DNA of 64,000 bases from Nitrospira sp. (GTDB taxonomy: Bacteria; Nitrospirota; Nitrospiria; Nitrospirales; Nitrospiraceae), in contig CP126121.1 in assembly GCA_030123625.1 (NCBI GenBank), positions 4,132,179 through 4,196,178 on the forward strand. The letters are read 5' to 3'. Below, piece after piece: positions 1 to 64,000 of this stretch. Every line of letters starts with the position of its first letter. Position 1 is the stretch's first letter. The position numbers were made by a program, and so were the translations under genes. Under the pieces are notes generated by a model, which ran no database searches, had not been told where the DNA came from, and saw only the letters and a list, made by a program, of their open reading frames with translations.

Positions 1-1
1 G

Positions 2-781
2 AGGCCGGACTATCTCAAGACCATCGTCGCCCCGTTGGAGAATCAGGACGTCGGTTTCGTCTGTACATTGTACAGGGCTGTCATGGCGAACACATGGTTC
101 GAGAAAATGGAGTTGCTCACAATCAACGCCGAGTTGACCCCGAACATTATGTTTGCGCTCGTGACCGGTTCAGCCACGTTTTGCTTAGGAGCGTCCACCG
201 CCGTGCGGAAGTCAACGCTGGATGAAATCGGTGGTCTCTCCAGCCTGGCAGATTATTTAGTCGAGGACTATGAAATGGGCCGACGCATTTGGTCTCAAGG
301 GAAACGTATGGTGTGCCTGCCCTACTTCGTCGATACGACCGTTGATCTCAAGACAGCCACGGCTTGGTGGAATCATTTGGTGTACTGGGACCAGAACAAT
401 CGTGCTGCCAGACCAGGAGCGCTTTTTTCCACGATCATCATAAGGCCGGTACCCTGTGCGGTTTTATTCGCTCTCTCGACGCTCGGTTCGTGGCTTGGGC
501 CCATGGTGATGGCCGGTGCGATCATCATTCGATTCACGGTGGCCGGAATTATTATGCGTTGGGGGTTGGATGATCGCGAAGGGGCTCGTGCTTTGTGGCT
601 TGTGCCGCTTCGCGATCTGGCGGCACTGGGATCGTGGATGTTGGCTTTCACAAAACGAACGACCGTGTGGCGCGATACGGAATTTCTGTTGACGAAGGAT
701 GGTCGGCTTGTTCTTCAGAAAGGTGCAGAGTGCGACGCCTCATTGTCACAGGCGACGACTTCGGCCTCGCTATTCCGGTAA
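2..781 (+). CDS. hpnI: Hopanoid-associated glycosyltransferase HpnI (5' truncated by window edge)
   Basis: The reading frame is open from base 2, so the N-terminus lies outside the window. The visible part is the C-terminal portion of a GT2/ceramide-glucosyltransferase-type enzyme. An acceptor-site VEDYEMGRR motif and a DQNNRAARP segment (equivalent of the QxxRW motif) are followed by about two membrane segments. In the HpnI family this enzyme adds N-acetylglucosamine to bacteriohopanetetrol at the cytoplasmic membrane. The last 52 bases overlap the start of hpnK, which supports translational coupling and the pathway assignment. The TTG at 35 is an internal codon and not a real start. The assignment rests on recalled family features and on the HpnK neighbour. 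Confidence 0.85.
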   Translation, partial: RPDYLKTIVAPLENQDVGFVCTLYRAVMANTWFEKMELLTINAELTPNIMFALVTGSATFCLGASTAVRKSTLDEIGGLSSLADYLVEDYEMGRRIWSQGKRMVCLPYFVDTTVDLKTATAWWNHLVYWDQNNRAARPGALFSTIIIRPVPCAVLFALSTLGSWLGPMVMAGAIIIRFTVAGIIMRWGLDDREGARALWLVPLRDLAALGSWMLAFTKRTTVWRDTEFLLTKDGRLVLQKGAECDASLSQATTSASLFR

Positions 782-1590
782 ACGAGGCGATAGAAGAGGC
801 TCATCGGAACGGCATCCTGACGACCGCCAGTCTGATGGTCGGAGCGACCTATGCCGCCGATGCGATAGAACGAGCTAGATGCCTTCCGATGCTCAAAGTG
901 GGATTGCACCTTGTTCTCGTCGAAGGGCGGCCTGTGCTGTCCCCGTCCGTGATTCCGGACCTAGTCGACGAACAGGGGCTCTTCTCAACGCGCTTTCTGC
1001 AATCGGGGCTCAAATTCTTCTTTCGTTCAGGCGTTGCGCACCAGTTGGAAGCCGAAACACGAGCACAGTTTCAAGCGTTCAAAAAAACTGGTTTGGTGCT
1101 GGACCACGTGAATGCGCATAATCATATGCATCTTCATCCGACGGTGCTGAGCATTATTCTGAAAGTCGGGCAAGACTTTGGATTGCGCTCCATCCGCCTC
1201 CCGTATGAGCCGCTGATACCCTCCCTACGTGTTTGCCGAAATCGTCACGCAGGCCGGTTCTTATCGTGGGCCATGCTGTGGCCGTGGATGCAGTTGCTCA
1301 AATTAAGAGTCAAGCTCGCCGGAATGGAGTGTAACGATTTTGTCTTCGGGTTTCATGACAGTGGCCACCTCACGTCGGACTTGTTGAGGCAGTTTATTCG
1401 GCACCTTCCTACAGGAGTCTCGGAAATTTATTGTCATCCTGCAACGAGGCGCTGCCCTGAAATCGACGAGACCATGGCCGACTACGAACATGAAAAAGAG
1501 TTCAAAGCCTTGGTCGACCCGGATATCAGAGCCGCCTTGATGCAACATGGTGTGCAACGGCTGACGTTCAGCCAATTACTTCCCAATTAG
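730..1590 (+). CDS. hpnK: HpnK, YdjC/ChbG-family hopanoid N-deacetylase
   Basis: The 286-residue protein has the ChbG/YdjC fold signature. TGDDFG (Asp9-Asp10) opens the protein, a metal-binding NAHNHMHLHP stretch lies at residues 128-137, and a YCHP motif is near the C-terminus. The family removes the acetyl group from the GlcNAc that HpnI adds to bacteriohopanetetrol. I chose the GTG at 730 because AAAGG lies just upstream and the protein then begins directly with the RRLIVTGDDFG core. An upstream in-frame ATG at 595 would add 45 residues that lie inside hpnI and look non-coding. The gene overlaps hpnI and is followed after 18 bases by a small transporter. Confidence 0.9.
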   Translation: MRRLIVTGDDFGLAIPVNEAIEEAHRNGILTTASLMVGATYAADAIERARCLPMLKVGLHLVLVEGRPVLSPSVIPDLVDEQGLFSTRFLQSGLKFFFRSGVAHQLEAETRAQFQAFKKTGLVLDHVNAHNHMHLHPTVLSIILKVGQDFGLRSIRLPYEPLIPSLRVCRNRHAGRFLSWAMLWPWMQLLKLRVKLAGMECNDFVFGFHDSGHLTSDLLRQFIRHLPTGVSEIYCHPATRRCPEIDETMADYEHEKEFKALVDPDIRAALMQHGVQRLTFSQLLPN

Positions 1591-1608
1591 ACAACCAAGA
1601 GGTTACGA

Positions 1609-1995
1609 ATGCTGAAAGTTCTCATCGCCATGACGATTGCGGCAGCTGCCGCCGCGGTCGGTCAGATTTTCGTTCGGCAAGGGATGCAACAAGTAGGTGC
1701 GTTGGAACAATATGCGCCACTCGCTTTAATGGGGTACTTCGGTCAGGCGCTGCTGAACCCCTATGTTGTCATCGGGACACTACTCAACGGGGTGTTCTAT
1801 TTTCTGTTTCTGGCCGCCTTGTCGTGGACGGATGTGACGGTGGTGTTGCCGATGACGGCCCTTGAGTTTGGAATAGCCGCAATTCTCGCCGTGCTTCTGC
1901 TCAACGAAGTGGTTCCCACCATGCGTTGGGCGGGGATCGCGCTGGTCATCGTGGGCGTGTTCCTGATTGCCTTAGCCGGTGGAGAGACCGCCTGA
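1609..1995 (+). CDS. Small 4-TM EamA/SMR-type transporter (ArnE/ArnF-like)
   Basis: This 128-residue integral membrane protein has four hydrophobic helices and a C-terminal VGVFLIALAGGE segment typical of half-size EamA/SMR proteins. An AGAGG ribosome-binding site precedes the ATG. Its size and its place between a lipid glycosyltransferase/deacetylase pair and an aminotransferase resemble the ArnE/ArnF flippases that translocate aminosugar lipids. A role in moving a sugar-modified lipid or sugar donor across the inner membrane is therefore inferred from context, not shown. A generic drug/metabolite exporter remains possible. It lies 18 bp after hpnK and 37 bp before the aminotransferase, consistent with one operon. 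Confidence 0.7.
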   Translation: MLKVLIAMTIAAAAAAVGQIFVRQGMQQVGALEQYAPLALMGYFGQALLNPYVVIGTLLNGVFYFLFLAALSWTDVTVVLPMTALEFGIAAILAVLLLNEVVPTMRWAGIALVIVGVFLIALAGGETA

Positions 1996-2032
1996 AATCC
2001 ATCACGCCCGAATGCCAAAAGGAGGAATCGTT

Positions 2033-3190
2033 ATGTCGTTATCGACGGATTCTGTTGCAACGGTCCAATCGCCGATCCGAAAAGTGCCGGCGGCCAAAAT
2101 CCAGTTCCTGCCGGAAGACCGGGCATGGATCGCCGATCGGATCCAGGAAGTTTTGGGGACAGGGCAATTGACACTGGGGAAATACGGAACGGAATTCGAA
2201 CAGAAATTCGCCCAGTTCTGCGGGGTGCGGCATGCGATCGCCGTTAACAGCGGGACGAGCTCCCTCGAAATTATTCTTCGTACGTTGGGAGTAGAGGGGA
2301 AGGATGTTCTTGTTCCCACGAATACGTTTTTCGCCACGGCGGCCGCCGTCGTGCATGCGGGCGGGCATCCTGTGCTGGTAGACATGGATCCGGAATCGTT
2401 CGGCGTGCGGCCGGAGGATTTGGAGAAGAATCTGACCGTGAACACAGCCGCTGTTATTGTGGCTCATATCGGCGGCATCGTTTCGAGACGGTTGCCTGAT
2501 TTGCAACGATGGGCGGGTCAAAAGGGCATCAGTCTCGTCGAAGATGCTGCTCATGCCCACGGTTCATCGTACAGGGGCGTGCGAGCCGGTGCCTTCGGTG
2601 TCGCAGGGTCGTTCAGCTTCTATCCCACCAAGGTCATGACCTCCGGTGAAGGCGGCATGATTGTGACGAACGATGCACGCATTGCGGAAGAGGCGCGCAT
2701 CTATCGCGATCAGGGCAAAGCCAGCTTCACGGTCAACGCGCACGTTCGCATGGGGTACAACTGGCGCATGTCCGAACCTCACGCCATTATCGGGCTAAAG
2801 CATCTGGAGCGTTTGCCGGCGATGATTAGCGATCGCCAGAGAATCGCCGCTCTCTATGACCGTGAACTTCAGGCGGTGAAGGGGCTTGCGACGGTAGCGG
2901 TGCCACCGGAAGGCACCTGCAATTTTTACAAGTATCTCGTGGTTCTCAACGAGCGGCGGGATCGAAAAGCGTTAAAGACCTTACTGCGCGAGCAGTACGG
3001 CGTGTCGCTGGCCGGAGAAGTGTACGAGGAGCCGTTGCACAAGCAGCCGGTCTTTGCAGAGTACGTGTCCAGTCCTCTTCCCGTAGCTGAGGACTATTGT
3101 GCGCGGCATCTGTGCTTGCCGATATTTTCCGGCATGGAAGAGGTAGAGGCCCATCACGTCGCCGAGGCATTGAAAGGAGTGATTGGTTAA
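2033..3190 (+). CDS. DegT/DnrJ/EryC1/StrS-family PLP aminotransferase
   Basis: The 385-residue protein has the full fold-I sugar aminotransferase layout. It shows a VNSGTSSLEI cofactor-phosphate segment near residue 72, EDAAHAHG with Asp171 contacting the pyridine nitrogen, and the PLP lysine K200 in SFYPTKVMTSGEGG. Family members transaminate keto-sugar nucleotides such as UDP-4-keto sugars. The ATG at 2033 has a perfect GGAGG six to eleven bases upstream. A longer frame starting at 1979 overlaps the transporter and is less likely. With the following epimerase it forms a nucleotide-sugar module next to the hopanoid genes. The exact substrate cannot be read from sequence. Confidence 0.85.
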   Translation: MSLSTDSVATVQSPIRKVPAAKIQFLPEDRAWIADRIQEVLGTGQLTLGKYGTEFEQKFAQFCGVRHAIAVNSGTSSLEIILRTLGVEGKDVLVPTNTFFATAAAVVHAGGHPVLVDMDPESFGVRPEDLEKNLTVNTAAVIVAHIGGIVSRRLPDLQRWAGQKGISLVEDAAHAHGSSYRGVRAGAFGVAGSFSFYPTKVMTSGEGGMIVTNDARIAEEARIYRDQGKASFTVNAHVRMGYNWRMSEPHAIIGLKHLERLPAMISDRQRIAALYDRELQAVKGLATVAVPPEGTCNFYKYLVVLNERRDRKALKTLLREQYGVSLAGEVYEEPLHKQPVFAEYVSSPLPVAEDYCARHLCLPIFSGMEEVEAHHVAEALKGVIG

Positions 3191-3207
3191 CCAAAGGAGA
3201 GTATGCC

Positions 3208-4125
3208 ATGGCTAAAGTCATCGTTACCGGAGGAAGTGGGTTTATCGGTTCGCACGTGGTCGATGCTCTGGTGGATGTCGGACATCAAGTAACCGTCGTC
3301 GATCACCGCGTCCGTCCGCATCGGACCGACGTTGGGTTTGAGGATGTGGACCTCATGGATTTATCGTCAGTTCTTGCGGCGACAAAGGGGGCGGATCATA
3401 TTTTTCATTTAGCCGCCGTTGCAAACGTGAATTATGCGTACAAATATCCTGTGTATACGGCTGCCCTGAATGTGATGGGTACGACGAACATTCTTGAAGC
3501 GGCCAGGATCAACGGCGCTCAACGCGTCCACCTGGCCTCGACTGTCTGGGTCTACAATGGTGCGCCGGATGGAAAGCCCGCAGATGAAACAGTTCCTTTT
3601 TACTTAGAAGGAGCTGGTCACATCTATACGTCGACCAAGATGGCGGCGGAGATGATCTGCCACAATTATTTCCAGTTGTACAAGGTGCCCTTTACGATCT
3701 TGCGGTACGGGATTCCGTATGGTCCCCGGATGCGCGAAGAACTTCTGATCCCCATTTTCATCAAGAAGGCGTTGAATGGTCAGTCGCTGACCATCTCTGG
3801 TAAGGGTGAACAATATCGCAACTTTGTCTTTGTTCGTGACATGGCCGAGGCTCACGTGGATGCCATGAAAGAGACCGCCGCCAATCAAACCTATAATCTC
3901 GAAGGAACGAGAAAGGTAACGGTTCTGGAGGTGGCCGAAGGCATCAGGAAAATTCTCGGGGATACTGTGAAGCTGGAATTTGTTCCGGCACGTCCTGGTG
4001 ATTTCGGAGGAAAAGACGTCACCGCCAATAAGGCGCGTCGGGAACTGGATTGGTATCCGACGACCCCGTTCGAAGAGGGGCTGAATCGGACCATCCACTG
4101 GTTCCGGCAGAAGTGGGCCTGTTAA
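3208..4125 (+). CDS. NAD(P)-dependent sugar epimerase/dehydratase (extended SDR)
   Basis: The 305-residue protein starts with a Rossmann GGSGFIG motif (residues 8-14). It has the extended-SDR catalytic set ST at 111-112, Tyr140 and Lys144 in YTSTK, and a RNFVFVRDMAEAH substrate-domain signature. Such enzymes epimerise or dehydrate nucleotide sugars in the cytoplasm. The ATG at 3208 has AAAGGAGA nine bases upstream. It lies 17 bp after the aminotransferase stop, so the two genes are probably co-transcribed and act on the same nucleotide sugar. I cannot distinguish UDP-glucose 4-epimerase from related dehydratases by eye. Confidence 0.85.
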   Translation: MAKVIVTGGSGFIGSHVVDALVDVGHQVTVVDHRVRPHRTDVGFEDVDLMDLSSVLAATKGADHIFHLAAVANVNYAYKYPVYTAALNVMGTTNILEAARINGAQRVHLASTVWVYNGAPDGKPADETVPFYLEGAGHIYTSTKMAAEMICHNYFQLYKVPFTILRYGIPYGPRMREELLIPIFIKKALNGQSLTISGKGEQYRNFVFVRDMAEAHVDAMKETAANQTYNLEGTRKVTVLEVAEGIRKILGDTVKLEFVPARPGDFGGKDVTANKARRELDWYPTTPFEEGLNRTIHWFRQKWAC

Positions 4126-4141
4126 TGATCACAGGTAGACT

Positions 4142-6349
4142 GTGAAGAACATAGATACTATCGTTGAGGTTGGCTCCATTGAACGACCCTCCCTCTCGGT
4201 TCCGTCGCTCTTCGTTTTCTGGGGGGGGATGTTTCTGTTGATTCATCAAGTCGAGCGGTTCTTCTTGTTTCCCACGACATTCTCCATCGAATCGCCCACG
4301 ATACCACTCATGACACAAACTCTCGTGGCTGGTTTTTTGCAAGATTTGGTTATCGCAGCGGGGGCGTTAGCGGTCGGGACTGTGTTCGCACTATCAGTGA
4401 CGCTTGTCGCCCTTCTGTGTGTGCGACGTCGTACTGTTGCGGCAGCAAGTCAAATGTTCGCCAACTGCCTTAAAGCGTGTTTTGGGCTCATTGCATTCAT
4501 ACTGACGGTAATCATGATGGTGGACATGAGTTACTATCATTTCAACCATCAGCACTTGAACTTTGTGTTCTTTGAGTACGTCGCCGATGTCTTGAGCGCT
4601 CCTGTCAGTGGAACGCAAGAATCTCAGGCTGCGCAACAAACCACTGCCGAGCTTGAGAACATGGGAAGATGGGGCACTCAAGCGTGTGCGTTTTTGTTCC
4701 TAGAAGGTTTGGCATTGTTTGTGTGGAGGGGAGCCGTTCACCGATTAACGAGTCGCAAAGAGACTGGGTGGAGCAAGCCGAAAGTAGTTGCATTGAATAC
4801 CGTCTCAGTGGCGGCGGTTGCCATCGCGGCCATGGGCGCTTCGTCGGATAACGTCCTGATCAAGCCGTCGATCGAGAGCGATGCGTATTTTATGCTTGCT
4901 CAAAACCCTATCCTGTTTTCGAAGGATTCGGCCCGCGCCGCATTATTTCCCCACTGGGAATGGGTTTCCCGGATTCCTGACAAAGACCTCTCGGTCAACG
5001 AAGCCGTCGGATTCTATCAAAGTTCCCGGGGTCAACGCGCAATATTTCCGTACAGGCGTTATCCGTTTGTACGATGGGGTCCGAGCCATGATGTCCTGGA
5101 TTTCCGGGAACCGCCGAATGTATTGCTTTTTTTTGTGGAAGGACTGGATCGGCGTTACTTGGGCCAGACAGTTCATACTGACCGTCCGATTCGGGTGACC
5201 CCCTTTCTTGATAGCCTGAAGCAGCGCAGCGTGTATTTCGACAATTTTTTTTCCAACGGGGTTCAAACATCACGCGGTCTCTTCGCAACGCTCTGTTCCT
5301 ATTATCCGAGGCAGGGAGCTGCGGCAATGAAGACTCGCTCGACACGCGAATACTTGTGCCTTCCATCGTTACTCCGTGAACGAGGCTACAGGACCGAAAT
5401 GGTGGTCGGACAGCACAGTGATATCAATAATCTGCGAAACTTCTTTGGGAAGAACGGGATCGAGCGGTTGTACGATATCGAAGATTTCCCTCCCCATGCT
5501 GATCGAATGGGCCTTGGCATGACGGACGCTGCGATCTTCGATTTCATCACGGCACGTCTAAGAGCGGCGCGGAGCTCTGACCGACCATTGTTCTTGACGG
5601 CGCTCACACTGAGTATGCACCATCCATTCGTATTTCCAGTGGTTCATCAGGAGGTCAAGGCGCTTCAGGCACAGGAAGACCGATACGTACCCGCCCTTCG
5701 TTATTTCGATTCCGAATTCGAGCGATTTTTTACCGGGGTGCAACGTGAGGGTTTGCTCAAGAATACCGTGGTGTTGGTTCTGGGGGATCATGGTCGACAT
5801 GAGCCTCAAGGGAAAACAGATATCGAGAAACAAATCGGCCACTTCATGACGCCTCTGATCGTATGGCTGGACGAATCGTTGCGAACCGGCGAGACATTTC
5901 GTCCTCGCGCAGTGAACACGATTGCCAGCCAGGTTGATGTGGCTCCGACGATTCTCGCCCTTAGCCATTCAAAACCCGCTATTTCTCCCTTTGTCGGCCA
6001 TGACTTGAGTTGTGTATTGGTAAGAGATTGCCTTAGGGAGAACACCGCCTATGTCACGAGTGTCTATGATGATCTGATTGGGTTGGTGGGAGAAAAGGGA
6101 ATCTGGTTGTATTCGTTCCGAAAGAAAAGGCTCGACTGGACAGATCTGGCAATGCAGGTCATAAGGGACCATGCAGATGAATTGGTAGGTGCTTCGTCTG
6201 CATCTCGGCAATTATTTTCTCTGTACCTCGCATCCAATATCCTTCTTGAACGAGATCGTATCTGGTCTTGGTCCGAATTAAAAGATGATCTTTACTACGG
6301 TCGAGAAATCCCTCCTCTATCCGCCAATTCCTCCCTGCAGCCATATTGA
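4142..6349 (+). CDS. LtaS-like membrane sulfatase-fold phosphotransferase
   Basis: The 735-residue protein has an N-terminal membrane part of about five helices (to residue ~240) and a large extracytoplasmic alkaline-phosphatase/sulfatase domain. The domain contains NVLLFFVEGLDRR, a likely nucleophile Thr376 in GVQTSRG, an HHPF histidine and the metal-binding pair Asp549-His550 in LGDHGRH. This layout matches lipoteichoic-acid synthase, OpgB and phosphoethanolamine-transferase relatives, which transfer phosphoglycerol or phosphoethanolamine to envelope glycans or lipids. The GTG at 4142 is 17 bp after the epimerase stop but has only a weak ribosome-binding site. An ATG at 4229 follows a G-rich run and is an alternative that would remove the first amphipathic residues. 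Confidence 0.8.
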   Translation: MKNIDTIVEVGSIERPSLSVPSLFVFWGGMFLLIHQVERFFLFPTTFSIESPTIPLMTQTLVAGFLQDLVIAAGALAVGTVFALSVTLVALLCVRRRTVAAASQMFANCLKACFGLIAFILTVIMMVDMSYYHFNHQHLNFVFFEYVADVLSAPVSGTQESQAAQQTTAELENMGRWGTQACAFLFLEGLALFVWRGAVHRLTSRKETGWSKPKVVALNTVSVAAVAIAAMGASSDNVLIKPSIESDAYFMLAQNPILFSKDSARAALFPHWEWVSRIPDKDLSVNEAVGFYQSSRGQRAIFPYRRYPFVRWGPSHDVLDFREPPNVLLFFVEGLDRRYLGQTVHTDRPIRVTPFLDSLKQRSVYFDNFFSNGVQTSRGLFATLCSYYPRQGAAAMKTRSTREYLCLPSLLRERGYRTEMVVGQHSDINNLRNFFGKNGIERLYDIEDFPPHADRMGLGMTDAAIFDFITARLRAARSSDRPLFLTALTLSMHHPFVFPVVHQEVKALQAQEDRYVPALRYFDSEFERFFTGVQREGLLKNTVVLVLGDHGRHEPQGKTDIEKQIGHFMTPLIVWLDESLRTGETFRPRAVNTIASQVDVAPTILALSHSKPAISPFVGHDLSCVLVRDCLRENTAYVTSVYDDLIGLVGEKGIWLYSFRKKRLDWTDLAMQVIRDHADELVGASSASRQLFSLYLASNILLERDRIWSWSELKDDLYYGREIPPLSANSSLQPY

Positions 6350-6477
6350 GAATGGATGAGTTGCCTTTTGTTTGTTGGCTCAGTGTGAACACGCTCATAA
6401 AAGGCATGCTTCGACGGGAACCGCTCCGTTTTTCATGAACTGCTGCCCGGCCTGCCAAAACAATTCTTTTTGAGTAG

Positions 6478-7860
6478 GTGCTTGATCTTATTGTGCTGAC
6501 CAATTGGGTTCCAATACTCATAGTACATACCCTGTTACTTGGAGGAATTGGTGTCGCCTCTGCTGCAGAGGTCCAAGGTCCTCGACTGCCGCAGCAAGAT
6601 GATGTATCCGTTCACGAGGATGAACAGGAAAAGGCTCCGGCCAAAGAATTTATAGATGACGATGGCCATCCGGCGGAGCATGCTCTCAAGTCGCTCCCGA
6701 CAAAATCCGAGTATACGGTTATTCCGCTTCCCTCATTTTCGTACAATCGCAATGAACGGTACTGGATCGGGGCGATTACGCCCATCTTAAAGACCGATTC
6801 AAAAGGGAATATTCGAGATATTTGGGCCCCGCAATATTTGTTTAACCCGCTGGTCGGACACGGCGGTAGTTTGAGCTACTATGGATACCCCTCAGATAAC
6901 GAACAATACCGCGCATCCGTCTGGTACTCCGAGAAGGTTGATCGCGGGATAGACTTCGGGTACAAGAATGTAGCGGCAGGAGGTGGACGATACATCCTTG
7001 CGGCTGACTTCGCCGCGTTTAAGAATCCTTTTGCCAGGTTCTTTGGCTTTGGCGATAGGACGACGGAATCGCAGGAAACAAATTATACGTCGCGTGAGCT
7101 TCTCGTCAAATTGGCCGTCGGCCTCAATCTTACCCCGGACCTCTCGGTGATGTGGACAGAGAGGCTCCGCATCGTGAGAGTCGATGAAGGAGTGGTCAGT
7201 TCGCTGCCTCAAATAAGGAAATTATTTGCTGCTATCCCTGGGATCCAGGGATCTCAGGTGTTGGGGCATGGTCTAGTTCTCCGCTATGACACAAGGGATA
7301 GCCAACTCATACCGACCAAAGGCACCTATGTGAATGTTTCGGCCGAGTTTAATCAGAATGTGCAGTCGGGTGACGAAAATCAGTGGGGGAGCGTTACTCT
7401 AGATGCGCGACATTTGATTCCCCATGCCTCGGACCGGATGGTCCTTGTGTCACGCTTTTTCTTCAGCGGTGTGTTTGGGCAAATCGAACGTAAAGGGACG
7501 GAGCTCGGCGTGCCGTTCTACGAGCAGCCTACGCTCGGGGGGGAAGATACACTTCGCGCCTTCGGTCATAATCGCTACATTGGCAGTTGGGCTGTTTTGA
7601 TTAATCTTGAAGAGCGAGTGCGTGTGCTGGATAAGACAATTTTCGACCATGACATTCGACTGGAACTTGCCCCGTTTCTCGACATAGGGCGTGTGGGACG
7701 AACCGGAGTCGACATCACGAGGCTTCTCTTCACGAATGTCCAAGTTAACCCCGGCATCGGGCTTCGCTTACTGGCAATGCCAAGCGTCGTCGGCCGGTTC
7801 GATGTCGCCTACGGGAAAGATGGCATGAATGCCTTTGTAGGACTGGATTACCCGTTCTGA
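6478..7860 (+). CDS. BamA/TamA-type outer-membrane beta-barrel protein
   Basis: The product of about 460 residues begins with a signal peptide ending ASA-AE. After an acidic linker it has a long succession of amphipathic beta strands and ends in GLDYPF, the terminal aromatic residue expected for Bam-inserted barrels. Motifs such as LRYDTRDSQLIPTKGTYVNV and a GGEDTLRAFGHNRYIG segment are typical of the Omp85 surface-antigen barrel. No clear POTRA domains are visible, so it is closer to the stand-alone barrel type than to BamA itself. The GTG at 6478 gives the full signal peptide, and a GTG at 6493 is also possible. The next gene follows at once, and an ATG overlaps this stop. Confidence 0.75.
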   Translation: MLDLIVLTNWVPILIVHTLLLGGIGVASAAEVQGPRLPQQDDVSVHEDEQEKAPAKEFIDDDGHPAEHALKSLPTKSEYTVIPLPSFSYNRNERYWIGAITPILKTDSKGNIRDIWAPQYLFNPLVGHGGSLSYYGYPSDNEQYRASVWYSEKVDRGIDFGYKNVAAGGGRYILAADFAAFKNPFARFFGFGDRTTESQETNYTSRELLVKLAVGLNLTPDLSVMWTERLRIVRVDEGVVSSLPQIRKLFAAIPGIQGSQVLGHGLVLRYDTRDSQLIPTKGTYVNVSAEFNQNVQSGDENQWGSVTLDARHLIPHASDRMVLVSRFFFSGVFGQIERKGTELGVPFYEQPTLGGEDTLRAFGHNRYIGSWAVLINLEERVRVLDKTIFDHDIRLELAPFLDIGRVGRTGVDITRLLFTNVQVNPGIGLRLLAMPSVVGRFDVAYGKDGMNAFVGLDYPF

Positions 7861-7904
7861 TGTTCACAGAACCTCGTACAAGGTTTGTGCCGGAGTTGAA
7901 CTTG

Positions 7905-8390
7905 ATGAAACGAGCAGGTTTGGCTTTGGATATTGTCAGTGGGCTGATCTTGCTCGTGGCCTTGGGGGGTTGTGTCGCGCCTCTTTTGAATGCCGCAGCT
8001 GCAGGTGATATCGAGAAGGTCTCGCTGCTCTTGAAACAGGGGCACCTCGCGAACGACGCGCTTCCCATCATAGGGACAAGGCCGCTCACGCTTGCTGCAG
8101 CCTATGGGCATGCCGATGTCGTGCGTGTACTGCTTGAGCATGGGGCGGAGGTCAACGCCGAAGATTTCACCGGGTGGACTGCACTCCATGCCGGATCGTT
8201 CACGGGGGATTCAGAAACCGTCTCGCTCCTATTGGATCGTGGAGCTGTTTCCGGAAGCGATCGGTGGTTCCTCAGAAGTCCATTGAAAATTGCTGAAACG
8301 CTGGATCACAAAGACATTATTCCTCTCTTGCAAAAGTCAGAGCAAGTTCGAAACGGGTCAGATATTGCCTTTAGGATGAAGGCCAAGTAG
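7905..8390 (+). CDS. Ankyrin-repeat lipoprotein
   Basis: The 161-residue protein carries a lipoprotein signal peptide with lipobox ALGGC at about residue 25. Roughly three to four ankyrin repeats follow, including RPLTLAAAYGHADVVRVLLEHGAEVNAED and its neighbours. Ankyrin repeats bind other proteins, and here the partner would lie in the periplasm, probably at a membrane face. I chose the ATG at 7905 because GGAG lies nine bases upstream and the protein then starts with a clean MKRAG signal peptide. An in-frame ATG at 7860 overlaps the stop of the barrel gene and would also allow coupling. Function beyond protein binding is unknown. Confidence 0.75.
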   Translation: MKRAGLALDIVSGLILLVALGGCVAPLLNAAAAGDIEKVSLLLKQGHLANDALPIIGTRPLTLAAAYGHADVVRVLLEHGAEVNAEDFTGWTALHAGSFTGDSETVSLLLDRGAVSGSDRWFLRSPLKIAETLDHKDIIPLLQKSEQVRNGSDIAFRMKAK

Positions 8391-8706
8391 CAGTTCTATT
8401 GCCGAGCCGCATACCGCAGTTTTTGTCCGTTGATGGCTCGTGATGGTTTGCCGCGATTGATCCAGCCGGAAAAGGGTCACGTGCTCCGCTACGATCGCGG
8501 GATTACCGACCAGTATAACTCTACTGTGACCTACGCCAGCATGGCGTTCTTTTAGCCTCTGGCAGCTTGATCCCACACTTCGTCCTCTGCTAATGAGGGC
8601 CACATAGGCGTATTTCAAATGAGAAACGCTCTACGTGGCAAAGGAGCGGCAGCCTCAGTTGTTCATAGATATTCGAGTGGAATCCGGCCCGGAAGGAGGT
8701 CGCCTT

Positions 8707-9438
8707 ATGAGTCATCTCGTTCGTCTGAAATATGCGACCACTCAGCAATTCGCGATCGGTGGGATCCCCGGAGGAGTGTCTTACACATACCTTCGCGTGA
8801 AGGTGAAAAATATCGCTTTCGATAAGACCGTGCAGGTTCATTACAAAGCCTCTTCGTTTCCCGACATGTGGGCAGACATGCCTCTCTCATGGATGGGCAA
8901 CTACGGCAACTATGATGTGTTCGGACGCGATTCGGGATTCACCTCAGACGAACTGGTGATCTTCGCCGCCGTGGGAGGACAAACCGAATGGGACAATAAT
9001 AATGGGGCGAATTACCGCATACAGAACTTCCACTCCGTTGTCGGCGGTCATGTCGTGCTGGACAGAGCGGTGGCACGGCAGGGCATGCAGGCCGGTGGCG
9101 GATTCACCTTCCAAACCTCCTGGTTCGAAGGCGACCTCTATGTCAACAATCTGAATTACGAAAAACGCGTCGGTGTCCGCTACACCGCCGATGGATGGAC
9201 CACCAGTGCGGACTCCGATGCAGTCTATGCCGGACCGGCTACGGAAGGCACCTATGCGACCAGTTCGGGAGTCGAACTCTGGCGCGTTCGCACGCCGGAA
9301 TACAACTACAATCATGCCTCCGACTCCTTTGAGTTTGCCGTGTACTACCAACGGCTCGACACGGGGGCTTGGTTTTGGGATAACAATTTCGGTGCGAATT
9401 ACCGACTCTCAAAGCTTTCAGGCGCAACGCTTGAATGA
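8707..9438 (+). CDS. Tandem CBM21-like carbohydrate-binding protein
   Basis: The 243-residue protein consists almost entirely of two copies of a CBM21-like fold. Each copy has the VKVKNIAFDKTVQVHY-type strand followed by a WDNN(N/F)GANYR signature, at about residues 95-105 and again near the C-terminus. CBM21 modules bind starch or glycogen, and in eukaryotes they target phosphatase to glycogen. There is no catalytic domain and no signal peptide, so the protein is probably cytoplasmic and may bind storage glycogen. The ATG at 8707 has an ideal GGAAGGAGG seven bases upstream. A GTG at 8635 is possible but has no ribosome-binding site. It stands alone, not obviously in an operon. Confidence 0.75.
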   Translation: MSHLVRLKYATTQQFAIGGIPGGVSYTYLRVKVKNIAFDKTVQVHYKASSFPDMWADMPLSWMGNYGNYDVFGRDSGFTSDELVIFAAVGGQTEWDNNNGANYRIQNFHSVVGGHVVLDRAVARQGMQAGGGFTFQTSWFEGDLYVNNLNYEKRVGVRYTADGWTTSADSDAVYAGPATEGTYATSSGVELWRVRTPEYNYNHASDSFEFAVYYQRLDTGAWFWDNNFGANYRLSKLSGATLE

Positions 9439-9660
9439 ACCGATGAATCAACTTGCCGGCAGCCTCGAATAAGAAGCCGATATCTCCGGCTATATGGTCG
9501 CCGATCATCCCACTGTCTCGTGATGGCCGAGAACCCTTATCATATATGTGTGAATGGCACAGTCCTCTTTTCCTGTTTGCATTTTGCTGAATTGGTACCC
9601 TACACTCTTTCAATCAAAAGCGATGAGAAACGTCATTTTCCTCCGCCCATATCATTTTCC

Positions 9661-10296
9661 ATGAGCCGTATCCTCCTTGTCCTACCCCCTCTTGTCGTTT
9701 TCCTGCTGGTTTTGATGTTCTTGGGTGTCCTTACCAGACCTCTCCTTGCAGCAGAGGGAAGACCGACGGAGATCTTGCCCGTCCAGAAAGCTGCACCGGC
9801 CGTGGTGGTGATTGAAACGGCCGGGAGCGAAGCCGAACTGCGGCGGCACATGCGTGTCAGAAACAATGTCGCTGAACTTTCCACCGAAACCATCCGATTT
9901 TCGGAGGCGCCGATAGGAAGCTTCGGCTTCATCGCGCCACAGTCCCTCGGAATAGCCTTGGTCACGCAAAGTCCCGATCTTGAATTGGAGCGGGTGGCTT
10001 CAACTTCTAATGCCTATGAAATCCATAAAGTCGCGGATGGCAACGGATTGGTGGTTGGATTCATGAACACCGAGGCGGCATCTCAGATTTCCCCCAGCGA
10101 ACGGCCCAAGAATCTGCGCATTGCGCTCTACTCCAACTCCGTGGATAAGGCGCCCACCATCGTCGCGGTCCCTTTAAGTAAGTTGATGGTAGACCGGATG
10201 CCGATCAGACTCGACCCTAAAAAATCAGATAGTCCCGTGATACTGAGCATGGATTTGCTGACGACGGCGAACCGGAAGTCACCAGGTAGACAATAG
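9661..10296 (+). CDS. Exported protein of unknown function
   Basis: I do not recognise this 211-residue protein. It starts with a strongly hydrophobic segment ending near PLLAAEG, which looks like a cleavable signal peptide or an N-terminal anchor. A soluble domain rich in short beta strands follows and contains no cysteine. I chose the ATG at 9661 because the signal peptide begins exactly there. The frame continues upstream to a GTG at 9520, but that stretch does not look coding. No ribosome-binding site is evident. The gene sits about 250 bp upstream of the giant multicopper oxidase, separated by a gap that contains a heptamer repeat, so co-transcription is uncertain. Confidence 0.6.
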   Translation: MSRILLVLPPLVVFLLVLMFLGVLTRPLLAAEGRPTEILPVQKAAPAVVVIETAGSEAELRRHMRVRNNVAELSTETIRFSEAPIGSFGFIAPQSLGIALVTQSPDLELERVASTSNAYEIHKVADGNGLVVGFMNTEAASQISPSERPKNLRIALYSNSVDKAPTIVAVPLSKLMVDRMPIRLDPKKSDSPVILSMDLLTTANRKSPGRQ

Positions 10297-10307
10297 TCAG
10301 TAGTCAT
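10294..10307. repeat. Heptanucleotide repeat, 2 units of TAGTCAG/T
   Basis: Two adjacent 7-base units (TAGTCAG, TAGTCAT) begin at the stop codon of the upstream gene. By itself this is too short to be significant. I list it because longer 7-base arrays occur elsewhere in the window (25.5, 34.4, 54.0, 54.3 and 55.1 kb). Confidence 0.4.
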
Positions 10308-10543
10308 TTAAAAAGTATGAAGAGGGACCAACGACTGTGAACGTATTGACAGTCCATGCGAAGTTGAGTATCTTTCGGCTCTCACTGTCTACAAATAGCA
10401 AACGTGAACATCACATCGTTCGGGCAGGTCGGTTAGTTGTTACCGAAACAATTTTGTCTTCCCATTTGCACATTAGTTGATGGAGCCGGCTGAGTAGCCT
10501 TCGCTGCTCACTTACACTTATGTTACGCAAGGAGGATCGGTTT

Positions 10544-13500
10544 ATGTCTCACCGTCATTCTACATTCACCCGAGTCTTGAGTGGACTCGCCGGCATTGCG
10601 CTGTTCGTTGCACCGCCAGCCCTGCTCGCTGAGACTCCATCGCATGTGGCGATGAATCATCAGATGCCCGGTTGGGCCGAACAACTGAAGGGGCAAACTA
10701 TTATTGAAAATACGATGGAAGGCCAGCCGGAGCGTACCACCATGGTCGAGCGGCAGCATCAGCGCATCATGCAACAGATGCAGCATGACGCGACCGCGCA
10801 ACGCACGGGCGGGTACTACAACGATTTGAACATGATGCACCAGTATGGTGCCGGGAATCAGGATGTGCTGCTCATGTCGAACCCCGGCACGGAACCGGTA
10901 TCAATGTCTGGCGGGCGCTGTCCAACATCCGCGCCGGTCCGGAAGTACGACATCTCGGCGATCAACGTCGAGATTTCGCTCAACATGTGGCTCGACTTCT
11001 ACCCTGGTTACATGTACGTCCTGACCGAGAACCTCGAAAAAGTGCGGGAAGAAGAAACAGCCAATCGGACGGCCCGCGAGAAGGAAGGTTATGATCCCGG
11101 AGCCGTCAAGAACGGATTGCAGAGTCAGTGGATTCAGCCGCTGGTGCTCCGAGGCAATCAGGGCGATTGCGTCAAGATGACGCTGCGCAACCAGCTGGAA
11201 GGCGGCGAGGAGGTCAGTCTCAACATTCATGGCTCCAGCATGATCGTCGCCTCCACGGGCAAGCCGGCGACGACCACGAATCCGGACAGCATCGCGGCTA
11301 AAGGGAAGGCCGTAGACCTGGAGTGGTACATTCCGCCGACTCAGCAAGAGGGAGGCCGGCAGTTCCACTCGTACAGCAACGATCGCGAGCTGACGGTCAT
11401 GGGACTGTTCGGCACGTTCGTCGTCGAACCCAAAGGGTCTCAATATCTTGACCCCTTGGGAACCGGTGAACCGACACCGATGACCAGCGGATGGCAGGCC
11501 ATCATCAAGAATGGGGCAGGGCCTGACTTCCGGGAATTCGTGATCATGTATCATGAAGTCGGGGACGAGGCGTTCCGGCCACTGAATAAGAAAGGCGACT
11601 TCATTCCTCAGCGCGATCCTTTGACCGACGTCTACCGGCCGGTGGCCCGCGCATTGAATTACCGGAGCGAGCCCTTCGGCGTCGACAATATGCAAACGCA
11701 GCACGAGTACTTCGGGTTCGAGGACGAATCCATGGCCTACAGCGCCTATACCTTCGGCGATCCGGCCACGACCATTCCTCGCAGCTACTTGGGTGATCCG
11801 GCAAAGTTCCGCCTCGTGCATGGAGGGTCGGAAGTGTTTCACTCCCACCATCCGCACGGTGGTTCGATTCGCTGGCCGAGAAGTCCACGCGCCATCGACG
11901 AAATGCCTTTGTGGCATGCGGCCAAGAACGGGCCGGTCAAATATCCCGTGATTCGGATGAAGTCCGACCGCGTGGACGTGGAAGTCATCGGACCGTCCGA
12001 GACCATGGACCTGGAAACCGAATGTGGCTCGGGTCTCTGCCAGCAGTTGGCCGGCGACTTTCTGTTCCATTGTCACGTCGCGCACCATTACATCGCGGGG
12101 ATGTGGGGTTATTGGCGGGTATACAATACGCTGCAGCAGGGAGGGGATCACAACGATGTGATGCCGGATCTGCGCGAGCTGCCTGACCGGGCTGGCCGTA
12201 TTCATGCCGGTATTACTTCCGATCAGCTTATTGGTCGAACCGTGGATTGGTTCGGAAAGACCTTCACCATCGTCAAGGACGGGAAGACGAATTGGAAGGC
12301 ATCACCTGCCGTCGTCAACGTGAAGGATTGGGTCAACATGCAGCTGCCGCCGCAGGGACAGCCTGGACATCAGAAGGACGAGCGCGCTCAAACCCGATCC
12401 TACGACGCGAGTGTGTTGGATTGGGCTTGGCAGGGTGATCGCGCGATGACCGAACGCGAAAACACCGTAGACAATCCGAGGTACAAATCGACAGCTCCCG
12501 GCAACCGATTGCCGATTCTTTTTGAGAGCGCCACAGGCAAGATTGCCTGGCCGCATTTGAAGCCGCATTTCGGCCGTCGTGTGATCTTCTCTCAGAATCA
12601 CAACCCTGCTCCATGGTTGGATATGATTCACCTTGAGGACGACGGGTTGCCCAGTTCCTATCCGGCGAAGCCGGGAGAGAATGGACGCTGGAGCATCTGC
12701 CCCGAGAACGCGGGCTCCAAGAAATACAACGTGCATTTCATTCAGACCCCGATGACCTTGTCCGACAAGCAGGGCGATACGCCGGCCATCGTGGACAAGG
12801 ACGGGCTGATCTATGTGCTGCACGAGGAAGAAGCGCAGACCAGGAAGAGCGACATCAAGTATCCGCTGGTGGTGCGCGCCAATATTTATGATTGTGTCGA
12901 CTGGATGTTGACCAGCGAGTGGCCAGACGACGACCATATCAACTTCCAGGCATCGAAGATCAATTCGCACTGGCACTTCTTGCAGTTCGACAATCAATCG
13001 TCCGATGGCGTGATCACCGGCTTTTCCTATGAACAATCGGTGCGTCCGTTCACGATGCTGGAGAAGAAAGTGAAAAAGGGCCTGCCTGTGCCGATGAATA
13101 CCGTGTTCACCAAGCCGGCAAAGAAGGGCGACCGGGTCATTACGGTCAAAAATGCCGCCCAATACCATCCGAACGTGGAACTCCTGATTGGAGCGGACAA
13201 CGTCGAAGGCAACGAGATCGGTCGGGTCAAATCGATCCAAGGCAATCAGATCACGCTGTATCGCCCGCTGAAACATGCTCATCCGGCCAACGATATCGTG
13301 ACGGTGGAGTTCGTCCGGCAGCGGTTCTGGGTGGATTCCGATGTCGGGACGGTTTTCTGGCACGACCACGCGCTGGGGCGTGTCACGTGGCCTCACGGGG
13401 GCTTCGGTACCCTCATCGCCGAGCCGGTCGGTTCGACCTACCATAATCCTAAGACCGGCAAAGAGATCCGGAGCGGTCCTCTTGCCGACATCCGAACAGC

Positions 13501-15367
13501 GGAGCCGGTCGGGTATGGGGTGAACGGAAGCTTCCGGGAGCTGCTGGTGCAACTCAATGACACCGTGCCGCATACAGTAAACATCGTCACGGCGGGCAAT
13601 CCGCCGGGGCAACCGATCGAAGTGGCGTTGGAAGCCGGGAAAACCGTATCCTTCCCGATGCCGGAAAAAATTCCTATGACGCCGATGCCCTTCCTCAACG
13701 GGGGTACACATACGACGGGCGGCGGATTGAATTTCAAAGCCGAACCGATCTCGAGTCGCTTGGCCTTGAATCCTGATTCGTCCAAGTTGTTCAGCAGTGC
13801 CGTGCACGGCGACCCCTATACGCCGATGGTACGAGCGTATCTGGGCGATACCGTGGTGTTCCGGCTGCTTCAGACCATGGCCAACGAGACGATGGTCTGG
13901 ACGGTTTCAGGCCATACCTATCTGACCGAGCGCTATGCGGGCGACGCGAACCGGAAGAATTCGATCCATATCGGCATTGCCGAACGGTACGATCTGGTGG
14001 TGCCGCAAGCGGGTGGGCCGCGGCTCCAGCCGGGAGACTACATCCATTTCAACGGCCGCGGGTCCAAGTTCTCGGAGGGTGCCTGGGGCATCATGCGGGT
14101 ATTGGACAAGGAGGTGCCCGACCTGCAAAAGCTCCCCGCCGGGTACAGCCGTCGAAATGAGATTCCGAAGCCGCTGGAGGTCTGCCCGGCGGACGCTCCG
14201 GTGAAAAGCTTCAACGTCGTGGCATTGGATTATCCTGCCATGAAGTTGAACCCGAAGGCGCCGGACGCCATTGAGGTCGACTTCGAACGGACCATCCAGA
14301 TGGTCAATCCGAACGCAAAGATTTACGCCTTGGAAGAAGATGCGACGAGGGTCGCCGGGGGAGTCCAGCCGATGCCCCTGACGTTGCGGGCCAATGTGGG
14401 GGACTGTCTCAAGGTGAAGCTGACGAACCGGATGAAGGAGAGCCGAGCGTCGTTCTCCGCCATCGGCTTGGTGTTCGACCCCAAGGATTCGCTCGGTGCG
14501 AACGTGGGGAACAATCCCGGCGATCAGACCATCGCACCGGGAGAGAACCGCACCTATACGTACTACGCGGACCCGTTCCTGGGAGAAACCGCCTCGTTGG
14601 TGTGGGACTGGGGCAATGTGATGAGCAACCCGCGAAACGGACTCTATGGAGCGGTGGTCATCGGCCCGAAGGGGGCCCAGTACCGAGATCCGAAAACCGG
14701 TGCGGATATTTCGACGAAAAACAGCTGGGTGGCCGATGTCATTGTCGATCGGACGATTCAGGGTTACGAGCATCGCGTGAATTATCGCGACGCGGCTCTG
14801 TTCTTCCAGGACGAGGACAATATCATCGGGACGAGTTTCATGCCCTATATACAGAACACGGCGGGCTTGACGGCGGTCAACTACCGTGCGGAACCTTATA
14901 AATTCCGGGAAGAAAAGGGCTGCACCCTCGGCAAGGTGTTCCAACCCTGCGTTGTGGACAAACCGGAGGATCCGGTGACGCCGATCATCGAGGCGCATGC
15001 CGGAGATCCCGTTCGGATCCACGTGTTCGGCGCGAGCAACGAACAGAACGGCATGTTCAGCGTCGAACGCCATGAATGGCCGATTGAGCCGTTCATGCGG
15101 GGAGCCGACATGATCAGTGTGGTAGAGTTCTCCGGATCGGAGGCTCTGGACGCGTTCCTTCCGAGCGCCGGGGGTCCGTTCCGCCTGCCGGGTGATTATG
15201 TCTGGAGCAATCAGCGGTTGCCCTACTCGCAGTCTGGACAGTGGGGGTATCTGCGGGTATTGCCGGCTGGAGATCAGCGAGTATTGCCGCTTTCCAGTGC
15301 CGCCACAGGAACGAAGAACGCGTCTGTTGATGAACCGACGTATGTCGTTCCAGTAGCAAGGCAGTAA
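10544..15367 (+). CDS. Giant multicopper oxidase, 1607 aa, exported
   Basis: The protein has a signal peptide (ALFVAPPALLA-ET) and several cupredoxin domains. Copper motifs visible in order are VFHSHHPHGG (432-440), FHCHVAHHYIAGMW (509-521, the HCHxxxHxxxGM type-1/type-3 element), NSHWHF (808-812) and VFWHDHAL (938-944) with His951. All four motif classes of a multicopper oxidase are therefore present, but the C-terminal-type pair precedes the N-terminal-type pair. Further cupredoxin-like domains up to residue 1600 lack obvious ligands. Substrates of very large MCOs include Mn(II), Fe(II) and Cu(I), and none can be assigned here. The ATG at 10544 has AAGGAGG eight bases upstream. An ATG at 10520 precedes that site and is unlikely. 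A strong terminator follows. Confidence 0.85.
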   Translation: MSHRHSTFTRVLSGLAGIALFVAPPALLAETPSHVAMNHQMPGWAEQLKGQTIIENTMEGQPERTTMVERQHQRIMQQMQHDATAQRTGGYYNDLNMMHQYGAGNQDVLLMSNPGTEPVSMSGGRCPTSAPVRKYDISAINVEISLNMWLDFYPGYMYVLTENLEKVREEETANRTAREKEGYDPGAVKNGLQSQWIQPLVLRGNQGDCVKMTLRNQLEGGEEVSLNIHGSSMIVASTGKPATTTNPDSIAAKGKAVDLEWYIPPTQQEGGRQFHSYSNDRELTVMGLFGTFVVEPKGSQYLDPLGTGEPTPMTSGWQAIIKNGAGPDFREFVIMYHEVGDEAFRPLNKKGDFIPQRDPLTDVYRPVARALNYRSEPFGVDNMQTQHEYFGFEDESMAYSAYTFGDPATTIPRSYLGDPAKFRLVHGGSEVFHSHHPHGGSIRWPRSPRAIDEMPLWHAAKNGPVKYPVIRMKSDRVDVEVIGPSETMDLETECGSGLCQQLAGDFLFHCHVAHHYIAGMWGYWRVYNTLQQGGDHNDVMPDLRELPDRAGRIHAGITSDQLIGRTVDWFGKTFTIVKDGKTNWKASPAVVNVKDWVNMQLPPQGQPGHQKDERAQTRSYDASVLDWAWQGDRAMTERENTVDNPRYKSTAPGNRLPILFESATGKIAWPHLKPHFGRRVIFSQNHNPAPWLDMIHLEDDGLPSSYPAKPGENGRWSICPENAGSKKYNVHFIQTPMTLSDKQGDTPAIVDKDGLIYVLHEEEAQTRKSDIKYPLVVRANIYDCVDWMLTSEWPDDDHINFQASKINSHWHFLQFDNQSSDGVITGFSYEQSVRPFTMLEKKVKKGLPVPMNTVFTKPAKKGDRVITVKNAAQYHPNVELLIGADNVEGNEIGRVKSIQGNQITLYRPLKHAHPANDIVTVEFVRQRFWVDSDVGTVFWHDHALGRVTWPHGGFGTLIAEPVGSTYHNPKTGKEIRSGPLADIRTAEPVGYGVNGSFRELLVQLNDTVPHTVNIVTAGNPPGQPIEVALEAGKTVSFPMPEKIPMTPMPFLNGGTHTTGGGLNFKAEPISSRLALNPDSSKLFSSAVHGDPYTPMVRAYLGDTVVFRLLQTMANETMVWTVSGHTYLTERYAGDANRKNSIHIGIAERYDLVVPQAGGPRLQPGDYIHFNGRGSKFSEGAWGIMRVLDKEVPDLQKLPAGYSRRNEIPKPLEVCPADAPVKSFNVVALDYPAMKLNPKAPDAIEVDFERTIQMVNPNAKIYALEEDATRVAGGVQPMPLTLRANVGDCLKVKLTNRMKESRASFSAIGLVFDPKDSLGANVGNNPGDQTIAPGENRTYTYYADPFLGETASLVWDWGNVMSNPRNGLYGAVVIGPKGAQYRDPKTGADISTKNSWVADVIVDRTIQGYEHRVNYRDAALFFQDEDNIIGTSFMPYIQNTAGLTAVNYRAEPYKFREEKGCTLGKVFQPCVVDKPEDPVTPIIEAHAGDPVRIHVFGASNEQNGMFSVERHEWPIEPFMRGADMISVVEFSGSEALDAFLPSAGGPFRLPGDYVWSNQRLPYSQSGQWGYLRVLPAGDQRVLPLSSAATGTKNASVDEPTYVVPVARQ

Positions 15368-15401
15368 CTCAATCGCCCTCACAGGGCAATCAATAGAGAG
15401 A

Positions 15402-15434
15402 AGAGGGGGAGGCCTGCGCTCCCCCTCTTTCTTT
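15402..15434 (+). terminator. Rho-independent terminator after the giant MCO gene
   Basis: A perfect 10-bp stem (AGAGGGGGAG with CTCCCCCTCT) with a 7-base loop is followed directly by a T-rich run (TTCTTT). It lies 35 bp after the MCO stop and would separate the MCO transcript, fully or partly, from the downstream cupredoxin operon. Confidence 0.85.
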
Positions 15435-15489
15435 ATGGCAGGCATCTGGTACGATGGGAGAAACCGACCACAATTGAGGTGACAATGCC

Positions 15490-16395
15490 ATGAAAGCAAC
15501 GTTGGTTTCAGCTCTGCTCCTCTTGACCTGTGCTTCATCAGCCTGGTCCTATCAAGAAATTGAAGTGAAGGACGGCGGAACGATCACGGGTAAAGTGCGG
15601 ATGACGGAAGGGAAGCCGGTCCCCAAAGGGTTCAATCTCATTACCTTTCCGGATCCAGTTTATTGCGGAAGAATCTCCACCGGGACCGGATGGCGGATTT
15701 TAGACGAGTTTAGCGTGTCGGCAGATCGAGGCCTCAAAGACACCGTTGTGCTGTTGATCAATGTGGCGAAGGGGAAGCCGTTCACATTCGTGCCGCCTAC
15801 CATTGAGGCTCGCGACTGCCGGTTCCTGCCTTTCGTGACCGTGGTGAAGAACCGAGCCGAGGTGCGGGTCGTCAACATGGATCCGGTGTTTCATGACATT
15901 CAGGCGTACGAGACATCAGAACTGGGTCCGCGCGTATTATTCAACACACCCCTTCCGATGAATCCCATGCACGTGCGTGACGCCGGGTCTGAGAGCCACG
16001 AGCATTTGGCCGGACAACCGATGATTGAAGTCGTCAAGATGACGAAGAATCGTCGGTTTTTCGTCATGCAATGCGGATTTCATGCCTACATGGAAAGCTG
16101 GGGGTTCGCCGTGGACAATCCCTATTACATGGTGACCGATAAGGATGGGCAGTTTTCGCTGTCCGATGTGCCTCCCGGCGAATATAGTTTGATGGCGTGG
16201 CATCCCGGAGTGGGGATGGTGCTTGAAAAAAACGTATCGGTTCCAGCGAAGAAGACCGTGCAGATAGATTTCACGTTCGAATCTCCCAAAGGGCGCCGAA
16301 GCGTCCACGAAATCTCGGAAAATCCGCACTTCGGGTTGGAGGCGCTGGGAAAATCGACGGAGATTCGTCCGACTCTTGAACTGCAAACGCCATAA
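15490..16395 (+). CDS. Cupredoxin plus carboxypeptidase-regulatory-domain protein, copy A
   Basis: The 301-residue exported protein has a signal peptide ending AWS-YQ. It contains a cupredoxin-like region in which His135 (FHDIQ) and the MQCGFHAYM element (Cys195, His198, Met201) supply a complete type-1 copper ligand set. DNPYYMVTDKDGQFSLSDVPPG follows in shorter stretches, the start of a carboxypeptidase-regulatory beta-sandwich at about residues 210-265. The likely role is periplasmic blue-copper electron transfer. Pairing with the upstream MCO is inference from proximity. The ATG at 15490 has GAGGTG upstream. The next gene is a clear paralogue with the same layout, so this pair arose by tandem duplication. 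Confidence 0.75.
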   Translation: MKATLVSALLLLTCASSAWSYQEIEVKDGGTITGKVRMTEGKPVPKGFNLITFPDPVYCGRISTGTGWRILDEFSVSADRGLKDTVVLLINVAKGKPFTFVPPTIEARDCRFLPFVTVVKNRAEVRVVNMDPVFHDIQAYETSELGPRVLFNTPLPMNPMHVRDAGSESHEHLAGQPMIEVVKMTKNRRFFVMQCGFHAYMESWGFAVDNPYYMVTDKDGQFSLSDVPPGEYSLMAWHPGVGMVLEKNVSVPAKKTVQIDFTFESPKGRRSVHEISENPHFGLEALGKSTEIRPTLELQTP

Positions 16396-16434
16396 AGCTG
16401 TTTGTTTGAACGTCCAAAGAGGAGAGGATTGCCG

Positions 16435-17367
16435 ATGAGGGGACATGTCCGTTGCATTGTCATCCTCAGCGCCGTCCTTGCCTGGGCATTGGTCCTTTCG
16501 TCGGTCACGTCGGCAAACGCCTATGAAGTCATAGATGTACAGCATGGTGGAACCATCGAAGGAACGGTGACTCTCGATGGACCGGTGCCGGAGCCGAAGG
16601 GGTTTAATCTGATTACCTTTCCGGATCCTGCCTATTGCGGCCGCATCTCCAACGGCAGCGGGTGGCGCTTGTTGCATGATTTTGCCGTCGGTCATCAAGG
16701 AGGATTGAGGAACGCCATTGTGCTCCTGGAAGGAGTCGAAGCCGGGAAACCGTTTGAGGTTTCTGTTCCTCTGATCGAAGCCCGCGATTGCATGTTTCAG
16801 CCGTTCATGACCATTGTCCGTAACGGACATGCAGTCGAAGTCATCAACATGGATCCCGTTATGCACGACATTCAAGGCTATGAAACGTCGCCGGAAGCGG
16901 GGGCGCGGGTGTTGTTCAATACCCCTTTAGTCATGAATCATCAGCATCGGCGAGGAGATCTCCGCGCGACGCACGACCATGCGCCGGGAGCCTCGCTGGT
17001 CGGGCCGATTTATTTGAACAAAGGGCGACGGACGTTCTACATGCAATGCGGCTTCCATGCCTATATGGAAAGCTGGGCCATGGCCGTGAACAATCCCTAT
17101 TATGCCCTGACGGATGCCGAGGGGAGGTTCTCGATTGCCGGCATTCCCCCCGGTACGTATCAACTGGCGGTCTGGCACCCGAAGACAGGACCTGGAACGA
17201 CACGGACGGTTGTGGTGCGACCGGATGGAACGCTTCGAGAGCAACTGTTGCTGCCTGCTCCCAAGGGAAATCGAACTGCGTATAAGGTCACGGACAATCC
17301 TCGGTTCGGGCCCGAGTCTTTAGGGTATTCCATCGATATCCAGCCGTTGCTCGAACGTCAGCGGTAA
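16435..17367 (+). CDS. Cupredoxin plus carboxypeptidase-regulatory-domain protein, copy B
   Basis: The 310-residue paralogue of the preceding gene has a signal peptide ending SANA-YE. It keeps the same type-1 copper ligands: His144 in MHDIQ, and Cys205, His208 and Met211 in MQCGFHAYM. The same PKGFNLITFPDP and YCGRIS segments occur near the start. It differs by a histidine-rich loop around residues 170-182 (NHQHRRG ... ATHDHAPG) that could bind additional metal. I chose the ATG at 16435 because GGAGAGG lies seven bases upstream. The gene is 39 bp after copy A and 6 bp before the next gene, within one operon. Confidence 0.75.
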   Translation: MRGHVRCIVILSAVLAWALVLSSVTSANAYEVIDVQHGGTIEGTVTLDGPVPEPKGFNLITFPDPAYCGRISNGSGWRLLHDFAVGHQGGLRNAIVLLEGVEAGKPFEVSVPLIEARDCMFQPFMTIVRNGHAVEVINMDPVMHDIQGYETSPEAGARVLFNTPLVMNHQHRRGDLRATHDHAPGASLVGPIYLNKGRRTFYMQCGFHAYMESWAMAVNNPYYALTDAEGRFSIAGIPPGTYQLAVWHPKTGPGTTRTVVVRPDGTLREQLLLPAPKGNRTAYKVTDNPRFGPESLGYSIDIQPLLERQR

Positions 17368-17373
17368 TGCCCG

Positions 17374-18009
17374 ATGCATCAGCGCATGGCGAGGAGGATC
17401 CGGAGTGCGATGCTCCTTGTGTGCATCGGTGTGATGGCGCCCTGTGTGCCGGTCTCGAACGTAGCAGGCGGCGATACGCTTCCCTCCGAGCCTGAATTTT
17501 CCGGCACGCTCATCAAACGAGTCAACGGCAAGAAATCTCTGGCCCACGTGTATGCCAAAGGTATGCGCATCAGGTTAGAGTACCGACATGCCGTTCGAAC
17601 AGAGTGGGGGTTTGCGGCGATCGAAATCGTCCGACCGGACTTGGCCGAGGTCTGGTATGTCCTTCCCCAACAGAAGCAATTGCTGGTCCTGCCGATCACG
17701 GACGATACTCTGTCGATACATCCTGAGTTGGTCGGAGAAACATACAGGATAGCCGTCGGTGACGCGACGGCGGCTGGTCGTGCCGCACGGTTGTTTGATG
17801 TTCAAACGAATCATGACGGGCACCTTGAGCGGTTCTACCAATGGGTCGATGCGGAGACTGGGATTATGCTCAAGCTGGTCAGCCAGGACCGTGATTGGTC
17901 GCTCGAGTATGAGCGGATCCGAATATCGCCCCAACCCAGCATGTATTTCGAGGAGCCGAGGGGATACAGGAAGCGCCGAGGCGAGACCGGCCAGCGGCGT
18001 AGGGAATAG
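17374..18009 (+). CDS. Exported protein, DUF4412/outer-membrane-lipoprotein-sorting-like
   Basis: The protein of about 211 residues has a signal peptide and a mainly beta soluble domain. Segments such as FSGTLIKRV, GMRIRLEYR and LAEVWYVLPQQKQ resemble the half-barrel of DUF4412 and LolA-type proteins, which carry hydrophobic ligands across the periplasm. The assignment is tentative. The stop is followed four bases later by the next gene, so the two are coupled. The ATG at 17374 is 6 bp after the previous stop. ATGs at 17386 and 17410 are in frame, the last having GAGGAGG about 12 bases upstream. The C-terminus is very basic (RKRRGETGQRRRE). Confidence 0.6.
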   Translation: MHQRMARRIRSAMLLVCIGVMAPCVPVSNVAGGDTLPSEPEFSGTLIKRVNGKKSLAHVYAKGMRIRLEYRHAVRTEWGFAAIEIVRPDLAEVWYVLPQQKQLLVLPITDDTLSIHPELVGETYRIAVGDATAAGRAARLFDVQTNHDGHLERFYQWVDAETGIMLKLVSQDRDWSLEYERIRISPQPSMYFEEPRGYRKRRGETGQRRRE

Positions 18010-18013
18010 AGAA

Positions 18014-19375
18014 ATGATCCTCCCGTCCATACGACACGTTGTCGTCGCATTGTGTGCCCTGGCTGGGGTTTTCTCTCCTATGCTTGAGCCGGTATTTGGC
18101 GGGACGGAATCCAACCTTCGGAAGATTCAAACGCTGTACGACAATCAGGAATACCAAAAGGCCCTGGAAGAGGTGGCCAAACTGGACAGGGAGACGTCCG
18201 GCGCACCGGAAGTTCATCGGCTTAAGATTTTCACACTGCTGAAGCTTGGCAACCCGAAAGATGCGCTGACGGAATATGACGAGCTTGTGCAGGTGTTGAA
18301 GCGCGAGGATTCATCCATCCTTCGCGAGATCGCGCTGGGATTTGTCCTCGTCTTGACGAAGGACATGCGCGAACAAATGCGAGGTGTGGCCTATACCGCC
18401 CTCAAGGAATGGCACAGTTCCGAGTCGATTCCCTATTTGGAAGACGGGCTCAGCGACGGATCCGGTCTTGTCCGAGCCCTAGCGGCCGAAGGGCTTGCGA
18501 GACTGGATGCGGGACGCCGCTCGATTCGATTCCGAAAGGCCCTGGAAGATCAGGCGGCGTTGGTGAAGGAAGCGGTACTCAAGGGGTTTGCCAAATCTGA
18601 TGATACGTCGGTCATTCCGCTCGTCGAGCCGGCCCTGAACGATCCTGAGGTTCGGGTACGAGTCGCAGCCGCCGGAGTGCTCTGTCATTTGAAACGACCC
18701 AAGGGTTGCGAATTACTCTTGCGGCACGCGAAAGCGCCGAATCCGGATGAGCGTGCCGCGGCGATTCGTGCCTTGATTGATCGGCAGTCATCAGAAATTT
18801 TGCCGATTCTCATCGAGTCGAGCGAACACAAACAGCCGTCGGTGCGCGGGGCTTCCGCGACAGCGTTCGCCCATGCGCCCACTGCCGAAGCCGTCACTGC
18901 GCTGGCACGCCTGCTGAGGGACCCGCTCCCTCCCGTGCGGATCGCCGCAGCCGTCAGCCTGGGGCAGCTGCGCGGATTCGACGTCCGTACGCCATTGCAT
19001 GGAGCTCTTGATGACCGCGATCTCCCCGTCAGGGCATTCGTCATCGGTGCATTACTGGAACAAGACGAACGGTATGAGATCGTGGCCGGTCCGATCCAGG
19101 CTCTCGCGAATGCGAAAGAGCCGGCCGTTCGTGCCGCCGTGGCACGAGCGTTGGGGCATGCCGTAGAATCGAATCGCGAACCGGCACGGTCGGCCTTGAT
19201 GCTGCTGGTTCAGGATACAGTGCCTCGCGTGAGGATCGCGGCGATCAAATCCTTGGCAAAGATTGATGATAGGCGCGCGATTCCGCTCCTCAAACAGGGC
19301 CTGCACGATGAGGATGATGCCGTTCGCGCAACGGCCGGAGGAGCGCTGTTGAAAATCGTGCTGCCGAAAGAATAG
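18014..19375 (+). CDS. HEAT-repeat exported protein
   Basis: The 453-residue protein has a signal peptide (VFSPMLEPVFGG region). A short TPR-like helical start at about residues 35-90 is followed by roughly eight to nine HEAT repeats of the DPEVRVRVAAAGVL type up to the C-terminus. HEAT solenoids are protein-protein scaffolds. Secretion plus operon position suggests a periplasmic scaffold for the copper proteins encoded upstream, which is inference only. I chose the ATG at 18014, four bases after the previous stop, because the signal peptide begins there. A longer frame from 17759 overlaps the upstream gene and is an artefact. Confidence 0.75.
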   Translation: MILPSIRHVVVALCALAGVFSPMLEPVFGGTESNLRKIQTLYDNQEYQKALEEVAKLDRETSGAPEVHRLKIFTLLKLGNPKDALTEYDELVQVLKREDSSILREIALGFVLVLTKDMREQMRGVAYTALKEWHSSESIPYLEDGLSDGSGLVRALAAEGLARLDAGRRSIRFRKALEDQAALVKEAVLKGFAKSDDTSVIPLVEPALNDPEVRVRVAAAGVLCHLKRPKGCELLLRHAKAPNPDERAAAIRALIDRQSSEILPILIESSEHKQPSVRGASATAFAHAPTAEAVTALARLLRDPLPPVRIAAAVSLGQLRGFDVRTPLHGALDDRDLPVRAFVIGALLEQDERYEIVAGPIQALANAKEPAVRAAVARALGHAVESNREPARSALMLLVQDTVPRVRIAAIKSLAKIDDRRAIPLLKQGLHDEDDAVRATAGGALLKIVLPKE

Positions 19376-19483
19376 GGTCGGGACGTGTCGTTGTACAGCG
19401 TTCATCGACATGGTAGGACCGAAATCACGTTCCATGGCGATGGTTCCATGAATTCGTTCTGATTTTGTCGAAGGAGTGTACCT

Positions 19484-20359
19484 ATGGGTGTTCACATGTT
19501 CGCTGTGGCGGCGTTGTTGTTGTGCTTCGGATTGGATGCGTCCGTTCTGTTCGCGAATGAACAACCGGCTCATGATCCGGTCGGGTCGCCGACGGGCAAA
19601 GACGGTGCACCAATGATCGTGGTCCCGGCCGGCTCGTTCCCGATGGGTGTTCCGGAGGGAGCCCGTGACGGAGGACGCGATGAATATCCACGCCATGACG
19701 TGTTCGTCGACACATTTGCCATCGACACATTTGAAGTGACAAACGGCCGTTATCTGGAATTCGTAAAGTCCACAGGGCATCGCGTTCCGCAAAATCCAAG
19801 AAATCCGACCAGAAATCTCTGGCAAGGAGAGAGCATCACGGATGAGTTGATCGATCGACCCGTCATCAATGTCGACTGGTTTGATGCCGAGGCCTACTGC
19901 AGATGGGCGGACAAACGACTCCCCACTGAAGCCGAATGGGAAAAGGCGGCTAAAGGGACGTCCGATAGGCGATTCCCTTGGGGGAATGTCGAACCGACCC
20001 CCAAGCATCTCAATTATAATCAACGGTGGATCGGGGAGAGGACTCTCATGCCCGTCGGAAGTTATGAGGCGGGCAAGAGTCCGTATGGAGTGTATGACAT
20101 GGCCGGCAATGTGTGGGAGTGGGTCAATGACTGGTACGATGCCCGATACTATGAGAAGAGCCCGAAAAAGAATCCGAGAGGTCCCGACACAGGCATAAAG
20201 AAAGTGATTCGCGGCGCGGGCTGGCAAAACGAGACGCCGACGGTCCGCATTTTTACTCGCGTGGAGAGCGATCCAACGGTTCGGAATGAGTCCACGGGAT
20301 TTCGTTGCGCGACCAGTGGACCGATGAAACAGTCAACAGGAAATCCGTCTACTCCATAA
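19484..20359 (+). CDS. SUMF1/formylglycine-generating-enzyme-fold exported protein
   Basis: The 291-residue exported protein is mostly a SUMF1 domain: PAGSFPMG near residue 46, a TNGRYLEFVKSTGH segment, LPTEAEWEKAAKG, YDMAGNVWEWVNDWY and a C-terminal STGFRCA. True formylglycine-generating enzymes carry a reactive cysteine pair after the RGGSF motif. Here the equivalent stretch (RGAGWQNETPTVRIFTR) has no cysteine, so sulfatase-activating oxidase activity is unlikely and a binding or structural role fits better. AAGGAG lies just upstream of the ATG. It is the last gene of the cupredoxin operon and converges on a second SUMF1-fold gene. Confidence 0.8.
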   Translation: MGVHMFAVAALLLCFGLDASVLFANEQPAHDPVGSPTGKDGAPMIVVPAGSFPMGVPEGARDGGRDEYPRHDVFVDTFAIDTFEVTNGRYLEFVKSTGHRVPQNPRNPTRNLWQGESITDELIDRPVINVDWFDAEAYCRWADKRLPTEAEWEKAAKGTSDRRFPWGNVEPTPKHLNYNQRWIGERTLMPVGSYEAGKSPYGVYDMAGNVWEWVNDWYDARYYEKSPKKNPRGPDTGIKKVIRGAGWQNETPTVRIFTRVESDPTVRNESTGFRCATSGPMKQSTGNPSTP

Positions 20360-20391
20360 TGCTCTGAGCAGTCGAGACGGTTCCTGAGCGG

Positions 20392-21291
20392 CTAAGGACT
20401 CTCGATCATCAATGATCGCGCGCATCGGAAACCGATTGTCGCGGCACGTTGATCCGGAGAGGCACCGCCTCGGGTCGCCGCTCGCAGCATGACGGGTCGG
20501 CTTTTCCAAGAACCGCCCCGAACGCTCTTGTAACGCCCGGTGGATGGTCCCGATGGATTACGCTCCGGCATATAGGCGTAGTAGTCGAACCCGAACCAAT
20601 CCTGTACCCATTCGGCAATGTTGCCCGCCATATGGTGCAGACCATAAGGACTTTTACCGTCCTCATAGGAATCTACTGCCGCGAGAATGGGGATTTCATG
20701 GACATGGTGCTGCCCGAACATCGCGAGTGTGGGGTTGGGAATTGCTTCGCCCCATGGATAAGGAATCCCTTCGGCCCCTCGCGCCGCTTTCTCCCATTCA
20801 GCCTCGGTCGGTAGTCTGGCCTGTTTTGCCGCACAGAGATCGTTCGCCTCTGTCCATGTGACATAGAGCGCAGGCCAGCGGGATAGGATCTGGTCGGAGA
20901 TGAAGTGGACGGTGATGACGTGCCAGAGGAGTTTCTGCAGCTCGTCCGAGGGATGAATCTTTTGTCTCTGCAGAAAGGCCAGGTATTCTCCAAGGCTTAC
21001 TTCATCTCGATTTATCTCATAGGCATCCAACCAGACTCGATGTTGAGGCAGTTCCGTATCGTCAAACTGCGTCCGGCCCCCGTAGGGATCATCATCGACT
21101 CTGTTGCTTCCGAGCAAGAACGTTCCGGCTGGCACGGTCATCATCGGCGACGGCCTGGCCAGCGTGACGATCTCCGTTACATGGCGTGCGAGTTCCGGTG
21201 AAGGTTGAGAGCCAGCCACTGCGATGGAGGGACTTTCAATAATGACCAGGAGGAATAGCGTGATGACCGGCCATACGCAATAAGGCGGCAT
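20392..21291 (-). CDS. Second SUMF1-fold exported protein, convergent
   Basis: The 299-residue protein has an N-terminal signal peptide (PSIAVAGS) and a SUMF1 domain: PAGTFLLGSNR, RLPTEAEWEKAARG, YGLHHMAGNIAEWVQDWFG, RGGSW and IGFRCAR. Like its convergent neighbour, it lacks cysteines in the stretch after RGGSW (KSRPVMLRAATRGG), so it is probably not an active formylglycine-generating enzyme. The gene ends 32 bp from the end of the other SUMF1 gene, with no clear terminator between them. Its promoter region faces the HtrA-like protease and contains a 16-bp tandem repeat. Sequence identity between the two SUMF1 proteins looks only moderate, so they are not a recent duplication. Confidence 0.8.
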   Translation of the reverse strand: MPPYCVWPVITLFLLVIIESPSIAVAGSQPSPELARHVTEIVTLARPSPMMTVPAGTFLLGSNRVDDDPYGGRTQFDDTELPQHRVWLDAYEINRDEVSLGEYLAFLQRQKIHPSDELQKLLWHVITVHFISDQILSRWPALYVTWTEANDLCAAKQARLPTEAEWEKAARGAEGIPYPWGEAIPNPTLAMFGQHHVHEIPILAAVDSYEDGKSPYGLHHMAGNIAEWVQDWFGFDYYAYMPERNPSGPSTGRYKSVRGGSWKSRPVMLRAATRGGASPDQRAATIGFRCARSLMIESP

Positions 21292-21333
21292 AACATAGTG
21301 TCCGGAAGATCATGGCTGGATCCGGATCGCGCT

Positions 21334-21365
21334 GCACTATAAACCGAACGCACTATAAACCGAAT
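21334..21365. repeat. 16-bp tandem direct repeat in a divergent promoter region
   Basis: The unit GCACTATAAACCGAAC occurs twice in direct tandem, the second copy with T at the last base. Each copy contains a TATAAA stretch that could act as a -10 box or AT-rich operator core. It lies between the divergent SUMF1-fold gene and the HtrA-like gene, where regulatory sites for either would be expected. Confidence 0.5.
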
Positions 21366-21493
21366 ACTCTTGGCTTACAATTGTTTCGGACGGCGGCCAG
21401 GCCATTGTGAGTCATGGGCACCTTTTCAGAAACAACGCGAACCGATTATAGTAGGCAGCTCGAACATGTGCGCCGCATCGGAAAGGAGCTTGC

Positions 21494-22528
21494 ATGAGCC
21501 TCTGCCGCCTCTTTGCAGCCCGCTACCTGTCTTTTCATATGTTCGGTGTATGCGTCGCCACGACAATGCTCAGCCTCCCGCTCAACGCTGAAACGACGCC
21601 GGTCAGCCAGGACGGGTTTCTTCGAGCGAGACAGGTGACCGTCGGAATTCTCGCAGATACACACGATCAGCGAATGCCGGAGAAGCCCGGAAAGGTTATC
21701 GTACGAGGAACCGGCGTTCATCTGCGAGACGGCTATGTCATTACCGCGCGACATACCGCAGAGAAACACGGGCTTGCAACAGGTCCCGTTATTCAGAAAC
21801 GGATACACGTACTCACGAATGACCTCCATGAACTCCCTGCCGATCTTGTGAGCGAGAATGCGTTCATGGATGTCGTCTTGTACCGAGTCGGCGAGCCGCA
21901 TCGCTCCAAATTGCAGGCCGGGACATCTTTTGCCGCGGCTGAGGCATCATCCGGGATGGAAATCTTCACCGTCGGTTATCCTCTTGGTTGGGGCCCGACC
22001 ATGGCCTTTGGGAAAATCGGCAATACCAACACCTTCCTGCAAACCGTGGATACCCGTCTCATCCAGACCGATCTTTCGGCCTGCAGTGGAAATTCAGGAG
22101 GTGGGCTGTTCAATGCGCAAGGAGAACTTGTCGGCATCGTGCATGCCGTGATCCAAACCGATAAAGACGAAACCCAGGCCCATTGCAGTCGCATGACCTT
22201 TGCCATTCCAGGGACCCTTGCGGAGCGCATCATCAATGCATCTCTGTCAGGAAAGCCGCTTGCCTTCTCAAGGCTTGGGGTCCAGATGACGTCGGTAAAA
22301 GACGGCACGAAGTTGCGCGTTGCCGTGAAGGAAGTCGCTGAACCGGCAAAATCTGCGGGTATTCAGAAACACGATATCTTGCTGGCCATCGAGAGTACGG
22401 AGATTGTCGATGGAGCCCAGCTGAAAAATTTCCTCATCGAGTGGACGAACCCGGGCCAAGAGGTGTCGGTCAAAGTGCGTCGAGTCGATGTTGATTTGAC
22501 GTTCCATGTCGTGCTTGGCGGTGGGTGA
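21494..22528 (+). CDS. HtrA-like trypsin-fold serine protease with one PDZ domain
   Basis: The 344-residue exported protein has a trypsin-like domain with a complete triad: His87 in ITARHTA, Asp126 in FMDVVLY and Ser201 in SGNSGGGLF. A single PDZ domain spans residues ~255-344. This is the layout of DegS/HtrA periplasmic quality-control proteases, although the catalytic domain is divergent and carries an extra cysteine next to the active serine (ACSGNS). AAAGGAGC precedes the ATG at 21494. It is probably monocistronic: a hairpin follows the stop and a repeat-containing promoter region precedes it. The substrate is unknown. Confidence 0.8.
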   Translation: MSLCRLFAARYLSFHMFGVCVATTMLSLPLNAETTPVSQDGFLRARQVTVGILADTHDQRMPEKPGKVIVRGTGVHLRDGYVITARHTAEKHGLATGPVIQKRIHVLTNDLHELPADLVSENAFMDVVLYRVGEPHRSKLQAGTSFAAAEASSGMEIFTVGYPLGWGPTMAFGKIGNTNTFLQTVDTRLIQTDLSACSGNSGGGLFNAQGELVGIVHAVIQTDKDETQAHCSRMTFAIPGTLAERIINASLSGKPLAFSRLGVQMTSVKDGTKLRVAVKEVAEPAKSAGIQKHDILLAIESTEIVDGAQLKNFLIEWTNPGQEVSVKVRRVDVDLTFHVVLGGG

Positions 22529-22577
22529 GCGGAGTCGACCTTCGGCTTACGAGTTGATTGGGCACCGATCGTTGGGC

Positions 22578-22604
22578 GGACTTGCCGGCCCACTAGGCAA
22601 GTCC
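22578..22604 (+). terminator. Hairpin downstream of the protease gene, possible terminator
   Basis: A perfect 9-bp inverted repeat (GGACTTGCC and GGCAAGTCC) with a 9-base loop lies 50 bp after the protease stop. There is no T-tract, so it is at best a weak intrinsic terminator or an mRNA-stabilising hairpin. Confidence 0.45.
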
Positions 22605-22789
22605 CCAGTTGATTCGTACTCCACTTCAGTTTACTTATTAGCGTCTGCTCATCTCCATTGCATGATGGTGTGGTGGCTTCTGACTTCTCTTATCCACATT
22701 CCAATATCCTTGTTCACCATCGGTGCCTGCCGTCCGGAAGACCGGCAAACCGGTCTTGCAGAACAAGAGCTGACGTCCTAAAGCAACAC

Positions 22790-23185
22790 ATGGCACATTC
22801 GGTCATTCCACAGGAAGTCGCCCGATTCATTCTGGATCGTATCGATTCGATTGCGCAGTTGGAGGCGGTACTGCTGCTGCGTCAAAGCCCTGATACCTGG
22901 TGGGAAGGCAAACAGGTAGCGGACCGGTTGTATATCTCCGAGGAAGACTGTGCGCCGGTGCTGGACGGACTGTGCCGCCAAGGTCTGCTGGTGTGCATGC
23001 GGGAGCAACCGAAGCCGATCTATCGGTACAGGCCGGATACCGGAGATCTTCGCGAAATGGTGGATCGGCTCGCCTATTATTATTCGAAGCATCTCGTGCC
23101 GGTGTCGAATCTTGTGCATGCCAAGGTCCAGATGCGGATGGAACAGTTTGCCGAGGCGTTCAGGTTCTTATCCAAGGAAGAATGA
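22790..23185 (+). CDS. Winged-helix DNA-binding protein
   Basis: The 131-residue protein has a predicted winged-helix fold at about residues 15-85 (VLLLRQSPDTWWEGKQVADRL ... VLDGLCRQGLLVC, with a wing YRYRP). A C-terminal helix follows. It could regulate transcription of the two small membrane-protein genes that follow and overlap it. The ATG at 22790 was chosen as the first codon giving this domain, and the upstream frame to 22658 looks non-coding. The stop overlaps the start of the next gene (ATGA), so translation is coupled. I recognise the arrangement but not a named family. Confidence 0.65.
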   Translation: MAHSVIPQEVARFILDRIDSIAQLEAVLLLRQSPDTWWEGKQVADRLYISEEDCAPVLDGLCRQGLLVCMREQPKPIYRYRPDTGDLREMVDRLAYYYSKHLVPVSNLVHAKVQMRMEQFAEAFRFLSKEE

Positions 23186-23442
23186 TGGCCTCATTCATCT
23201 ACGGTCTCTGTGCCCTGACTGCCGGCCTCTGTGCCTGGTTATTGCTGCGGGCGTACAAGGGGAGCCGGTATCAGCTGTTGTTCTGGAGCGGTCTCTTTTT
23301 CGCCGTCGTCACGATCAATAACCTTTTACTGGTGGCCGATAAGCTGGTCTTTCCCATGATGGATTTGAGCGTCCTCCGCTATACCGTTGCGCTAGCGGCA
23401 CACGGCCTGCTGTTGTTCGGCCTGATTTCCGAATCGAAGTAA
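23182..23442 (+). CDS. Small membrane protein, DUF5985-like
   Basis: The 86-residue protein has three hydrophobic helices (FIYGLCALTAGLCAWLLL, LLFWSGLFFAVVTINNLLLV and VALAAHGLLLFGLI) with a YKGSRYQL loop. It resembles the DUF5985 family of short inner-membrane proteins. Function is unknown. The start overlaps the stop of the winged-helix gene. The next gene encodes a similar small membrane protein four bases downstream, so the three genes form one tight unit. Confidence 0.65.
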   Translation: MMASFIYGLCALTAGLCAWLLLRAYKGSRYQLLFWSGLFFAVVTINNLLLVADKLVFPMMDLSVLRYTVALAAHGLLLFGLISESK

Positions 23443-23445
23443 TGC

Positions 23446-23754
23446 GTGCGGTCCATGTTGCAATCGATAGCGCTGAAAGAGTTGCTGCTCGGAGCCCTCG
23501 TGATGAGCGAGGTCGTCTTGGCACTGTTCTTTCTGCACTATTGGAGAGTGACGCGGGACCGGTTCTTTCTCTTTTTCACCTGGTCTTTTGTGCTCGGAAC
23601 CGGGAGCCGCCTGGTGTTGGCCGTACACCTTGGAAACGACGAATTCGAGCCGCTTATTTATCTCCTACGACTTCTCTCCTATGTGATTATCGTGGTCGCG
23701 ATTGTCGATAAGAATCGTGTCTCGATCGCCAAGCTCCTTTTCCAGCGGACATGA
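23446..23754 (+). CDS. Second small membrane protein, DUF5985-like
   Basis: The protein of about 100 residues has three hydrophobic helices and a WRVTRDRFFLFFTWSF segment that parallels the preceding protein, suggesting an old duplication. The start is either the GTG at 23446 or the ATG at 23455, and neither has a convincing ribosome-binding site, so translation is probably coupled. The partner and function are unknown. It is the last gene of the winged-helix unit and converges on the threonylcarbamoyl-AMP synthase gene. Confidence 0.6.
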   Translation: MRSMLQSIALKELLLGALVMSEVVLALFFLHYWRVTRDRFFLFFTWSFVLGTGSRLVLAVHLGNDEFEPLIYLLRLLSYVIIVVAIVDKNRVSIAKLLFQRT

Positions 23755-23842
23755 TATGCGTGGAGAACGGGGCAGTGAGGAACGAAGAGAAAGAAAGAAT
23801 GGGAGCACTCGTTCTGCGAGTCATGAAGAACAGGAGGCGCCG

Positions 23843-24862
23843 TCATGACGCGGCGCAGCGGCGCAGACGATCCATGATCGCGACCCCAAGTCCTTCTTCC
23901 TTGCAAGGCTCTACATAGATCCTGTCCAGGCCGGCGGAGTCCAGCCTTCGCAGCGCTGCAAACAGGCAGCGTGCAGCTTCCCTTAGGTCGCCGGTAGGAG
24001 AGAGAACTTCCACGGCTGCAAAACGATCGTCGGCATCTCCGGCCTGCGAGTGGATCAATAAGCCCGCCCGCTCGTCATCTTTCGGCATAGGCCTTGCGCC
24101 TGCGGAGGCTAAGATCGTCAGGGGCGTCCGTGTCGCGTAATGGCGGGACAATTGACCGGGTGCGATCGACCGTTCATTCACAGACGACCGTCGAATAGAG
24201 CCGATGACGGCGAGGAGTTGTTCGATGGTGATGCTGCCGGGCCGTAACAATTCTGGCAGTGGTCCTGCCAGTGAAACAATCGTCGACTCGACCCCAACCG
24301 GGCAGGGTCCTCCGTCGAGTATGAGATCGACTTTGCTTCCAAGCCCGTCAGCAACGTGCTGAGCGGTCGTGGGGCTGACATAGCCGAAGGGATTGGCGCT
24401 GGGGGCGGCGATCGGAGTGCCGGCTTCTCGAATGAACGCCTGCGCCACAGGATGGTTCGGCATTCTGACCGCTACCGTTGAAAGCCCGGCCGTGACGAGA
24501 TCCGGGATGGCCGGCTGTTTTGGCAGGACCAGCGTCAGCGGACCCGGCCAAAAGGCATCCATGAGCCGTTGACCCGGAACGGGCAGGGTTTCAATCACAA
24601 CGTTCAACTGCTGGGGATCAGCGATGTGGACGATGAGCGGGTCGAACTGAGGACGTTGTTTGGCTTCGAACACCTTTGCCGCTGCGTCGGCATTCATCGC
24701 ATCGCAACCGAGTCCATAGACTGTTTCGGTTGGAAATGCGACAAGTCCGCCTGTTCTGATGATCCTTCCCGCTAGCCGGATGGATTCTGAATCTGCCGCC
24801 GAGAGAACGGCACCTTTCACATGATTGGTCTCTCCACCCATCGGAATACAGGAATGCCGCAC
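23843..24862 (-). CDS. L-threonylcarbamoyladenylate synthase (Sua5/YrdC family)
   Basis: The 339-residue protein carries the YrdC domain (GGLVAFPTETVYGLGCDA, AKQRPQFDPLIVHI, SANPFGYVSPTTAQHV) and the extra C-terminal Sua5 domain, so it is the long form. It makes threonylcarbamoyl-AMP from threonine, bicarbonate and ATP for the t6A modification of tRNAs reading ANN codons. The frame can start at a GTG (24862) or an ATG (24841), and neither has a strong ribosome-binding site. The neighbour upstream on the same strand is a cyclophilin gene only 12 bp away, so the two are probably co-transcribed. Confidence 0.9.
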   Translation of the reverse strand: MRHSCIPMGGETNHVKGAVLSAADSESIRLAGRIIRTGGLVAFPTETVYGLGCDAMNADAAAKVFEAKQRPQFDPLIVHIADPQQLNVVIETLPVPGQRLMDAFWPGPLTLVLPKQPAIPDLVTAGLSTVAVRMPNHPVAQAFIREAGTPIAAPSANPFGYVSPTTAQHVADGLGSKVDLILDGGPCPVGVESTIVSLAGPLPELLRPGSITIEQLLAVIGSIRRSSVNERSIAPGQLSRHYATRTPLTILASAGARPMPKDDERAGLLIHSQAGDADDRFAAVEVLSPTGDLREAARCLFAALRRLDSAGLDRIYVEPCKEEGLGVAIMDRLRRCAAS

Positions 24863-24874
24863 CGAGGCCTGTCC

Positions 24875-25402
24875 CTACTCCTTCACGGTCATCGTGATCG
24901 TGATCGGATCGAGCGGGTTGTCCCGCTCGTCGCGAGGGACACCGACGATCTTGTCGACAACCTCGATCCCACGAAAGACTTCTCCAAACACCGTGTACCG
25001 CCGATCCAAACCGCTGTTCTCTCCTACGCAAATAAAAAACTGTGAGCCGTTGTCGTTGAAGTCACGCGTGCTATTGCTCTCACGGGGCATTTTCGCCGTG
25101 GAGACTGCGCCACGCTTATGTGGTTGATCGTTCGGCTCGGGGGGAAGAAAGTATCCCGGTCCGCCCGTGCCGTGGAGCGCGCGATCGGAGGTTTTGCTCA
25201 ATGGATCGCCGCCTTGAATGATGAAGCCGGGCACCACACGATGGAACGTGGTGCCGTCATAGAACTTCATCTTGACGAGATTGATGAAGTTCTCCACATG
25301 GCGTGGTGCTGCATCGGAGTAGAACCGAATCTTGATCTCACCGAATCTCGTGGCGATCGTGACTCGGGGATCTTTCTTTCGAAACTCGAGTGCCATCGTC
25401 AT
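24875..25402 (-). CDS. Cyclophilin-type peptidyl-prolyl cis-trans isomerase
   Basis: The 175-residue cyclophilin shows FHRVVPGFIIQGGDP, the GSQFFICVG core and LDRRYTVFGEV. The catalytic arginine is in FHR and the conserved Q is in IIQGGDP. No signal peptide is visible, so it probably acts in the cytoplasm as a folding catalyst. The start is ATG at 25402 or 25396 (MTMALEF), and a ribosome-binding site is weak. It lies upstream of the threonylcarbamoyl-AMP synthase gene and downstream of the MFS transporter gene, all on the minus strand. A heptamer repeat lies between it and the transporter gene. Confidence 0.9.
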   Translation of the reverse strand: MTMALEFRKKDPRVTIATRFGEIKIRFYSDAAPRHVENFINLVKMKFYDGTTFHRVVPGFIIQGGDPLSKTSDRALHGTGGPGYFLPPEPNDQPHKRGAVSTAKMPRESNSTRDFNDNGSQFFICVGENSGLDRRYTVFGEVFRGIEVVDKIVGVPRDERDNPLDPITITMTVKE

Positions 25403-25482
25403 GAATGTAGCAAGGCGGTCTTCCTGGTGACAAGTCTTACCGGCAGTGCTGAGTTTTGTGTGCCGAGTCCTGAAAGAAACCG

Positions 25483-25517
25483 CTCAGCACTCGTGTCTCA
25501 GCACTCAGCACTATCTC
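25483..25517. repeat. Heptanucleotide repeat array (CTCAGCA)n overlapping a gene end
   Basis: Five consecutive 7-base units read CTCAGCA, CTCGTGT, CTCAGCA, CTCAGCA, CTATCTC. The array covers the stop codon and last codons of the MFS transporter gene, so the terminal residues SAEC are repeat-encoded. An inverted copy of the unit (GTGCTGAG) lies about 30 bp away at 25446-25453. The same unit occurs inside lhr (54.3 and 55.1 kb). Confidence 0.75.
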
Positions 25518-26820
25518 TTGCGAGCCCATCTCCGGGCTTGATACGCAACCACAGGATTCCACCGAGCAGAGCAATGGCGGCAGCGAGGCCGAGGGAAGCG
25601 CCCCAACCCCACCGGTGCGCGAGCCATGGCGTGAGCGTTGGAGAAATCGCTCCGCCGAGATTGGCCCCCATATTCATGAGGCCTGAGAGGGTGCCGGCGT
25701 GGGTCGGTGATAGATCGCTCATCGAGGACCAATATGCGCCGACCGTGAAATAGAGCCAACCGGCACCCAATGACAAACTCGCGATGGCGAGATAAGGAGA
25801 TTCTACAGCGGCACCCAGGGCGATGGAGCCCGCTGCCAGCCCCATACCGATCATGCCCACTATCTGACGGCCTTTCGTCACTCCTCGCCGAATCGCCAAT
25901 CGATCAGTGACCCATCCGCCGAGCGGACAGGATAGAAGGATTGCGAGAAAGGGAGCGGCACCAAACAATCCGCCTCGTAACACACTGAAGCCTCGCTCGT
26001 TGACAAGGTAGAGATAGAACCAGGACATGTAGACATAGGCGACGTAGCCCAAGCATCCGTAACTCAGCGTCAGCCACCACACACTTGGTGTCCTTCGTAG
26101 GATCGCCCACGGTATCAAAGGGCTGGTTGAAGCAACTGGAGTTGGAGACGGGGTTGCTTTGTCATGAGGGGGCAAGAGGTGATGTGATGATGGGTGATCG
26201 GCGACCGAGAACCACCAGATGACTGCGAGGATGAACCCTATCCCACTTGAAACATAAAAGGCGGATTGCCAACCATAGTTGACCATAATCCACGCGGTGA
26301 CCGGCGGAGTGATCGCGGCGCCGACCCCGATTCCTCCGATAGCGATGCCGATGCCGAGACCGCGCTCGTGAGCGGGAAGCCAGTCGGTGACGGCGCGGTT
26401 AAAGGTCGGTAATGCCGCCGCTTCTCCGACACCGAGAAGAAATCTGACAAGGGCCAACGCTCCGACGATTCCAAGCGGCGCGGCCAGGAACGAGGTTGCG
26501 GCAACGGCCGTCCAGGCGGTAAAGCAGGACCACCAGACCAGTGCGATCATAAGGACGACGCGAACGCCCCAGCGATCACCGAGCCACCCGCCAGGAATCT
26601 GGAACAAGGCGTATCCGACGACGAATGCGGAGAAGACAAATCCCATCTCCTGATCCGTCAGTCCCAACGCCGGCATCATCTGACGCGCGGTGACCGAAAT
26701 ATTGACGCGATCGATGTACGTGACGACGCTGATGGCGAAGAGGAGCCCGAGAATCAGACAACGTAGGGGCGAAGGAGATGCGGCGTCTTTGGGATTCGTG
26801 AAGGTCCTCTCGTTCGCCAT
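25498..26820 (-). CDS. MFS transporter, anion:cation symporter-like
   Basis: The protein of about 440 residues has 12 predicted membrane helices and the GGWLGDRWGVR motif A of the major facilitator superfamily after helix 2. A second DR motif (GGWVTDRLAIRRG) lies in the C-terminal half. SVVTYIDRVNISVTARQM and PTFNRAVTDWLPAHERG match the anion:cation symporter group (glucarate, hexuronate or phthalate type). The substrate cannot be assigned. The ATG at 26820 is preferred as the shortest start ahead of helix 1. ATG 26850 and a longer frame to 26931 are in phase. The C-terminal codons lie in a heptamer repeat. Confidence 0.8.
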   Translation of the reverse strand: MANERTFTNPKDAASPSPLRCLILGLLFAISVVTYIDRVNISVTARQMMPALGLTDQEMGFVFSAFVVGYALFQIPGGWLGDRWGVRVVLMIALVWWSCFTAWTAVAATSFLAAPLGIVGALALVRFLLGVGEAAALPTFNRAVTDWLPAHERGLGIGIAIGGIGVGAAITPPVTAWIMVNYGWQSAFYVSSGIGFILAVIWWFSVADHPSSHHLLPPHDKATPSPTPVASTSPLIPWAILRRTPSVWWLTLSYGCLGYVAYVYMSWFYLYLVNERGFSVLRGGLFGAAPFLAILLSCPLGGWVTDRLAIRRGVTKGRQIVGMIGMGLAAGSIALGAAVESPYLAIASLSLGAGWLYFTVGAYWSSMSDLSPTHAGTLSGLMNMGANLGGAISPTLTPWLAHRWGWGASLGLAAAIALLGGILWLRIKPGDGLARDSAEC

Positions 26821-26936
26821 CGTTCCACTATCGGATTCATCCGGATTCATTGGACGAGTGGTTGTTCCGGGATCGGCAGGCGTTGAGGAATTGGATAGCG
26901 TGCCGCCTCTGTCAAAGAGGCGGCACAGCAAAGCGG

Positions 26937-27614
26937 TCAGTTGGTGACGATGTCAAGTAACTCCACTTCGAAGACTAACGTGGCTCCCGGCTTAATGACC
27001 GGCGGTGAACCTGCATCACCATAGGCCAGATTGGACGGACACACCAGTCGGCTCTTTCCCCCGACTTTGATCTGTTGAACTCCCTCTGTCCAACACTTGA
27101 TGACCTTGTTCAACGGAAATGTCGCCGGTTCCCCTCGCTTGATGGAACTATCGAATACCGTTCCATCGGTCAAGGTGCCATGGTAGTGGACCTTGACGGT
27201 ATCCGTGGCTTTTGGCGTCGCTCCGGTACCGGGCTTGATGGGGGTGATGATGATCCCTGACTCCGTTTTCGTCGCTCCTTTTTCCGAAGCCGCCTTTGCC
27301 GTAAATGTGGCTCCTGCTTTCTTCTCACTCTCGGCAGCGACAGCCAAACGAGCCTGCTGCAGTTGTTGAATCTTCGGCCCAAATGTTTGGAGGTCGACTT
27401 TTTGAGGGCGCTTCAGAACGCCGTCGGTGATGCCATGTTTGACCATATCGAGTTCGGTCTCGCTTAAGGCAAAGGTTCCCAACGATTGGCTGATGGCCAA
27501 TCCAAGAGCATACAAGGTTTTCTGGTCATCATTGACCGGATCTGATGAGGCGGCCAGTAGCGGGGTCGTGAGAAGGAAAAACCCTATGGCAAAACATAAT
27601 AGACGATTTCTCAT
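26937..27614 (-). CDS. FKBP-type peptidyl-prolyl isomerase, exported
   Basis: The 225-residue protein has a signal peptide (TTPLLAASS). An N-terminal FKBP_N-type helical dimerisation region covers about residues 30-110, and a C-terminal FKBP domain contains VKVHYHGTLTDGTVFDSS, GWTEG-like CWTEGVQQIKVGGKSRLVCPSNLAYG and LVFEVELLDI. It resembles FkpA/Mip periplasmic folding catalysts. Two cysteines (CWTEG and LVCPS) flank the active site and could form a disulfide. AAAGGA precedes the ATG at about ten bases. It lies just downstream of tRNA-Ser on the opposite side of a short spacer. Confidence 0.9.
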   Translation of the reverse strand: MRNRLLCFAIGFFLLTTPLLAASSDPVNDDQKTLYALGLAISQSLGTFALSETELDMVKHGITDGVLKRPQKVDLQTFGPKIQQLQQARLAVAAESEKKAGATFTAKAASEKGATKTESGIIITPIKPGTGATPKATDTVKVHYHGTLTDGTVFDSSIKRGEPATFPLNKVIKCWTEGVQQIKVGGKSRLVCPSNLAYGDAGSPPVIKPGATLVFEVELLDIVTN

Positions 27615-27757
27615 GGGGCAGAAGTCCTTTCTTATGAGGGGCGATGGGCAAATGTGGCTCGTAAGAATACGACAGGCTTTTCAACTCTCACAACAGAAAT
27701 CTCATCGAAAAAGGCGAGGAGAGGTCCTATGCTTCCTGCACATACGAGATTGTGGGA

Positions 27758-27850
27758 TGGCGGAGAGGGAGGGATTTGAACCCTCGGTAGAGATTTTGTC
27801 CCTACGGCGGTTTAGCAAACCGCTGCCTTCGGCCACTCGGCCACCTCTCC
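27758..27850 (-). tRNA. tRNA-Ser(GCT)
   Basis: On the minus strand the sequence folds as a class II tRNA of 93 nt with encoded CCA. The acceptor stem GGAGAGG pairs with CCTCTCC, with discriminator G. The anticodon stem-loop CGGTTTGCTAAACCG carries anticodon GCT (reads AGC/AGU). A long variable arm and a GGTTCAAATCC T-loop follow. The variable arm and discriminator G fit serine. Confidence 0.97.
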
Positions 27851-28175
27851 GCATCGGGTTTTCAATAAGTTACGCGGGTCTAAGCACTCGCCTTTCGGGT
27901 GCGGAATGATATCTCGCCGAGAAAGTCCTTCGCGCGGCGTTACACCCTGCGGGTATCGATTTATACGGGATGCCGCTCGTCGTTGTAAACCCCATTCCGC
28001 GTCGGGCTGGTGGGGATGCCGGGTGAGGGCGTCGTGGACGAGGTCGTTCAAGGAATCGTCCGTACGCGACCATTTTTCGCATACGCGCCGATGATCGTCA
28101 AGGTCTTCCGCGCCAGGTCCCCAAGGAGCGTGATTCAGATGGCTTTATTCGAACGAGCGGTGGGAGGCATCGGAC
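27851..28175. other. Gene-free stretch next to tRNA-Ser
   Basis: No convincing gene is visible in these 325 bp: the overlapping frames are rich in Arg and Pro and lack ribosome-binding sites. The region 5' of the tRNA-Ser gene, which is transcribed leftward, must contain its promoter, but I cannot place the boxes. I see no att-like repeat of the tRNA 3' end in this stretch. Confidence 0.5.
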
Positions 28176-28751
28176 TTACAGGTTAGATGGTCGATCGATC
28201 GATGATTGGGCCTTCGTTTCAAGGTTCACGGTGAGAATCCATCCCGGTATCAGGGCTTCCACGATGTCTTGTTTCTCTGTCGGGAGCGCGACGGTTTCCA
28301 CCTCGGGAGGCAACTCGATATCTGGAAACGGCAGCGCACAGCGAGAAAAGTTCAAGAACAACACCTGCAGTTCTTGAGGTACGACGGGATTACTCGCTAA
28401 CTCTTCGATGATCGTCAGCAGCATTCGACTTGGGAACACGATTTGGCCGCTCGCCGTCCGACCGAATTGAATCGGGGATGGTTTCCGTCGAAGCTCGTCA
28501 TCATAGGGATCTGCGGGTAACGGTGAAACGAGCAACAACGAGACCTCAGGGCTATGGGACGGAAGCAAGATGAATCGGCCTAAAATAACATCGCCATTGT
28601 CATTCACATGGCCTTGGGACTGCAGCAGAGTCATCACGTCACCGGCAAAGGCCTCCGCATCGTCCTGAGGTTCAACAAGGCCGTGCTCCATCATGATCTC
28701 AGCCATGTGGGCAAACATCTCTCCCATAGCCGCATCACTATATGGAATCAT
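28176..28751 (-). CDS. Conserved-looking cytoplasmic protein of unknown function
   Basis: I do not recognise this 191-residue protein. It starts with a methionine-rich amphipathic helix (MGEMFAHMAEIMMEH) followed by a predicted alpha/beta body with a proline-rich segment (LPFPDIELPPEVE). There is no signal peptide or membrane span. I chose the ATG at 28751 because AAAGG sits seven bases upstream. The frame extends upstream to a GTG at 28796 with an ATG at 28775 that abuts AAGG. Codon pattern and length support a real gene. It appears to be transcribed alone in a low-density region of small genes. Confidence 0.6.
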   Translation of the reverse strand: MIPYSDAAMGEMFAHMAEIMMEHGLVEPQDDAEAFAGDVMTLLQSQGHVNDNGDVILGRFILLPSHSPEVSLLLVSPLPADPYDDELRRKPSPIQFGRTASGQIVFPSRMLLTIIEELASNPVVPQELQVLFLNFSRCALPFPDIELPPEVETVALPTEKQDIVEALIPGWILTVNLETKAQSSIDRPSNL

Positions 28752-28896
28752 TTTCCGGCCTTTGCTTGCCATCCTTGTCGATCTATCAAGGATCACAAGA
28801 GAGAGTCAAGACAGCAGTCCGCGTCGCCACAATTCAAGTTCAGACAGGACCTTGCCGGTCGAAAAGTTCACCATATACACGTAATGCGATCGCGTT

Positions 28897-29088
28897 GTGC
28901 AACGAGGACGATCGCACCACGGATGGCAGGACAATCTGGCCGAGAGCGTCCTCTATTTAGAGGCTCCATGGGAGGTACGAGTTGAGGCGCTTGGTCGGAT
29001 GAAAGATTTGATCGTCCTGCTTGAGCGGGAGGCCAAAAAATATTTGGATAAACTCGAAAGTAAACTGGTTTCGGCAACGAAAAAGTAA
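28897..29088 (+). CDS. Possible small charged helical protein
   Basis: A 63-codon frame starts with GTG. Its second half (EVRVEALGRMKDLIVLLERE and onward) reads as an amphipathic, lysine- and glutamate-rich helix that looks protein-like. There is no good ribosome-binding site, although an internal ATG at 29002 also falls in frame. It may be a genuine micro-protein or the tail of a decayed gene. No family is recognised. Confidence 0.3.
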   Translation: MQRGRSHHGWQDNLAESVLYLEAPWEVRVEALGRMKDLIVLLEREAKKYLDKLESKLVSATKK

Positions 29089-29107
29089 GGCCTCCGGTCA
29101 GCGAAGC

Positions 29108-29157
29108 GGTAAACCCCGGTAAAAGACGGTAAAGAGCGGTAGAGGACGGTACTACCA
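29108..29157. repeat. Five-fold 10-bp periodic GGTA repeat
   Basis: GGT occurs at exactly 10-base spacing at 29108, 29118, 29128, 29138 and 29148, in the contexts GGTAAACCCC, GGTAAAAGAC, GGTAAAGAGC, GGTAGAGGAC and GGTACTACC. The units are degenerate but the phase is exact, close to one helical turn, as in arrays of phased protein-binding sites. The array lies between a doubtful small ORF and a minus-strand small gene. Confidence 0.7.
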
Positions 29158-29233
29158 GATGCGCAGTTCTCGCTAGTGTTCACAAGGGGCTCGAAGCTTT
29201 TCGCGGGGTTCGAGTTTTTCCATTTCGGGATTT

Positions 29234-29425
29234 TCAAGACCGCTGCTTCCCGCGTTTGGGATTGTCATACACCAACGCTGCACGTTCCTGCTCTGACCAG
29301 AGTCGCACGCCATAGACTTCTTGTAATTCCAACTTGGCTTTCTCGTCGCCCTTTCTCGCCTTTCGAAACAGACTCTGGCGCTGCATGTCTTCTTCCTCTT
29401 GACTCAAGGACCACTGTGCTCCCAT
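29234..29425 (-). CDS. Small hydrophilic protein of unknown function
   Basis: The 63-residue, highly charged protein (acidic SQEEEDMQRQ start, basic middle KARKGDEKAKLELQ) has a strong AAAGGAG ribosome-binding site about seven bases before the ATG, which argues for real translation. The fold is probably helical with a short coiled coil. The motif RKARKGDEKAKLEL resembles the start of Sel1/TPR-like helices, but the protein is too short to assign. It is transcribed leftward away from the next small gene, and 213 bp of unassigned sequence separates them. Confidence 0.6.
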   Translation of the reverse strand: MGAQWSLSQEEEDMQRQSLFRKARKGDEKAKLELQEVYGVRLWSEQERAALVYDNPKRGKQRS

Positions 29426-29638
29426 TTCGAACTCCTTTGTTGTAATTTGCCTTCCCGTAACGGCATCTTAAACGGAGGCGGGTTTGTACATGAATTGGAT
29501 TCCCAATGCAAGCTGTGAACAGGGTACTCCGATTACCGAGAGAAAAAGCGGAGTGGAAAGCGTAATGCACTAATCCGGCAAACGGCGGAAAACGACAATT
29601 AACGGTACACTGCGTTTGAAGACGCTGCCCCCGACTTA

Positions 29639-29974
29639 CTACTCCCTTGGTGTCGCCTCCAAGCGGGGAACTCCTTCGATCACGCAAGTCTGCTCAGGAC
29701 GGTCCAGGTCACGTTCAAGATTGCCGAATGGCTCCACCAGATCGTGTAGGAAGTCCTCCAACAACTCACAGGCGTCTGCTTGCGTGGCAAACGGCCCATA
29801 CCGCCGGGGATACATCCCGGTGACTTCGATTCGTACAAACCAGCCCTCACGTCCGACCTCATCCTTTCCGTGAAACAGCCAGTCTTCGGAGACTGCGCGC
29901 TCGCGATAGTGATGAGGCGGGGATGCAGCACCCTGTTGCTGAGAAACTTTGCGAAAAAGCGAGGCAATGCCCAT
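29639..29974 (-). CDS. Small cytoplasmic protein of unknown function
   Basis: The 111-residue protein begins MGIASLFRKVSQQQG and contains DWLFHGKDEVGREGWFVRIEV and YGPFATQADACELLEDFLHDL in shorter recognisable pieces. These suggest a small alpha/beta domain of the kind that contacts nucleic acid or another protein. I recognise no family. The ATG at 29974 has GGGAGGG five bases upstream. The frame continues a further 34 codons upstream but has no ribosome-binding site there. No obvious operon partner is visible. Confidence 0.6.
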   Translation of the reverse strand: MGIASLFRKVSQQQGAASPPHHYRERAVSEDWLFHGKDEVGREGWFVRIEVTGMYPRRYGPFATQADACELLEDFLHDLVEPFGNLERDLDRPEQTCVIEGVPRLEATPRE

Positions 29975-30619
29975 CAATACCCTCCCTTGTTGCGTGTACG
30001 TTACGCGGCCAGAAAATTCCCAATAAATTAAGCAAGATTTTTGACATGTCCCGCCCATCGAACGGGGCGGTATCATATGGGTGCTTATGTTGTGGTGTCC
30101 AGATTGTCATGGACTGAGTGAACCGATCGAGCGAAGAGCCACCCTGTCATCTGTGACAAGGTCTTCGGGATCGCGACGAGATGGAAGCAGCCGGCTGGAA
30201 CACAAAAAAGCTCTGCCCTCTTCCGAGGGCAGAGCTTTCTCGCACAGCGCAAGGGGCATATTTTGTTCAGTAGTGTCTCACCTACCACTTCAAAACATTC
30301 CCCACGCTGTGTACTGGTCACTCTATCGGCTCCGTGTCTCGGCCAGTACTGTGCAAATCCCTAGAGTAATCCACGGGAGAGATGAACAGTTGCCATAGAA
30401 AATACATACGCAATCGGTACTCTTGTAGGAATGACATGAGTGAAGAAGCAGGTCAGGAATTGCTGAAGAAGTACCGGGAAAATCGTGAGCGCTGACAAGA
30501 CCTGCATGCGCTCTATTGCGCTCCCCCTATGTCTTTTTCTAGTATGAAGCTTCCAAGTCTTCGCTAGGATTGCACGAGCCGGCTCAAACTTTCTTTACGC
30601 ATTGGAGGAGGGCGAAATT
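29975..30619. other. Gene-poor stretch with terminator and unassigned ORFs
   Basis: The 645 bp hold a strong stem-loop (30207-30238) but no gene I can support. A plus-strand frame from 30087 begins MLWCPDCHGL, a CxxC pair, but runs through the terminator stem and loses protein character. A 19-codon frame at 30436-30495 (MSEEAGQELLKKYRE) is too short to call. The last 80 bases must contain the promoter of the YtxH-like gene. Confidence 0.45.
30207..30238. terminator. Strong bidirectional stem-loop terminator
   Basis: A perfect 14-bp stem (AAAGCTCTGCCCTC with GAGGGCAGAGCTTT) with a TTCC loop is preceded by AAAAAA on the left and followed by TTT on the right, so it could terminate in both directions. 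No clear gene ends immediately beside it, which suggests an unrecognised small transcript upstream on either strand. Confidence 0.75.
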
Positions 30620-30928
30620 ATGCGCAGCGAAACCTATAGCAACGAGGGAGGCAAGGAGGTTATTGCTTTTGTAGCTGGAGCATTGATTGGGGCAGGTGTT
30701 GCCATGCTCTTGACTCCGCAACAGGGCACAGAGCTGCGCGGTCGTCTGCGCGACTATGCCAATCGTGCGAAGAATGATCTACTTGATATGGGGCAAGAGG
30801 CATGGGACACCGCCGTGGGACGACGCACGGAATATTATAAGAAGGGAGAAGAGGCCGTTCGCGACGCGGGACATTCGGCGAAGGAATTTGCGAACCAGGT
30901 CCAAGACGTGTCCGAAGAGAGACAATGA
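30620..30928 (+). CDS. YtxH-domain small membrane protein
   Basis: The 102-residue protein has one N-terminal membrane helix (VIAFVAGALIGAGVAMLLTPQQG) followed by a basic, helical, LEA-like tail (LRGRLRDYANRAKNDLLD ...). This is the YtxH/general-stress layout. Family members are anchored in the inner membrane and are induced by stress, and their molecular role is unknown. The ATG at 30620 has a GGAGGAGGG site upstream. A TTG at 30602 precedes that site and is rejected. It is probably monocistronic. Confidence 0.8.
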   Translation: MRSETYSNEGGKEVIAFVAGALIGAGVAMLLTPQQGTELRGRLRDYANRAKNDLLDMGQEAWDTAVGRRTEYYKKGEEAVRDAGHSAKEFANQVQDVSEERQ

Positions 30929-31166
30929 TAACGATCAGATACACTTGCGCTACATCAGCGGGTGAGGGCCATAATGGATCGCCTTCCTTCTAGGCCTCGA
31001 CCCCCAATCCTGCATAATTCAAAGAACAGCATAGACGGCAACCATGGTTGGATTCCTAGGGCTTCCGTGTCCGGACTGTCGAGAGCTGATGATGTAGGTT
31101 TTACGCATGCTCCAAGTAGGAGTGCTGTCATGGACCGGTATGCGTTACTGGGAATGATGGAAACCA

Positions 31167-31343
31167 TTACTTTTTGGTTCGGGTAACAATGCGAGCCTTG
31201 TGAGTGGTCACGCCCTCTGGGCTCAACCATGGGATGCAGCTGGTATCGGGGACTGGCATCGATCTCGATTTGGGGACATAGACCTTTTGTGGCTTCCATC
31301 CCGGTTTGACTGAGGAAGTGCGCTTCGCGGTTTTTTTCGGCAT
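31167..31343 (-). CDS. Small basic Pro/Lys-rich protein, 58 aa
   Basis: A 59-codon frame starts at ATG 31343, directly after GAGGTG, and ends in TAA. The product starts MPKKTAKRTSSVKPGWK and ends RIVTRTKK. It is strongly basic and proline-rich, with no hydrophobic span and a single cysteine. It resembles small nucleic-acid-associated or ribosome-associated proteins in composition only. The ribosome-binding site is very close to the start, so translation is plausible but not certain. The overlapping frame on the same strand looks like a shadow. Confidence 0.45.
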   Translation of the reverse strand: MPKKTAKRTSSVKPGWKPQKVYVPKSRSMPVPDTSCIPWLSPEGVTTHKARIVTRTKK

Positions 31344-31953
31344 CACCTCGTAATTATACCAGCAGAATCTCCTTAGAACCTCGGGATACCCTTAGAGAAA
31401 TGGATATCATAGGACTATCACCAAATTTGTAACCGCTAGGCACTGTAGAGCACTACCCTCCGCCACCCACTGTAAGCCAACGCGGTAATAAGGATCCCTC
31501 CGAAGCTGGTGACCCCAGAGGTGTAAGGATCTTCCTAGTCTTCTTTAACCTGCATTCAGGCAGAATCATATCAGGAGGCGTACAAAAGAGGGTGATGCTC
31601 TGGCTTCGATGTTATGTCATTCGACATAAAAACGACTCAGACAGCGTACGGATGATCACACTTGCTTGAGCTTTTATCTTCCGTAGCCGACTCATCAGCT
31701 CGAAAAATTTTGGCAGGAGGTTCGATGGTCGGACTGCACTGACAGGGTTTCCCTGAAATGCGCCGGATTGGTCTTCCATATTCAGAAACGGAATCGCATA
31801 GCGAAGTTCGACGTGGCTTGGTCGTACAACACCGCTGAGAGCCAGCATGCGAAGGGCCTTCCGTTTTTGTCGAGTGCGCGCTCTATAAACTTGAAATTGA
31901 TGAAGCAGCATGCAGTGACCTCCGTTTTCATGAGCCAAACCCCGCCGCCGAGG
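31344..31953. other. Gene-free or decayed stretch
   Basis: I find no supportable gene in 610 bp. A minus-strand frame at 31612-31938 and a plus-strand frame at 31768-31965 overlap, have no ribosome-binding sites, and match nothing I recognise. An AGGAGG at about 31573 lacks a following start. The stretch may be a remnant of deleted PilZ-type genes like the one at 32.5 kb, but that is a guess. Confidence 0.4.
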
Positions 31954-32154
31954 TCAGGTCCATAGGATGCTCTTGAAATCCGTATCCAGGCTTCGTGGAT
32001 GGCCGCATTGACGACAACGAACGAATACGCTTGAATCTTCAGAAGTCCCGGAAGCTCGAAGGACAAGTCGGTAAGTCTTTGCTCCGCAGAAGGGACAGGC
32101 TTTCCCAGGAATGTTCTTATAGATGGGTCCTAGCTGGTTGAGTTGCTTTTCCAT
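31954..32154 (-). CDS. Small zinc-ribbon protein
   Basis: The 66-residue protein has two CxxC knuckles (CPFCGAKTYRLVL at residues ~19-31 and CRQCGHPRS near residue 48) spaced as a zinc ribbon. There is no other domain. Such proteins bind zinc and often nucleic acid or a partner protein. The ATG at 32154 follows a G-rich GGGGGCGGATA site. The frame also has an ATG at 32172 six codons earlier. The gene stands alone in a sparse region and is followed on its left by an unassigned stretch. Confidence 0.6.
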   Translation of the reverse strand: MEKQLNQLGPIYKNIPGKACPFCGAKTYRLVLRASGTSEDSSVFVRCRQCGHPRSLDTDFKSILWT

Positions 32155-32301
32155 TATCCGCCCCCGATCCATTAACGATGTTGTGATCGGTCTGGTGACC
32201 GAATAAGGCTACATTGGTGCGAGTGGATGATCGATTTCGGCTCACAGCTATGCAAAGCCGTACGTGACTCATATCACCCGATGATTCCCCAGGCCCAAAT
32301 A

Positions 32302-32383
32302 GGGTGAAGGTAGATTTCTTCTGGAGGGAGAAGAAATCTCTTGCTGCTCGCGGGTGGGCATCCGCAAGCAACTACCTTCACCC
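32302..32383. other. 82-nt structured element (three-way-junction fold)
   Basis: A perfect 12-bp outer stem (GGGTGAAGGTAG at 32302 with CTACCTTCACCC at 32372) encloses two hairpins. The first is a perfect 11-bp AGATTTCTTCT/AGAAGAAATCT stem with loop GGAGGG (32312-32339). The second uses TTGC/GCAA and GCGG/CCGC pairs (32341-32371). The first hairpin's stem shares two bases with the outer stem. It has no T-tract. It lies downstream of the PilZ gene, in no convincing ORF. It could be a small structured RNA, a palindromic MITE/REP-type element or a 3' UTR structure. Confidence 0.6.
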
Positions 32384-32465
32384 AAGATTATTCCATCAAA
32401 TGCTTTGATAGATGGCAAGGCCGTAGTTTTCCTAGTCTGACGACTGCTGAGCGTGGCAATCGCGG

Positions 32466-32822
32466 TCACGCGCGAATCATGATGTGGTCGCCTATCCTGG
32501 CTGATGTCGCTAAGTGATTTCCTTCTGAAACGACGAACTGTTTGAGCCGCGCTTGGTCCTTGGGCGAAACAAGAAGAAGGTCGATCTTAATCCACTCATT
32601 CTTGACCCACTGAACCTCGGCTAATTTGAACAGGCTATACACGTCTTCATCGGGAAACCACAGACGGAGTTTGACATAATCGCCGGGGCGTAGCTTTTCA
32701 GGGTTTAGGATGGCAGGGTGAGAGGACGATAGTTCATACACGCAGCCATCGCCTATGAGGCCGTCCGCTCCCTTTGAAAGCACACAGTCAATGCCGATTG
32801 TTGGCAGGAGTCCTGGAGGCAT
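32466..32822 (-). CDS. PilZ-domain-like protein
   Basis: The 118-residue protein has the beta-barrel layout of PilZ proteins: LIGDGCVYELSSSHPAI, LRPGDYVKLRLWFPDED, and an AEVQWVKNEWIKIDLLLVSPKDQARLKQF stretch in shorter pieces. The N-terminal RxxxR c-di-GMP motif and the D/NxSxxG motif are not clearly conserved (ELSSSHPA replaces DxSxxG), so nucleotide binding is doubtful. AAGGAGAG lies five bases before the ATG at 32822. An earlier ATG at 32837 overlaps that site. It probably forms a single-gene unit. Confidence 0.65.
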   Translation of the reverse strand: MPPGLLPTIGIDCVLSKGADGLIGDGCVYELSSSHPAILNPEKLRPGDYVKLRLWFPDEDVYSLFKLAEVQWVKNEWIKIDLLLVSPKDQARLKQFVVSEGNHLATSARIGDHIMIRA

Positions 32823-32929
32823 GCTCTCTCCTTTCATGGAAAGTCTGAATGGTGGGGAACGGTAATACAGGGGTGAGAGTGAGAGCTACTATCCTGGCAG
32901 GTGGAAGAACCGAACTAAAGAGGCATTCA

Positions 32930-33100
32930 CTATGATTCTTCTATCGTCTGACCATCGCATGACGATTATCTCTATAATTCTATATTCACAGTACTTTATG
33001 ATTATTATTTAATGTTACAAATCATATTATTTGGAAGGAGAACTATAAGTTTAATCTTTGATTGCATTTCGTCTTTGTTTGGTAAGCGGACTTTAACGAC
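32930..33100. other. Strikingly AT-rich promoter-like segment
   Basis: About 170 bp are far more AT-rich than the surroundings (runs such as TATTATTTAATGTTACAAATCATATTATTTGG). The segment lies beyond the 3' end of NDH-2 and upstream of the PilZ gene, which is transcribed away from it. A GGAAGGAG at about 33035 has no start codon at usable distance. It may be a promoter/UP-element region or a remnant of transferred DNA. Confidence 0.4.
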
Positions 33101-34381
33101 TCAGTCATGCCCATGCTTTGTCGACGGTATGTTCCGAACGGTAGAAGGCCGCTGAAAAATCAACCTCGCTCCTGGTTTAAAGGTAAGGTAATACCAGACC
33201 CATTCCGACATGACTCGGAATCGGTTCCGGAAGCCGATCAGGAAGAAAATGTGCACAACGCACCAGAGCAGCCAAGCGAAGAGCCCTGAAACATGGACCA
33301 AGCCGAACTGCGCCACGGCTTGCGCTCGGCCGATCGTCGCCAGCATGCCGCGGTCTGCGTAGACAAAGAGAGGCCGTTGATCTGGAGCGATGTCCCGATC
33401 GATGAGGTCCGCAACATACCGTCCCTGTTGCATTGCGACAGGCGCCACTCCCGGCAATGGCTTCCCATCGTGCCCCACGCAATGGGCTGCGTCACCGATG
33501 ACGAAGATCCATGGATCGTCGGGAATCGTCAGATCCGGTCGGACCTTGATCCGGCCAAAGGAATCTTGTGGAGCCGAGAGAGTGTTCAGGAGGGAAGACG
33601 CTCGATTGCCCGCCGCCCAAATGACGTTCGTCGAGGGAATCCATTCCTGTCCCACCTTCACACCGTCGGCTTGGACGGCACTCACCGGGTTTCTGAGTTT
33701 GATCATCACGCCCATGCGAGTAAGCGCATGGGCTGCCTTCGCGGAAAGGTCGGCATCGAACCCCGGTAGAAGGCGTGGACCAGCCTCGACGAGAATGATG
33801 GAAAGATCTTCCACGCGCAAGTGAGGAAAGTCCGGTCCCATGGCCTTTCTGCCGAGCTCGGCCAGCGCACCGGCTAATTCAACCCCGGTCGGCCCTCCTC
33901 CAACGATGACGAATGTCAACTGGCTCCGAATGCCGGTCGAGGTTCTCCGCCGTTCCGCCTCCTCAAATGCGAGCAACATCTTTTCTCGAAGTTGGACGGC
34001 ATCGGTCATCGTCTTGAGTCCGGGCGCAAACGGCTCCCATTCGTCGTGGCCGAAATAAGCGTGGCGTGAGCCCGGAGCGACAATCAAGGCATCAAAGGAA
34101 ATGGGAACGCTGTCCCGAAGCTGGACTACTCGAGCGGTCCGATCGATCGCCGTCACATCATCCATCACCACACGGACATTGGGCTGTGAGCGGAAAAGCG
34201 TGCGTAACGGCCAGGCAATATCACCGGCCGACAAGGCGGCGGTGGCTACTTGATAGAGGAGGGGTTGAAAGACGTGATGATTCGTGCGGTCAATGAGGGT
34301 GACCTCGGCATGGCGTAAGGATCGCGCAACTGTTAAACCTCCGAACCCACCGCCGATAATGACGACTTGCTTGACAATCAT
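33101..34381 (-). CDS. ndh: Type II NADH:quinone oxidoreductase (NDH-2)
   Basis: The 426-residue flavoprotein has an FAD-binding GGGFGG (residues 10-15), HHVFQPLLYQVATAALS, and the NAD(H)-binding GGGPTGVELAGALAEL at 160-175. FVIGDAAH near residue 293 contacts FAD, and a C-terminal amphipathic/hydrophobic anchor (SGLFAWLLWCVVHIFFLIG) holds it to the membrane. It oxidises NADH and reduces quinone without pumping protons. The start is weakly supported (MIVKQVVIIGGG). Upstream lies a heptamer repeat, then a second copy of the gene with an internal deletion. Confidence 0.93.
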   Translation of the reverse strand: MIVKQVVIIGGGFGGLTVARSLRHAEVTLIDRTNHHVFQPLLYQVATAALSAGDIAWPLRTLFRSQPNVRVVMDDVTAIDRTARVVQLRDSVPISFDALIVAPGSRHAYFGHDEWEPFAPGLKTMTDAVQLREKMLLAFEEAERRRTSTGIRSQLTFVIVGGGPTGVELAGALAELGRKAMGPDFPHLRVEDLSIILVEAGPRLLPGFDADLSAKAAHALTRMGVMIKLRNPVSAVQADGVKVGQEWIPSTNVIWAAGNRASSLLNTLSAPQDSFGRIKVRPDLTIPDDPWIFVIGDAAHCVGHDGKPLPGVAPVAMQQGRYVADLIDRDIAPDQRPLFVYADRGMLATIGRAQAVAQFGLVHVSGLFAWLLWCVVHIFFLIGFRNRFRVMSEWVWYYLTFKPGARLIFQRPSTVRNIPSTKHGHD

Positions 34382-34389
34382 TCTATTAT

Positions 34390-34410
34390 ACTCAGCCTAT
34401 TGTACTCAGC
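34390..34410. repeat. Degenerate heptanucleotide repeat upstream of NDH-2
   Basis: Three 7-base units ACTCAGC, CTATTGT, ACTCAGC lie directly upstream of the NDH-2 start. They use the same CTCAGC core as the arrays at 25.5, 54.3 and 55.1 kb. Confidence 0.5.
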
Positions 34411-34787
34411 GAAGATAGGATCTTGTCGGCTTGTTGTGGTGTATGTCTATCTTCCTGGCGCTGACGACTTGGGACATAACATCTCCACAATCTATAGCCA
34501 TGTCGGACATCGAGCATGTCGCTTCCCGTTTTGCCGACTCGACGGCGCGTGAGTGAGCAATGAAGAGAAAATCGTCAAACCGACTGTCGGATCTTACGCT
34601 GACGAGATCCTTAGCTTCCAACCATGCCGTGCACTTTATCCTGCCTTACCCTAATAGGGAAAGCCCAAGAGAGTCACAATCTGACAATATTGGATTCGGA
34701 TCAGCGGCGACGCTACGGAGAGGTACTTCCAACGAACAATCAGAGATGAACAAGGTGTCGGGCGAACTGGTCCGACAGTTCCCGGCG
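34411..34787. other. Unassigned spacer between the two NDH-2 copies
   Basis: The 377 bp hold the NDH-2 promoter region and a plus-strand frame (34560-34805, MKRKSSNRLSDLTLTRS) with no ribosome-binding site and a mixed, non-protein-like composition. I see no gene that I can support. Confidence 0.4.
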
Positions 34788-35657
34788 TTACGCCGCACGC
34801 CGTGATGATGAGCGATTCTCGACGGCGATGTCGCGTACGTGATCTTTGATCGGCATATCGCGCTGACCGGAAGGTTGTTCAAAGAGCAATCTCGCGCCCG
34901 GTTTGAAGGTGAGATAGTACCATGTCCATTCCGACATCACTCGTATCCGGTTCCTGAGACCGATGAGGAAGAAAATGTGGACGATACACCAGAGTGCCCA
35001 GGCCAGAGGGCCGGATGTGTGGATCGGGCCGATCTGAGCGACAGCTTGGGCGCGGCCGATCGTAGCCAACATGCCACGGTCGGTATAGGTAAACGATGGA
35101 CGTTGGTCTGGATCGAGGTCCTGATTGAGCAGATCCGCAACATATCGCCCTTCTCGCATGGCAACCGGAGCGATTCCCGGTAATGGTTTGCCGTCGCGGC
35201 CAAGACAATGGGCGGCGTCGCCGATGACGAAGATCCAAGGCTCCTCCGGAATCGTCCGCTCTCGAAGTTGGACGGCATCGGTCATCGTCTTGAGTCCGGG
35301 CGCAAACGACTCCCACTCGTCGTGGCCGAAATAAGCGTGGCGTGAGCCCGGAGCGACAATCAAGGCATCAAAGGAAATAGGCGCGCTGTCCCGAAGCCGG
35401 ACCACTCGAGCAATTCTATCGATCGCCACTACGTCATCCATCACCACACGGACATTCGGCTGTGAGCGGAAAAGCGTACGTAACGGCCAGGCAATATCGC
35501 TCGGAGACAACGCGGCGGTGGCCACTTGGTAGAGCAAGGGTTGGAAGACATGATGATTCGTGCGGTCGATCAGGATGACCTCAGCATCGCGGAGGAAGCG
35601 CGCCGCCGTCATGCCTCCAAACCCGCCCCCGATAATGACGATACGTTTTCGAGTCAT
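34788..35657 (-). CDS. NDH-2 paralogue lacking the NAD(H)-binding domain
   Basis: This is a 289-residue, in-frame-deleted version of the neighbouring NDH-2. The first 133 residues (FAD Rossmann GGGFGG, HHVFQPLLYQVATAAL) and the last ~155 (FVIGDAAHC, C-terminal membrane anchor) are nearly identical to it. Residues equivalent to 134-284, including the GGGPTG NAD-binding motif, are missing. Nucleotide identity is very high in the flanks, so the duplication is recent. NADH oxidation is not expected, although FAD binding might persist. The reading frame is intact on both sides of the junction, so it may be expressed, but it is most simply a truncated pseudogene. Confidence 0.85.
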   Translation of the reverse strand: MTRKRIVIIGGGFGGMTAARFLRDAEVILIDRTNHHVFQPLLYQVATAALSPSDIAWPLRTLFRSQPNVRVVMDDVVAIDRIARVVRLRDSAPISFDALIVAPGSRHAYFGHDEWESFAPGLKTMTDAVQLRERTIPEEPWIFVIGDAAHCLGRDGKPLPGIAPVAMREGRYVADLLNQDLDPDQRPSFTYTDRGMLATIGRAQAVAQIGPIHTSGPLAWALWCIVHIFFLIGLRNRIRVMSEWTWYYLTFKPGARLLFEQPSGQRDMPIKDHVRDIAVENRSSSRRAA

Positions 35658-35921
35658 GGTACGAATAAAGCGGCGGGCTTAGACACAATTCCACATCACA
35701 CGAATAGATCTGCAAACCAGGCTACGTGGCAATAAAGAAACTGTCAAAGACTTCCTCCAAACCCGCTCGAATTTTCTCTAAGAATCGGCAAGCCAGGTAT
35801 TTTCTTGAGTCCATTGTGACGATAGCCACATCGCTTAGGCGGCGGTTTTAGTACTGCTACACTTACCTCATAAGACTTTCATAGCTCGTTTATCCACGGA
35901 GAGATGAAAAGGAGTACTCCC

Positions 35922-36668
35922 ATGGCCGTCAAAGCTCGTCACTCTATACAAATGATTGTTTCCGCCTGTTTCGCCGCCGTCCTTTTCACGATTGCGGCCT
36001 GCTCCGGTGGCTACCATACGGCCGATGTGAACGACGAGAAGAAGGTCTATCGCGTTGATGAATATGGCGCACAGACGCTCGTATACGAAACGGACCGGCA
36101 CGGCAAAACCGCCATCCAGGATACCGACGACCCGACGGCAAAACGACGACCTACCGCTCAAGAGATTGCAGAACAATTCAACACGAAGCGGGCGGACCGC
36201 TTTGAACCGCTAAGTCGGACGTCGAAGCGGCAGCAGTCGGATCCCATATATGTCAGCCTCGCCCCACCGGTGCTGGATGCACAAATGCAGAAGGCGGAGC
36301 GATCAAAAGGGGCCGTGGCGGAACAGATTCGAAATGAATTGGAGGCCGATCCCAACATCAGGCTCATCGAGGAGCATGGGAATCGATCCGGTTTGTTAAA
36401 GCCGCATGGAGCGGCGAGCGCCGATGTCGAAGTGTTGTCGAAAGTCTCGCTGAAGGAAGCTTATGGGATCGATCGAAAGACAGGAAAGCCCAGCAAGACG
36501 TTGGCAGTGGTTTTTGAAGCAACCATCACGTCACAGGCCCCATCGGCCACATACAACGTGTCGGAGTCAGGTCATGCCTTGCGGAACCTGGAGGTCTCCA
36601 AGCGTTTCGCCAAGCAGATTAAACAGGTCATTCTGGAAAAAATCGGTCCCGGCATCGCCGCTCGCTGA
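35922..36668 (+). CDS. Lipoprotein of unknown function
   Basis: The 248-residue lipoprotein has a signal peptide with lipobox TIAAC at about residue 22-26. A charged segment (YRVDEYGAQTLVYETDRHGK) precedes a domain with DPIYVSLAPPVLDAQMQKAERSKG. Its spacing is reminiscent of periplasmic CsgG/LpoB-like proteins that report an envelope state, but I cannot confirm a family. The ATG at 35922 has AAAAGGAG seven bases upstream. The ATG at 35904 precedes this site. It is probably monocistronic. Confidence 0.6.
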   Translation: MAVKARHSIQMIVSACFAAVLFTIAACSGGYHTADVNDEKKVYRVDEYGAQTLVYETDRHGKTAIQDTDDPTAKRRPTAQEIAEQFNTKRADRFEPLSRTSKRQQSDPIYVSLAPPVLDAQMQKAERSKGAVAEQIRNELEADPNIRLIEEHGNRSGLLKPHGAASADVEVLSKVSLKEAYGIDRKTGKPSKTLAVVFEATITSQAPSATYNVSESGHALRNLEVSKRFAKQIKQVILEKIGPGIAAR

Positions 36669-36950
36669 ACCGACATCCTTACCCACGCGTCCGAATTCGG
36701 TTCCCGCCGCCGTGCTATTGGGCCGGCAGGTTTTGGATGAGCCAAGCTCCGTTGGCAAGACCTGGTGGAGGAGTCGGGATCTGAATGTTTCATGTATCGG
36801 AAATGTTTGTCGAACAGGCTATGATCAGGGGAGGTGACTATCACAATTCGGGTGATAGCGTTGCGGAACTTGAAGAGAGGCGGGTTTTCCCTCACCATAT
36901 CCCGGGAGACATCCATGTCATAATGCCGACCGCTTCAGAATGAATACCTG

Positions 36951-37523
36951 ATGGTAAAGATACAACCAGACGACTCTCGAATCACTATCACGGATACTGC
37001 ACAGGAGCTGCACATCGTCATGCCTTGTCGACACAGTTGGCTCGTGATTTGCCTTCTGGGGTTTTGGATCTGTGGTTGGGCAGTAGCCGAAGTCATGGTC
37101 GCCATTCAGTTTTTGAACGGAGATGCCCCGCCTGAAGGAGAATTTTTTATGTTGGCATGGTTTGGAGTCTGGACGGTTAGTGGAGTGTTGGCCATCTATG
37201 CATGGTTGTGGCAGGTGTTTGGGAAAGAGATTGTCACCATGCGTGGACAGATCTTCAAAATTCGGCACGACATCGGAGGATTCGGCTGTGACAAAGAATA
37301 CGATTTGTTTCAGATGCGAAATCTTCGCGTTGGACCAGCCGGGTTCAATCCATTGGAGTTCTCATCTATTCTGCAACTGTGGGGAATCGGCGGCGGGGTA
37401 ATCGCCTTTGATTATGATGCAAAAGCCTATCGATTCGGCGCAGGCCTTGACGAAGCAGAAGCCAAGCAAACGGTGGCTGCCATCAAAAAGCGCCACCGCT
37501 TTCAGGAGAGCACGCGGACTTAG
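36951..37523 (+). CDS. Membrane protein with two helices and a PH-like domain, unknown function
   Basis: The 190-residue protein has two membrane helices (LVICLLGFWICGWAVAEVMV and LAWFGVWTVSGVLAIYAWLW, residues ~30-85). A soluble domain follows that reads like a bacterial PH fold: IVTMRGQIFKIRHD, LFQMRNLRVGP, IAFDYDAKAYRFGAGLDEAEAKQ. Such proteins sit in the inner membrane with the PH-like part in the cytoplasm, and function is unknown. The ATG at 36951 lacks a strong ribosome-binding site. An upstream inverted repeat (CTATCAC/GTGATAG at 36838-36858) may be an operator. Confidence 0.6.
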   Translation: MVKIQPDDSRITITDTAQELHIVMPCRHSWLVICLLGFWICGWAVAEVMVAIQFLNGDAPPEGEFFMLAWFGVWTVSGVLAIYAWLWQVFGKEIVTMRGQIFKIRHDIGGFGCDKEYDLFQMRNLRVGPAGFNPLEFSSILQLWGIGGGVIAFDYDAKAYRFGAGLDEAEAKQTVAAIKKRHRFQESTRT

Positions 37524-37635
37524 TGGTTCCACCCAAACATGCTGACCAATACGCTGGCACCCTCAGACGAAGAAAATCCCGTTGTATGTGGCTAGGGAAA
37601 GATCGCAATCGAGGAGGGAAAGTTTGGCATGGCAG

Positions 37636-37976
37636 TCAGTGACGGCCATTCCTGGTACGTCGAGCAGCAGCACGTGTACCACTGGACCTGCGAGTAGAGA
37701 GCCATTTCTTAAAGGAGGTCTGGCTTTCCCCGGATGGTTTGCCGGTGAGGAGGCCTTCGACACTAATATCTTCGTCAAGTTTGTTCCAGTGAATGCCATA
37801 CCCTCGGCCGATCGCCAACTTTTGCGCTCTGCTGATGTGGCGTGGACTAATCGAGGGAACCAGGCAAGCGGGACTGACAAGCTCCTTCCGTCACTCAATT
37901 CAATGGTCAGCGTGTCTTCAGTCACGGTGACTGATTCCGCCACTGGCACCGAGATTTCAATCGTCGAAGTATTCAT
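37636..37976 (-). pseudogene. DUF2442 gene, frameshifted
   Basis: The frame opening at 37976 (MNTSTIEISVPVAESVTV, SVPLAWFPRLVHATSAERKSW) matches the N-terminal half of DUF2442. The C-terminal half (IGRGYGIHWNKLDEDISVEGLL) continues in a different frame, ending at 37636. A single-base loss near 37812-37815 explains this: restoring one base after CG in the W-R codons joins the two halves. DUF2442 is often encoded beside DUF4160 and regarded as its antitoxin-like partner. As read, no full-length protein can be made. Confidence 0.7.
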
Positions 37977-38194
37977 CCCACGCTTCCCGAAGACGATCCT
38001 GATGCTTGGTCAGGTATTTATAAATACGGTCAATTTCAGGACGTGAAAACCCCTCCGCTTCCTTGCAACCGTATCGGATCAAGCCAAAACTTCGCCACCT
38101 TGTCTTCCCGTTCAATGTGTATGTGGGGTAGTTCATCACGATCACCAGCGTAGAAAAAGAACCGATAGGGACCAACCCTCAGAACTGTCGGCAT
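37957..38194 (-). pseudogene. DUF4160 gene, frameshifted
   Basis: A frame beginning MPTVLRVGPYRFFFYAGD at 38194 gives DUF4160 residues up to RLQGSGG. The rest of the domain (GFSRPEIDRIYKYLTKHQDRLREAW) is in the next frame. The break lies at the AAAACCCC homopolymer at 38046-38053 (plus-strand view), consistent with a one-base indel. The gene precedes DUF2442 on the minus strand and overlaps it, the usual order for this putative toxin-antitoxin pair. Both members are broken here. Confidence 0.7.
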
Positions 38195-38679
38195 GAACGT
38201 CCGCTCTTCACGGGCGCATCTTAGCACGTCGGCACTCTCAAGCAGAAGTGTTCTGATGCTTCACTATGAACTACCGGCTACGGCGCGGCGCGTCGGGTTC
38301 TTGAAATGAGAACGCAGGCCCGTGTCCTGATCGAAAGTGCTCGCATTGCCATATTTTCCCATCCGATGCTAGACTCTGTCCCCGGCATTTCCTTCCCCTA
38401 ATTGCTCCAACTGCCGAGTGAGTACGATGCCGCCTCCCGAAGGACAGTCTGTGCCGACACAGGGCCACGGAGGTGATGAGCCGTCCGAGACTGGGACAAT
38501 TCTTCGCCGAATTCTTGAGGGAATGGAAGCCACTGTTGGTGAACAGTTCTTTCCATCGCTTGTGCAACAACTAGCGACCTCACGCCGGCGCTCGAAGCCC
38601 GTATCCCGTATGAAGACACTAAAGATCTCCACACCAGCGCAAACACATCGCAACGACTCTCCTTGACCAACCCAGAACC
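38195..38679. other. Gap with a possible sensor-kinase remnant
   Basis: The 485 bp include an 82-codon frame (GTG at 38418) whose middle part (GEQFFPSLVQQLA) resembles the start of GAF-domain sensor proteins but then loses all similarity. It may be a decayed fragment. I see no intact gene. Confidence 0.35.
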
Positions 38680-40020
38680 ATGCCTATTCCGTTCCTTATT
38701 CGTCTCATCTTTTTCCATTTTCTCCCGGCAGTCCTGCTGACGGCGCTCGGCACAACGACCGTTGTCCACGCACAGACTCAATGTTGGGCACCGCGTCAGA
38801 ACGAGGGGCCCGTAACTGATAAGCGATGGGCGCGTCATCTCAATGCCATGAACACCGCAGAAACCATCATCAAACGGTCGCAGGAGTTCCTGAATCCACC
38901 GGTCCCGGTCCGCATGCGGACCACGATGGCTGCCAATCGTTATGGACCAATGGACTCGCGGTTGATCGTACGCGCTTATCCAGAGCAATCGTTGGTAGGT
39001 ATCGGACTCTGGAAAGGAGAATGTGGGATTATCCCCGAGGCCGATCTTGTGGCGGGATCGATCGGTAGGGTCAACGTCTTTTTCAACCATGTCTCGAAGG
39101 ACATGTTCATGGGACAGGATGAGACTCCAAAACTGACCGGCACGATGGGTGAGTATCCCGAATACAACGGGTGGGTTGTCATCTCGAAAAATGGGCGTCT
39201 GCCATGGATTCCTCAAACCCTCGGGGATCGACTCGATGGGGTGGGTGCGGCCCGTGAAAGAGCCTTGGCGGATTGGCGCAATGCCAAGGCTTCACGCAAA
39301 GCTCCCGCCCAGGACATGATCGACCGAACTGCGGCATCACGGAGGAAGATCGATCCAGCCGGCGCCGATCAGTATGTGGAGAACATGAAGCGATTGACCG
39401 CGGACATTGAAGCGGCTCAAGCCAAGGATGCAGCACGAGGTGCACACCTCATGAAGCTGCTCAACGAGTATCGCGTCTATCGGGCGTCGTTTACGGCTCA
39501 ACAACTGGCGATGCCTGCGGTGTGGGCCGATAACGATGGCTCCGCCCGCAAGACGATGGAAGCTCAGATTGATCGGCTGCAAGAACTCAGCATTGATGAC
39601 CAGGAAAAAACGGGCGAGATACGGGAGCACAGTCGCAGACTGGAGAGAGAGGCGGCGGCGAGCGATGATGAAATGGCAATGCGTCGGTTGCGCACCCAAG
39701 CCAGGGACTTGTTGCAGGATGCCGACCAAATCCGCAAGGACCATATGGAACGCGCCGCACTGGAGGGAGAGGCGTTGCGGGCCGCTTATGAATTGGCCAA
39801 CCTAAAACCCGGCCCGGCAGAGCAGGCCCTTGCCTATAAGATGGATCCGACCTTCCCCAACCGGAGTCAGTCGGGAAAGATCCAAGTGATTGCCGTATCG
39901 GTGTCAATACAGAGCGAGGAAGAGATGCTTCAGCGCCCTGAAGACGCGGCGCGCAAGGCCTGGCTTGACAGGGCAAAATCCTCAATCGACTACGCGGCGT
40001 TAGCCGTACTGCTGGACTGA
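38680..40020 (+). CDS. Exported coiled-coil protein of unknown function
   Basis: The 446-residue protein has a signal peptide ending VVHAQTQ. A beta-rich first part (to residue ~175) contains two cysteines (CWAP, GECG). A long helical, coiled-coil-like region follows, rich in Arg, Glu and Ala (about residues 190-390). I recognise no family. Export and coiled coil suggest a periplasmic structural or adaptor role. The start lacks an obvious ribosome-binding site. The next genes form the second copper cluster but are 533 bp away, so co-transcription is doubtful. Confidence 0.6.
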   Translation: MPIPFLIRLIFFHFLPAVLLTALGTTTVVHAQTQCWAPRQNEGPVTDKRWARHLNAMNTAETIIKRSQEFLNPPVPVRMRTTMAANRYGPMDSRLIVRAYPEQSLVGIGLWKGECGIIPEADLVAGSIGRVNVFFNHVSKDMFMGQDETPKLTGTMGEYPEYNGWVVISKNGRLPWIPQTLGDRLDGVGAARERALADWRNAKASRKAPAQDMIDRTAASRRKIDPAGADQYVENMKRLTADIEAAQAKDAARGAHLMKLLNEYRVYRASFTAQQLAMPAVWADNDGSARKTMEAQIDRLQELSIDDQEKTGEIREHSRRLEREAAASDDEMAMRRLRTQARDLLQDADQIRKDHMERAALEGEALRAAYELANLKPGPAEQALAYKMDPTFPNRSQSGKIQVIAVSVSIQSEEEMLQRPEDAARKAWLDRAKSSIDYAALAVLLD

Positions 40021-40553
40021 GACTATGCTCGATACGACATCCGATGAAGGAAATCGCGTGAAGCCGGTTTGCCATTAACCGAACGATCGCCTTTTCTTGA
40101 TACGACTCTTTGAAACGCTATCTCTCAGCATCTGGGGTTATCCTCCGTTCCAAAGTATCGTTTTCGATCCACCCTGTATCTAATTAGATCCTTCTTCCTA
40201 TTCAATGATCGAACCGTTCCTCTAAATACCCCACATCTTTTCATCGTATTTGCCGAATTTTCGATTGTTTTTGATTGATTCAATGTCAGCAAACCCCCAG
40301 ATGGTACCGAGCTTGCAGAGTTACTGGAGGGTACGTATTTTCCGTAGCGGGGAGTGCATTCGTTTATGCCTACACGCATCAAAACTCTTGCGACTGTTTC
40401 ATGAGAATGATATAGGGGTCAATTTTACGTATGCCGGAAATCCAAAGTGCTGATACGTACGTACAACCGATGTAGGAATTCAGTGAGGCAACAAAGAGCC
40501 GGCTCTGAATTCGATCAAGAGATCGAACCACTACTTGCTGTGGAGGGGAATCC
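40021..40553. other. Long intergenic region upstream of copper locus 2
   Basis: The 533 bp contain no supportable gene. The segment is comparatively AT-rich (for example TCTAATTAGATCC), and a short palindrome TACGTACGTA lies at 40453-40462. It must hold the promoter for the three-gene copper locus, but I cannot place -35 and -10 boxes with confidence. Confidence 0.4.
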
Positions 40554-42188
40554 ATGAATCGACAGCGCATTGACCTACTTATTCGAGGTTTGATGACACT
40601 CGCATTTATCGGGGTCGCTGCACCGGTAAACGCACAAACCGTTACGCCGTTTCAGATGGTAGGGCACATTCAAAGTTTCGTTCTCGACTCATCAGTCGGC
40701 ACGGGGTGTCCTGCATCGAACATCGGCGCAAGAATGACCGTGAATGGGATCGACGTGATCATCCCATGTCACTCAGTTATTCTGATGCCGGCCGCGTATA
40801 AGACGCCTCAGCAAATCTTTGATGAAGCCAAGGGAATTTCTAAGGCGCAAGGTCAATCTGGACTGGCCTTGCGGGATACGACGCCTCCTCTGGCTGCATT
40901 CGAGGTGTCGATTGATGGGAACATCGTATGCAGTCCGTCCTGTCGGTATATTGCGGGCCAGGTCCATATTTCCCAGCAGTCGCTGAATATGGGGGCGGGA
41001 TTTATTAAAGCCATTGATTTCACGACAGGAGAATTGCGTGTGGGGGCCGATCCAACCGCCCCTGTGACGAATGCGGATGCGCGCCTTCACATCAATGATC
41101 CAGAGATAGACTTTGGCGGGACAAAGACGGGCCGATACGGCAAATCCAACCAAGAACAGTTCCCTACTCCGCTTCCCGACACAAACCCCCATTCACGGTT
41201 TCCCGATGATCGCTTTCAAGTCGATCAGGATAATCCAACGATTCACGCGCAGACCGGCTATCCCATGTGCCTGGCTCGATCAAACGCCGATCCGGATTGC
41301 CCTGTGAGTAATCGCGCCAGAGATGCCGCGAATAACCTGCTGACGACCTATGTAATGACGGGCCCTGACCTGCTGAATCCGACACCGGGTGTTACAGTGA
41401 TCAAGGCGTGTGATCCTGCCTGCGATCCCAAGAAACAAGCGCCCCTGATGGTCGGTGATTACATTACCTATCAGGGAACCTTAGCGAGCTATCCGGATCC
41501 AGCAAGTCCTGCACAAAGCATCACGTATGTTTCGACGCATACGATCGAAGCTAATCTTGGAATCTATACTGAACGCGATAAAGATCCGGCCTATGTCTCT
41601 ATAGAGCCGATCCTCATAGGCACGCTTGGAGATCCTGCCATCTGCGGCTCGACCGCGGAATGCCAAGACCGCATCAAGGTTGAAGGATTCACAACGGATC
41701 CATCAAGGCCCGTGAACGTCTACGCCGTGGACGTTACGCCGGATGGAAGCGGTGGGTTTACCACAACGTTGCGCTTCATCGGGCCGGGCGTGACAAAACC
41801 TGCACCGCTCGGACGTTTTCGTTTTATCACTCAAAAAAACGCACGGGTACTTTTTGACCGTAACAACGACTTGCGGGGAGCCACCCGCGAACTCGTCGCA
41901 CGAGTGGAAACGAGCGCCGGTATTCCGGTCGGCGGATCGAAACCCCTGAATGATCTTCCGCTCTTTGCGCACGGTCTCCAGGCGGGTCAGTACCAAGCCC
42001 CGATCGGAGAGTACATCTATCCCGAACCGCACGTATTAGGAGGTCCTCAGCCCATCCTCAATTTCCAATGTCTGTCATTTTTGGCTCGTGGGTGGAATCT
42101 CGACAGCCAAATCTTTCAACGACTGGACCCATGGCCGGGATTCAATGATAACACCGGAAACACAAGGTTTTTCTCATGCACGGAATAG
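40554..42188 (+). CDS. Exported protein preceding the lipoprotein MCO, unknown function
   Basis: The 544-residue exported protein has a signal peptide ending PVNA-QT. It is beta-rich and contains about a dozen cysteines in pairs (TGCPASN, CSPSC, ACDPACDPK, ICGSTAECQ), suggesting disulfides or metal centres. The segments MTVNGIDVIIPCHSVILMP and VRITGQ-like strands hint at OB-type beta barrels, but no family is recognised. The ribosome-binding site GGAGGGG precedes the ATG. It lies 40 bp upstream of the multicopper oxidase, so a role as partner or maturation factor is plausible by context only. Confidence 0.65.
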   Translation: MNRQRIDLLIRGLMTLAFIGVAAPVNAQTVTPFQMVGHIQSFVLDSSVGTGCPASNIGARMTVNGIDVIIPCHSVILMPAAYKTPQQIFDEAKGISKAQGQSGLALRDTTPPLAAFEVSIDGNIVCSPSCRYIAGQVHISQQSLNMGAGFIKAIDFTTGELRVGADPTAPVTNADARLHINDPEIDFGGTKTGRYGKSNQEQFPTPLPDTNPHSRFPDDRFQVDQDNPTIHAQTGYPMCLARSNADPDCPVSNRARDAANNLLTTYVMTGPDLLNPTPGVTVIKACDPACDPKKQAPLMVGDYITYQGTLASYPDPASPAQSITYVSTHTIEANLGIYTERDKDPAYVSIEPILIGTLGDPAICGSTAECQDRIKVEGFTTDPSRPVNVYAVDVTPDGSGGFTTTLRFIGPGVTKPAPLGRFRFITQKNARVLFDRNNDLRGATRELVARVETSAGIPVGGSKPLNDLPLFAHGLQAGQYQAPIGEYIYPEPHVLGGPQPILNFQCLSFLARGWNLDSQIFQRLDPWPGFNDNTGNTRFFSCTE

Positions 42189-42228
42189 ATTACAACACCC
42201 TAGACCTCGGTATGCTCGGAGGACGACT

Positions 42229-45200
42229 ATGATGACGAATGGGAATAGACTTTCACGACCGGGAACGATCGGACGTCGATCGTGCTGGAAGAGGATGATG
42301 TCGATTGCAGCGCTGGGATTGTTAATCGGCTTTACCGGATGCGCCCACGTACCCATGTCCACTCCTCATCCCGGGAGCCCCATCAGTGATGTGCCACATT
42401 GTGCCAATACAGTAACCGCTGAAGTGGTGGCACTTGAACAGGTGTATTACTACAACCGATTCGGCGCGCATAACCCTGCGGGGTTGATCTATGCCTTGCG
42501 GCGTGATGTTGTTGATGAAGAGACGAAACAACTGATTGGCCATGCAGATCCAAACCGTGATCGAGAGCTGGCTGGAAACGTCCAGCTTCGAGAGAGTAAG
42601 CGGCCACGCCCCTTAGTGCTCCGCGTCAATGAGGGAGATTGTCTGAAGGTGACGTTTACAAATCTCATTGGCCATGCCCCAAACGGTCAGGAAATAAGAC
42701 GGGAGCCATCAACGGGTCTTCCAGTGGTGATGGATTCAGAAGATCCAGCTAGCCGCCATGTCTCCATGCACGTCAATGGGTTGAATTATGTGCCGACCTC
42801 ATCTGCCGCAGCTATCGAGTCTGACGGGGCCAATGTTGGTCTGAATCAATCGTCCTTGGCCGCTCCTGGAGAAACAAAAGTCTATACCTGGTATGCCAAG
42901 AAAGAAGGAGCGTACCTGTTCTATTCCATGGGAGCAGCGGCAGGCGGTGAAGGGGACGGGGGACACCTCGGATTGGGTCTCTTTGGTTCCGTAAATGTTC
43001 AACCGAAAGGCGCGACCTGGTATCGGTCGCAGGTGACACACGAGGATTTGCTTGCGGCGATCGATCACTCGAAGGGGAACAATGGTTATACGCGATTCAA
43101 GCAACCTATATTGAATTATCAGGCGCGGTTTCCCCAGGATCATCCAAGGGCCGGTGAACCGATCCTTGCCATGTTGCACAATGGTGAAATTATCTACTCG
43201 GACCTGAATGCCGTGATTGATATTCAGCATGAATCTGACTGTCACCACGAGGGTGAAGGCAACTCCTGTGGAAAACCCTATCGCGAGTTTACCTCGATTT
43301 TCCACGACGAGCTTACGGCCGTGCAGGCCTTCCCCGAATTGGAAGGGGAAGACTCGCCATATGAAAAAGTCAAAGACAATATGGGAATTAATTACGGAGC
43401 TGCTGCCTTGGGACCGATGGTCTTAGCTGCCCGTACACACACAGGTCCTGCGGCTAACTGTCCGGAATGCAAGTTGGAAGAGTTTTTCCTGACCTCTTGG
43501 GCCAACGGCGATCCCGCCATGGTTGTGGAGAAGGATGATCAAAACAGAGCCGTCAAAGCGTTGTATCCTGACGATCCGTCCAACGTTCATCATTCATACA
43601 TGGGAGACCCCGTTCGATTCCGAAACATGCACGCAGGGCCAAAAGAGACGCATGTCTTTCACCTTCACGCCCATCAATGGGTGCAAGACAAGCACGATCC
43701 CAACGCGTTGTATTTGGATTCGCAGACGATTTCACCCGGTGCGGTATTCAGCTATGAAATCCACTACGGAGGGTCCGGCAACCGAAACTTTACGCCCGGT
43801 GATTCTATCTTCCACTGTCATCTTTATCCCCATTTTGCTGAGGGAATGTGGGAGCTGTGGCGCTCGCATGATGTGTTCGAGGATGGGATGACCGGTGGGA
43901 CATTCGACCCCAAAAAGCCAATCGGCCAAAACAACGACCCTCGGTGGCGCAATCTCCCTGATGCGGAAATCACTGGTGGGACGCCAAACCCGGCCATTGT
44001 TCCACTCCCTCGTACTCCGTTACCTCCCATGCCGATAGTGGTGGAAAAGATAGAAGATGGAAAAAAGATGGTAGATGAGTCGAGGAGTTTTCTGGGGTAT
44101 CCATTTTATATCGCCGGGTTAGCCGGTCATCGTCCCCCTCAGCCTCCGCTCGATCTCGATCATACGCCGGATCCAGGAACATTGCAGCGGCACATTATCG
44201 TGGAAGGAACCGTGAAAGGAAATCCGACGGGGCCTGAAGAGATGCGGATGAATCCTGCGGATCCGAACTGCAACAAGCCGCGTAATCCTGGTGAAGATCT
44301 CTACGACAAGGGCAAGCGCGATGCGGCTTGTATCGCGGGCCATGTGCATCGGGAGAACGGCGATCCATATCTGTTGTCTTTTGCGCGGGAATTGAAGACT
44401 GCACATATCAAACGCTTACCACACGATGGTACGGCGACGGAGAAGCGTGCAATTGAGTTCCATGCAGGGCTGAAAGGAACACACGGTGAGCCGGGAAATA
44501 GTGTCACGACTCGCTACAATTGGGAAGCCAAGGGATATCCAAGTTGCGATTCATCAGGAAGATGCGACGACTCAAGCATCCCAGATCAAAACGATCGTGT
44601 CTTGTTTCACGTGAACGGTCGCGAGGCAAAACCTGGTGCCCCCTTTGCAGATCCTTGTCCAAATCAGTTTATGAACGCACAGGGCAAGCTGGTCGATGTG
44701 CAGACCCGACGCTATCGAGCAGCCTATTTGCAGTTTGATATGCAGGTGAATAAGCATGGTTGGCACGATCCGCAGGCACGGATCGCCGTACTCGAAGAAG
44801 ACCTTAAAGAAACGCTCACTGGAGAGCGGCCGACCGAGCCGTTGTTCTTCCGTGTCAAATCAGGCGAGTGCGTTGAGTTCAAAGCCACGAATCTTGTCCC
44901 AAGCAATCTCAATCTTGACGATTTCCAGTTTTACTCGCCGACCGATGTGATCGGCCAACATATTCATCTGGTGAAGTTCGATGTCACGTCCTCCGATGGA
45001 TCCGGCAATGGGTGGAATTACGAGGATGGGACGCTGGCGGCTGACGAAATTCGCGAGCGGATTGCTGCAAATAATACGTATCAAAAGGCACATGGTGGCA
45101 CTCAAATCTTGAAGCCCAAGACACATCGCATTTTCAAAAGTGGAGGCGAGTTGGAAAACGACCCTCGTGGACAATGTCCGGATTCGTTGGATCCGAAAGA

Positions 45201-47910
45201 CTGGAATACACATCCCTGGTGCGGTGCTCAAACCACAGTGCAACGCTGGTGGGCTGACCCGCTCTTGAATAAGCAACCGGGGGAAGTAGGCGGTTGGGAT
45301 CGAACCATGCGCACGGTCTTCACGCACGATCACTTTGGCCCAAGCTCACACCAACATCATGGACTCTATGCGGGCTTAGTGATCGAACCGACCAACTCCA
45401 AATGGGAATTTCCCAATGGAGACCCCATGGGTGGCGACGGAGCAAATCACGAGCCTAAGAAAGTCGAGTACCATGGAAAAGTGAGGGAAGATGGTGGGCC
45501 GACACACTATGCCGCCAACATCATTACCCGAAAGGTCGGATCAGCGTGTCTAGAGAATGAGGGCGAAAAGAAGAAAAAAGAGGAAGACAAGAAAAAAGGA
45601 GAGACTACGAAAGACTCCAACCGGTGTCCAGATGAAGATAGTCCGGTCAATGTCGATGAGGACTTGACAAAGCGTGAGTTTAACCTCGCCTTTGCGGATT
45701 TCGCGATTGTTTACGATAGGCACAATCAGCCTGTCAACCCTCCAAATCGCACAGAAGCAACGCTCTTTGATCCGTTCGTTCATCATGCCAAACCATTTCC
45801 AGAAAGTATTTCTGCAAGCGATCCGGGGACGCAATTGCTCAACTACCGTAATGAACCGATTCCCTTACGTGTCGGAGAACCCAATGCCCATGGATTCTTG
45901 CAGCAAAAACCGGGGGCTGCGGGTAATCTGGCCAATGTCTTTAGTTCGAGGACCCACAAATATCAGGGGACCTTTGGTCAAGATATCTTCACCGAGTCGC
46001 TAAGTGAAGGTCGCCACGAGGGGGATCCCGCGACGCCGTTACTCAGGGCGTATGATGGCGACCATGTGCAGATTCGGTTGATTCAGGGGGCACAAGAAGA
46101 GAATCATGTCTTCACGATGCACGGGACGAAGTGGCTGGCACAGCCCGGGTCGAAAAATTCAGGCTATATCAATGGTCAACAGATCGGTATTTCCGAACAT
46201 TTTGAAATGGACGCGCATCTTTTAGATGACCCGGATAAGGATGACAGTAACGGCACGAGCGATTATTTCTATGCTTCCTCCGCCACTGACAATCTGTGGG
46301 ATGGCCAGTGGGGACTCCTACGAACATTTGAGCTTACAGGGAAACGGAAAGGTGATAAGCAGCTTGCAAAGGATATTGGTCTGAAGGTATTGCCCACAAC
46401 AGAACGACCTACCCACCGCTCATTCCGCAAACCCATCGTACGCTCCATATATACAAAGGAAGAAGAAGGGGCTGAGTTCTGTCCGGCAAATGCCACCACA
46501 CGACCTTTTAGCGTCAGTGCGTGGCTGGTACGGGATATCTTGCCTCAGGGTGTCGTGTATAACGAGCATTTTGGGATCAAAGATCCCTATGCCATTATTT
46601 TCTTGGAAGACCCAATGAAAGATGGAGTATTAGTGAAAGGTCGAGAGAATCAAATCGCGGCCTTGCAGGAAAGTTTTCACAAAGGCAAGCGAATCGAGCC
46701 GCTTATCCTACGGGCTGCGGCCGGCGATTGCATTAAAGTCTCGTTGAGAAATCGTCTGCCGTTGGATATGCCGGATGGACCAAAGATGCCCAATAGTTGG
46801 AGTTATAACACGTTGCCGCCGATCACAGAGCACTTCAACTTCAACCAAGTACAAGGCTCGAATCGTATAGGACTCCATGCGCAACTCGTGGCCCACCGAG
46901 CATTCGACAATGGCGGTGAAAATGTTGGTTTGAATAAGGATAGCACAGCATTTCCTTGTCAGACCGATACCTGCGACGTTGAAGCCAAGAAATATACCTG
47001 GTATGCGGGGCAGCTGAACTATGTTGATCCAGCGGAGGACACACATATCCCTCTTGAGTTTGGGGTGGTTTCACTCACCGATATGGCCGATGTGATCAAA
47101 CATCCTGCTCATGGCGCCATCGGTGCACTCGTCATCGAACCCAAGGAGGCGTTGTTGTCTAGGCCCACCGATCCAGTTGTTGCCAAGCGCTATGACGATA
47201 ATCATTGTGGGCCTGATGCAAACACGTTGGCTGCAGCTACAATTTGCAAGTCTGATGGTACGTTCCACTTCAGAGAATTTGTCCTCTTGTACCAGGACTC
47301 CTTAGCATTGCAACAGAGTGGACAACCAATGCCCAATTTACGAAATGGCGATGATGCGGAGGATTCAGGGCAAAAGGCGTTCAACTATCGCAACGAACCG
47401 CTGTGGGCGAGATTAGGATTGAGCCCGGCTGATGATCCGGAAACGACGAGTGAGTACGATTGGAAGGATGTGTTCAGTTCGAGAGTTCGCAACGCAGGGT
47501 GTCCCATGCCGCCCTGCGATCCTGCCACGCCGATCTTTACAGCGGAGGCCGGTAGTCCAGTGCGTTTCCGGGTTGTCCACCCAGCGGGGCATCCCAGAAA
47601 CCATGCCTTCACATTATTTGGGCATGATTGGGCGATGAATCCGTGGGGTGAAGATGAGAAAGGGTATGGTTCTGCGGTCATGACGGATTCCAATCGTGAC
47701 AGCATGAACCGTATCGGGTCAGCCGGCGGCATCGGGCCTGCCCGTCACGTCAATATTCTGACCACAGCTGGTGGGTGTTTCAAAACTCCAGGGGATTATC
47801 TGTATCGGACTCAGGAAGGCTTCCAACTCGGTGGCGGCTTGTGGGGGATTTTCCGTGTGACGCCAGAAAAAACTCCGCATCCGTTACCGGCACGTTGTGT
47901 TGTAAAGTGA
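42229..47910 (+). CDS. Giant multicopper oxidase lipoprotein, 1893 aa
   Basis: The protein starts with a lipoprotein signal peptide (GFTGC lipobox, Cys at about residue 38). Several cupredoxin domains follow. Copper motifs in order are HVFHLHAHQW (475-484), FHCHLYPHFAEGMW (starting at His529), QHIHLVKF (His911, His913) and THDHFG with SSHQHHGL (His1033, His1035 and about 1043-1045). As in the other giant MCO, the type-1/type-3 half precedes the HxH half. A lysine/glutamate-rich linker lies near residue 1110-1130. The ATG at 42229 has CGGAGGAC six bases upstream. The substrate is unknown, with a metal ion most likely on size and surface location. Confidence 0.85.
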   Translation: MMTNGNRLSRPGTIGRRSCWKRMMSIAALGLLIGFTGCAHVPMSTPHPGSPISDVPHCANTVTAEVVALEQVYYYNRFGAHNPAGLIYALRRDVVDEETKQLIGHADPNRDRELAGNVQLRESKRPRPLVLRVNEGDCLKVTFTNLIGHAPNGQEIRREPSTGLPVVMDSEDPASRHVSMHVNGLNYVPTSSAAAIESDGANVGLNQSSLAAPGETKVYTWYAKKEGAYLFYSMGAAAGGEGDGGHLGLGLFGSVNVQPKGATWYRSQVTHEDLLAAIDHSKGNNGYTRFKQPILNYQARFPQDHPRAGEPILAMLHNGEIIYSDLNAVIDIQHESDCHHEGEGNSCGKPYREFTSIFHDELTAVQAFPELEGEDSPYEKVKDNMGINYGAAALGPMVLAARTHTGPAANCPECKLEEFFLTSWANGDPAMVVEKDDQNRAVKALYPDDPSNVHHSYMGDPVRFRNMHAGPKETHVFHLHAHQWVQDKHDPNALYLDSQTISPGAVFSYEIHYGGSGNRNFTPGDSIFHCHLYPHFAEGMWELWRSHDVFEDGMTGGTFDPKKPIGQNNDPRWRNLPDAEITGGTPNPAIVPLPRTPLPPMPIVVEKIEDGKKMVDESRSFLGYPFYIAGLAGHRPPQPPLDLDHTPDPGTLQRHIIVEGTVKGNPTGPEEMRMNPADPNCNKPRNPGEDLYDKGKRDAACIAGHVHRENGDPYLLSFARELKTAHIKRLPHDGTATEKRAIEFHAGLKGTHGEPGNSVTTRYNWEAKGYPSCDSSGRCDDSSIPDQNDRVLFHVNGREAKPGAPFADPCPNQFMNAQGKLVDVQTRRYRAAYLQFDMQVNKHGWHDPQARIAVLEEDLKETLTGERPTEPLFFRVKSGECVEFKATNLVPSNLNLDDFQFYSPTDVIGQHIHLVKFDVTSSDGSGNGWNYEDGTLAADEIRERIAANNTYQKAHGGTQILKPKTHRIFKSGGELENDPRGQCPDSLDPKDWNTHPWCGAQTTVQRWWADPLLNKQPGEVGGWDRTMRTVFTHDHFGPSSHQHHGLYAGLVIEPTNSKWEFPNGDPMGGDGANHEPKKVEYHGKVREDGGPTHYAANIITRKVGSACLENEGEKKKKEEDKKKGETTKDSNRCPDEDSPVNVDEDLTKREFNLAFADFAIVYDRHNQPVNPPNRTEATLFDPFVHHAKPFPESISASDPGTQLLNYRNEPIPLRVGEPNAHGFLQQKPGAAGNLANVFSSRTHKYQGTFGQDIFTESLSEGRHEGDPATPLLRAYDGDHVQIRLIQGAQEENHVFTMHGTKWLAQPGSKNSGYINGQQIGISEHFEMDAHLLDDPDKDDSNGTSDYFYASSATDNLWDGQWGLLRTFELTGKRKGDKQLAKDIGLKVLPTTERPTHRSFRKPIVRSIYTKEEEGAEFCPANATTRPFSVSAWLVRDILPQGVVYNEHFGIKDPYAIIFLEDPMKDGVLVKGRENQIAALQESFHKGKRIEPLILRAAAGDCIKVSLRNRLPLDMPDGPKMPNSWSYNTLPPITEHFNFNQVQGSNRIGLHAQLVAHRAFDNGGENVGLNKDSTAFPCQTDTCDVEAKKYTWYAGQLNYVDPAEDTHIPLEFGVVSLTDMADVIKHPAHGAIGALVIEPKEALLSRPTDPVVAKRYDDNHCGPDANTLAAATICKSDGTFHFREFVLLYQDSLALQQSGQPMPNLRNGDDAEDSGQKAFNYRNEPLWARLGLSPADDPETTSEYDWKDVFSSRVRNAGCPMPPCDPATPIFTAEAGSPVRFRVVHPAGHPRNHAFTLFGHDWAMNPWGEDEKGYGSAVMTDSNRDSMNRIGSAGGIGPARHVNILTTAGGCFKTPGDYLYRTQEGFQLGGGLWGIFRVTPEKTPHPLPARCVVK

Positions 47911-47915
47911 GAAGC

Positions 47916-49910
47916 ATGTCGAGGATGAAAAACGGAACAGGACGGGTACGTCAGGTTCGAAGCGTGCGGTACCAGCTTGCCTCGGGCCTTTGTCTCGTCC
48001 TGGGTTCCGGCTGGTCACCGCTCACGACATTGGCGGCACCCATCACTCACGAGCACGTTCGACAAGGTGACGTGGACATTGAATTTACCTTGTCAGGACA
48101 TAGTAACGACAAGGAAGAGGCTTCTGAGGCCACAGCAGGAACTGATGCACGAGCCACTTTACATCTCCGCGACCTACGCACGGGACAGCCGCTCACCGGA
48201 GTGCATCCGAAAGCCTGGATGGCGCTTCGTCGGTCTGAGATGGTGGCGGGAGAAACCACCTGTGCCGACAAAGTTAAAGGTTTTTTAAGAGGGAATCTCA
48301 GCGCCAGGGCAGATGTCGATTTCAACAGTTCGCTCTTAGTCGTGCTGAACCATGACAAGACGATCTCGATTATTAATCCGCAGATCGCCATGAGTCGGAC
48401 GAAGTTGGAGAGTATGATCCAGCTCCCCGGTGTCGGGGCGGACTGGGTTCTGGCCCACGACAAAAATCATTTGTACGTGACGATGCCGGACCAAGCTGCA
48501 GTTGCAGTCATCGATACCAGCACGCGAAAGATCGAACGCCAAATCCCAACTGGTGCGGAAGGCCGGCCCAGGCGAATCGCCCTTCATCCGAATGGACGAC
48601 ATGTATGGGTCGGGCTGGACGGATCTACATTTGTCGGTGTGATCGACACGGCTACGAACGAACTGAAGGCGAAGGTGCCTGTGGGACGCGGTCTCCATTC
48701 GATGATGTTCACCCCAGACCGTAAGTACATGCTGGTCACAAATAGTGAACAGGATTCGGTCTCAATTGTTGATACAGCAACCCTGAAGCCCATTCGAGAA
48801 ATTTCCGTCGGCAAGACACCCGTGGCAGTTGCGACAAGTCAGGTAAGCGGACACGGCTATGTTGCTTTGCTTAATGATAGCCGTGTGGCTGTGCTCGATA
48901 TGGAAAAACGGGAAATTCTCTCAACCATTTCGACAAAGGCCGGAACGACGGTTTTGCAAATGGAGCCTGAAGGACGATTTCTTTTTGCACTTAATCAACG
49001 AGCCCACGCTGTTTCTGTCATTGACACCACGACGAATGAGATTGTTGCGACTAGCCCAGTGGTCAAGGAGCCGGATCAAATCTCTTTCACCGAGCAATTC
49101 GCCTATGTCCGTGGCTTGGGTTCGGAGAAAGTCTCTTTGATTGAGCTTGGAGAATTACGGAAGGGACGGTTGATTCCAGTCGAAGTGCAAATTGGACAAT
49201 CGGCTCCTGAAGCGTTACCGGATCAGATCGGCGTCGCTGCAATGATGGTGCCCGCCCCGGAAGGGCACGGGATGATGATTGCCAGCGCACCTGACAAGAC
49301 AATTTACTATTATATGGAGGGCATGATGGTGCCGATGGGGACCTTCCAGACATATCAGCGATTCCCTCGTGCGCTGATGGTATTGGACCGAAGCTTAAGA
49401 GAGACGTCTCCAGGGACTTATTCAACGACGGTCCATCTGACGAAGGAAGGCGGACGCTTTGATGTGCCGGTGTTCATCGACCATCCGCGCGTGGTGTCTT
49501 GCCTGCAGGTAGCTGTCAATGCATCATCCGAGTCAGCGACGAAGCATGGCGAGAGAGAACTGGACATTGAACCTCTCTTCACAAGCCAAGCCATTGCTCC
49601 TGGTCCACCCACCTCCCTGCAATTTCGTGTGACTGATACAAAAAGCAAACAGCCTGTGAACGGCCTCACGGATCTTCAAGTTCTGATCTTTCAGCCGCCG
49701 GGGACCTGGCAGCATCGTTCATGGGGGCGGGATGTAGGAAACGGAGTTTATGAGGTCACTCAGCAGTTTCCCCGGAACGGCATGTACCGCGTGATGGTTC
49801 GTGTGCCGTCCAAGGGAGTGAAGTTCAATTCCAAGCTACAGACAACTGTGATCATCGGTGAGAAGGCTCAGACGCCTTCGGTTCCTGATCATGCCGCCAA
49901 ACGCAATTAG
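47916..49910 (+). CDS. Exported YVTN-type beta-propeller protein
   Basis: The 664-residue protein has a signal peptide (TTLAAPITHEH). A beta-propeller of about seven YVTN/cytochrome-d1-like blades follows (VAVIDTSTRKI, VGVIDTATNELKAK, VSIVDTATLKPI, VSVIDTTTNEIVA). A C-terminal immunoglobulin-like beta domain lies at residues ~560-650. No haem-binding CxxCH is visible, so it is not a cytochrome. A His/Met-rich loop (HGMMIASAPDK, MEGMMVPMGTF) could bind copper. Its ATG lies five bases after the MCO stop, so it is translationally linked and probably a partner of that oxidase. Confidence 0.75.
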   Translation: MSRMKNGTGRVRQVRSVRYQLASGLCLVLGSGWSPLTTLAAPITHEHVRQGDVDIEFTLSGHSNDKEEASEATAGTDARATLHLRDLRTGQPLTGVHPKAWMALRRSEMVAGETTCADKVKGFLRGNLSARADVDFNSSLLVVLNHDKTISIINPQIAMSRTKLESMIQLPGVGADWVLAHDKNHLYVTMPDQAAVAVIDTSTRKIERQIPTGAEGRPRRIALHPNGRHVWVGLDGSTFVGVIDTATNELKAKVPVGRGLHSMMFTPDRKYMLVTNSEQDSVSIVDTATLKPIREISVGKTPVAVATSQVSGHGYVALLNDSRVAVLDMEKREILSTISTKAGTTVLQMEPEGRFLFALNQRAHAVSVIDTTTNEIVATSPVVKEPDQISFTEQFAYVRGLGSEKVSLIELGELRKGRLIPVEVQIGQSAPEALPDQIGVAAMMVPAPEGHGMMIASAPDKTIYYYMEGMMVPMGTFQTYQRFPRALMVLDRSLRETSPGTYSTTVHLTKEGGRFDVPVFIDHPRVVSCLQVAVNASSESATKHGERELDIEPLFTSQAIAPGPPTSLQFRVTDTKSKQPVNGLTDLQVLIFQPPGTWQHRSWGRDVGNGVYEVTQQFPRNGMYRVMVRVPSKGVKFNSKLQTTVIIGEKAQTPSVPDHAAKRN

Positions 49911-49999
49911 GAACAGACGATTTCAGCTAGAGCGTATGACTGGCACGCGGGAATCTGAAAGAGACAATTCATCAAGCTCAATCGGCAAAAGCATGATGA

Positions 50000-50725
50000 T
50001 CAGCGTCGTCCGTCATACCACACGGAGAGGTGCTTCTTATCCTGCAATGTCCTTTTCGGGAGAACAAAGATTCTCAAGATCTGGGCGGCAATCTCCCGGC
50101 CTGAATAGAGGGAGACTTTACGCGATGATGTCTCGAGGGGATGGCCGGTCAATATCGTGAACTGAAGTCCTCGCAGACGTCCCCAGCGCTTCAACTGTTT
50201 GCTGAGCCGAATTTCGTCTAAGGCATAGAGGTCTTGATCGAAGCCACCGACAGCCTGAAACGCATCGCGACGACATACGATGAGCGCCCCCGCCGCCCAG
50301 CGAAAGAGAATCGAGACGCCGGTCCAGAAACGGAGCGTCAAGTCAGCCCACCAGGGCAGCCCGTCCATACGCAGTGTACTGCCGCAGCCCATGTACTTTC
50401 CTGACTCGATCACTCGTACAATATCCGCCAGCAGCTCGGGGCTCAGCAGACTGTCCGCATCCAGGAACAGCAACCAATCGCCTGTGGCATGGGTTGCGCC
50501 GGTGTTGCGCGCTCGACCGATTTGATTGATCGGTTCAAAGACGACTTGTGCACCGGCCTGTCTGGCCAGTTCCGCCGTGTTATCGGTGGAGTTATTGTCG
50601 ACAACAATGATCTCGGAGGTGAAATCGGATGCCTGGTTGGCAGCGACCGATACAGCAACGGATTGCAAAGAACGTTCAATCAGACGGGCTTCGTTGAACG
50701 CCGGGATGACGATAGAGAGGCGCAT
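50000..50725 (-). CDS. Family 2 glycosyltransferase
   Basis: The 241-residue GT-A glycosyltransferase starts SIVIPAFNEARLIE with the nucleotide-sugar-binding VVDNNSTDNT. It has a DXD-type DAD motif (Asp89-Ala-Asp91) in LLFLDADSLL and a FDQDLYALDE acceptor segment. No transmembrane helix is visible apart from a hydrophobic patch (WTGVSILFRWAAGALIV). It transfers a sugar to an unknown lipid or glycan acceptor. It is convergent with the beta-propeller gene, with no terminator that I can recognise in the 89-bp gap. Confidence 0.85.
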   Translation of the reverse strand: MRLSIVIPAFNEARLIERSLQSVAVSVAANQASDFTSEIIVVDNNSTDNTAELARQAGAQVVFEPINQIGRARNTGATHATGDWLLFLDADSLLSPELLADIVRVIESGKYMGCGSTLRMDGLPWWADLTLRFWTGVSILFRWAAGALIVCRRDAFQAVGGFDQDLYALDEIRLSKQLKRWGRLRGLQFTILTGHPLETSSRKVSLYSGREIAAQILRIFVLPKRTLQDKKHLSVWYDGRR

Positions 50726-50755
50726 GAAACATTATGATGCCATAGACGCTCGGCA

Positions 50756-51040
50756 TTAGGAAATGCGTATCTTTTGAATCAAAGTGGAGGTGGGCCGCTG
50801 CAAATGAACAAGCGGATGAGCCCGCTTGCCGCCCATGGTAATCGGCCGCGACGAGAGATTGACATCTCGAAATTCGCATACGATGCGAAAGTCATTGTCA
50901 TAAGGATAACTTTCCGCCATTTCAAACCCGATGCGATTCCGTTCCGGCTGACAGTCTTCATACGTCGAAAACGTGTTCAACACGGTCACACGATCAATTC
51001 CGGAAGGAGGTGCCAGCAAGACGATAAGGAGAAACCACAT
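50756..51040 (-). CDS. Small exported or anchored protein of unknown function
   Basis: The 94-residue protein begins with a hydrophobic MWFLLIVLLAPP signal or anchor. A soluble domain with two cysteines (DCQPERN, IVCEF) follows, then a basic tail. The ATG at 51040 has AAAGG seven bases upstream. A longer frame to 51061 precedes that site. I recognise no family. It lies 30 bp upstream of the glycosyltransferase on the same strand, so the two may be co-transcribed. Confidence 0.55.
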   Translation of the reverse strand: MWFLLIVLLAPPSGIDRVTVLNTFSTYEDCQPERNRIGFEMAESYPYDNDFRIVCEFRDVNLSSRPITMGGKRAHPLVHLQRPTSTLIQKIRIS

Positions 51041-51177
51041 AACCAAACCTTTCGCACACAAATCTTTTATTCATAACGTACCACAACACTTCTGGAACTC
51101 CATCAGTAAGATCCCTTGAAATATGAACTCACCAGCCGACATTGGTACTGGGTTGGATCAGGGCTTATGTGGCTATC

Positions 51178-54100
51178 ATGCATGGATTGTTCACGCATGG
51201 TAAGATGCCGCCGATGCCGCTCGCCCAGTTTCATCCCACGATCTCCGAATGGTTTTCTTCACGCGTCGGTCAGCCGACCGACGTTCAAATCCAAGCGTGG
51301 CCTGCGATCCAGTCAGGAGCGGATGCGCTGATCGCGGCGCCGACCGGATCAGGCAAGACCCTCGCGGCCTTTCTTTCCTGCATCGATCAACTCTTTAAAC
51401 AGGCGCTCAATCGTGAACTCGACGATCACACGCGGGTCCTGTATGTTTCACCGCTCAAGGCGCTGAGCAATGATATCCAAAAGAATCTCCAGAAACCGCT
51501 CACAGAAATCGGGCAGATGGCGTTGCAGAACGGCCTATTGATGCCCGAACTGCGCGTCCTGGTCCGGACCGGCGATACACCGATGACGGATCGGCAGCAG
51601 ATGCTCAAGCGCCCCCCCCATATCCTCGTCACGACGCCCGAGTCACTCTTCATCCTGCTGACGGCCGACAAGAGCCGACGTCTGTTGCAAACCGTACGGA
51701 CGATCATTGTCGATGAAATCCATGCGCTGGCTCCGAACAAGCGTGGGGCCCATGTGGCGCTCTCGCTAGAACGGCTGGAGGCGTTGACATTGACGAAGCC
51801 GCAACGGATCGGCCTTTCAGCCACGCAGCGCCCCATAGAAACGATCGCGCACTTTCTGGTCGGCGACCGTTCGATGCCGACGATCATCGATGTGGGCCAC
51901 AGGAGGCGGATGGATCTTGCGGTTGAAGTACCGAAGGATGAGTTGAGCGCCATCGCGACGAATGCCATCTGGGCGGACATCTATGACCGTGTGGCTGAGC
52001 TGGTGCGGCAACATCGCACGACCTTGGTCTTCGTCAACACACGCCGCTTGGCGGAGCGGGTTTCTCACTATCTTGAAGAACGGCTTTCGGATCTCGGACC
52101 TGACGCGGTGGCGGCTCATCACGGCAGCCTGTCACGGCAGATTCGGCTGTCGGCGGAGGAACGGCTGAAGTCCGGCAAGACCCGCGTGGTGGTGGCGACG
52201 GCGTCGCTTGAACTTGGAATCGACGTCGGCACAATCGATCTGGTCTGCCAAATCGGGTCGCCGCGATCGATCGCCACCGGCTTACAACGAATGGGTCGCG
52301 CCGGCCACTGGATCAAGGCAGTTCCGAAAGGCCGGTTGTTCGCCACGACCAGGGATGAACTGATCGAGTGTGCCGCACTGATCCATGCGATCAAGGACGG
52401 GACGTTGGACCGCATCGAGGTCCCGAGGGCACCGCTCGACATTCTGGCTCAACAAATCGTGGCCGCTGCAGCAACGCAAGCTTGGACGGAAGAAGAACTC
52501 TTTTCTCTGATCCGTCGTGCCGGTCCCTATCGTGAATTGGAACGGGCCACGTTCGACCGTATCGTCCGGATGTTGGCGGAGGGGATCGCCACGAATCGTG
52601 GCCGAGGACTGGCCTATCTTTACCACGACCGGATCAATCGTCGCATCAAGGGCCGTCGCGGAGCGCGGCTGGCGGCGATCACCTCAGGCGGTGCCATTCC
52701 CGATACCGCCAACTATGCAGTGGTAGCGGAACCGGACGGCACGGTTGTCGGAACCGTGGATGAAGACTTTGCCGTGGAGAGTCTGGCCGGCGACATCATG
52801 CTGCTGGGCAATACGTCGTGGCGCGTCAAGGGAGTCGAGATGGGAAAAGTGCGGGTGGAAGACGCCCATGGCGCGCCGCCCAATATTCCATTCTGGCGCG
52901 GGGAAGCTCCGTCGCGCACGGCGGAACTTTCCGCAGAAGTGGCTTGGCTCCGTCAGACGATCGCGGAACGGGCGGACTCTTGCTTGTCGGCCATTCAATG
53001 GCTGAAGCAGGACTGCGGCCTGAATCAACGGGGAGCCCAACAAGCTATCGAATACGTCTTGATGGGGAAATCTGTATTGGGAACCGTGCCGACCCAGGAC
53101 ACGATCGTGGCCGAACGGTTCTTCGATGAAAGCGGTGGGATGCAACTGGTGATTCATGCCCCGTTCGGAGGACGCGTCAACAAAGCCTGGGGACTCGCGT
53201 TGCGGAAGCGGTTTTGCGTGACGTTCGACTTTGAACTGCAGGCGGCGGCGACGGACAATGGGCTCGTTATTTCGCTCGGTGAGAAGCACAGTTTTCCGCT
53301 GGAGTCCGTGTTCGGCTATCTTCATTCCAATCATGTGCGCGAGGTATTGATCCAGGCGGTGCTGCTCGCGCCGATGTTCGCCACCCGTTGGCGCTGGAAC
53401 GCGTCACGATCGTTGGCCTTGCTGCGCTTCGCGAAGGGCAAGAAAGTTCCGCCACAGATCCAGCGGATGAAAGCGGAAGACTTACTGGCCTCGGTATTTC
53501 CCGACGCGATTGCCTGTCAGGATAATCTGACCGGAGAACGGGCGATGCGGCAGATTCCTGATCATCCGCTCGTCCAGGAAACACTGCGCGACTGTCTGGC
53601 CGAAGCGATGGATGTCGACGGTCTCACACATGTGTTGCAAGGCATCGAATCCGGTTCGATCACCTGTATCGCGGTCGATTCTCCGGCGCCGTCCGTCCTT
53701 TCGCACGAAATCCTCAACGCAAATCCATACGCCTTCCTGGACGATGCGCCGCTGGAGGAACGAAGGGCTCGGGCGGTCGAGCTGCGACGGACTTTGCCGC
53801 CTGACCTATTCGGAGAGATCGGAGCGCTCGATCCGGCGGCAATTGCCGAAGTTGCCAGCGAATCATGGCCGGTCGTGCGCGATGCCGATGAACTGCATGA
53901 TGCGCTGCTGACACTGGTCTGGGTGCCTGAGTCTGAATCAACACAGTGGGCCGGCTATATGCCGTCACTCTTGGAATCCGGCCGTGCCGTCTCTCTTGCG
54001 CTTCACGCTTCACGTTTCACGCCGCACGAGGTCACGGGGTGGGCGGCAACAGAAAATAGGGACCGGCTTGAACAGTTGTTCACGACTGGTGATGATTCGA

Positions 54101-55605
54101 CGCTCGATGCCGTAGTGCTCGGGTGGATGGAGAGCATCGGCCCCACGACCACGTGTGAATTAGCCGAACGTCTCCATTTGCCCGTTGATGCCGTCAACGC
54201 CTCAATGGTTCGGCTTGAGGCTCAAGGACAGGTACTACGCGGACAGTTTCGCTCTACCTCAGCACTATCCACTCAGCACTCAGCACTCTCCGGCGAGGTT
54301 CAAGCTTCGCCGGAGTGGTGCCACCGTCGTTTGCTGGCGCGCATCCATCGCCTGACGATCGGCATCTTGCGCAAGGAAGTGGAGCCGGTGACGGCATCGG
54401 ACTTCATGCGATTCTTGATGCAATGGCAGCATGTCATGCCGGGATCGCGTCAACATGATGGAGAAGCAGGTCTGCTGCAAGTGATCGGACAACTCGCAGG
54501 ATATGAGGCCGCTGCGTCTGCGTGGGAACCGCATCTGTTACGGACGCGTATGGCGAAATATGAGCCGGCACTCTTGGACCGGCTCTGTCTTAGTGGGGCG
54601 GTCAGCTGGGGGCGGCTCTCTCCTCATCCGAGGTTTTCACAGGCAGGGGAGACGGATCGGCGGCGCATTGTTCCGACAAGTCTCGCGCCTATCAGTCTTT
54701 TTCCCCGTGAAGACGGTGAATGGTTAATGAATGTTGTCCGTGGTGAGACGACCACCGCTCCAGCTGCTCCCTATTCTCAGCTGAGTGCGGTGGCACAGGA
54801 TCTGTGTCGTGCCTTACGACAACAAGGCGCCAGCTTCTTCGACGACTTGGTGCGCATGGTCAACCATCTTCCGACAGAGGTCGAAAATGGGCTGTGGGAA
54901 TTGGTGGCGGCCGGTCTGGTGACGGCCGATGGGTTCGATAATCTTCGCGCCCTCATGGATCCGCATCGACGCCGCGCTGAAGGCCGTGAGCGGACCCGTC
55001 GGCCTCGGCATGCAGCAGGACGGTGGTCATTGTTGAGACCAGTGAATCAGTCGCGAGTCAATGGTCAATGGTCATCAGGTTTGGATCAAGCCATCAGCCA
55101 GCAGCCATCAGCCGTCGGCCCTTCTGCTTTAACTCAGCACTCAACACTCAGCACTCAACACTGCGAGCGCACAGCTCGCCTGTTGCTTCGCCGCTACGGG
55201 GTTGTGTTTCGCGATGTGCTGGCACGGGAATCGTTGGTTCAGTCGTGGCGGGATCTGCTTGTGCAGTATCGGCGCATGGAGATGGCCGGAGAAGTTCGCG
55301 GCGGCCGATTTGTAGACGGATTTACCGGAGAACAATTCGCGTTGCCGGAAGCGGTGGAAGCCCTGCGAGCAATCCGAAAAAAGAGTCCCTCCGCAGGGAT
55401 GGAGCACGAGATCAAACTCTCAGCCACGGACCCATTGAACCTCGCCGGGGTGATTCTTCCTGGTCCTCGTGTCCCAGCGGTGCCCACCAATTTTCTTGTG
55501 TTCAAGGACGGCGCACTTTCCCGCACGGTGATCGGACGGCAAGGTAATGTGGCGCTGTCCATTGCCGAGCCGACCGGCCCGGCAACAGTCCGACTGCCTG
55601 CATGA
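51178..55605 (+). CDS. lhr: Lhr-family DNA helicase (full length)
   Basis: The product of about 1475 residues is a superfamily 2 helicase: Walker A APTGSGKT near residue 55, DEIH box near 179, SAT motif (LSATQRP), and motif VI QRMGRAGH. A long Lhr winged-helix/core region and a C-terminal extension follow, as in E. coli Lhr. Lhr unwinds DNA and DNA:RNA hybrids during repair. Start candidates are ATGs at 51178, 51205 and 51214, none with a good ribosome-binding site. MPLAQFHPTISEWF at 51214 is where family similarity begins. Heptamer repeat arrays interrupt the coding sequence in frame in at least three places in the last third. Confidence 0.9.
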   Translation: MHGLFTHGKMPPMPLAQFHPTISEWFSSRVGQPTDVQIQAWPAIQSGADALIAAPTGSGKTLAAFLSCIDQLFKQALNRELDDHTRVLYVSPLKALSNDIQKNLQKPLTEIGQMALQNGLLMPELRVLVRTGDTPMTDRQQMLKRPPHILVTTPESLFILLTADKSRRLLQTVRTIIVDEIHALAPNKRGAHVALSLERLEALTLTKPQRIGLSATQRPIETIAHFLVGDRSMPTIIDVGHRRRMDLAVEVPKDELSAIATNAIWADIYDRVAELVRQHRTTLVFVNTRRLAERVSHYLEERLSDLGPDAVAAHHGSLSRQIRLSAEERLKSGKTRVVVATASLELGIDVGTIDLVCQIGSPRSIATGLQRMGRAGHWIKAVPKGRLFATTRDELIECAALIHAIKDGTLDRIEVPRAPLDILAQQIVAAAATQAWTEEELFSLIRRAGPYRELERATFDRIVRMLAEGIATNRGRGLAYLYHDRINRRIKGRRGARLAAITSGGAIPDTANYAVVAEPDGTVVGTVDEDFAVESLAGDIMLLGNTSWRVKGVEMGKVRVEDAHGAPPNIPFWRGEAPSRTAELSAEVAWLRQTIAERADSCLSAIQWLKQDCGLNQRGAQQAIEYVLMGKSVLGTVPTQDTIVAERFFDESGGMQLVIHAPFGGRVNKAWGLALRKRFCVTFDFELQAAATDNGLVISLGEKHSFPLESVFGYLHSNHVREVLIQAVLLAPMFATRWRWNASRSLALLRFAKGKKVPPQIQRMKAEDLLASVFPDAIACQDNLTGERAMRQIPDHPLVQETLRDCLAEAMDVDGLTHVLQGIESGSITCIAVDSPAPSVLSHEILNANPYAFLDDAPLEERRARAVELRRTLPPDLFGEIGALDPAAIAEVASESWPVVRDADELHDALLTLVWVPESESTQWAGYMPSLLESGRAVSLALHASRFTPHEVTGWAATENRDRLEQLFTTGDDSTLDAVVLGWMESIGPTTTCELAERLHLPVDAVNASMVRLEAQGQVLRGQFRSTSALSTQHSALSGEVQASPEWCHRRLLARIHRLTIGILRKEVEPVTASDFMRFLMQWQHVMPGSRQHDGEAGLLQVIGQLAGYEAAASAWEPHLLRTRMAKYEPALLDRLCLSGAVSWGRLSPHPRFSQAGETDRRRIVPTSLAPISLFPREDGEWLMNVVRGETTTAPAAPYSQLSAVAQDLCRALRQQGASFFDDLVRMVNHLPTEVENGLWELVAAGLVTADGFDNLRALMDPHRRRAEGRERTRRPRHAAGRWSLLRPVNQSRVNGQWSSGLDQAISQQPSAVGPSALTQHSTLSTQHCERTARLLLRRYGVVFRDVLARESLVQSWRDLLVQYRRMEMAGEVRGGRFVDGFTGEQFALPEAVEALRAIRKKSPSAGMEHEIKLSATDPLNLAGVILPGPRVPAVPTNFLVFKDGALSRTVIGRQGNVALSIAEPTGPATVRLPA
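53999..54026. repeat. Heptanucleotide array (CGCTTCA)n inside lhr
   Basis: Four 7-base units: CGCTTCA, CGCTTCA, CGTTTCA, CGCCGCA. In the lhr frame they encode LHASRFTPH. The reading frame stays open. Confidence 0.7.
54258..54292. repeat. Heptanucleotide array (CTCAGCA)n inside lhr
   Basis: Five 7-base units: CTCAGCA, CTATCCA, CTCAGCA, CTCAGCA, CTCTCCG, encoding SALSTQHSALS in the lhr product. It is the same unit and nearly the same order as the array at the end of the MFS transporter gene. Confidence 0.8.
55050..55167. repeat. Composite of three heptanucleotide arrays inside lhr
   Basis: Three neighbouring arrays lie in about 118 bp. The first is GTCGCGA, GTCAATG, GTCAATG, GTCATCA (55050-55077). 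The second is GCCATCA, GCCAGCA, GCCATCA, GCCGTCG (55090-55117). The third is CTCAGCA, CTCAACA, CTCAGCA, CTCAACA, CTGCGAG (55133-55167). The encoded stretch is Ser/Gln-rich (QAISQQPSAVG, QHSTLSTQHC) and unlike the flanking helicase sequence. Confidence 0.8.
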
Positions 55606-55615
55606 ATTTAACGGG

Positions 55616-56020
55616 TCAGTACACGAACGGTTTGGACGTCTCGCGCAAAAGGCTGAGCAAGCTCGTAGGATCGCGATCAACCATTTGGGCATAATTCGCT
55701 TGGGCGTCGGAAAAAAACGCCGGTTGTCGATCGGTTGGAATGCCCAACAGCCGACTCACGGATCCCAGATACTCTCCTCTCCCGGCTGCCAGATCCTGTC
55801 GCAAGTTCTCATGATTGAAGCTCACAAACGCCGTCGCTTTGAAGTCCGGCTTGATCTGACCGTCTTCGCTCCACCAGGCCGCTCCCGACGTTGTGCCGGT
55901 GATGTTGGACGTTGTGTCGGTCGTTTGATTCAAGGTGGCCTTGATCGTGCAACCGGTCGACGACAGAAGCACCACAACCACGCCGGCAAGGATCAATGGT
56001 CGGACTGGAATTCGCCACAT
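55616..56020 (-). CDS. DUF3015-like lipoprotein
   Basis: The 134-residue lipoprotein has a signal peptide with lipobox LSSTGC. The mature part begins TIKATLNQTTDTTSN and GTTSGAAWW and ends with a GRGEYLGSVSRLLGIPTDRQPAFF helix region, a pattern shared with the DUF3015 family. The molecular function is unknown. The ATG at 56020 has AAGGAG seven bases upstream. An ATG two codons earlier is too close to that site. It is convergent with lhr, with 10 bp between the stops. Confidence 0.65.
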   Translation of the reverse strand: MWRIPVRPLILAGVVVVLLSSTGCTIKATLNQTTDTTSNITGTTSGAAWWSEDGQIKPDFKATAFVSFNHENLRQDLAAGRGEYLGSVSRLLGIPTDRQPAFFSDAQANYAQMVDRDPTSLLSLLRETSKPFVY

Positions 56021-56199
56021 AATCATTCTCCTTGGCCAGATACAACCACTCGCAGGTTTTTCAATATAGCAGAAAGGAGCGGATTCGGCCATCGAGCGAG
56101 ATAGAAAATGGTGAAATGTACTCGCCGAGTGGCGCTGAGCGTTGACAAGTCCTCAGAGCCAAGCAAGAATCATAGCTCGACGTTGACAAGGAGGATGAA

Positions 56200-56427
56200 A
56201 TGACAAACTTGGCGGAAGTCATTAAACGCGCGATGAGCCTGGATGTCCGAGATCGAGCCGCTCTAGCGGAGAAACTTCTTGCTAGCCTGGATGAGTTGAG
56301 CGAGGCTGAAGCGGACCTTCTCTGGGCAGAAGAATCGCAACGGCGATTAGATCAGTATCATGCAGGCCAGGCCAACGCCGTTTCAGCGGACGCAGTTCAT
56401 GCCAAGGTGAATAAGCTCTTGCGATGA
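56200..56427 (+). CDS. Addiction-module antitoxin (TIGR02574-like)
   Basis: The 75-residue protein is a typical small antitoxin of the putative addiction-module family. A helical N-terminus (LAEVIKRAMSLDVRDRAALAEKLLASLDEL) is followed by ESQRRLDQYHAGQANAVSADAVH, which would bind the toxin. GGAGG lies six bases before the ATG. Its stop overlaps the start of the downstream ParE-like toxin gene (ATGATG), so both would be translated together. The toxin carries a frameshift, so the antitoxin may have lost its target. Confidence 0.8.
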   Translation: MTNLAEVIKRAMSLDVRDRAALAEKLLASLDELSEAEADLLWAEESQRRLDQYHAGQANAVSADAVHAKVNKLLR

Positions 56428-56722
56428 TGCCGCTTCGATATCACGAGGCGCGGAAGAAGAGGTGCTGAACGAAATCGTTTATCTCGAGTTACAAGCCCAA
56501 GGGCTGGGCCGGCGATTCTTTGCAGAGGTTCGACGAGCTGAAGACCGCATCCTACAATTTCCACAGTCGGCTAAAGAGATTCGCCCCGGCATTCGGAAGA
56601 CCATTCTTCGGACTTTTCAGTATTCGCTCATATATTCGATTGAACCGGAAGAAATATTAGTTTTGGCGGTGGCTCACCATCGTCGGCGTCCCGACTATTG
56701 GGCCGGTCGCTTAACTGGATAG
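56424..56722 (+). pseudogene. ParE/RelE-like toxin gene with N-terminal frameshift
   Basis: The frame opening at 56424 (MMPLRYHEA) runs into RKKRC and a stop. The ParE core (EEEVLNEIVYLELQA ... ILRTFQYSLIYSIEPEEILVLAVAHHRRRP) continues in another frame to 56722. Inserting one base at about 56448-56452 (GAGGCG-CGGAAG, expected GAGGCGGCGGAAG) joins the halves as HEAAEEEVL. A GTG at 56462 could start the second frame alone and would lack about 13 residues. ParE toxins inhibit gyrase. As read, the toxin is probably inactive or truncated. Confidence 0.7.
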
Positions 56723-56724
56723 CC

Positions 56725-57324
56725 ATGGACCCGAAGCACACCGCTCAACAGTACGATGCCATCGCGGCATGGTGGCTTCAACAAATGAAAGATTCGACGT
56801 ACGGCGTGACGGCACTCGAGCGCGCGCTTACATTCGTCGGGGCAGGGCGACATGCATTGGATGTTGGATGCGGATGTGAGGGCCGATTTCTCAGGATACT
56901 CTTGGAACGAGGATTTAATTGCACCGGACTCGACATCTCGCAAGAAATGATAGTTTTGGCAACGCAACGCTATCCAACTGTTTCATTTGTGACAGGTGAT
57001 GCCTGTACATGGTCTCTACCACGGCAGTACGACCTGATCACGGCTTGGGATAGTATCTTTCATCTTCCGTTGGAGGCACATGAGTTCGTTATAGGAAAAC
57101 TATGCAAAGGATTGTCGCCGGATGGCGTGCTGCTGTTCACGTGTGGAGATGGGAGAGAGCCAGGAACCATTCAGGGAGAATTCGGTGGCAAGCGATTTGA
57201 GTACAGCTCGTTGGGTATTGTTGAGTTTATCCGACTCCTACATTATGCCGGCTGTACGATTCAACATCTTGAACGCGATCAGCACCCGTTGAATCATGTG
57301 TACATCGTGGCTAAGAAATTGTAG
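56725..57324 (+). CDS. Class I SAM-dependent methyltransferase
   Basis: The 199-residue protein has the Rossmann methyltransferase layout: ALDVGCGCEGRFLRIL (motif I), TGLDISQEMI (motif II acidic residue), VTGDACTW, and YDLITAWDSIFHLP (motif IV). The substrate cannot be assigned. The ATG at 56725 begins two bases after the toxin stop, so it might be read with the toxin-antitoxin operon. A longer frame from 56698 overlaps the toxin. GC-rich signal and codon use look like its neighbours. Confidence 0.8.
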   Translation: MDPKHTAQQYDAIAAWWLQQMKDSTYGVTALERALTFVGAGRHALDVGCGCEGRFLRILLERGFNCTGLDISQEMIVLATQRYPTVSFVTGDACTWSLPRQYDLITAWDSIFHLPLEAHEFVIGKLCKGLSPDGVLLFTCGDGREPGTIQGEFGGKRFEYSSLGIVEFIRLLHYAGCTIQHLERDQHPLNHVYIVAKKL

Positions 57325-57426
57325 AGCATCAAGTCAAATAAGATCGCGCTCGAATAAGGGCTTAAACCTGCAATTTGCATTTAAATCTTCCGGCGCTCCT
57401 CGTTCAACGTTATCACCGCGTTATTT

Positions 57427-57774
57427 TTAACGAGCCCTCTGCGGAAACTCTGGAGCAGGCGGCTGAGCCGGAGCGGGCGGTGGAGCAGGTAGCTGAAAGG
57501 TCTGATTGTGCAGTTGAAGGGGAGGGCCAAGGTTCATGGATGGACTTTGCGGTGGCTGCACCTTGATGATTCGTTCACCATTAGGCAGAACGATCGTGCT
57601 TTCGACATTCCATTGATCGTCTTTGTAGACGTGAATGCCACCTTCCGGACCCAGCACTTGGTTTAACCGTTCCTTCGCGCTCGGTTGTTGAGGTAGCTCC
57701 TCCCGGACGGCGAGGGACAGGCTTGGCCAGACCGTTCCGAATATGATAATGAGGCAACCCGTGATCCAGTTCAT
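57427..57774 (-). CDS. Exported Pro-rich protein of unknown function
   Basis: The 115-residue protein has an N-terminal signal peptide (GTVWPSLSLAVRE). A short domain (GGIHVYKDDQWNVESTIVLPNGER) follows, then a C-terminal proline- and glutamine-rich tail (LPAPPPAPAQPPAPEFP). I recognise no family. The proline tail may be a periplasmic linker. The start has no obvious ribosome-binding site, and the gene is convergent with the methyltransferase gene. An AT-rich 60-bp gap separates it from the split ORF on the plus strand. Confidence 0.5.
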   Translation of the reverse strand: MNWITGCLIIIFGTVWPSLSLAVREELPQQPSAKERLNQVLGPEGGIHVYKDDQWNVESTIVLPNGERIIKVQPPQSPSMNLGPPLQLHNQTFQLPAPPPAPAQPPAPEFPQRAR

Positions 57775-57837
57775 GCGGTTATTATACTGCTGACCTTCGG
57801 CTTATCAAAACGCCATGAGTTGGTTGACGGAGGTACT

Positions 57838-58188
57838 ATGACGCTGGCAAACAAATCCGATATGGAAATCCTAGCCATCGCTGATCCGATTATGGACAAT
57901 CTGATGGAGGGATCGACCAAAATAGACCATGAGAAACACACAAGAGATTTCACAGACAGAATGAAACGCATTGTCACGAAAGATTATCTGGAAGCCGTGT
58001 GCAGACAATATTAGGCTGAACGAGGATATTTTGCCGGAAGAGAATTTGTCGCGGTCTTCCGGCGACCGACGTCGATCGCGATTGTGTGGAAGCAGTGGTT
58101 CACGAAACAAGCGGGAGAGTACGTAGCCGAATTGGTTTTAGTGGAAAACGGGTCGAGGTATTTAGTCGATCACGCGATGGTGTCCTAA
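57838..58188 (+). pseudogene. Small NTF2-like protein gene split by an in-frame TAG
   Basis: An ATG at 57838 opens a frame that stops at TAG (58012-58014) after 58 codons (…LEAVCRQY). The same frame then continues open for 57 more codons (AERGYFAGREFVAVF ... RYLVDHAMVS) to TAA at 58186-58188. Both halves read like one compact alpha/beta domain with no shift. The TAG stands where Gln would be natural (CAG to TAG is one transition). It could be a pseudogene, a sequencing error or, less likely, stop readthrough. No pyrrolysine or selenocysteine signal is visible. The NTF2-like fold is a tentative call. Confidence 0.6.
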
Positions 58189-58418
58189 TCGGTCGCAGGC
58201 TCGGGATCCATTATCATAAATCACTGACAGAGGAGGATCAGATGGATAGAAATGGTTCATGAGAAGAAATTGCAAGTAGAGCCGGCCTTGAATACCTTGC
58301 TCCAGCCTATGCATCGGTTTAGGATTGAGTAAATGCATGGACAACCGGACCGGCGTTATATCTCCGTTATATCTCTATATCTTTGTCATAACCTCATTTG
58401 TTAGGAGAGCGATCTGCT

Positions 58419-60710
58419 ATGAGCCACCCCCTGGATTTCGTCACCATCGAAGGACTTCTTGCCTATGGTCGCGCCCTTGCTCGACGAGCGTCGGAGCAGG
58501 GACTCGTGGAGCCTCCGCCGGTAGAAGCTTCCGGTGATGATGTGGATCGCGTCCACAATAAAATGGAGCAACTCCGCTCGTTCATCAAACGCTCAAAGTC
58601 CGGATTTGCAACCGCTGAAGAGTACCGGTCGGCTCGCGAAGGCCTTATCGATAATCATCTGGTGTTCTTTGCCGCCTGGAATGCGCTCCTTGCCGAAGGC
58701 TCGCTCCAGCCGTTACTCCAGGCCACGATCGGAGCAGTCGCCAAACCGACCTATCGACGTCCGGTTGCCATTGTGCCACGAGGGCAACTGACGCCCACGC
58801 TGGCGGAAGGCCGCATCGTCCTGGAACTGGGCGACGACCGGTTTTGGTTGTTGCCTCGGGATTTGGGCGAGCGAACGTTGTTTTTCACGATGCGTCACGG
58901 CGTGTCGCAGGTCGACAGCAAGACTCATCGTGTCGGATGCCGCTTGCCGAACCAACTGGACCGCGAACGAGGGGTGGCCAAAGCAGACGCGGTAGGGGCG
59001 GCGCTCGCCCGCATGATCGGCGTTGTGGGACAGCAGCTCGATTTTTTGCATCTCACCAACTATCTCGATCCACGTACGTTCCTTCATCGCATCAGCCGTA
59101 GCCCAAACACCAGGCAACTGTACGAACGAGTGTCGGCGGCGCTGCTGCAAGGTGCCTCTACATCCGAACCGATCGCCGAGCGGGCTCTCGAATCGTCGGA
59201 TTTCGGTTGGGTCACGGGATTGGAGAAGTCCTTAGAGGTCGAAGAAGCGGCGCGCGCGTTCACCGTCGAGACATCCACGGCCAAGCGGCTCATGAAAGAT
59301 CCGCTGTATTGTTATCCGGGCGGCAATTCTTTCTTCGATCTCTATGTCGACGTCATCGACGGCCTCCACCGATTAGGCGTTGCGCAAAAGGGCAAAGTCG
59401 CCTGCCTCTATACCCACAGTTCCACCCTGCGGGCTTTGATGATTTATTTGGACCCGCGTCCCTTCCATGAAGCTTTCAATGAGTTCAGCGACTACAAGGA
59501 AAGCCAGGACAATGTCGTGCTGCTCACGGTCGAACAGGGACGGATGTCGGGCTACTCAACGGCGGTTGGACTGTCCGAGCGGGAGCGAGTGGCGCGCAAC
59601 ACCTGGGTAACAGTCGAGAACGGGAGAAAAGATCGCGTGACGCTCAAACCACGAACGCTCAAGCGGATCGTGGCGCTGGTGTCCGGAGGTGATTTCGCCG
59701 GGGCGGGCGCCGCGTTAAAAGAATTGCATGTGACCGGTCAACGCATGGGGTTGGAGGTCTATTTCGTCCGGCACGGTTATCTCGGCCTCGCCAATAATTG
59801 GATCGAACGAGTCACCGAAGAGCACACCCGCGGCATGAGCAGCCATCCAAGCAGCCCTATCGGCAGCAGCCGTTTTGAGGACTTCAAACAAGAGGCAGTC
59901 CAGCATGTGGCCATGCGGCACCTCGAACCGTACCTGCGTGACGGCGTATTGATTGTGTTGGGCGGCGACGGCAGTATGCGGGGCGCCCGGGCAATTTACG
60001 AAGGATTCGGGGTGCAGGTGGCCGGCATTCCAGGCAGTATCGACAATAATATTGAAGGAACGATCTCTCTCGGATTTCAATCTGCGGTGGCATTGGCGGA
60101 TCACTCGATTGAATCGCTGAAAGCCACCAGCGCAGCGATGGGCAGTGTGTTTTTTGTGGAGGTCATGGGCGCCGGATCAGGGCATCTTGCGCTGGCCTGT
60201 GCCTATCAGGCCAGAGCGGAAGGGTTGTTGGTCAACGAACATCCCGACCCGAATGCCTATATCGATGAGATGATTCTCGGGACGCTCAAACGGACATTGG
60301 GGGTGCCGAACAAAAGCCACCTTTTCATCGTGGCCGAGCGGACGCCGCATCAGCATCACAAAGATGGTGGTGTCCATGGTCTCGTCGAGTATGTGGCCGA
60401 CGTCATCACCCGCTGGCCGGAACGGCAAGCGCGGCCAGGTCACTATCCGCTCACACTAGCCACCAAGGCCACCATTCTTGGTCACACGCTCCGAGGTGCC
60501 AGACCGATACCGGAAGACAAGGCGATTGCTCAGCATCTGGCTCATGAAATGGTGCACCGACTGATCGAGTCGCCCGATGACATAGTCGGATGTCTCTTGG
60601 CCTACCGTGAACGGGGCTCGATCGGACCGATTCCGCTCCATGCGGTCACACCCAAGCAGTTCGACTGGGACGTCTTCAGCCGGATGCATGGCAACGCTCG
60701 CGTCACGTAA
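58419..60710 (+). CDS. Fusion of a histidine phosphatase domain with a 6-phosphofructokinase domain
   Basis: The 763-residue protein has a helical N-terminus (1-145). A phosphoglycerate-mutase/histidine-phosphatase domain follows (Arg159-His160-Gly161, second His333 in YTHSSTLRAL). The C-terminal ATP-type 6-phosphofructokinase domain spans about residues 415-763, with SGGD near 422, GGDGS at 515-519, GIPGSIDNN with catalytic-position Asp542, and VMGAGSG. Two PFK residues differ from E. coli PfkA: IDND is IDNN, and the VMGR arginine is Ala585. Activity may therefore be altered. AGGAGAG lies upstream of ATG 58419. The eukaryotic PFKFB enzyme is a functional but not a homologous analogue. Confidence 0.85.
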   Translation: MSHPLDFVTIEGLLAYGRALARRASEQGLVEPPPVEASGDDVDRVHNKMEQLRSFIKRSKSGFATAEEYRSAREGLIDNHLVFFAAWNALLAEGSLQPLLQATIGAVAKPTYRRPVAIVPRGQLTPTLAEGRIVLELGDDRFWLLPRDLGERTLFFTMRHGVSQVDSKTHRVGCRLPNQLDRERGVAKADAVGAALARMIGVVGQQLDFLHLTNYLDPRTFLHRISRSPNTRQLYERVSAALLQGASTSEPIAERALESSDFGWVTGLEKSLEVEEAARAFTVETSTAKRLMKDPLYCYPGGNSFFDLYVDVIDGLHRLGVAQKGKVACLYTHSSTLRALMIYLDPRPFHEAFNEFSDYKESQDNVVLLTVEQGRMSGYSTAVGLSERERVARNTWVTVENGRKDRVTLKPRTLKRIVALVSGGDFAGAGAALKELHVTGQRMGLEVYFVRHGYLGLANNWIERVTEEHTRGMSSHPSSPIGSSRFEDFKQEAVQHVAMRHLEPYLRDGVLIVLGGDGSMRGARAIYEGFGVQVAGIPGSIDNNIEGTISLGFQSAVALADHSIESLKATSAAMGSVFFVEVMGAGSGHLALACAYQARAEGLLVNEHPDPNAYIDEMILGTLKRTLGVPNKSHLFIVAERTPHQHHKDGGVHGLVEYVADVITRWPERQARPGHYPLTLATKATILGHTLRGARPIPEDKAIAQHLAHEMVHRLIESPDDIVGCLLAYRERGSIGPIPLHAVTPKQFDWDVFSRMHGNARVT

Positions 60711-61065
60711 CTCTCAGCCACCATCTGTACGCAATCATCCGCTTGGCCTTTCGGTATTCCAATCAACGGCCGATGGCAATTGCGTCTTGTAACCACACGT
60801 TGAAGGGACAGTCTCCAGCAACTCGCGCCGCTCGCTCTACCGCACCATCGTATCCACCATGCCGACTATTTGCCCACGGACGATATGGCGGCTTTGATTG
60901 TAGTGAGGACGGTCCCGTGCAATGTGCCACGTCGCCGATCTCCGCATAGTCGATCCAAAATCTTAAAATCAGTTGCCTGAAAACCCATCTCGCGATACTC
61001 ATAAACGGAACGCCGGTTTCCGGCGTCAGACACGGTGCAATCATTAATTGTAGGGAGGGATGTCC
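60711..61065. other. Intergenic region with a leader-type sequence
   Basis: The 355 bp hold overlapping frames on both strands (plus 60772-60948; minus 60763-61003), both in protein-like composition but neither with a ribosome-binding site, so I do not call a gene. The end of the region is a leader with hairpin GCCGG-TTT-CCGGC that recurs upstream of the next small gene. Confidence 0.4.
61011..61065 (+). promoter_or_regulatory. Conserved leader 1 with ribosome-binding site
   Basis: The leader contains CGCCGGTTTCCGGCG (hairpin), a CACGGTGCA stretch and TAGGGAGG before the small ORF at 61066. It closely matches the leader at 61297-61348: CCGcTTTCCGGC, CACGtT, CAATCTTT, TAGGGAGG, TCCATG. The match suggests shared regulation or a duplicated 5' region. 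Confidence 0.45.
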
Positions 61066-61134
61066 ATGCATGTCGTTGTGGTATCGGCAGTGGCTGTGGG
61101 GTTGGTGTATTTGCTCTGGCAGATCAGGCCGTAA
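61066..61134 (+). CDS. 22-residue membrane micro-protein
   Basis: A 23-codon frame starts with ATG 61066, seven bases after GGGAGG, and ends in TAA. The product (MHVVVVSAVAVGLVYLLWQIRP) is a single hydrophobic helix with a positively charged end, like known micro-membrane proteins. A strong hairpin follows. It is short, but the ribosome-binding site and terminator support expression. An ATG at 61060 would add two residues. Confidence 0.5.
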   Translation: MHVVVVSAVAVGLVYLLWQIRP

Positions 61135-61165
61135 CGCTCCTCTCCATTGAAGCATGCTCTTGCAC

Positions 61166-61207
61166 GGCCTCCAGAGGACAACTTACTGGAGGCCTTGGTT
61201 TCTTTTT
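61166..61207 (+). terminator. Rho-independent terminator after the micro-protein ORF
   Basis: A perfect 9-bp stem (GGCCTCCAG with CTGGAGGCC) and an 11-base loop are followed by TTGGTTTCTTTTT. Confidence 0.8.
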
Positions 61208-61296
61208 ATTCCGGTGTTCCGTATTCCAACAGGTTTCAGGATCTAAAATCATGAAATAGATTGCCAAATGTGAGCTCGCAATAGCTCCAGACTGGA

Positions 61297-61348
61297 CACC
61301 GCTTTCCGGCATCGCTCACGTTCACACAATCTTTAGGGAGGTTTATCC
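61297..61348 (+). promoter_or_regulatory. Conserved leader 2 with ribosome-binding site
   Basis: The sequence ACCGCTTTCCGGC ... CACGTTCACACAATCTTTAGGGAGG precedes the ATG at 61349. It parallels leader 1 at 61011-61065 in order and spacing of its blocks. Confidence 0.45.
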
Positions 61349-61717
61349 ATGTGGTTTATTCTCGTATCCGCAATTGTAAGCGCATTTGCATTCGGAACTT
61401 ATGGTTCGGCCATGGCGGAGGAAACCTCAAGCTTCGGGTCAGAGCTGAGCCAGGAGATGGGTTCAATGGCCGGCGAGGTCAAGGATGAGATGAAGGTTGA
61501 GCAGGAGCAGATGCGGGATAGCTTCAAGGCTAAGAAGGATCAGATGAAGGCCGACATGAAGGCCAACAGAGCGCAGATGAAATCGGAGATGAAGGCCAGA
61601 CGAGATGCCCTGAAGGCAGAGAAGCAGGAAATGAAAAAAGCGGCTAAGGCGAAGAAAGCCAACGCCAAGAAGAATGCCAAGCACGCGACCGAATCGCTGA
61701 CGCCGAGCACCGACTGA
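61349..61717 (+). CDS. Exported Lys/Met-rich coiled-coil protein
   Basis: The 122-residue protein has a signal peptide (AFGTYGSAMA-EE). The mature part is almost entirely helical, with repeating Lys/Met/Asp/Glu patterns (KDQMKADMKANRAQMKSEMK) and a lysine- and alanine-rich C-terminus. This looks like a long single coiled coil, comparable to periplasmic stress or OmpH-like proteins. Met and acidic residues could bind metals, but no motif is clear. TAGGGAGG lies upstream of the ATG. The leader matches the one before the micro-protein. Confidence 0.65.
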   Translation: MWFILVSAIVSAFAFGTYGSAMAEETSSFGSELSQEMGSMAGEVKDEMKVEQEQMRDSFKAKKDQMKADMKANRAQMKSEMKARRDALKAEKQEMKKAAKAKKANAKKNAKHATESLTPSTD

Positions 61718-61861
61718 GCCAACGGTTTTCGAGCGACTCCTTTCAATACGGCCTCCGGGATATTTTCTGGAGACCGCCATGTTCGGACTCATATGGGGAA
61801 CCAGGATCGCAGGACTTTTCAGGAGGATCACATTGCTGACTATGAATAGTGTCCGATCGCA

Positions 61862-62167
61862 TTACACGGCTTGTTCGCAGGGCAACACAAAGACATGGAG
61901 CGGGAAAATACTGTCGCCCTTGGCCGCCTCTTGCTTCAATCGAAAGTGTGTAAAGGCATCGATGAGCCGGTAAGCCAATTGATCGGAGACGGCGGCGAGA
62001 ATCATTCGGTTGGTCATTGGTGCCAGAAAGAACTGGCTGGTAGGGCCGGTCGCTCCTTTTCCGGCCACGTTGTGCAGCTCGCTGAAGGCGCTCACCTCGT
62101 AGTCGTTCAACAAGGCATGCACCTGTTCCACGAGCGATTCCCGAAAGACGATCACCAACATTTTCAT
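61862..62167 (-). CDS. P-II-like small protein
   Basis: The 101-residue protein has the ferredoxin-like repeat layout of P-II-type signalling proteins (MKMLVIVFRESLVEQVHALL, VAGKGATGPTSQFF loop, MILAAVSDQLAYRLIDAFTH, PLHVFVLPCEQ). The T-loop region is short and has no tyrosine for uridylylation, so it is a divergent P-II-like/PG0823 family member and not GlnB. Relatives are associated with efflux or carbon/metal signalling. GAGAG lies just upstream of ATG 62167 on the minus strand. It is monocistronic as far as can be seen. Confidence 0.65.
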   Translation of the reverse strand: MKMLVIVFRESLVEQVHALLNDYEVSAFSELHNVAGKGATGPTSQFFLAPMTNRMILAAVSDQLAYRLIDAFTHFRLKQEAAKGDSIFPLHVFVLPCEQAV

Positions 62168-62407
62168 AGGCAGCTCTCCTGTGCACAGGCCGTGGTGTCA
62201 TCGAACTTTTGGAACTTTTGATTCCAGCCAGTATTCCATCCATTGTCGGGGGCTATCGGCAAATACAAGGTCAAGGGTCTTCTCGCATCAGACAGGATGG
62301 ACCGATGGGTCTACAGGACCTGAGGTCCGGCTCGACAAGAGTGGAGGCGATACGCTATAAATTGAGCTACTCAACGACCTCGTGAGAGTATCAACCAGGA
62401 CGGTTTT

Positions 62408-62713
62408 ATGCAAGAATACGCAGCGTATTACGGTACTGCCTGTATCATCTTTTCCGCCTATCTCCTCATCAAGGGGTTCCTTGCCGCGTCAAGACAGCGA
62501 AGCGAAGATCATTCCACGACGTTGGTCCCGGCCTATCTCTATGGAATCCTGGCCTCGATTCTGCTGACCGTTGGGTTGGGATTTTTTCGGCCGAGCTTGC
62601 CCTGGTGGGGATATCGATTGATTTTCCCCGGTACGACGATGCTCTTTCCAGGCGTCATCTATCTCGTCGGTCGGCGACCTCCGAAGCCCGATCTCGATCG
62701 CGTCGACGCCTAA
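62408..62713 (+). CDS. Small three-helix membrane protein of unknown function
   Basis: The 101-residue protein has three hydrophobic helices (AYYGTACIIFSAYLLIKGFL, LYGILASILLTVGLGFF, YRLIFPGTTMLFPGVIYLVG) and a charged C-terminal tail (RRPPKPDLDRVDA). I recognise no family. The ATG at 62408 is preceded by a weak AGGACGG. It is convergent with the large lipoprotein gene, 41 bp apart, with no clear terminator. Confidence 0.5.
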   Translation: MQEYAAYYGTACIIFSAYLLIKGFLAASRQRSEDHSTTLVPAYLYGILASILLTVGLGFFRPSLPWWGYRLIFPGTTMLFPGVIYLVGRRPPKPDLDRVDA

Positions 62714-62754
62714 CCGGGCGCCATTCATTGTAGACAGCCGGATATCTATCCCGT

Positions 62755-63969
62755 TTATTTGGGGATGGTAATGCTTGGTACGCCGGCGCGTGGAACCTCA
62801 GTGACGGTCATCTGAAATAACTGTGACAAGAGCTTGAACGCTTCTCGGTTCCAGCGGGCCTGTGGCCCGGTCGTGTTGACGGCGTAATACTGCCCATGGG
62901 ATTTCATCACGAGATCCAATCCCGTCGGCGATGATGATGACACGAGCAGATCCATCGTCTTGACGGGATTCTCCGCCACCTCGGGAGTGCGGAGATCTTT
63001 GTCGACATGATATTCCGGTTCCTCAGCGATGGAATGCCCCAGAAAGTTCAACATCGCGTTGAAGCTGCGCAATCGAAAGTCGCCTCTAATCGGCCAGTCA
63101 CCGCCATAATGTCCCGGGCGAATATCAAACGTCACGTCATTGACTAGCACCTGTTCGTCCTCCTGGTGCAAGCGGAGCCGCTCTTCTTTGGATAGTGAAT
63201 CGGGATCGTAGTTGGTGATCAGCGTGCCGCCTTCAACTTGTTTTCGCAATGTGTACGTCTTGTGTTGCCTGTTATACTCCACCTGGTATTCCTGTTCGAG
63301 CGCTTTGAATCCTTCCGCGGTGATCGAGTCGGCGGGGATGGTCCAGCTTCGTTCAATGATCAACGGTTCAACATGCAGCCTATTGTGGTCTTGAATGGCC
63401 GAAAGATGAAGAACCACACGCCGAAACATTTCATAGCCGATCTTGTCGGACGGATTATTCCGATAGGCGATTACTCCCCCGTCTCCTTTCAATCGAAGTT
63501 CGTTGGCCATCAGGCGGAGGAGAAGATCGATATCGATGCCCTGCCGTAGGAGCAGCGTCAGTTTGGATTCTTGAAATGGAGTAAGTAAGCGCTTGGTAAA
63601 GTCTTCCCCCTCGATCGGCGCAATGCTGATGGTCGGATTCTCGGCCACGTTTCCGCTGATGAGGGGCAGGATCTGCGTACTAGCCAGACCCGCGAGAGCC
63701 GGTGTGGCGCCGGCCGTGAAACGAAAATCGAAGGTCGCGGCGACGTTGGAGACGCCGGTAAAGTGAACCGGCTGATGGTGTTGTGCCCGCGCGATATTGA
63801 TAAGCAGTTGCTTGGATTGTGCATCCGTGATGGCCTCATCATAGGCAATCACCGCTCGAGTCAACGTGACCGGCGAGAGACATCCTGACAGCAAGATCAC
63901 ATAGATAAAGGCAAGGGAGATGAGAGGTACGGAAGGGAAGACTTTCCTTGTCATCGTCGGTTGGCCCAT
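62755..63969 (-). CDS. Large lipoprotein of unknown function
   Basis: The 404-residue lipoprotein has a signal peptide with LSGC lipobox. A mainly alpha/beta mature part follows: LTRAVIAYDEAITDAQSKQLLINIARAQ, ATFDFRFTAG, LLTPFQESKLTLLLRQG, WDIRPGHYGGDWP and FLGHSIAEEPEYHVDKD in shorter recognisable pieces. The ITDAQSKQLLINIARA helix is the kind seen in conserved Gram-negative lipoproteins of unknown role. The ATG at 63969 (or six residues later) begins the signal peptide, and GAGG lies about ten bases upstream. It is the last feature in the window. Confidence 0.65.
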   Translation of the reverse strand: MGQPTMTRKVFPSVPLISLAFIYVILLSGCLSPVTLTRAVIAYDEAITDAQSKQLLINIARAQHHQPVHFTGVSNVAATFDFRFTAGATPALAGLASTQILPLISGNVAENPTISIAPIEGEDFTKRLLTPFQESKLTLLLRQGIDIDLLLRLMANELRLKGDGGVIAYRNNPSDKIGYEMFRRVVLHLSAIQDHNRLHVEPLIIERSWTIPADSITAEGFKALEQEYQVEYNRQHKTYTLRKQVEGGTLITNYDPDSLSKEERLRLHQEDEQVLVNDVTFDIRPGHYGGDWPIRGDFRLRSFNAMLNFLGHSIAEEPEYHVDKDLRTPEVAENPVKTMDLLVSSSSPTGLDLVMKSHGQYYAVNTTGPQARWNREAFKLLSQLFQMTVTEVPRAGVPSITIPK

Positions 63970-64000
63970 TATTCGATTGCCTCACGCAATCGGACGCGAG

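Follow-up and report, generated by a model that had tools for sequence, protein, structure and literature searches.

Among nitrite oxidisers, Nitrospira are the most widespread, and their electron route to O2 is unsettled because most of them lack a canonical haem-copper oxidase (PMC6606698, PMC10579370). The locus described here raises the question of whether a giant multicopper oxidase (MCO) and the cupredoxins encoded behind it belong to that route. It lies in a 64-kb stretch of DNA, hereafter the window, from a 4.69-Mb genome on one contig. Judging by six amoC matches in this genome, the source organism is a comammox Nitrospira; its closest named relatives by the window MCO are Nitrospira MAGs at 94-97% identity.

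The core of the locus is a set of six genes on one strand (10544-20359, +), found among the window's open reading frames where the first-pass annotation had placed them. They encode the MCO, the cupredoxin proteins CupA and CupB, a LolA/RseB-like protein, a HEAT-repeat protein, and a SUMF1-fold protein. The spacing is short, as described earlier, with gaps of 39, 6, and 4 bases inside the block and wider ones of 122 bases (containing the terminator) between MCO and CupA and 108 bases between the HEAT and SUMF1 genes. The signal peptides ascribed to all six proteins are visible by eye as signal-like N-termini. The features are as follows.

9520..10296, +, conserved gene of cluster c14, 5' of the MCO, from neighbourhood comparison; no Pfam match assigns it to a family, and its true start is probably further in
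10346..10374, +, sigma-70-like promoter match TTGACA-17-TATCTT, 5' of the MCO; a consensus match at 10/12 positions
10544..15367, +, giant multicopper oxidase, 1607 aa (open reading frame, ribosome-binding site, Pfam, homologues)
11840..12103, +, putative copper motifs C (HxxHxH, H441/H444/H446) and D (HCHxxxHxxxxM, H517 to M528)
12968..13369, +, putative copper motifs A (HxH, H817/H819) and B (HxH, H948/H950)
15401..15429, +, conserved hairpin and T-run in the MCO-CupA gap, a terminator or attenuator (sequence, recurrence)
15490..16395, +, CupA, predicted cupredoxin inside a carboxypeptidase-regulatory-like domain, ligands H135, C195, H198, M201 (Pfam, alignment, model)
16435..17367, +, CupB, a CupA paralogue, 50% identical (comparison); alternative TTG start at 16402
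17374..18009, +, periplasmic LolA/RseB-fold protein, P0004 (Pfam, model)
18014..19375, +, exported HEAT-repeat protein with a TPR-like N-terminal part (Pfam, synteny)
19484..20359, +, exported SUMF1/FGE-fold protein, P0006, an optional member (Pfam, synteny)
20392..21291, -, second SUMF1/FGE-fold protein, a conserved neighbour within the same genus
21494..22528, +, HtrA/DegP-like serine protease, a conserved neighbour within the same genus

The sequence AAGGAGG eight bases 5' of the ATG at 10544 supports the MCO start chosen in the first-pass annotation. A second, upstream ATG lies at 10520 (1615 aa from there), and the residue numbers given for the MCO (P0001) run from this alternative start. 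The terminator that the MCO was said to possess is a hairpin, AAGAGGGGGAGG-CCTGC-GCTCCCCCTCTT followed by TCTTTATGG, 33 bases past the stop codon. A similar hairpin and T element follows 51/55 class-I MCO genes, so the element is not a product of chance. Hairpins of the GGGGGAG...CTCCCCC type with a T-run recur 3' of MCO genes in several classes, mostly 25-40 bases past the stop.

The MCO belongs to the multicopper oxidase superfamily, with four histidine motifs and a match to PF07732 (49.1 bits, cut-off 21). By sequence, the trinuclear site would be supplied half by motifs C and D, which also hold the type-1 ligands, and half by motifs A and B. The chain carries one complete type-1 and trinuclear ligand set, with C/D before A/B. 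All 12 ligands are kept in at least 134 of 135 homologues (each C and D residue in at least 134, those of A and B in 135), a set that includes some near-duplicates and the window's own gene (L002). The MCO is present in 146/147 Nitrospiraceae genomes and is a core gene of the family. In a 296-genome sample of the phylum, it occurs in 114 genomes of the taxonomic class and weakly in three others. A plasmid search also returned distant giant MCOs, such as one on a Streptomyces plasmid (31% identity over 91% of the query) that is followed by copC and has no Cup gene beside it.

The source genome carries a further MCO paralogue, 55% identical, at approximately 2.201-2.212 Mb (L066:10-10851), where it lies 3' of an amoC gene and ahead of LolA-like and Cup genes. 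It was considered as a comammox-specific enzyme and rejected as such: genomes such as G005 and G132 carry it (88-89%) without an AmoC match, and the comammox genome G081 lacks the close class.

The best solved relative of the MCO is MnxG (PDB 9bxa, E 9e-82), which introduces the main rival to a redox role. In this explanation, the MCO is a Mn(II) oxidase of the MnxG superfamily whose periplasmic Mn(III) guards against reactive oxygen species or forms oxides, and the Cup proteins supply copper or act as MnxE and MnxF do in Bacillus. We regard it as somewhat unlikely. The window MCO resembles Bacillus MnxG in belonging to the giant MCO superfamily and in placing the C/D motif pair ahead of A/B; it differs in its length (1607 aa vs a 1227-residue chain) and in having no MnxE or MnxF neighbours within sight. 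Its score against the MnxG equivalog model (NCBIfam NF041487) is 141.9 bits, far below the cut-off of 3100, and it is best classed from this as a superfamily member rather than an MnxG equivalog. The window also contains a separate MnxG relative with a patchy distribution (27/147 family genomes), whereas the MCO discussed here is near-universal, which suits a housekeeping role.

Regulation bears on Mn(II) oxidation in two directions. In Pseudomonas putida, McoA and MnxG do oxidise Mn and are controlled by a two-component system with sigma-54-type promoters, and solitary class-III relatives of the window MCO have a sigma-54 response regulator upstream in 18/25 loci, a likeness to P. putida mnxS/mnxR. 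The window MCO, however, has no adjacent sigma-54 regulator; a sigma-54 promoter 5' of it was rejected, as the 31 -24/-12 matches across the window are no more than chance would give (29 expected). Giant exported MCOs with four copper motifs are likewise known from P. putida GB-1 (McoA and MnxG) and Leptothrix (MofA), but their reported SCO/SurA/ABC or mofB/mofC neighbours are absent from the window set. For the Nitrospira enzyme, Luecker et al. 2013 (PMC3578206) proposed that it resembles MnxG of Bacillus SG-1 and helps to defend against reactive oxygen species, in agreement with a Mn-oxidising function.

CupA and CupB are type-1 cupredoxins by fold and by His-Cys-His-Met ligands, which bears out the identity first proposed for them. 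In an alignment of 194 Cup proteins, H135, C195, H198, and M201 are kept in at least 193, and two further cysteines are also essentially invariant; together with the MCO counts, this answers the concern that ligand residues might vary among orthologues. The predicted CupA structure (pLDDT 92.8) superposes on copper cupredoxins over residues 80-188, with Z of approximately 10 to Cupredoxin_1 and plastocyanin. It also contains a carboxypeptidase-regulatory-like domain (PF13620, 42 bits, cut-off 32.3; 1qmu, Z 11.5), to which some 80 residues scattered over 5-246 are matched. Because the cupredoxin residues lie within this span, we read the model as a carboxypeptidase-regulatory-like domain into which a type-1 copper domain has been inserted. 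Cup proteins share fold and H-C-H-M ligands with plastocyanin, auracyanin, AcoP, and Bacillus anthracis Cupredoxin_1, and differ from these electron-transfer cupredoxins in this enclosure. Sequence-profile searches of Cup or the LolA-like protein against the PDB returned little besides the carboxypeptidase-like domain.

The Cup family occurs in 114 genomes of the taxonomic class in the phylum sample, and weaker-scoring, more distant members are found in 30 Nitrospirota genomes outside it. On Sinorhizobium meliloti pSymA (L211), a Cup-like carboxypeptidase-regulatory protein approximately 31% identical to CupA adjoins a SCO-family gene; the Cup homologues there lie near SCO, cbb3 oxidase, and sox genes, and no MCO is present at that locus.

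These neighbours are relevant to a second explanation, namely copper handling and assembly. Here, the MCO oxidises Cu(I) like CueO, the Cup proteins are storage proteins for copper or insertion factors serving copper or haem enzymes, for example the bd-like oxidase and the nitrite oxidoreductase (NXR) complex, and the LolA/RseB, HEAT, and SUMF1 proteins are chaperones. The SCO-family gene in Sinorhizobium and the bd-like oxidase adjoining the cluster in relatives agree with such a role, as does the superposition of the Cup carboxypeptidase-like domain on the hydrazine dehydrogenase complex of Kuenenia (chain Y, Z 10.9). The giant size and core status of the MCO are unlike CueO, and H-C-H-M ligands are typical of electron-transfer cupredoxins. 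One Nitrospira bd-like oxidase has been proposed to bind copper (PMC6606698); even so, we consider copper handling improbable.

The following counts are raw tallies of gene order within one taxonomic class. A Cup gene lies within the next three genes of class-I MCOs in 50/51 loci, including those of N. defluvii (L163) and N. moscoviensis (L141), so that a cupredoxin operon regularly standing apart from any MCO was not what emerged. Among the 39 class-I loci with room, the HEAT gene is downstream in all 39 and the LolA gene in 28; a bd-like oxidase is present in 25/33 class-I loci with 9.9 kb of sequence. The usual order by Pfam is MCO-Cup-Cup-LolA-HEAT-Cup-O-methyltransferase-DUF420-PCP_red-membrane protein-bd-like oxidase, the last matching subunit I (PF01654, 61.3 bits, profile positions 3-249 of 418). 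Cup is also near the MCO in class II (7/7), class IV (5/5), class 17 (5/5), and an outer class (10/12). The MCO-cupredoxin cluster is common to essentially all sampled nitrite-oxidising Nitrospira and their class. Of the six families, MCO, cupredoxin, and HEAT recur in synteny across genera and families within one class; SUMF1 and LolA come and go.

The window itself departs from the usual arrangement. Its MCO shares 88% identity with class-III genes from a different genus (L082), and the genes around it correspond to those at class-I loci within its own genus (L067: CupB 86%, SUMF1 81%, MCO 74%). The simplest reading is that, in this lineage, the class-I MCO was exchanged at its site for a class-III one. 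In the source genome, the block is also split: its CupC-to-bd-like half lies at 3.04 Mb, 1.1 Mb from the MCO half, and CupA and CupB stayed with the MCO while CupC went with the bd-like block. Class-III MCOs of the window's lineage keep Cup in 12/12 loci (one being the window's own copy). In N. moscoviensis, N. defluvii, and others, the class-III MCO is solitary, with Cup at 0/23 loci, which indicates that an MCO can work without Cup.

The solitary copies, the conserved terminator between MCO and Cup, and the retention of CupC with the bd-like block together suit a third explanation, in which the two sets of genes are adjacent yet functionally separate, the cupredoxins serving a bd-like/NXR membrane complex and the MCO acting independently. 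This is quite unlikely in our judgement: Cup lies closely 3' of the MCO in nearly every class, including those with no bd-like oxidase nearby (II, IV, class 17, and the outer class), and CupA and CupB remained with the MCO when the block split.

Linkage to nitrite oxidation is seen in several relatives. In N. defluvii, the bd-like oxidase of the block is followed by a pair of SUMF1 genes and another bd-like oxidase; two cytochromes c come next, and then an NxrC-like protein that combines ethylbenzene-dehydrogenase and cytochrome c domains. The block lies approximately 60 kb from nxrAB. In N. moscoviensis (L121), nxrAB adjoins an MCO, and nxrA and/or nxrB is within 7 kb of an MCO there and at L074, L081, L082, L090, L120, and L130. 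The N. defluvii queries used score as type-II DMSO reductase family subunits, and their naming as NxrA and NxrB rests on family score, length, and known Nitrospira gene content. Genes for bd-like_3, alt_NxrC_2, and cytochrome c are among the 40 most strongly transcribed in N. moscoviensis (PMC6606698). The first-pass statement that the set contains no cytochrome is correct for this rearranged genome only; the linked bd-like oxidase, c-type cytochromes, NxrC-like protein, and nxrAB of relatives make an envelope redox partner plausible.

We favour the reading that the cluster forms a copper redox module in the periplasm, connected to the respiratory chain of nitrite oxidation, with a probability of roughly 0.4. 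CupA and CupB would carry single electrons between the membrane or NXR complex and the type-1 copper of the MCO, which would relay them to the trinuclear site by way of Cys518 and the two histidines that flank it, reducing O2 to water in the periplasm. The MCO would then serve as an auxiliary O2-reducing branch or as an O2 or redox buffer, rather than as the main terminal oxidase. The near-universal MCO, its complete ligands, the cupredoxin fold, and the Cup/HEAT/bd-like linkage argue for this redox module. The conserved terminator, the solitary class-III MCOs, and the distant Cup relatives in Sinorhizobium and in Nitrospirota outside the class argue against it. In addition, MnxG, the nearest solved relative, oxidises Mn(II), and we know of no electron uptake from cupredoxins by it. 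The periplasmic chain first suggested for the locus, with its hypothetical HEAT scaffold, is partly supported by ligands, synteny, and linkage, and is weakened by the class-III MCOs that stand alone. A more specific version, which we think unlikely, is a copper-only O2-reducing side branch in which the cupredoxins draw electrons from the NXR/NxrC/cytochrome c/bd-like complex and the MCO reduces periplasmic O2; if true, the Nitrospiria would possess an oxidase for scavenging O2 or balancing redox state of a kind that is not known from other nitrifiers.

In the redox module, the LolA/RseB, HEAT, and SUMF1 proteins would help with assembly or docking. The model of P0004 adopts a LolA/RseB fold (TM approximately 0.6 to MucB/RseB and 0.60 to LolA 8cgm), so the fold of the "LolA/DUF4412-like" protein stands, but no Pfam match exceeds its cut-off (RseB, 18.6 bits vs 22.3). 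P0006 has the formylglycine-generating-enzyme fold it was assigned (PF03781, 203 bits) and, by eye, lacks the catalytic Cys pair: its cysteines occur only in AYCRW and GFRC, with none in the GAGWQNETPTVRIF stretch, which we take to be the place expected for that pair.

The cluster is not new as a whole, as some of its parts have been described since 2013. The accessible text of Luecker et al. (PMC3578206) reports, around NXR in N. defluvii and Nitrospina gracilis, a periplasmic MCO and cupredoxin-like proteins together with bd-like oxidases and cytochromes c; the MCO-Cup-HEAT order, ligand completeness, Cup architecture, class-wide distribution, and paralogue swap do not appear in that text. 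To our knowledge, the class-wide gene order and counts, ligand census, Cup architecture, conserved terminator, and paralogue swap are new here. Two novel MCOs have also been listed in the core genome of Ca. Manganitrophaceae (PMC9040806). A conserved core copper module tied physically to the nitrite-oxidation machinery is a testable candidate for an unassigned part of the chain; alternatively, almost every nitrite-oxidising Nitrospira may carry in it a hidden trait for metal cycling.

Several minor observations concern the surroundings. A protein at 8635-9438 contains a CBM21 starch-binding module (77 bits), unexpected beside a copper cluster. An Rfam scan of 8000-34000 found no element apart from one tRNA (tRNA-Ser, 27.8 kb), and 28797-33100 is approximately 4.3 kb without any open reading frame of at least 150 aa. 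On the minus strand at 33101-35657 are two tandem pyridine-nucleotide-disulphide oxidoreductases (NDH-2/SQR-like); their N-termini are closely alike, and the second protein is far shorter than the first (289 vs 426 aa). At L202-L205 (G093 C33, G050 C43), several MCO genes of different classes form arrays, and between them lie Cup, SUMF1, and HEAT genes as well as a histidine kinase-like gene and a sigma-54 response regulator. The patchy MnxG relative of the window, P0008 (1940 aa, approximately 42 kb, region 42088-49910), scores 962.7 bits against the MnxG model, also below the cut-off of 3100. The next gene encodes a beta-propeller/lactonase-like protein, a type that has been reported from the mnxG operon of P. 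putida as well.
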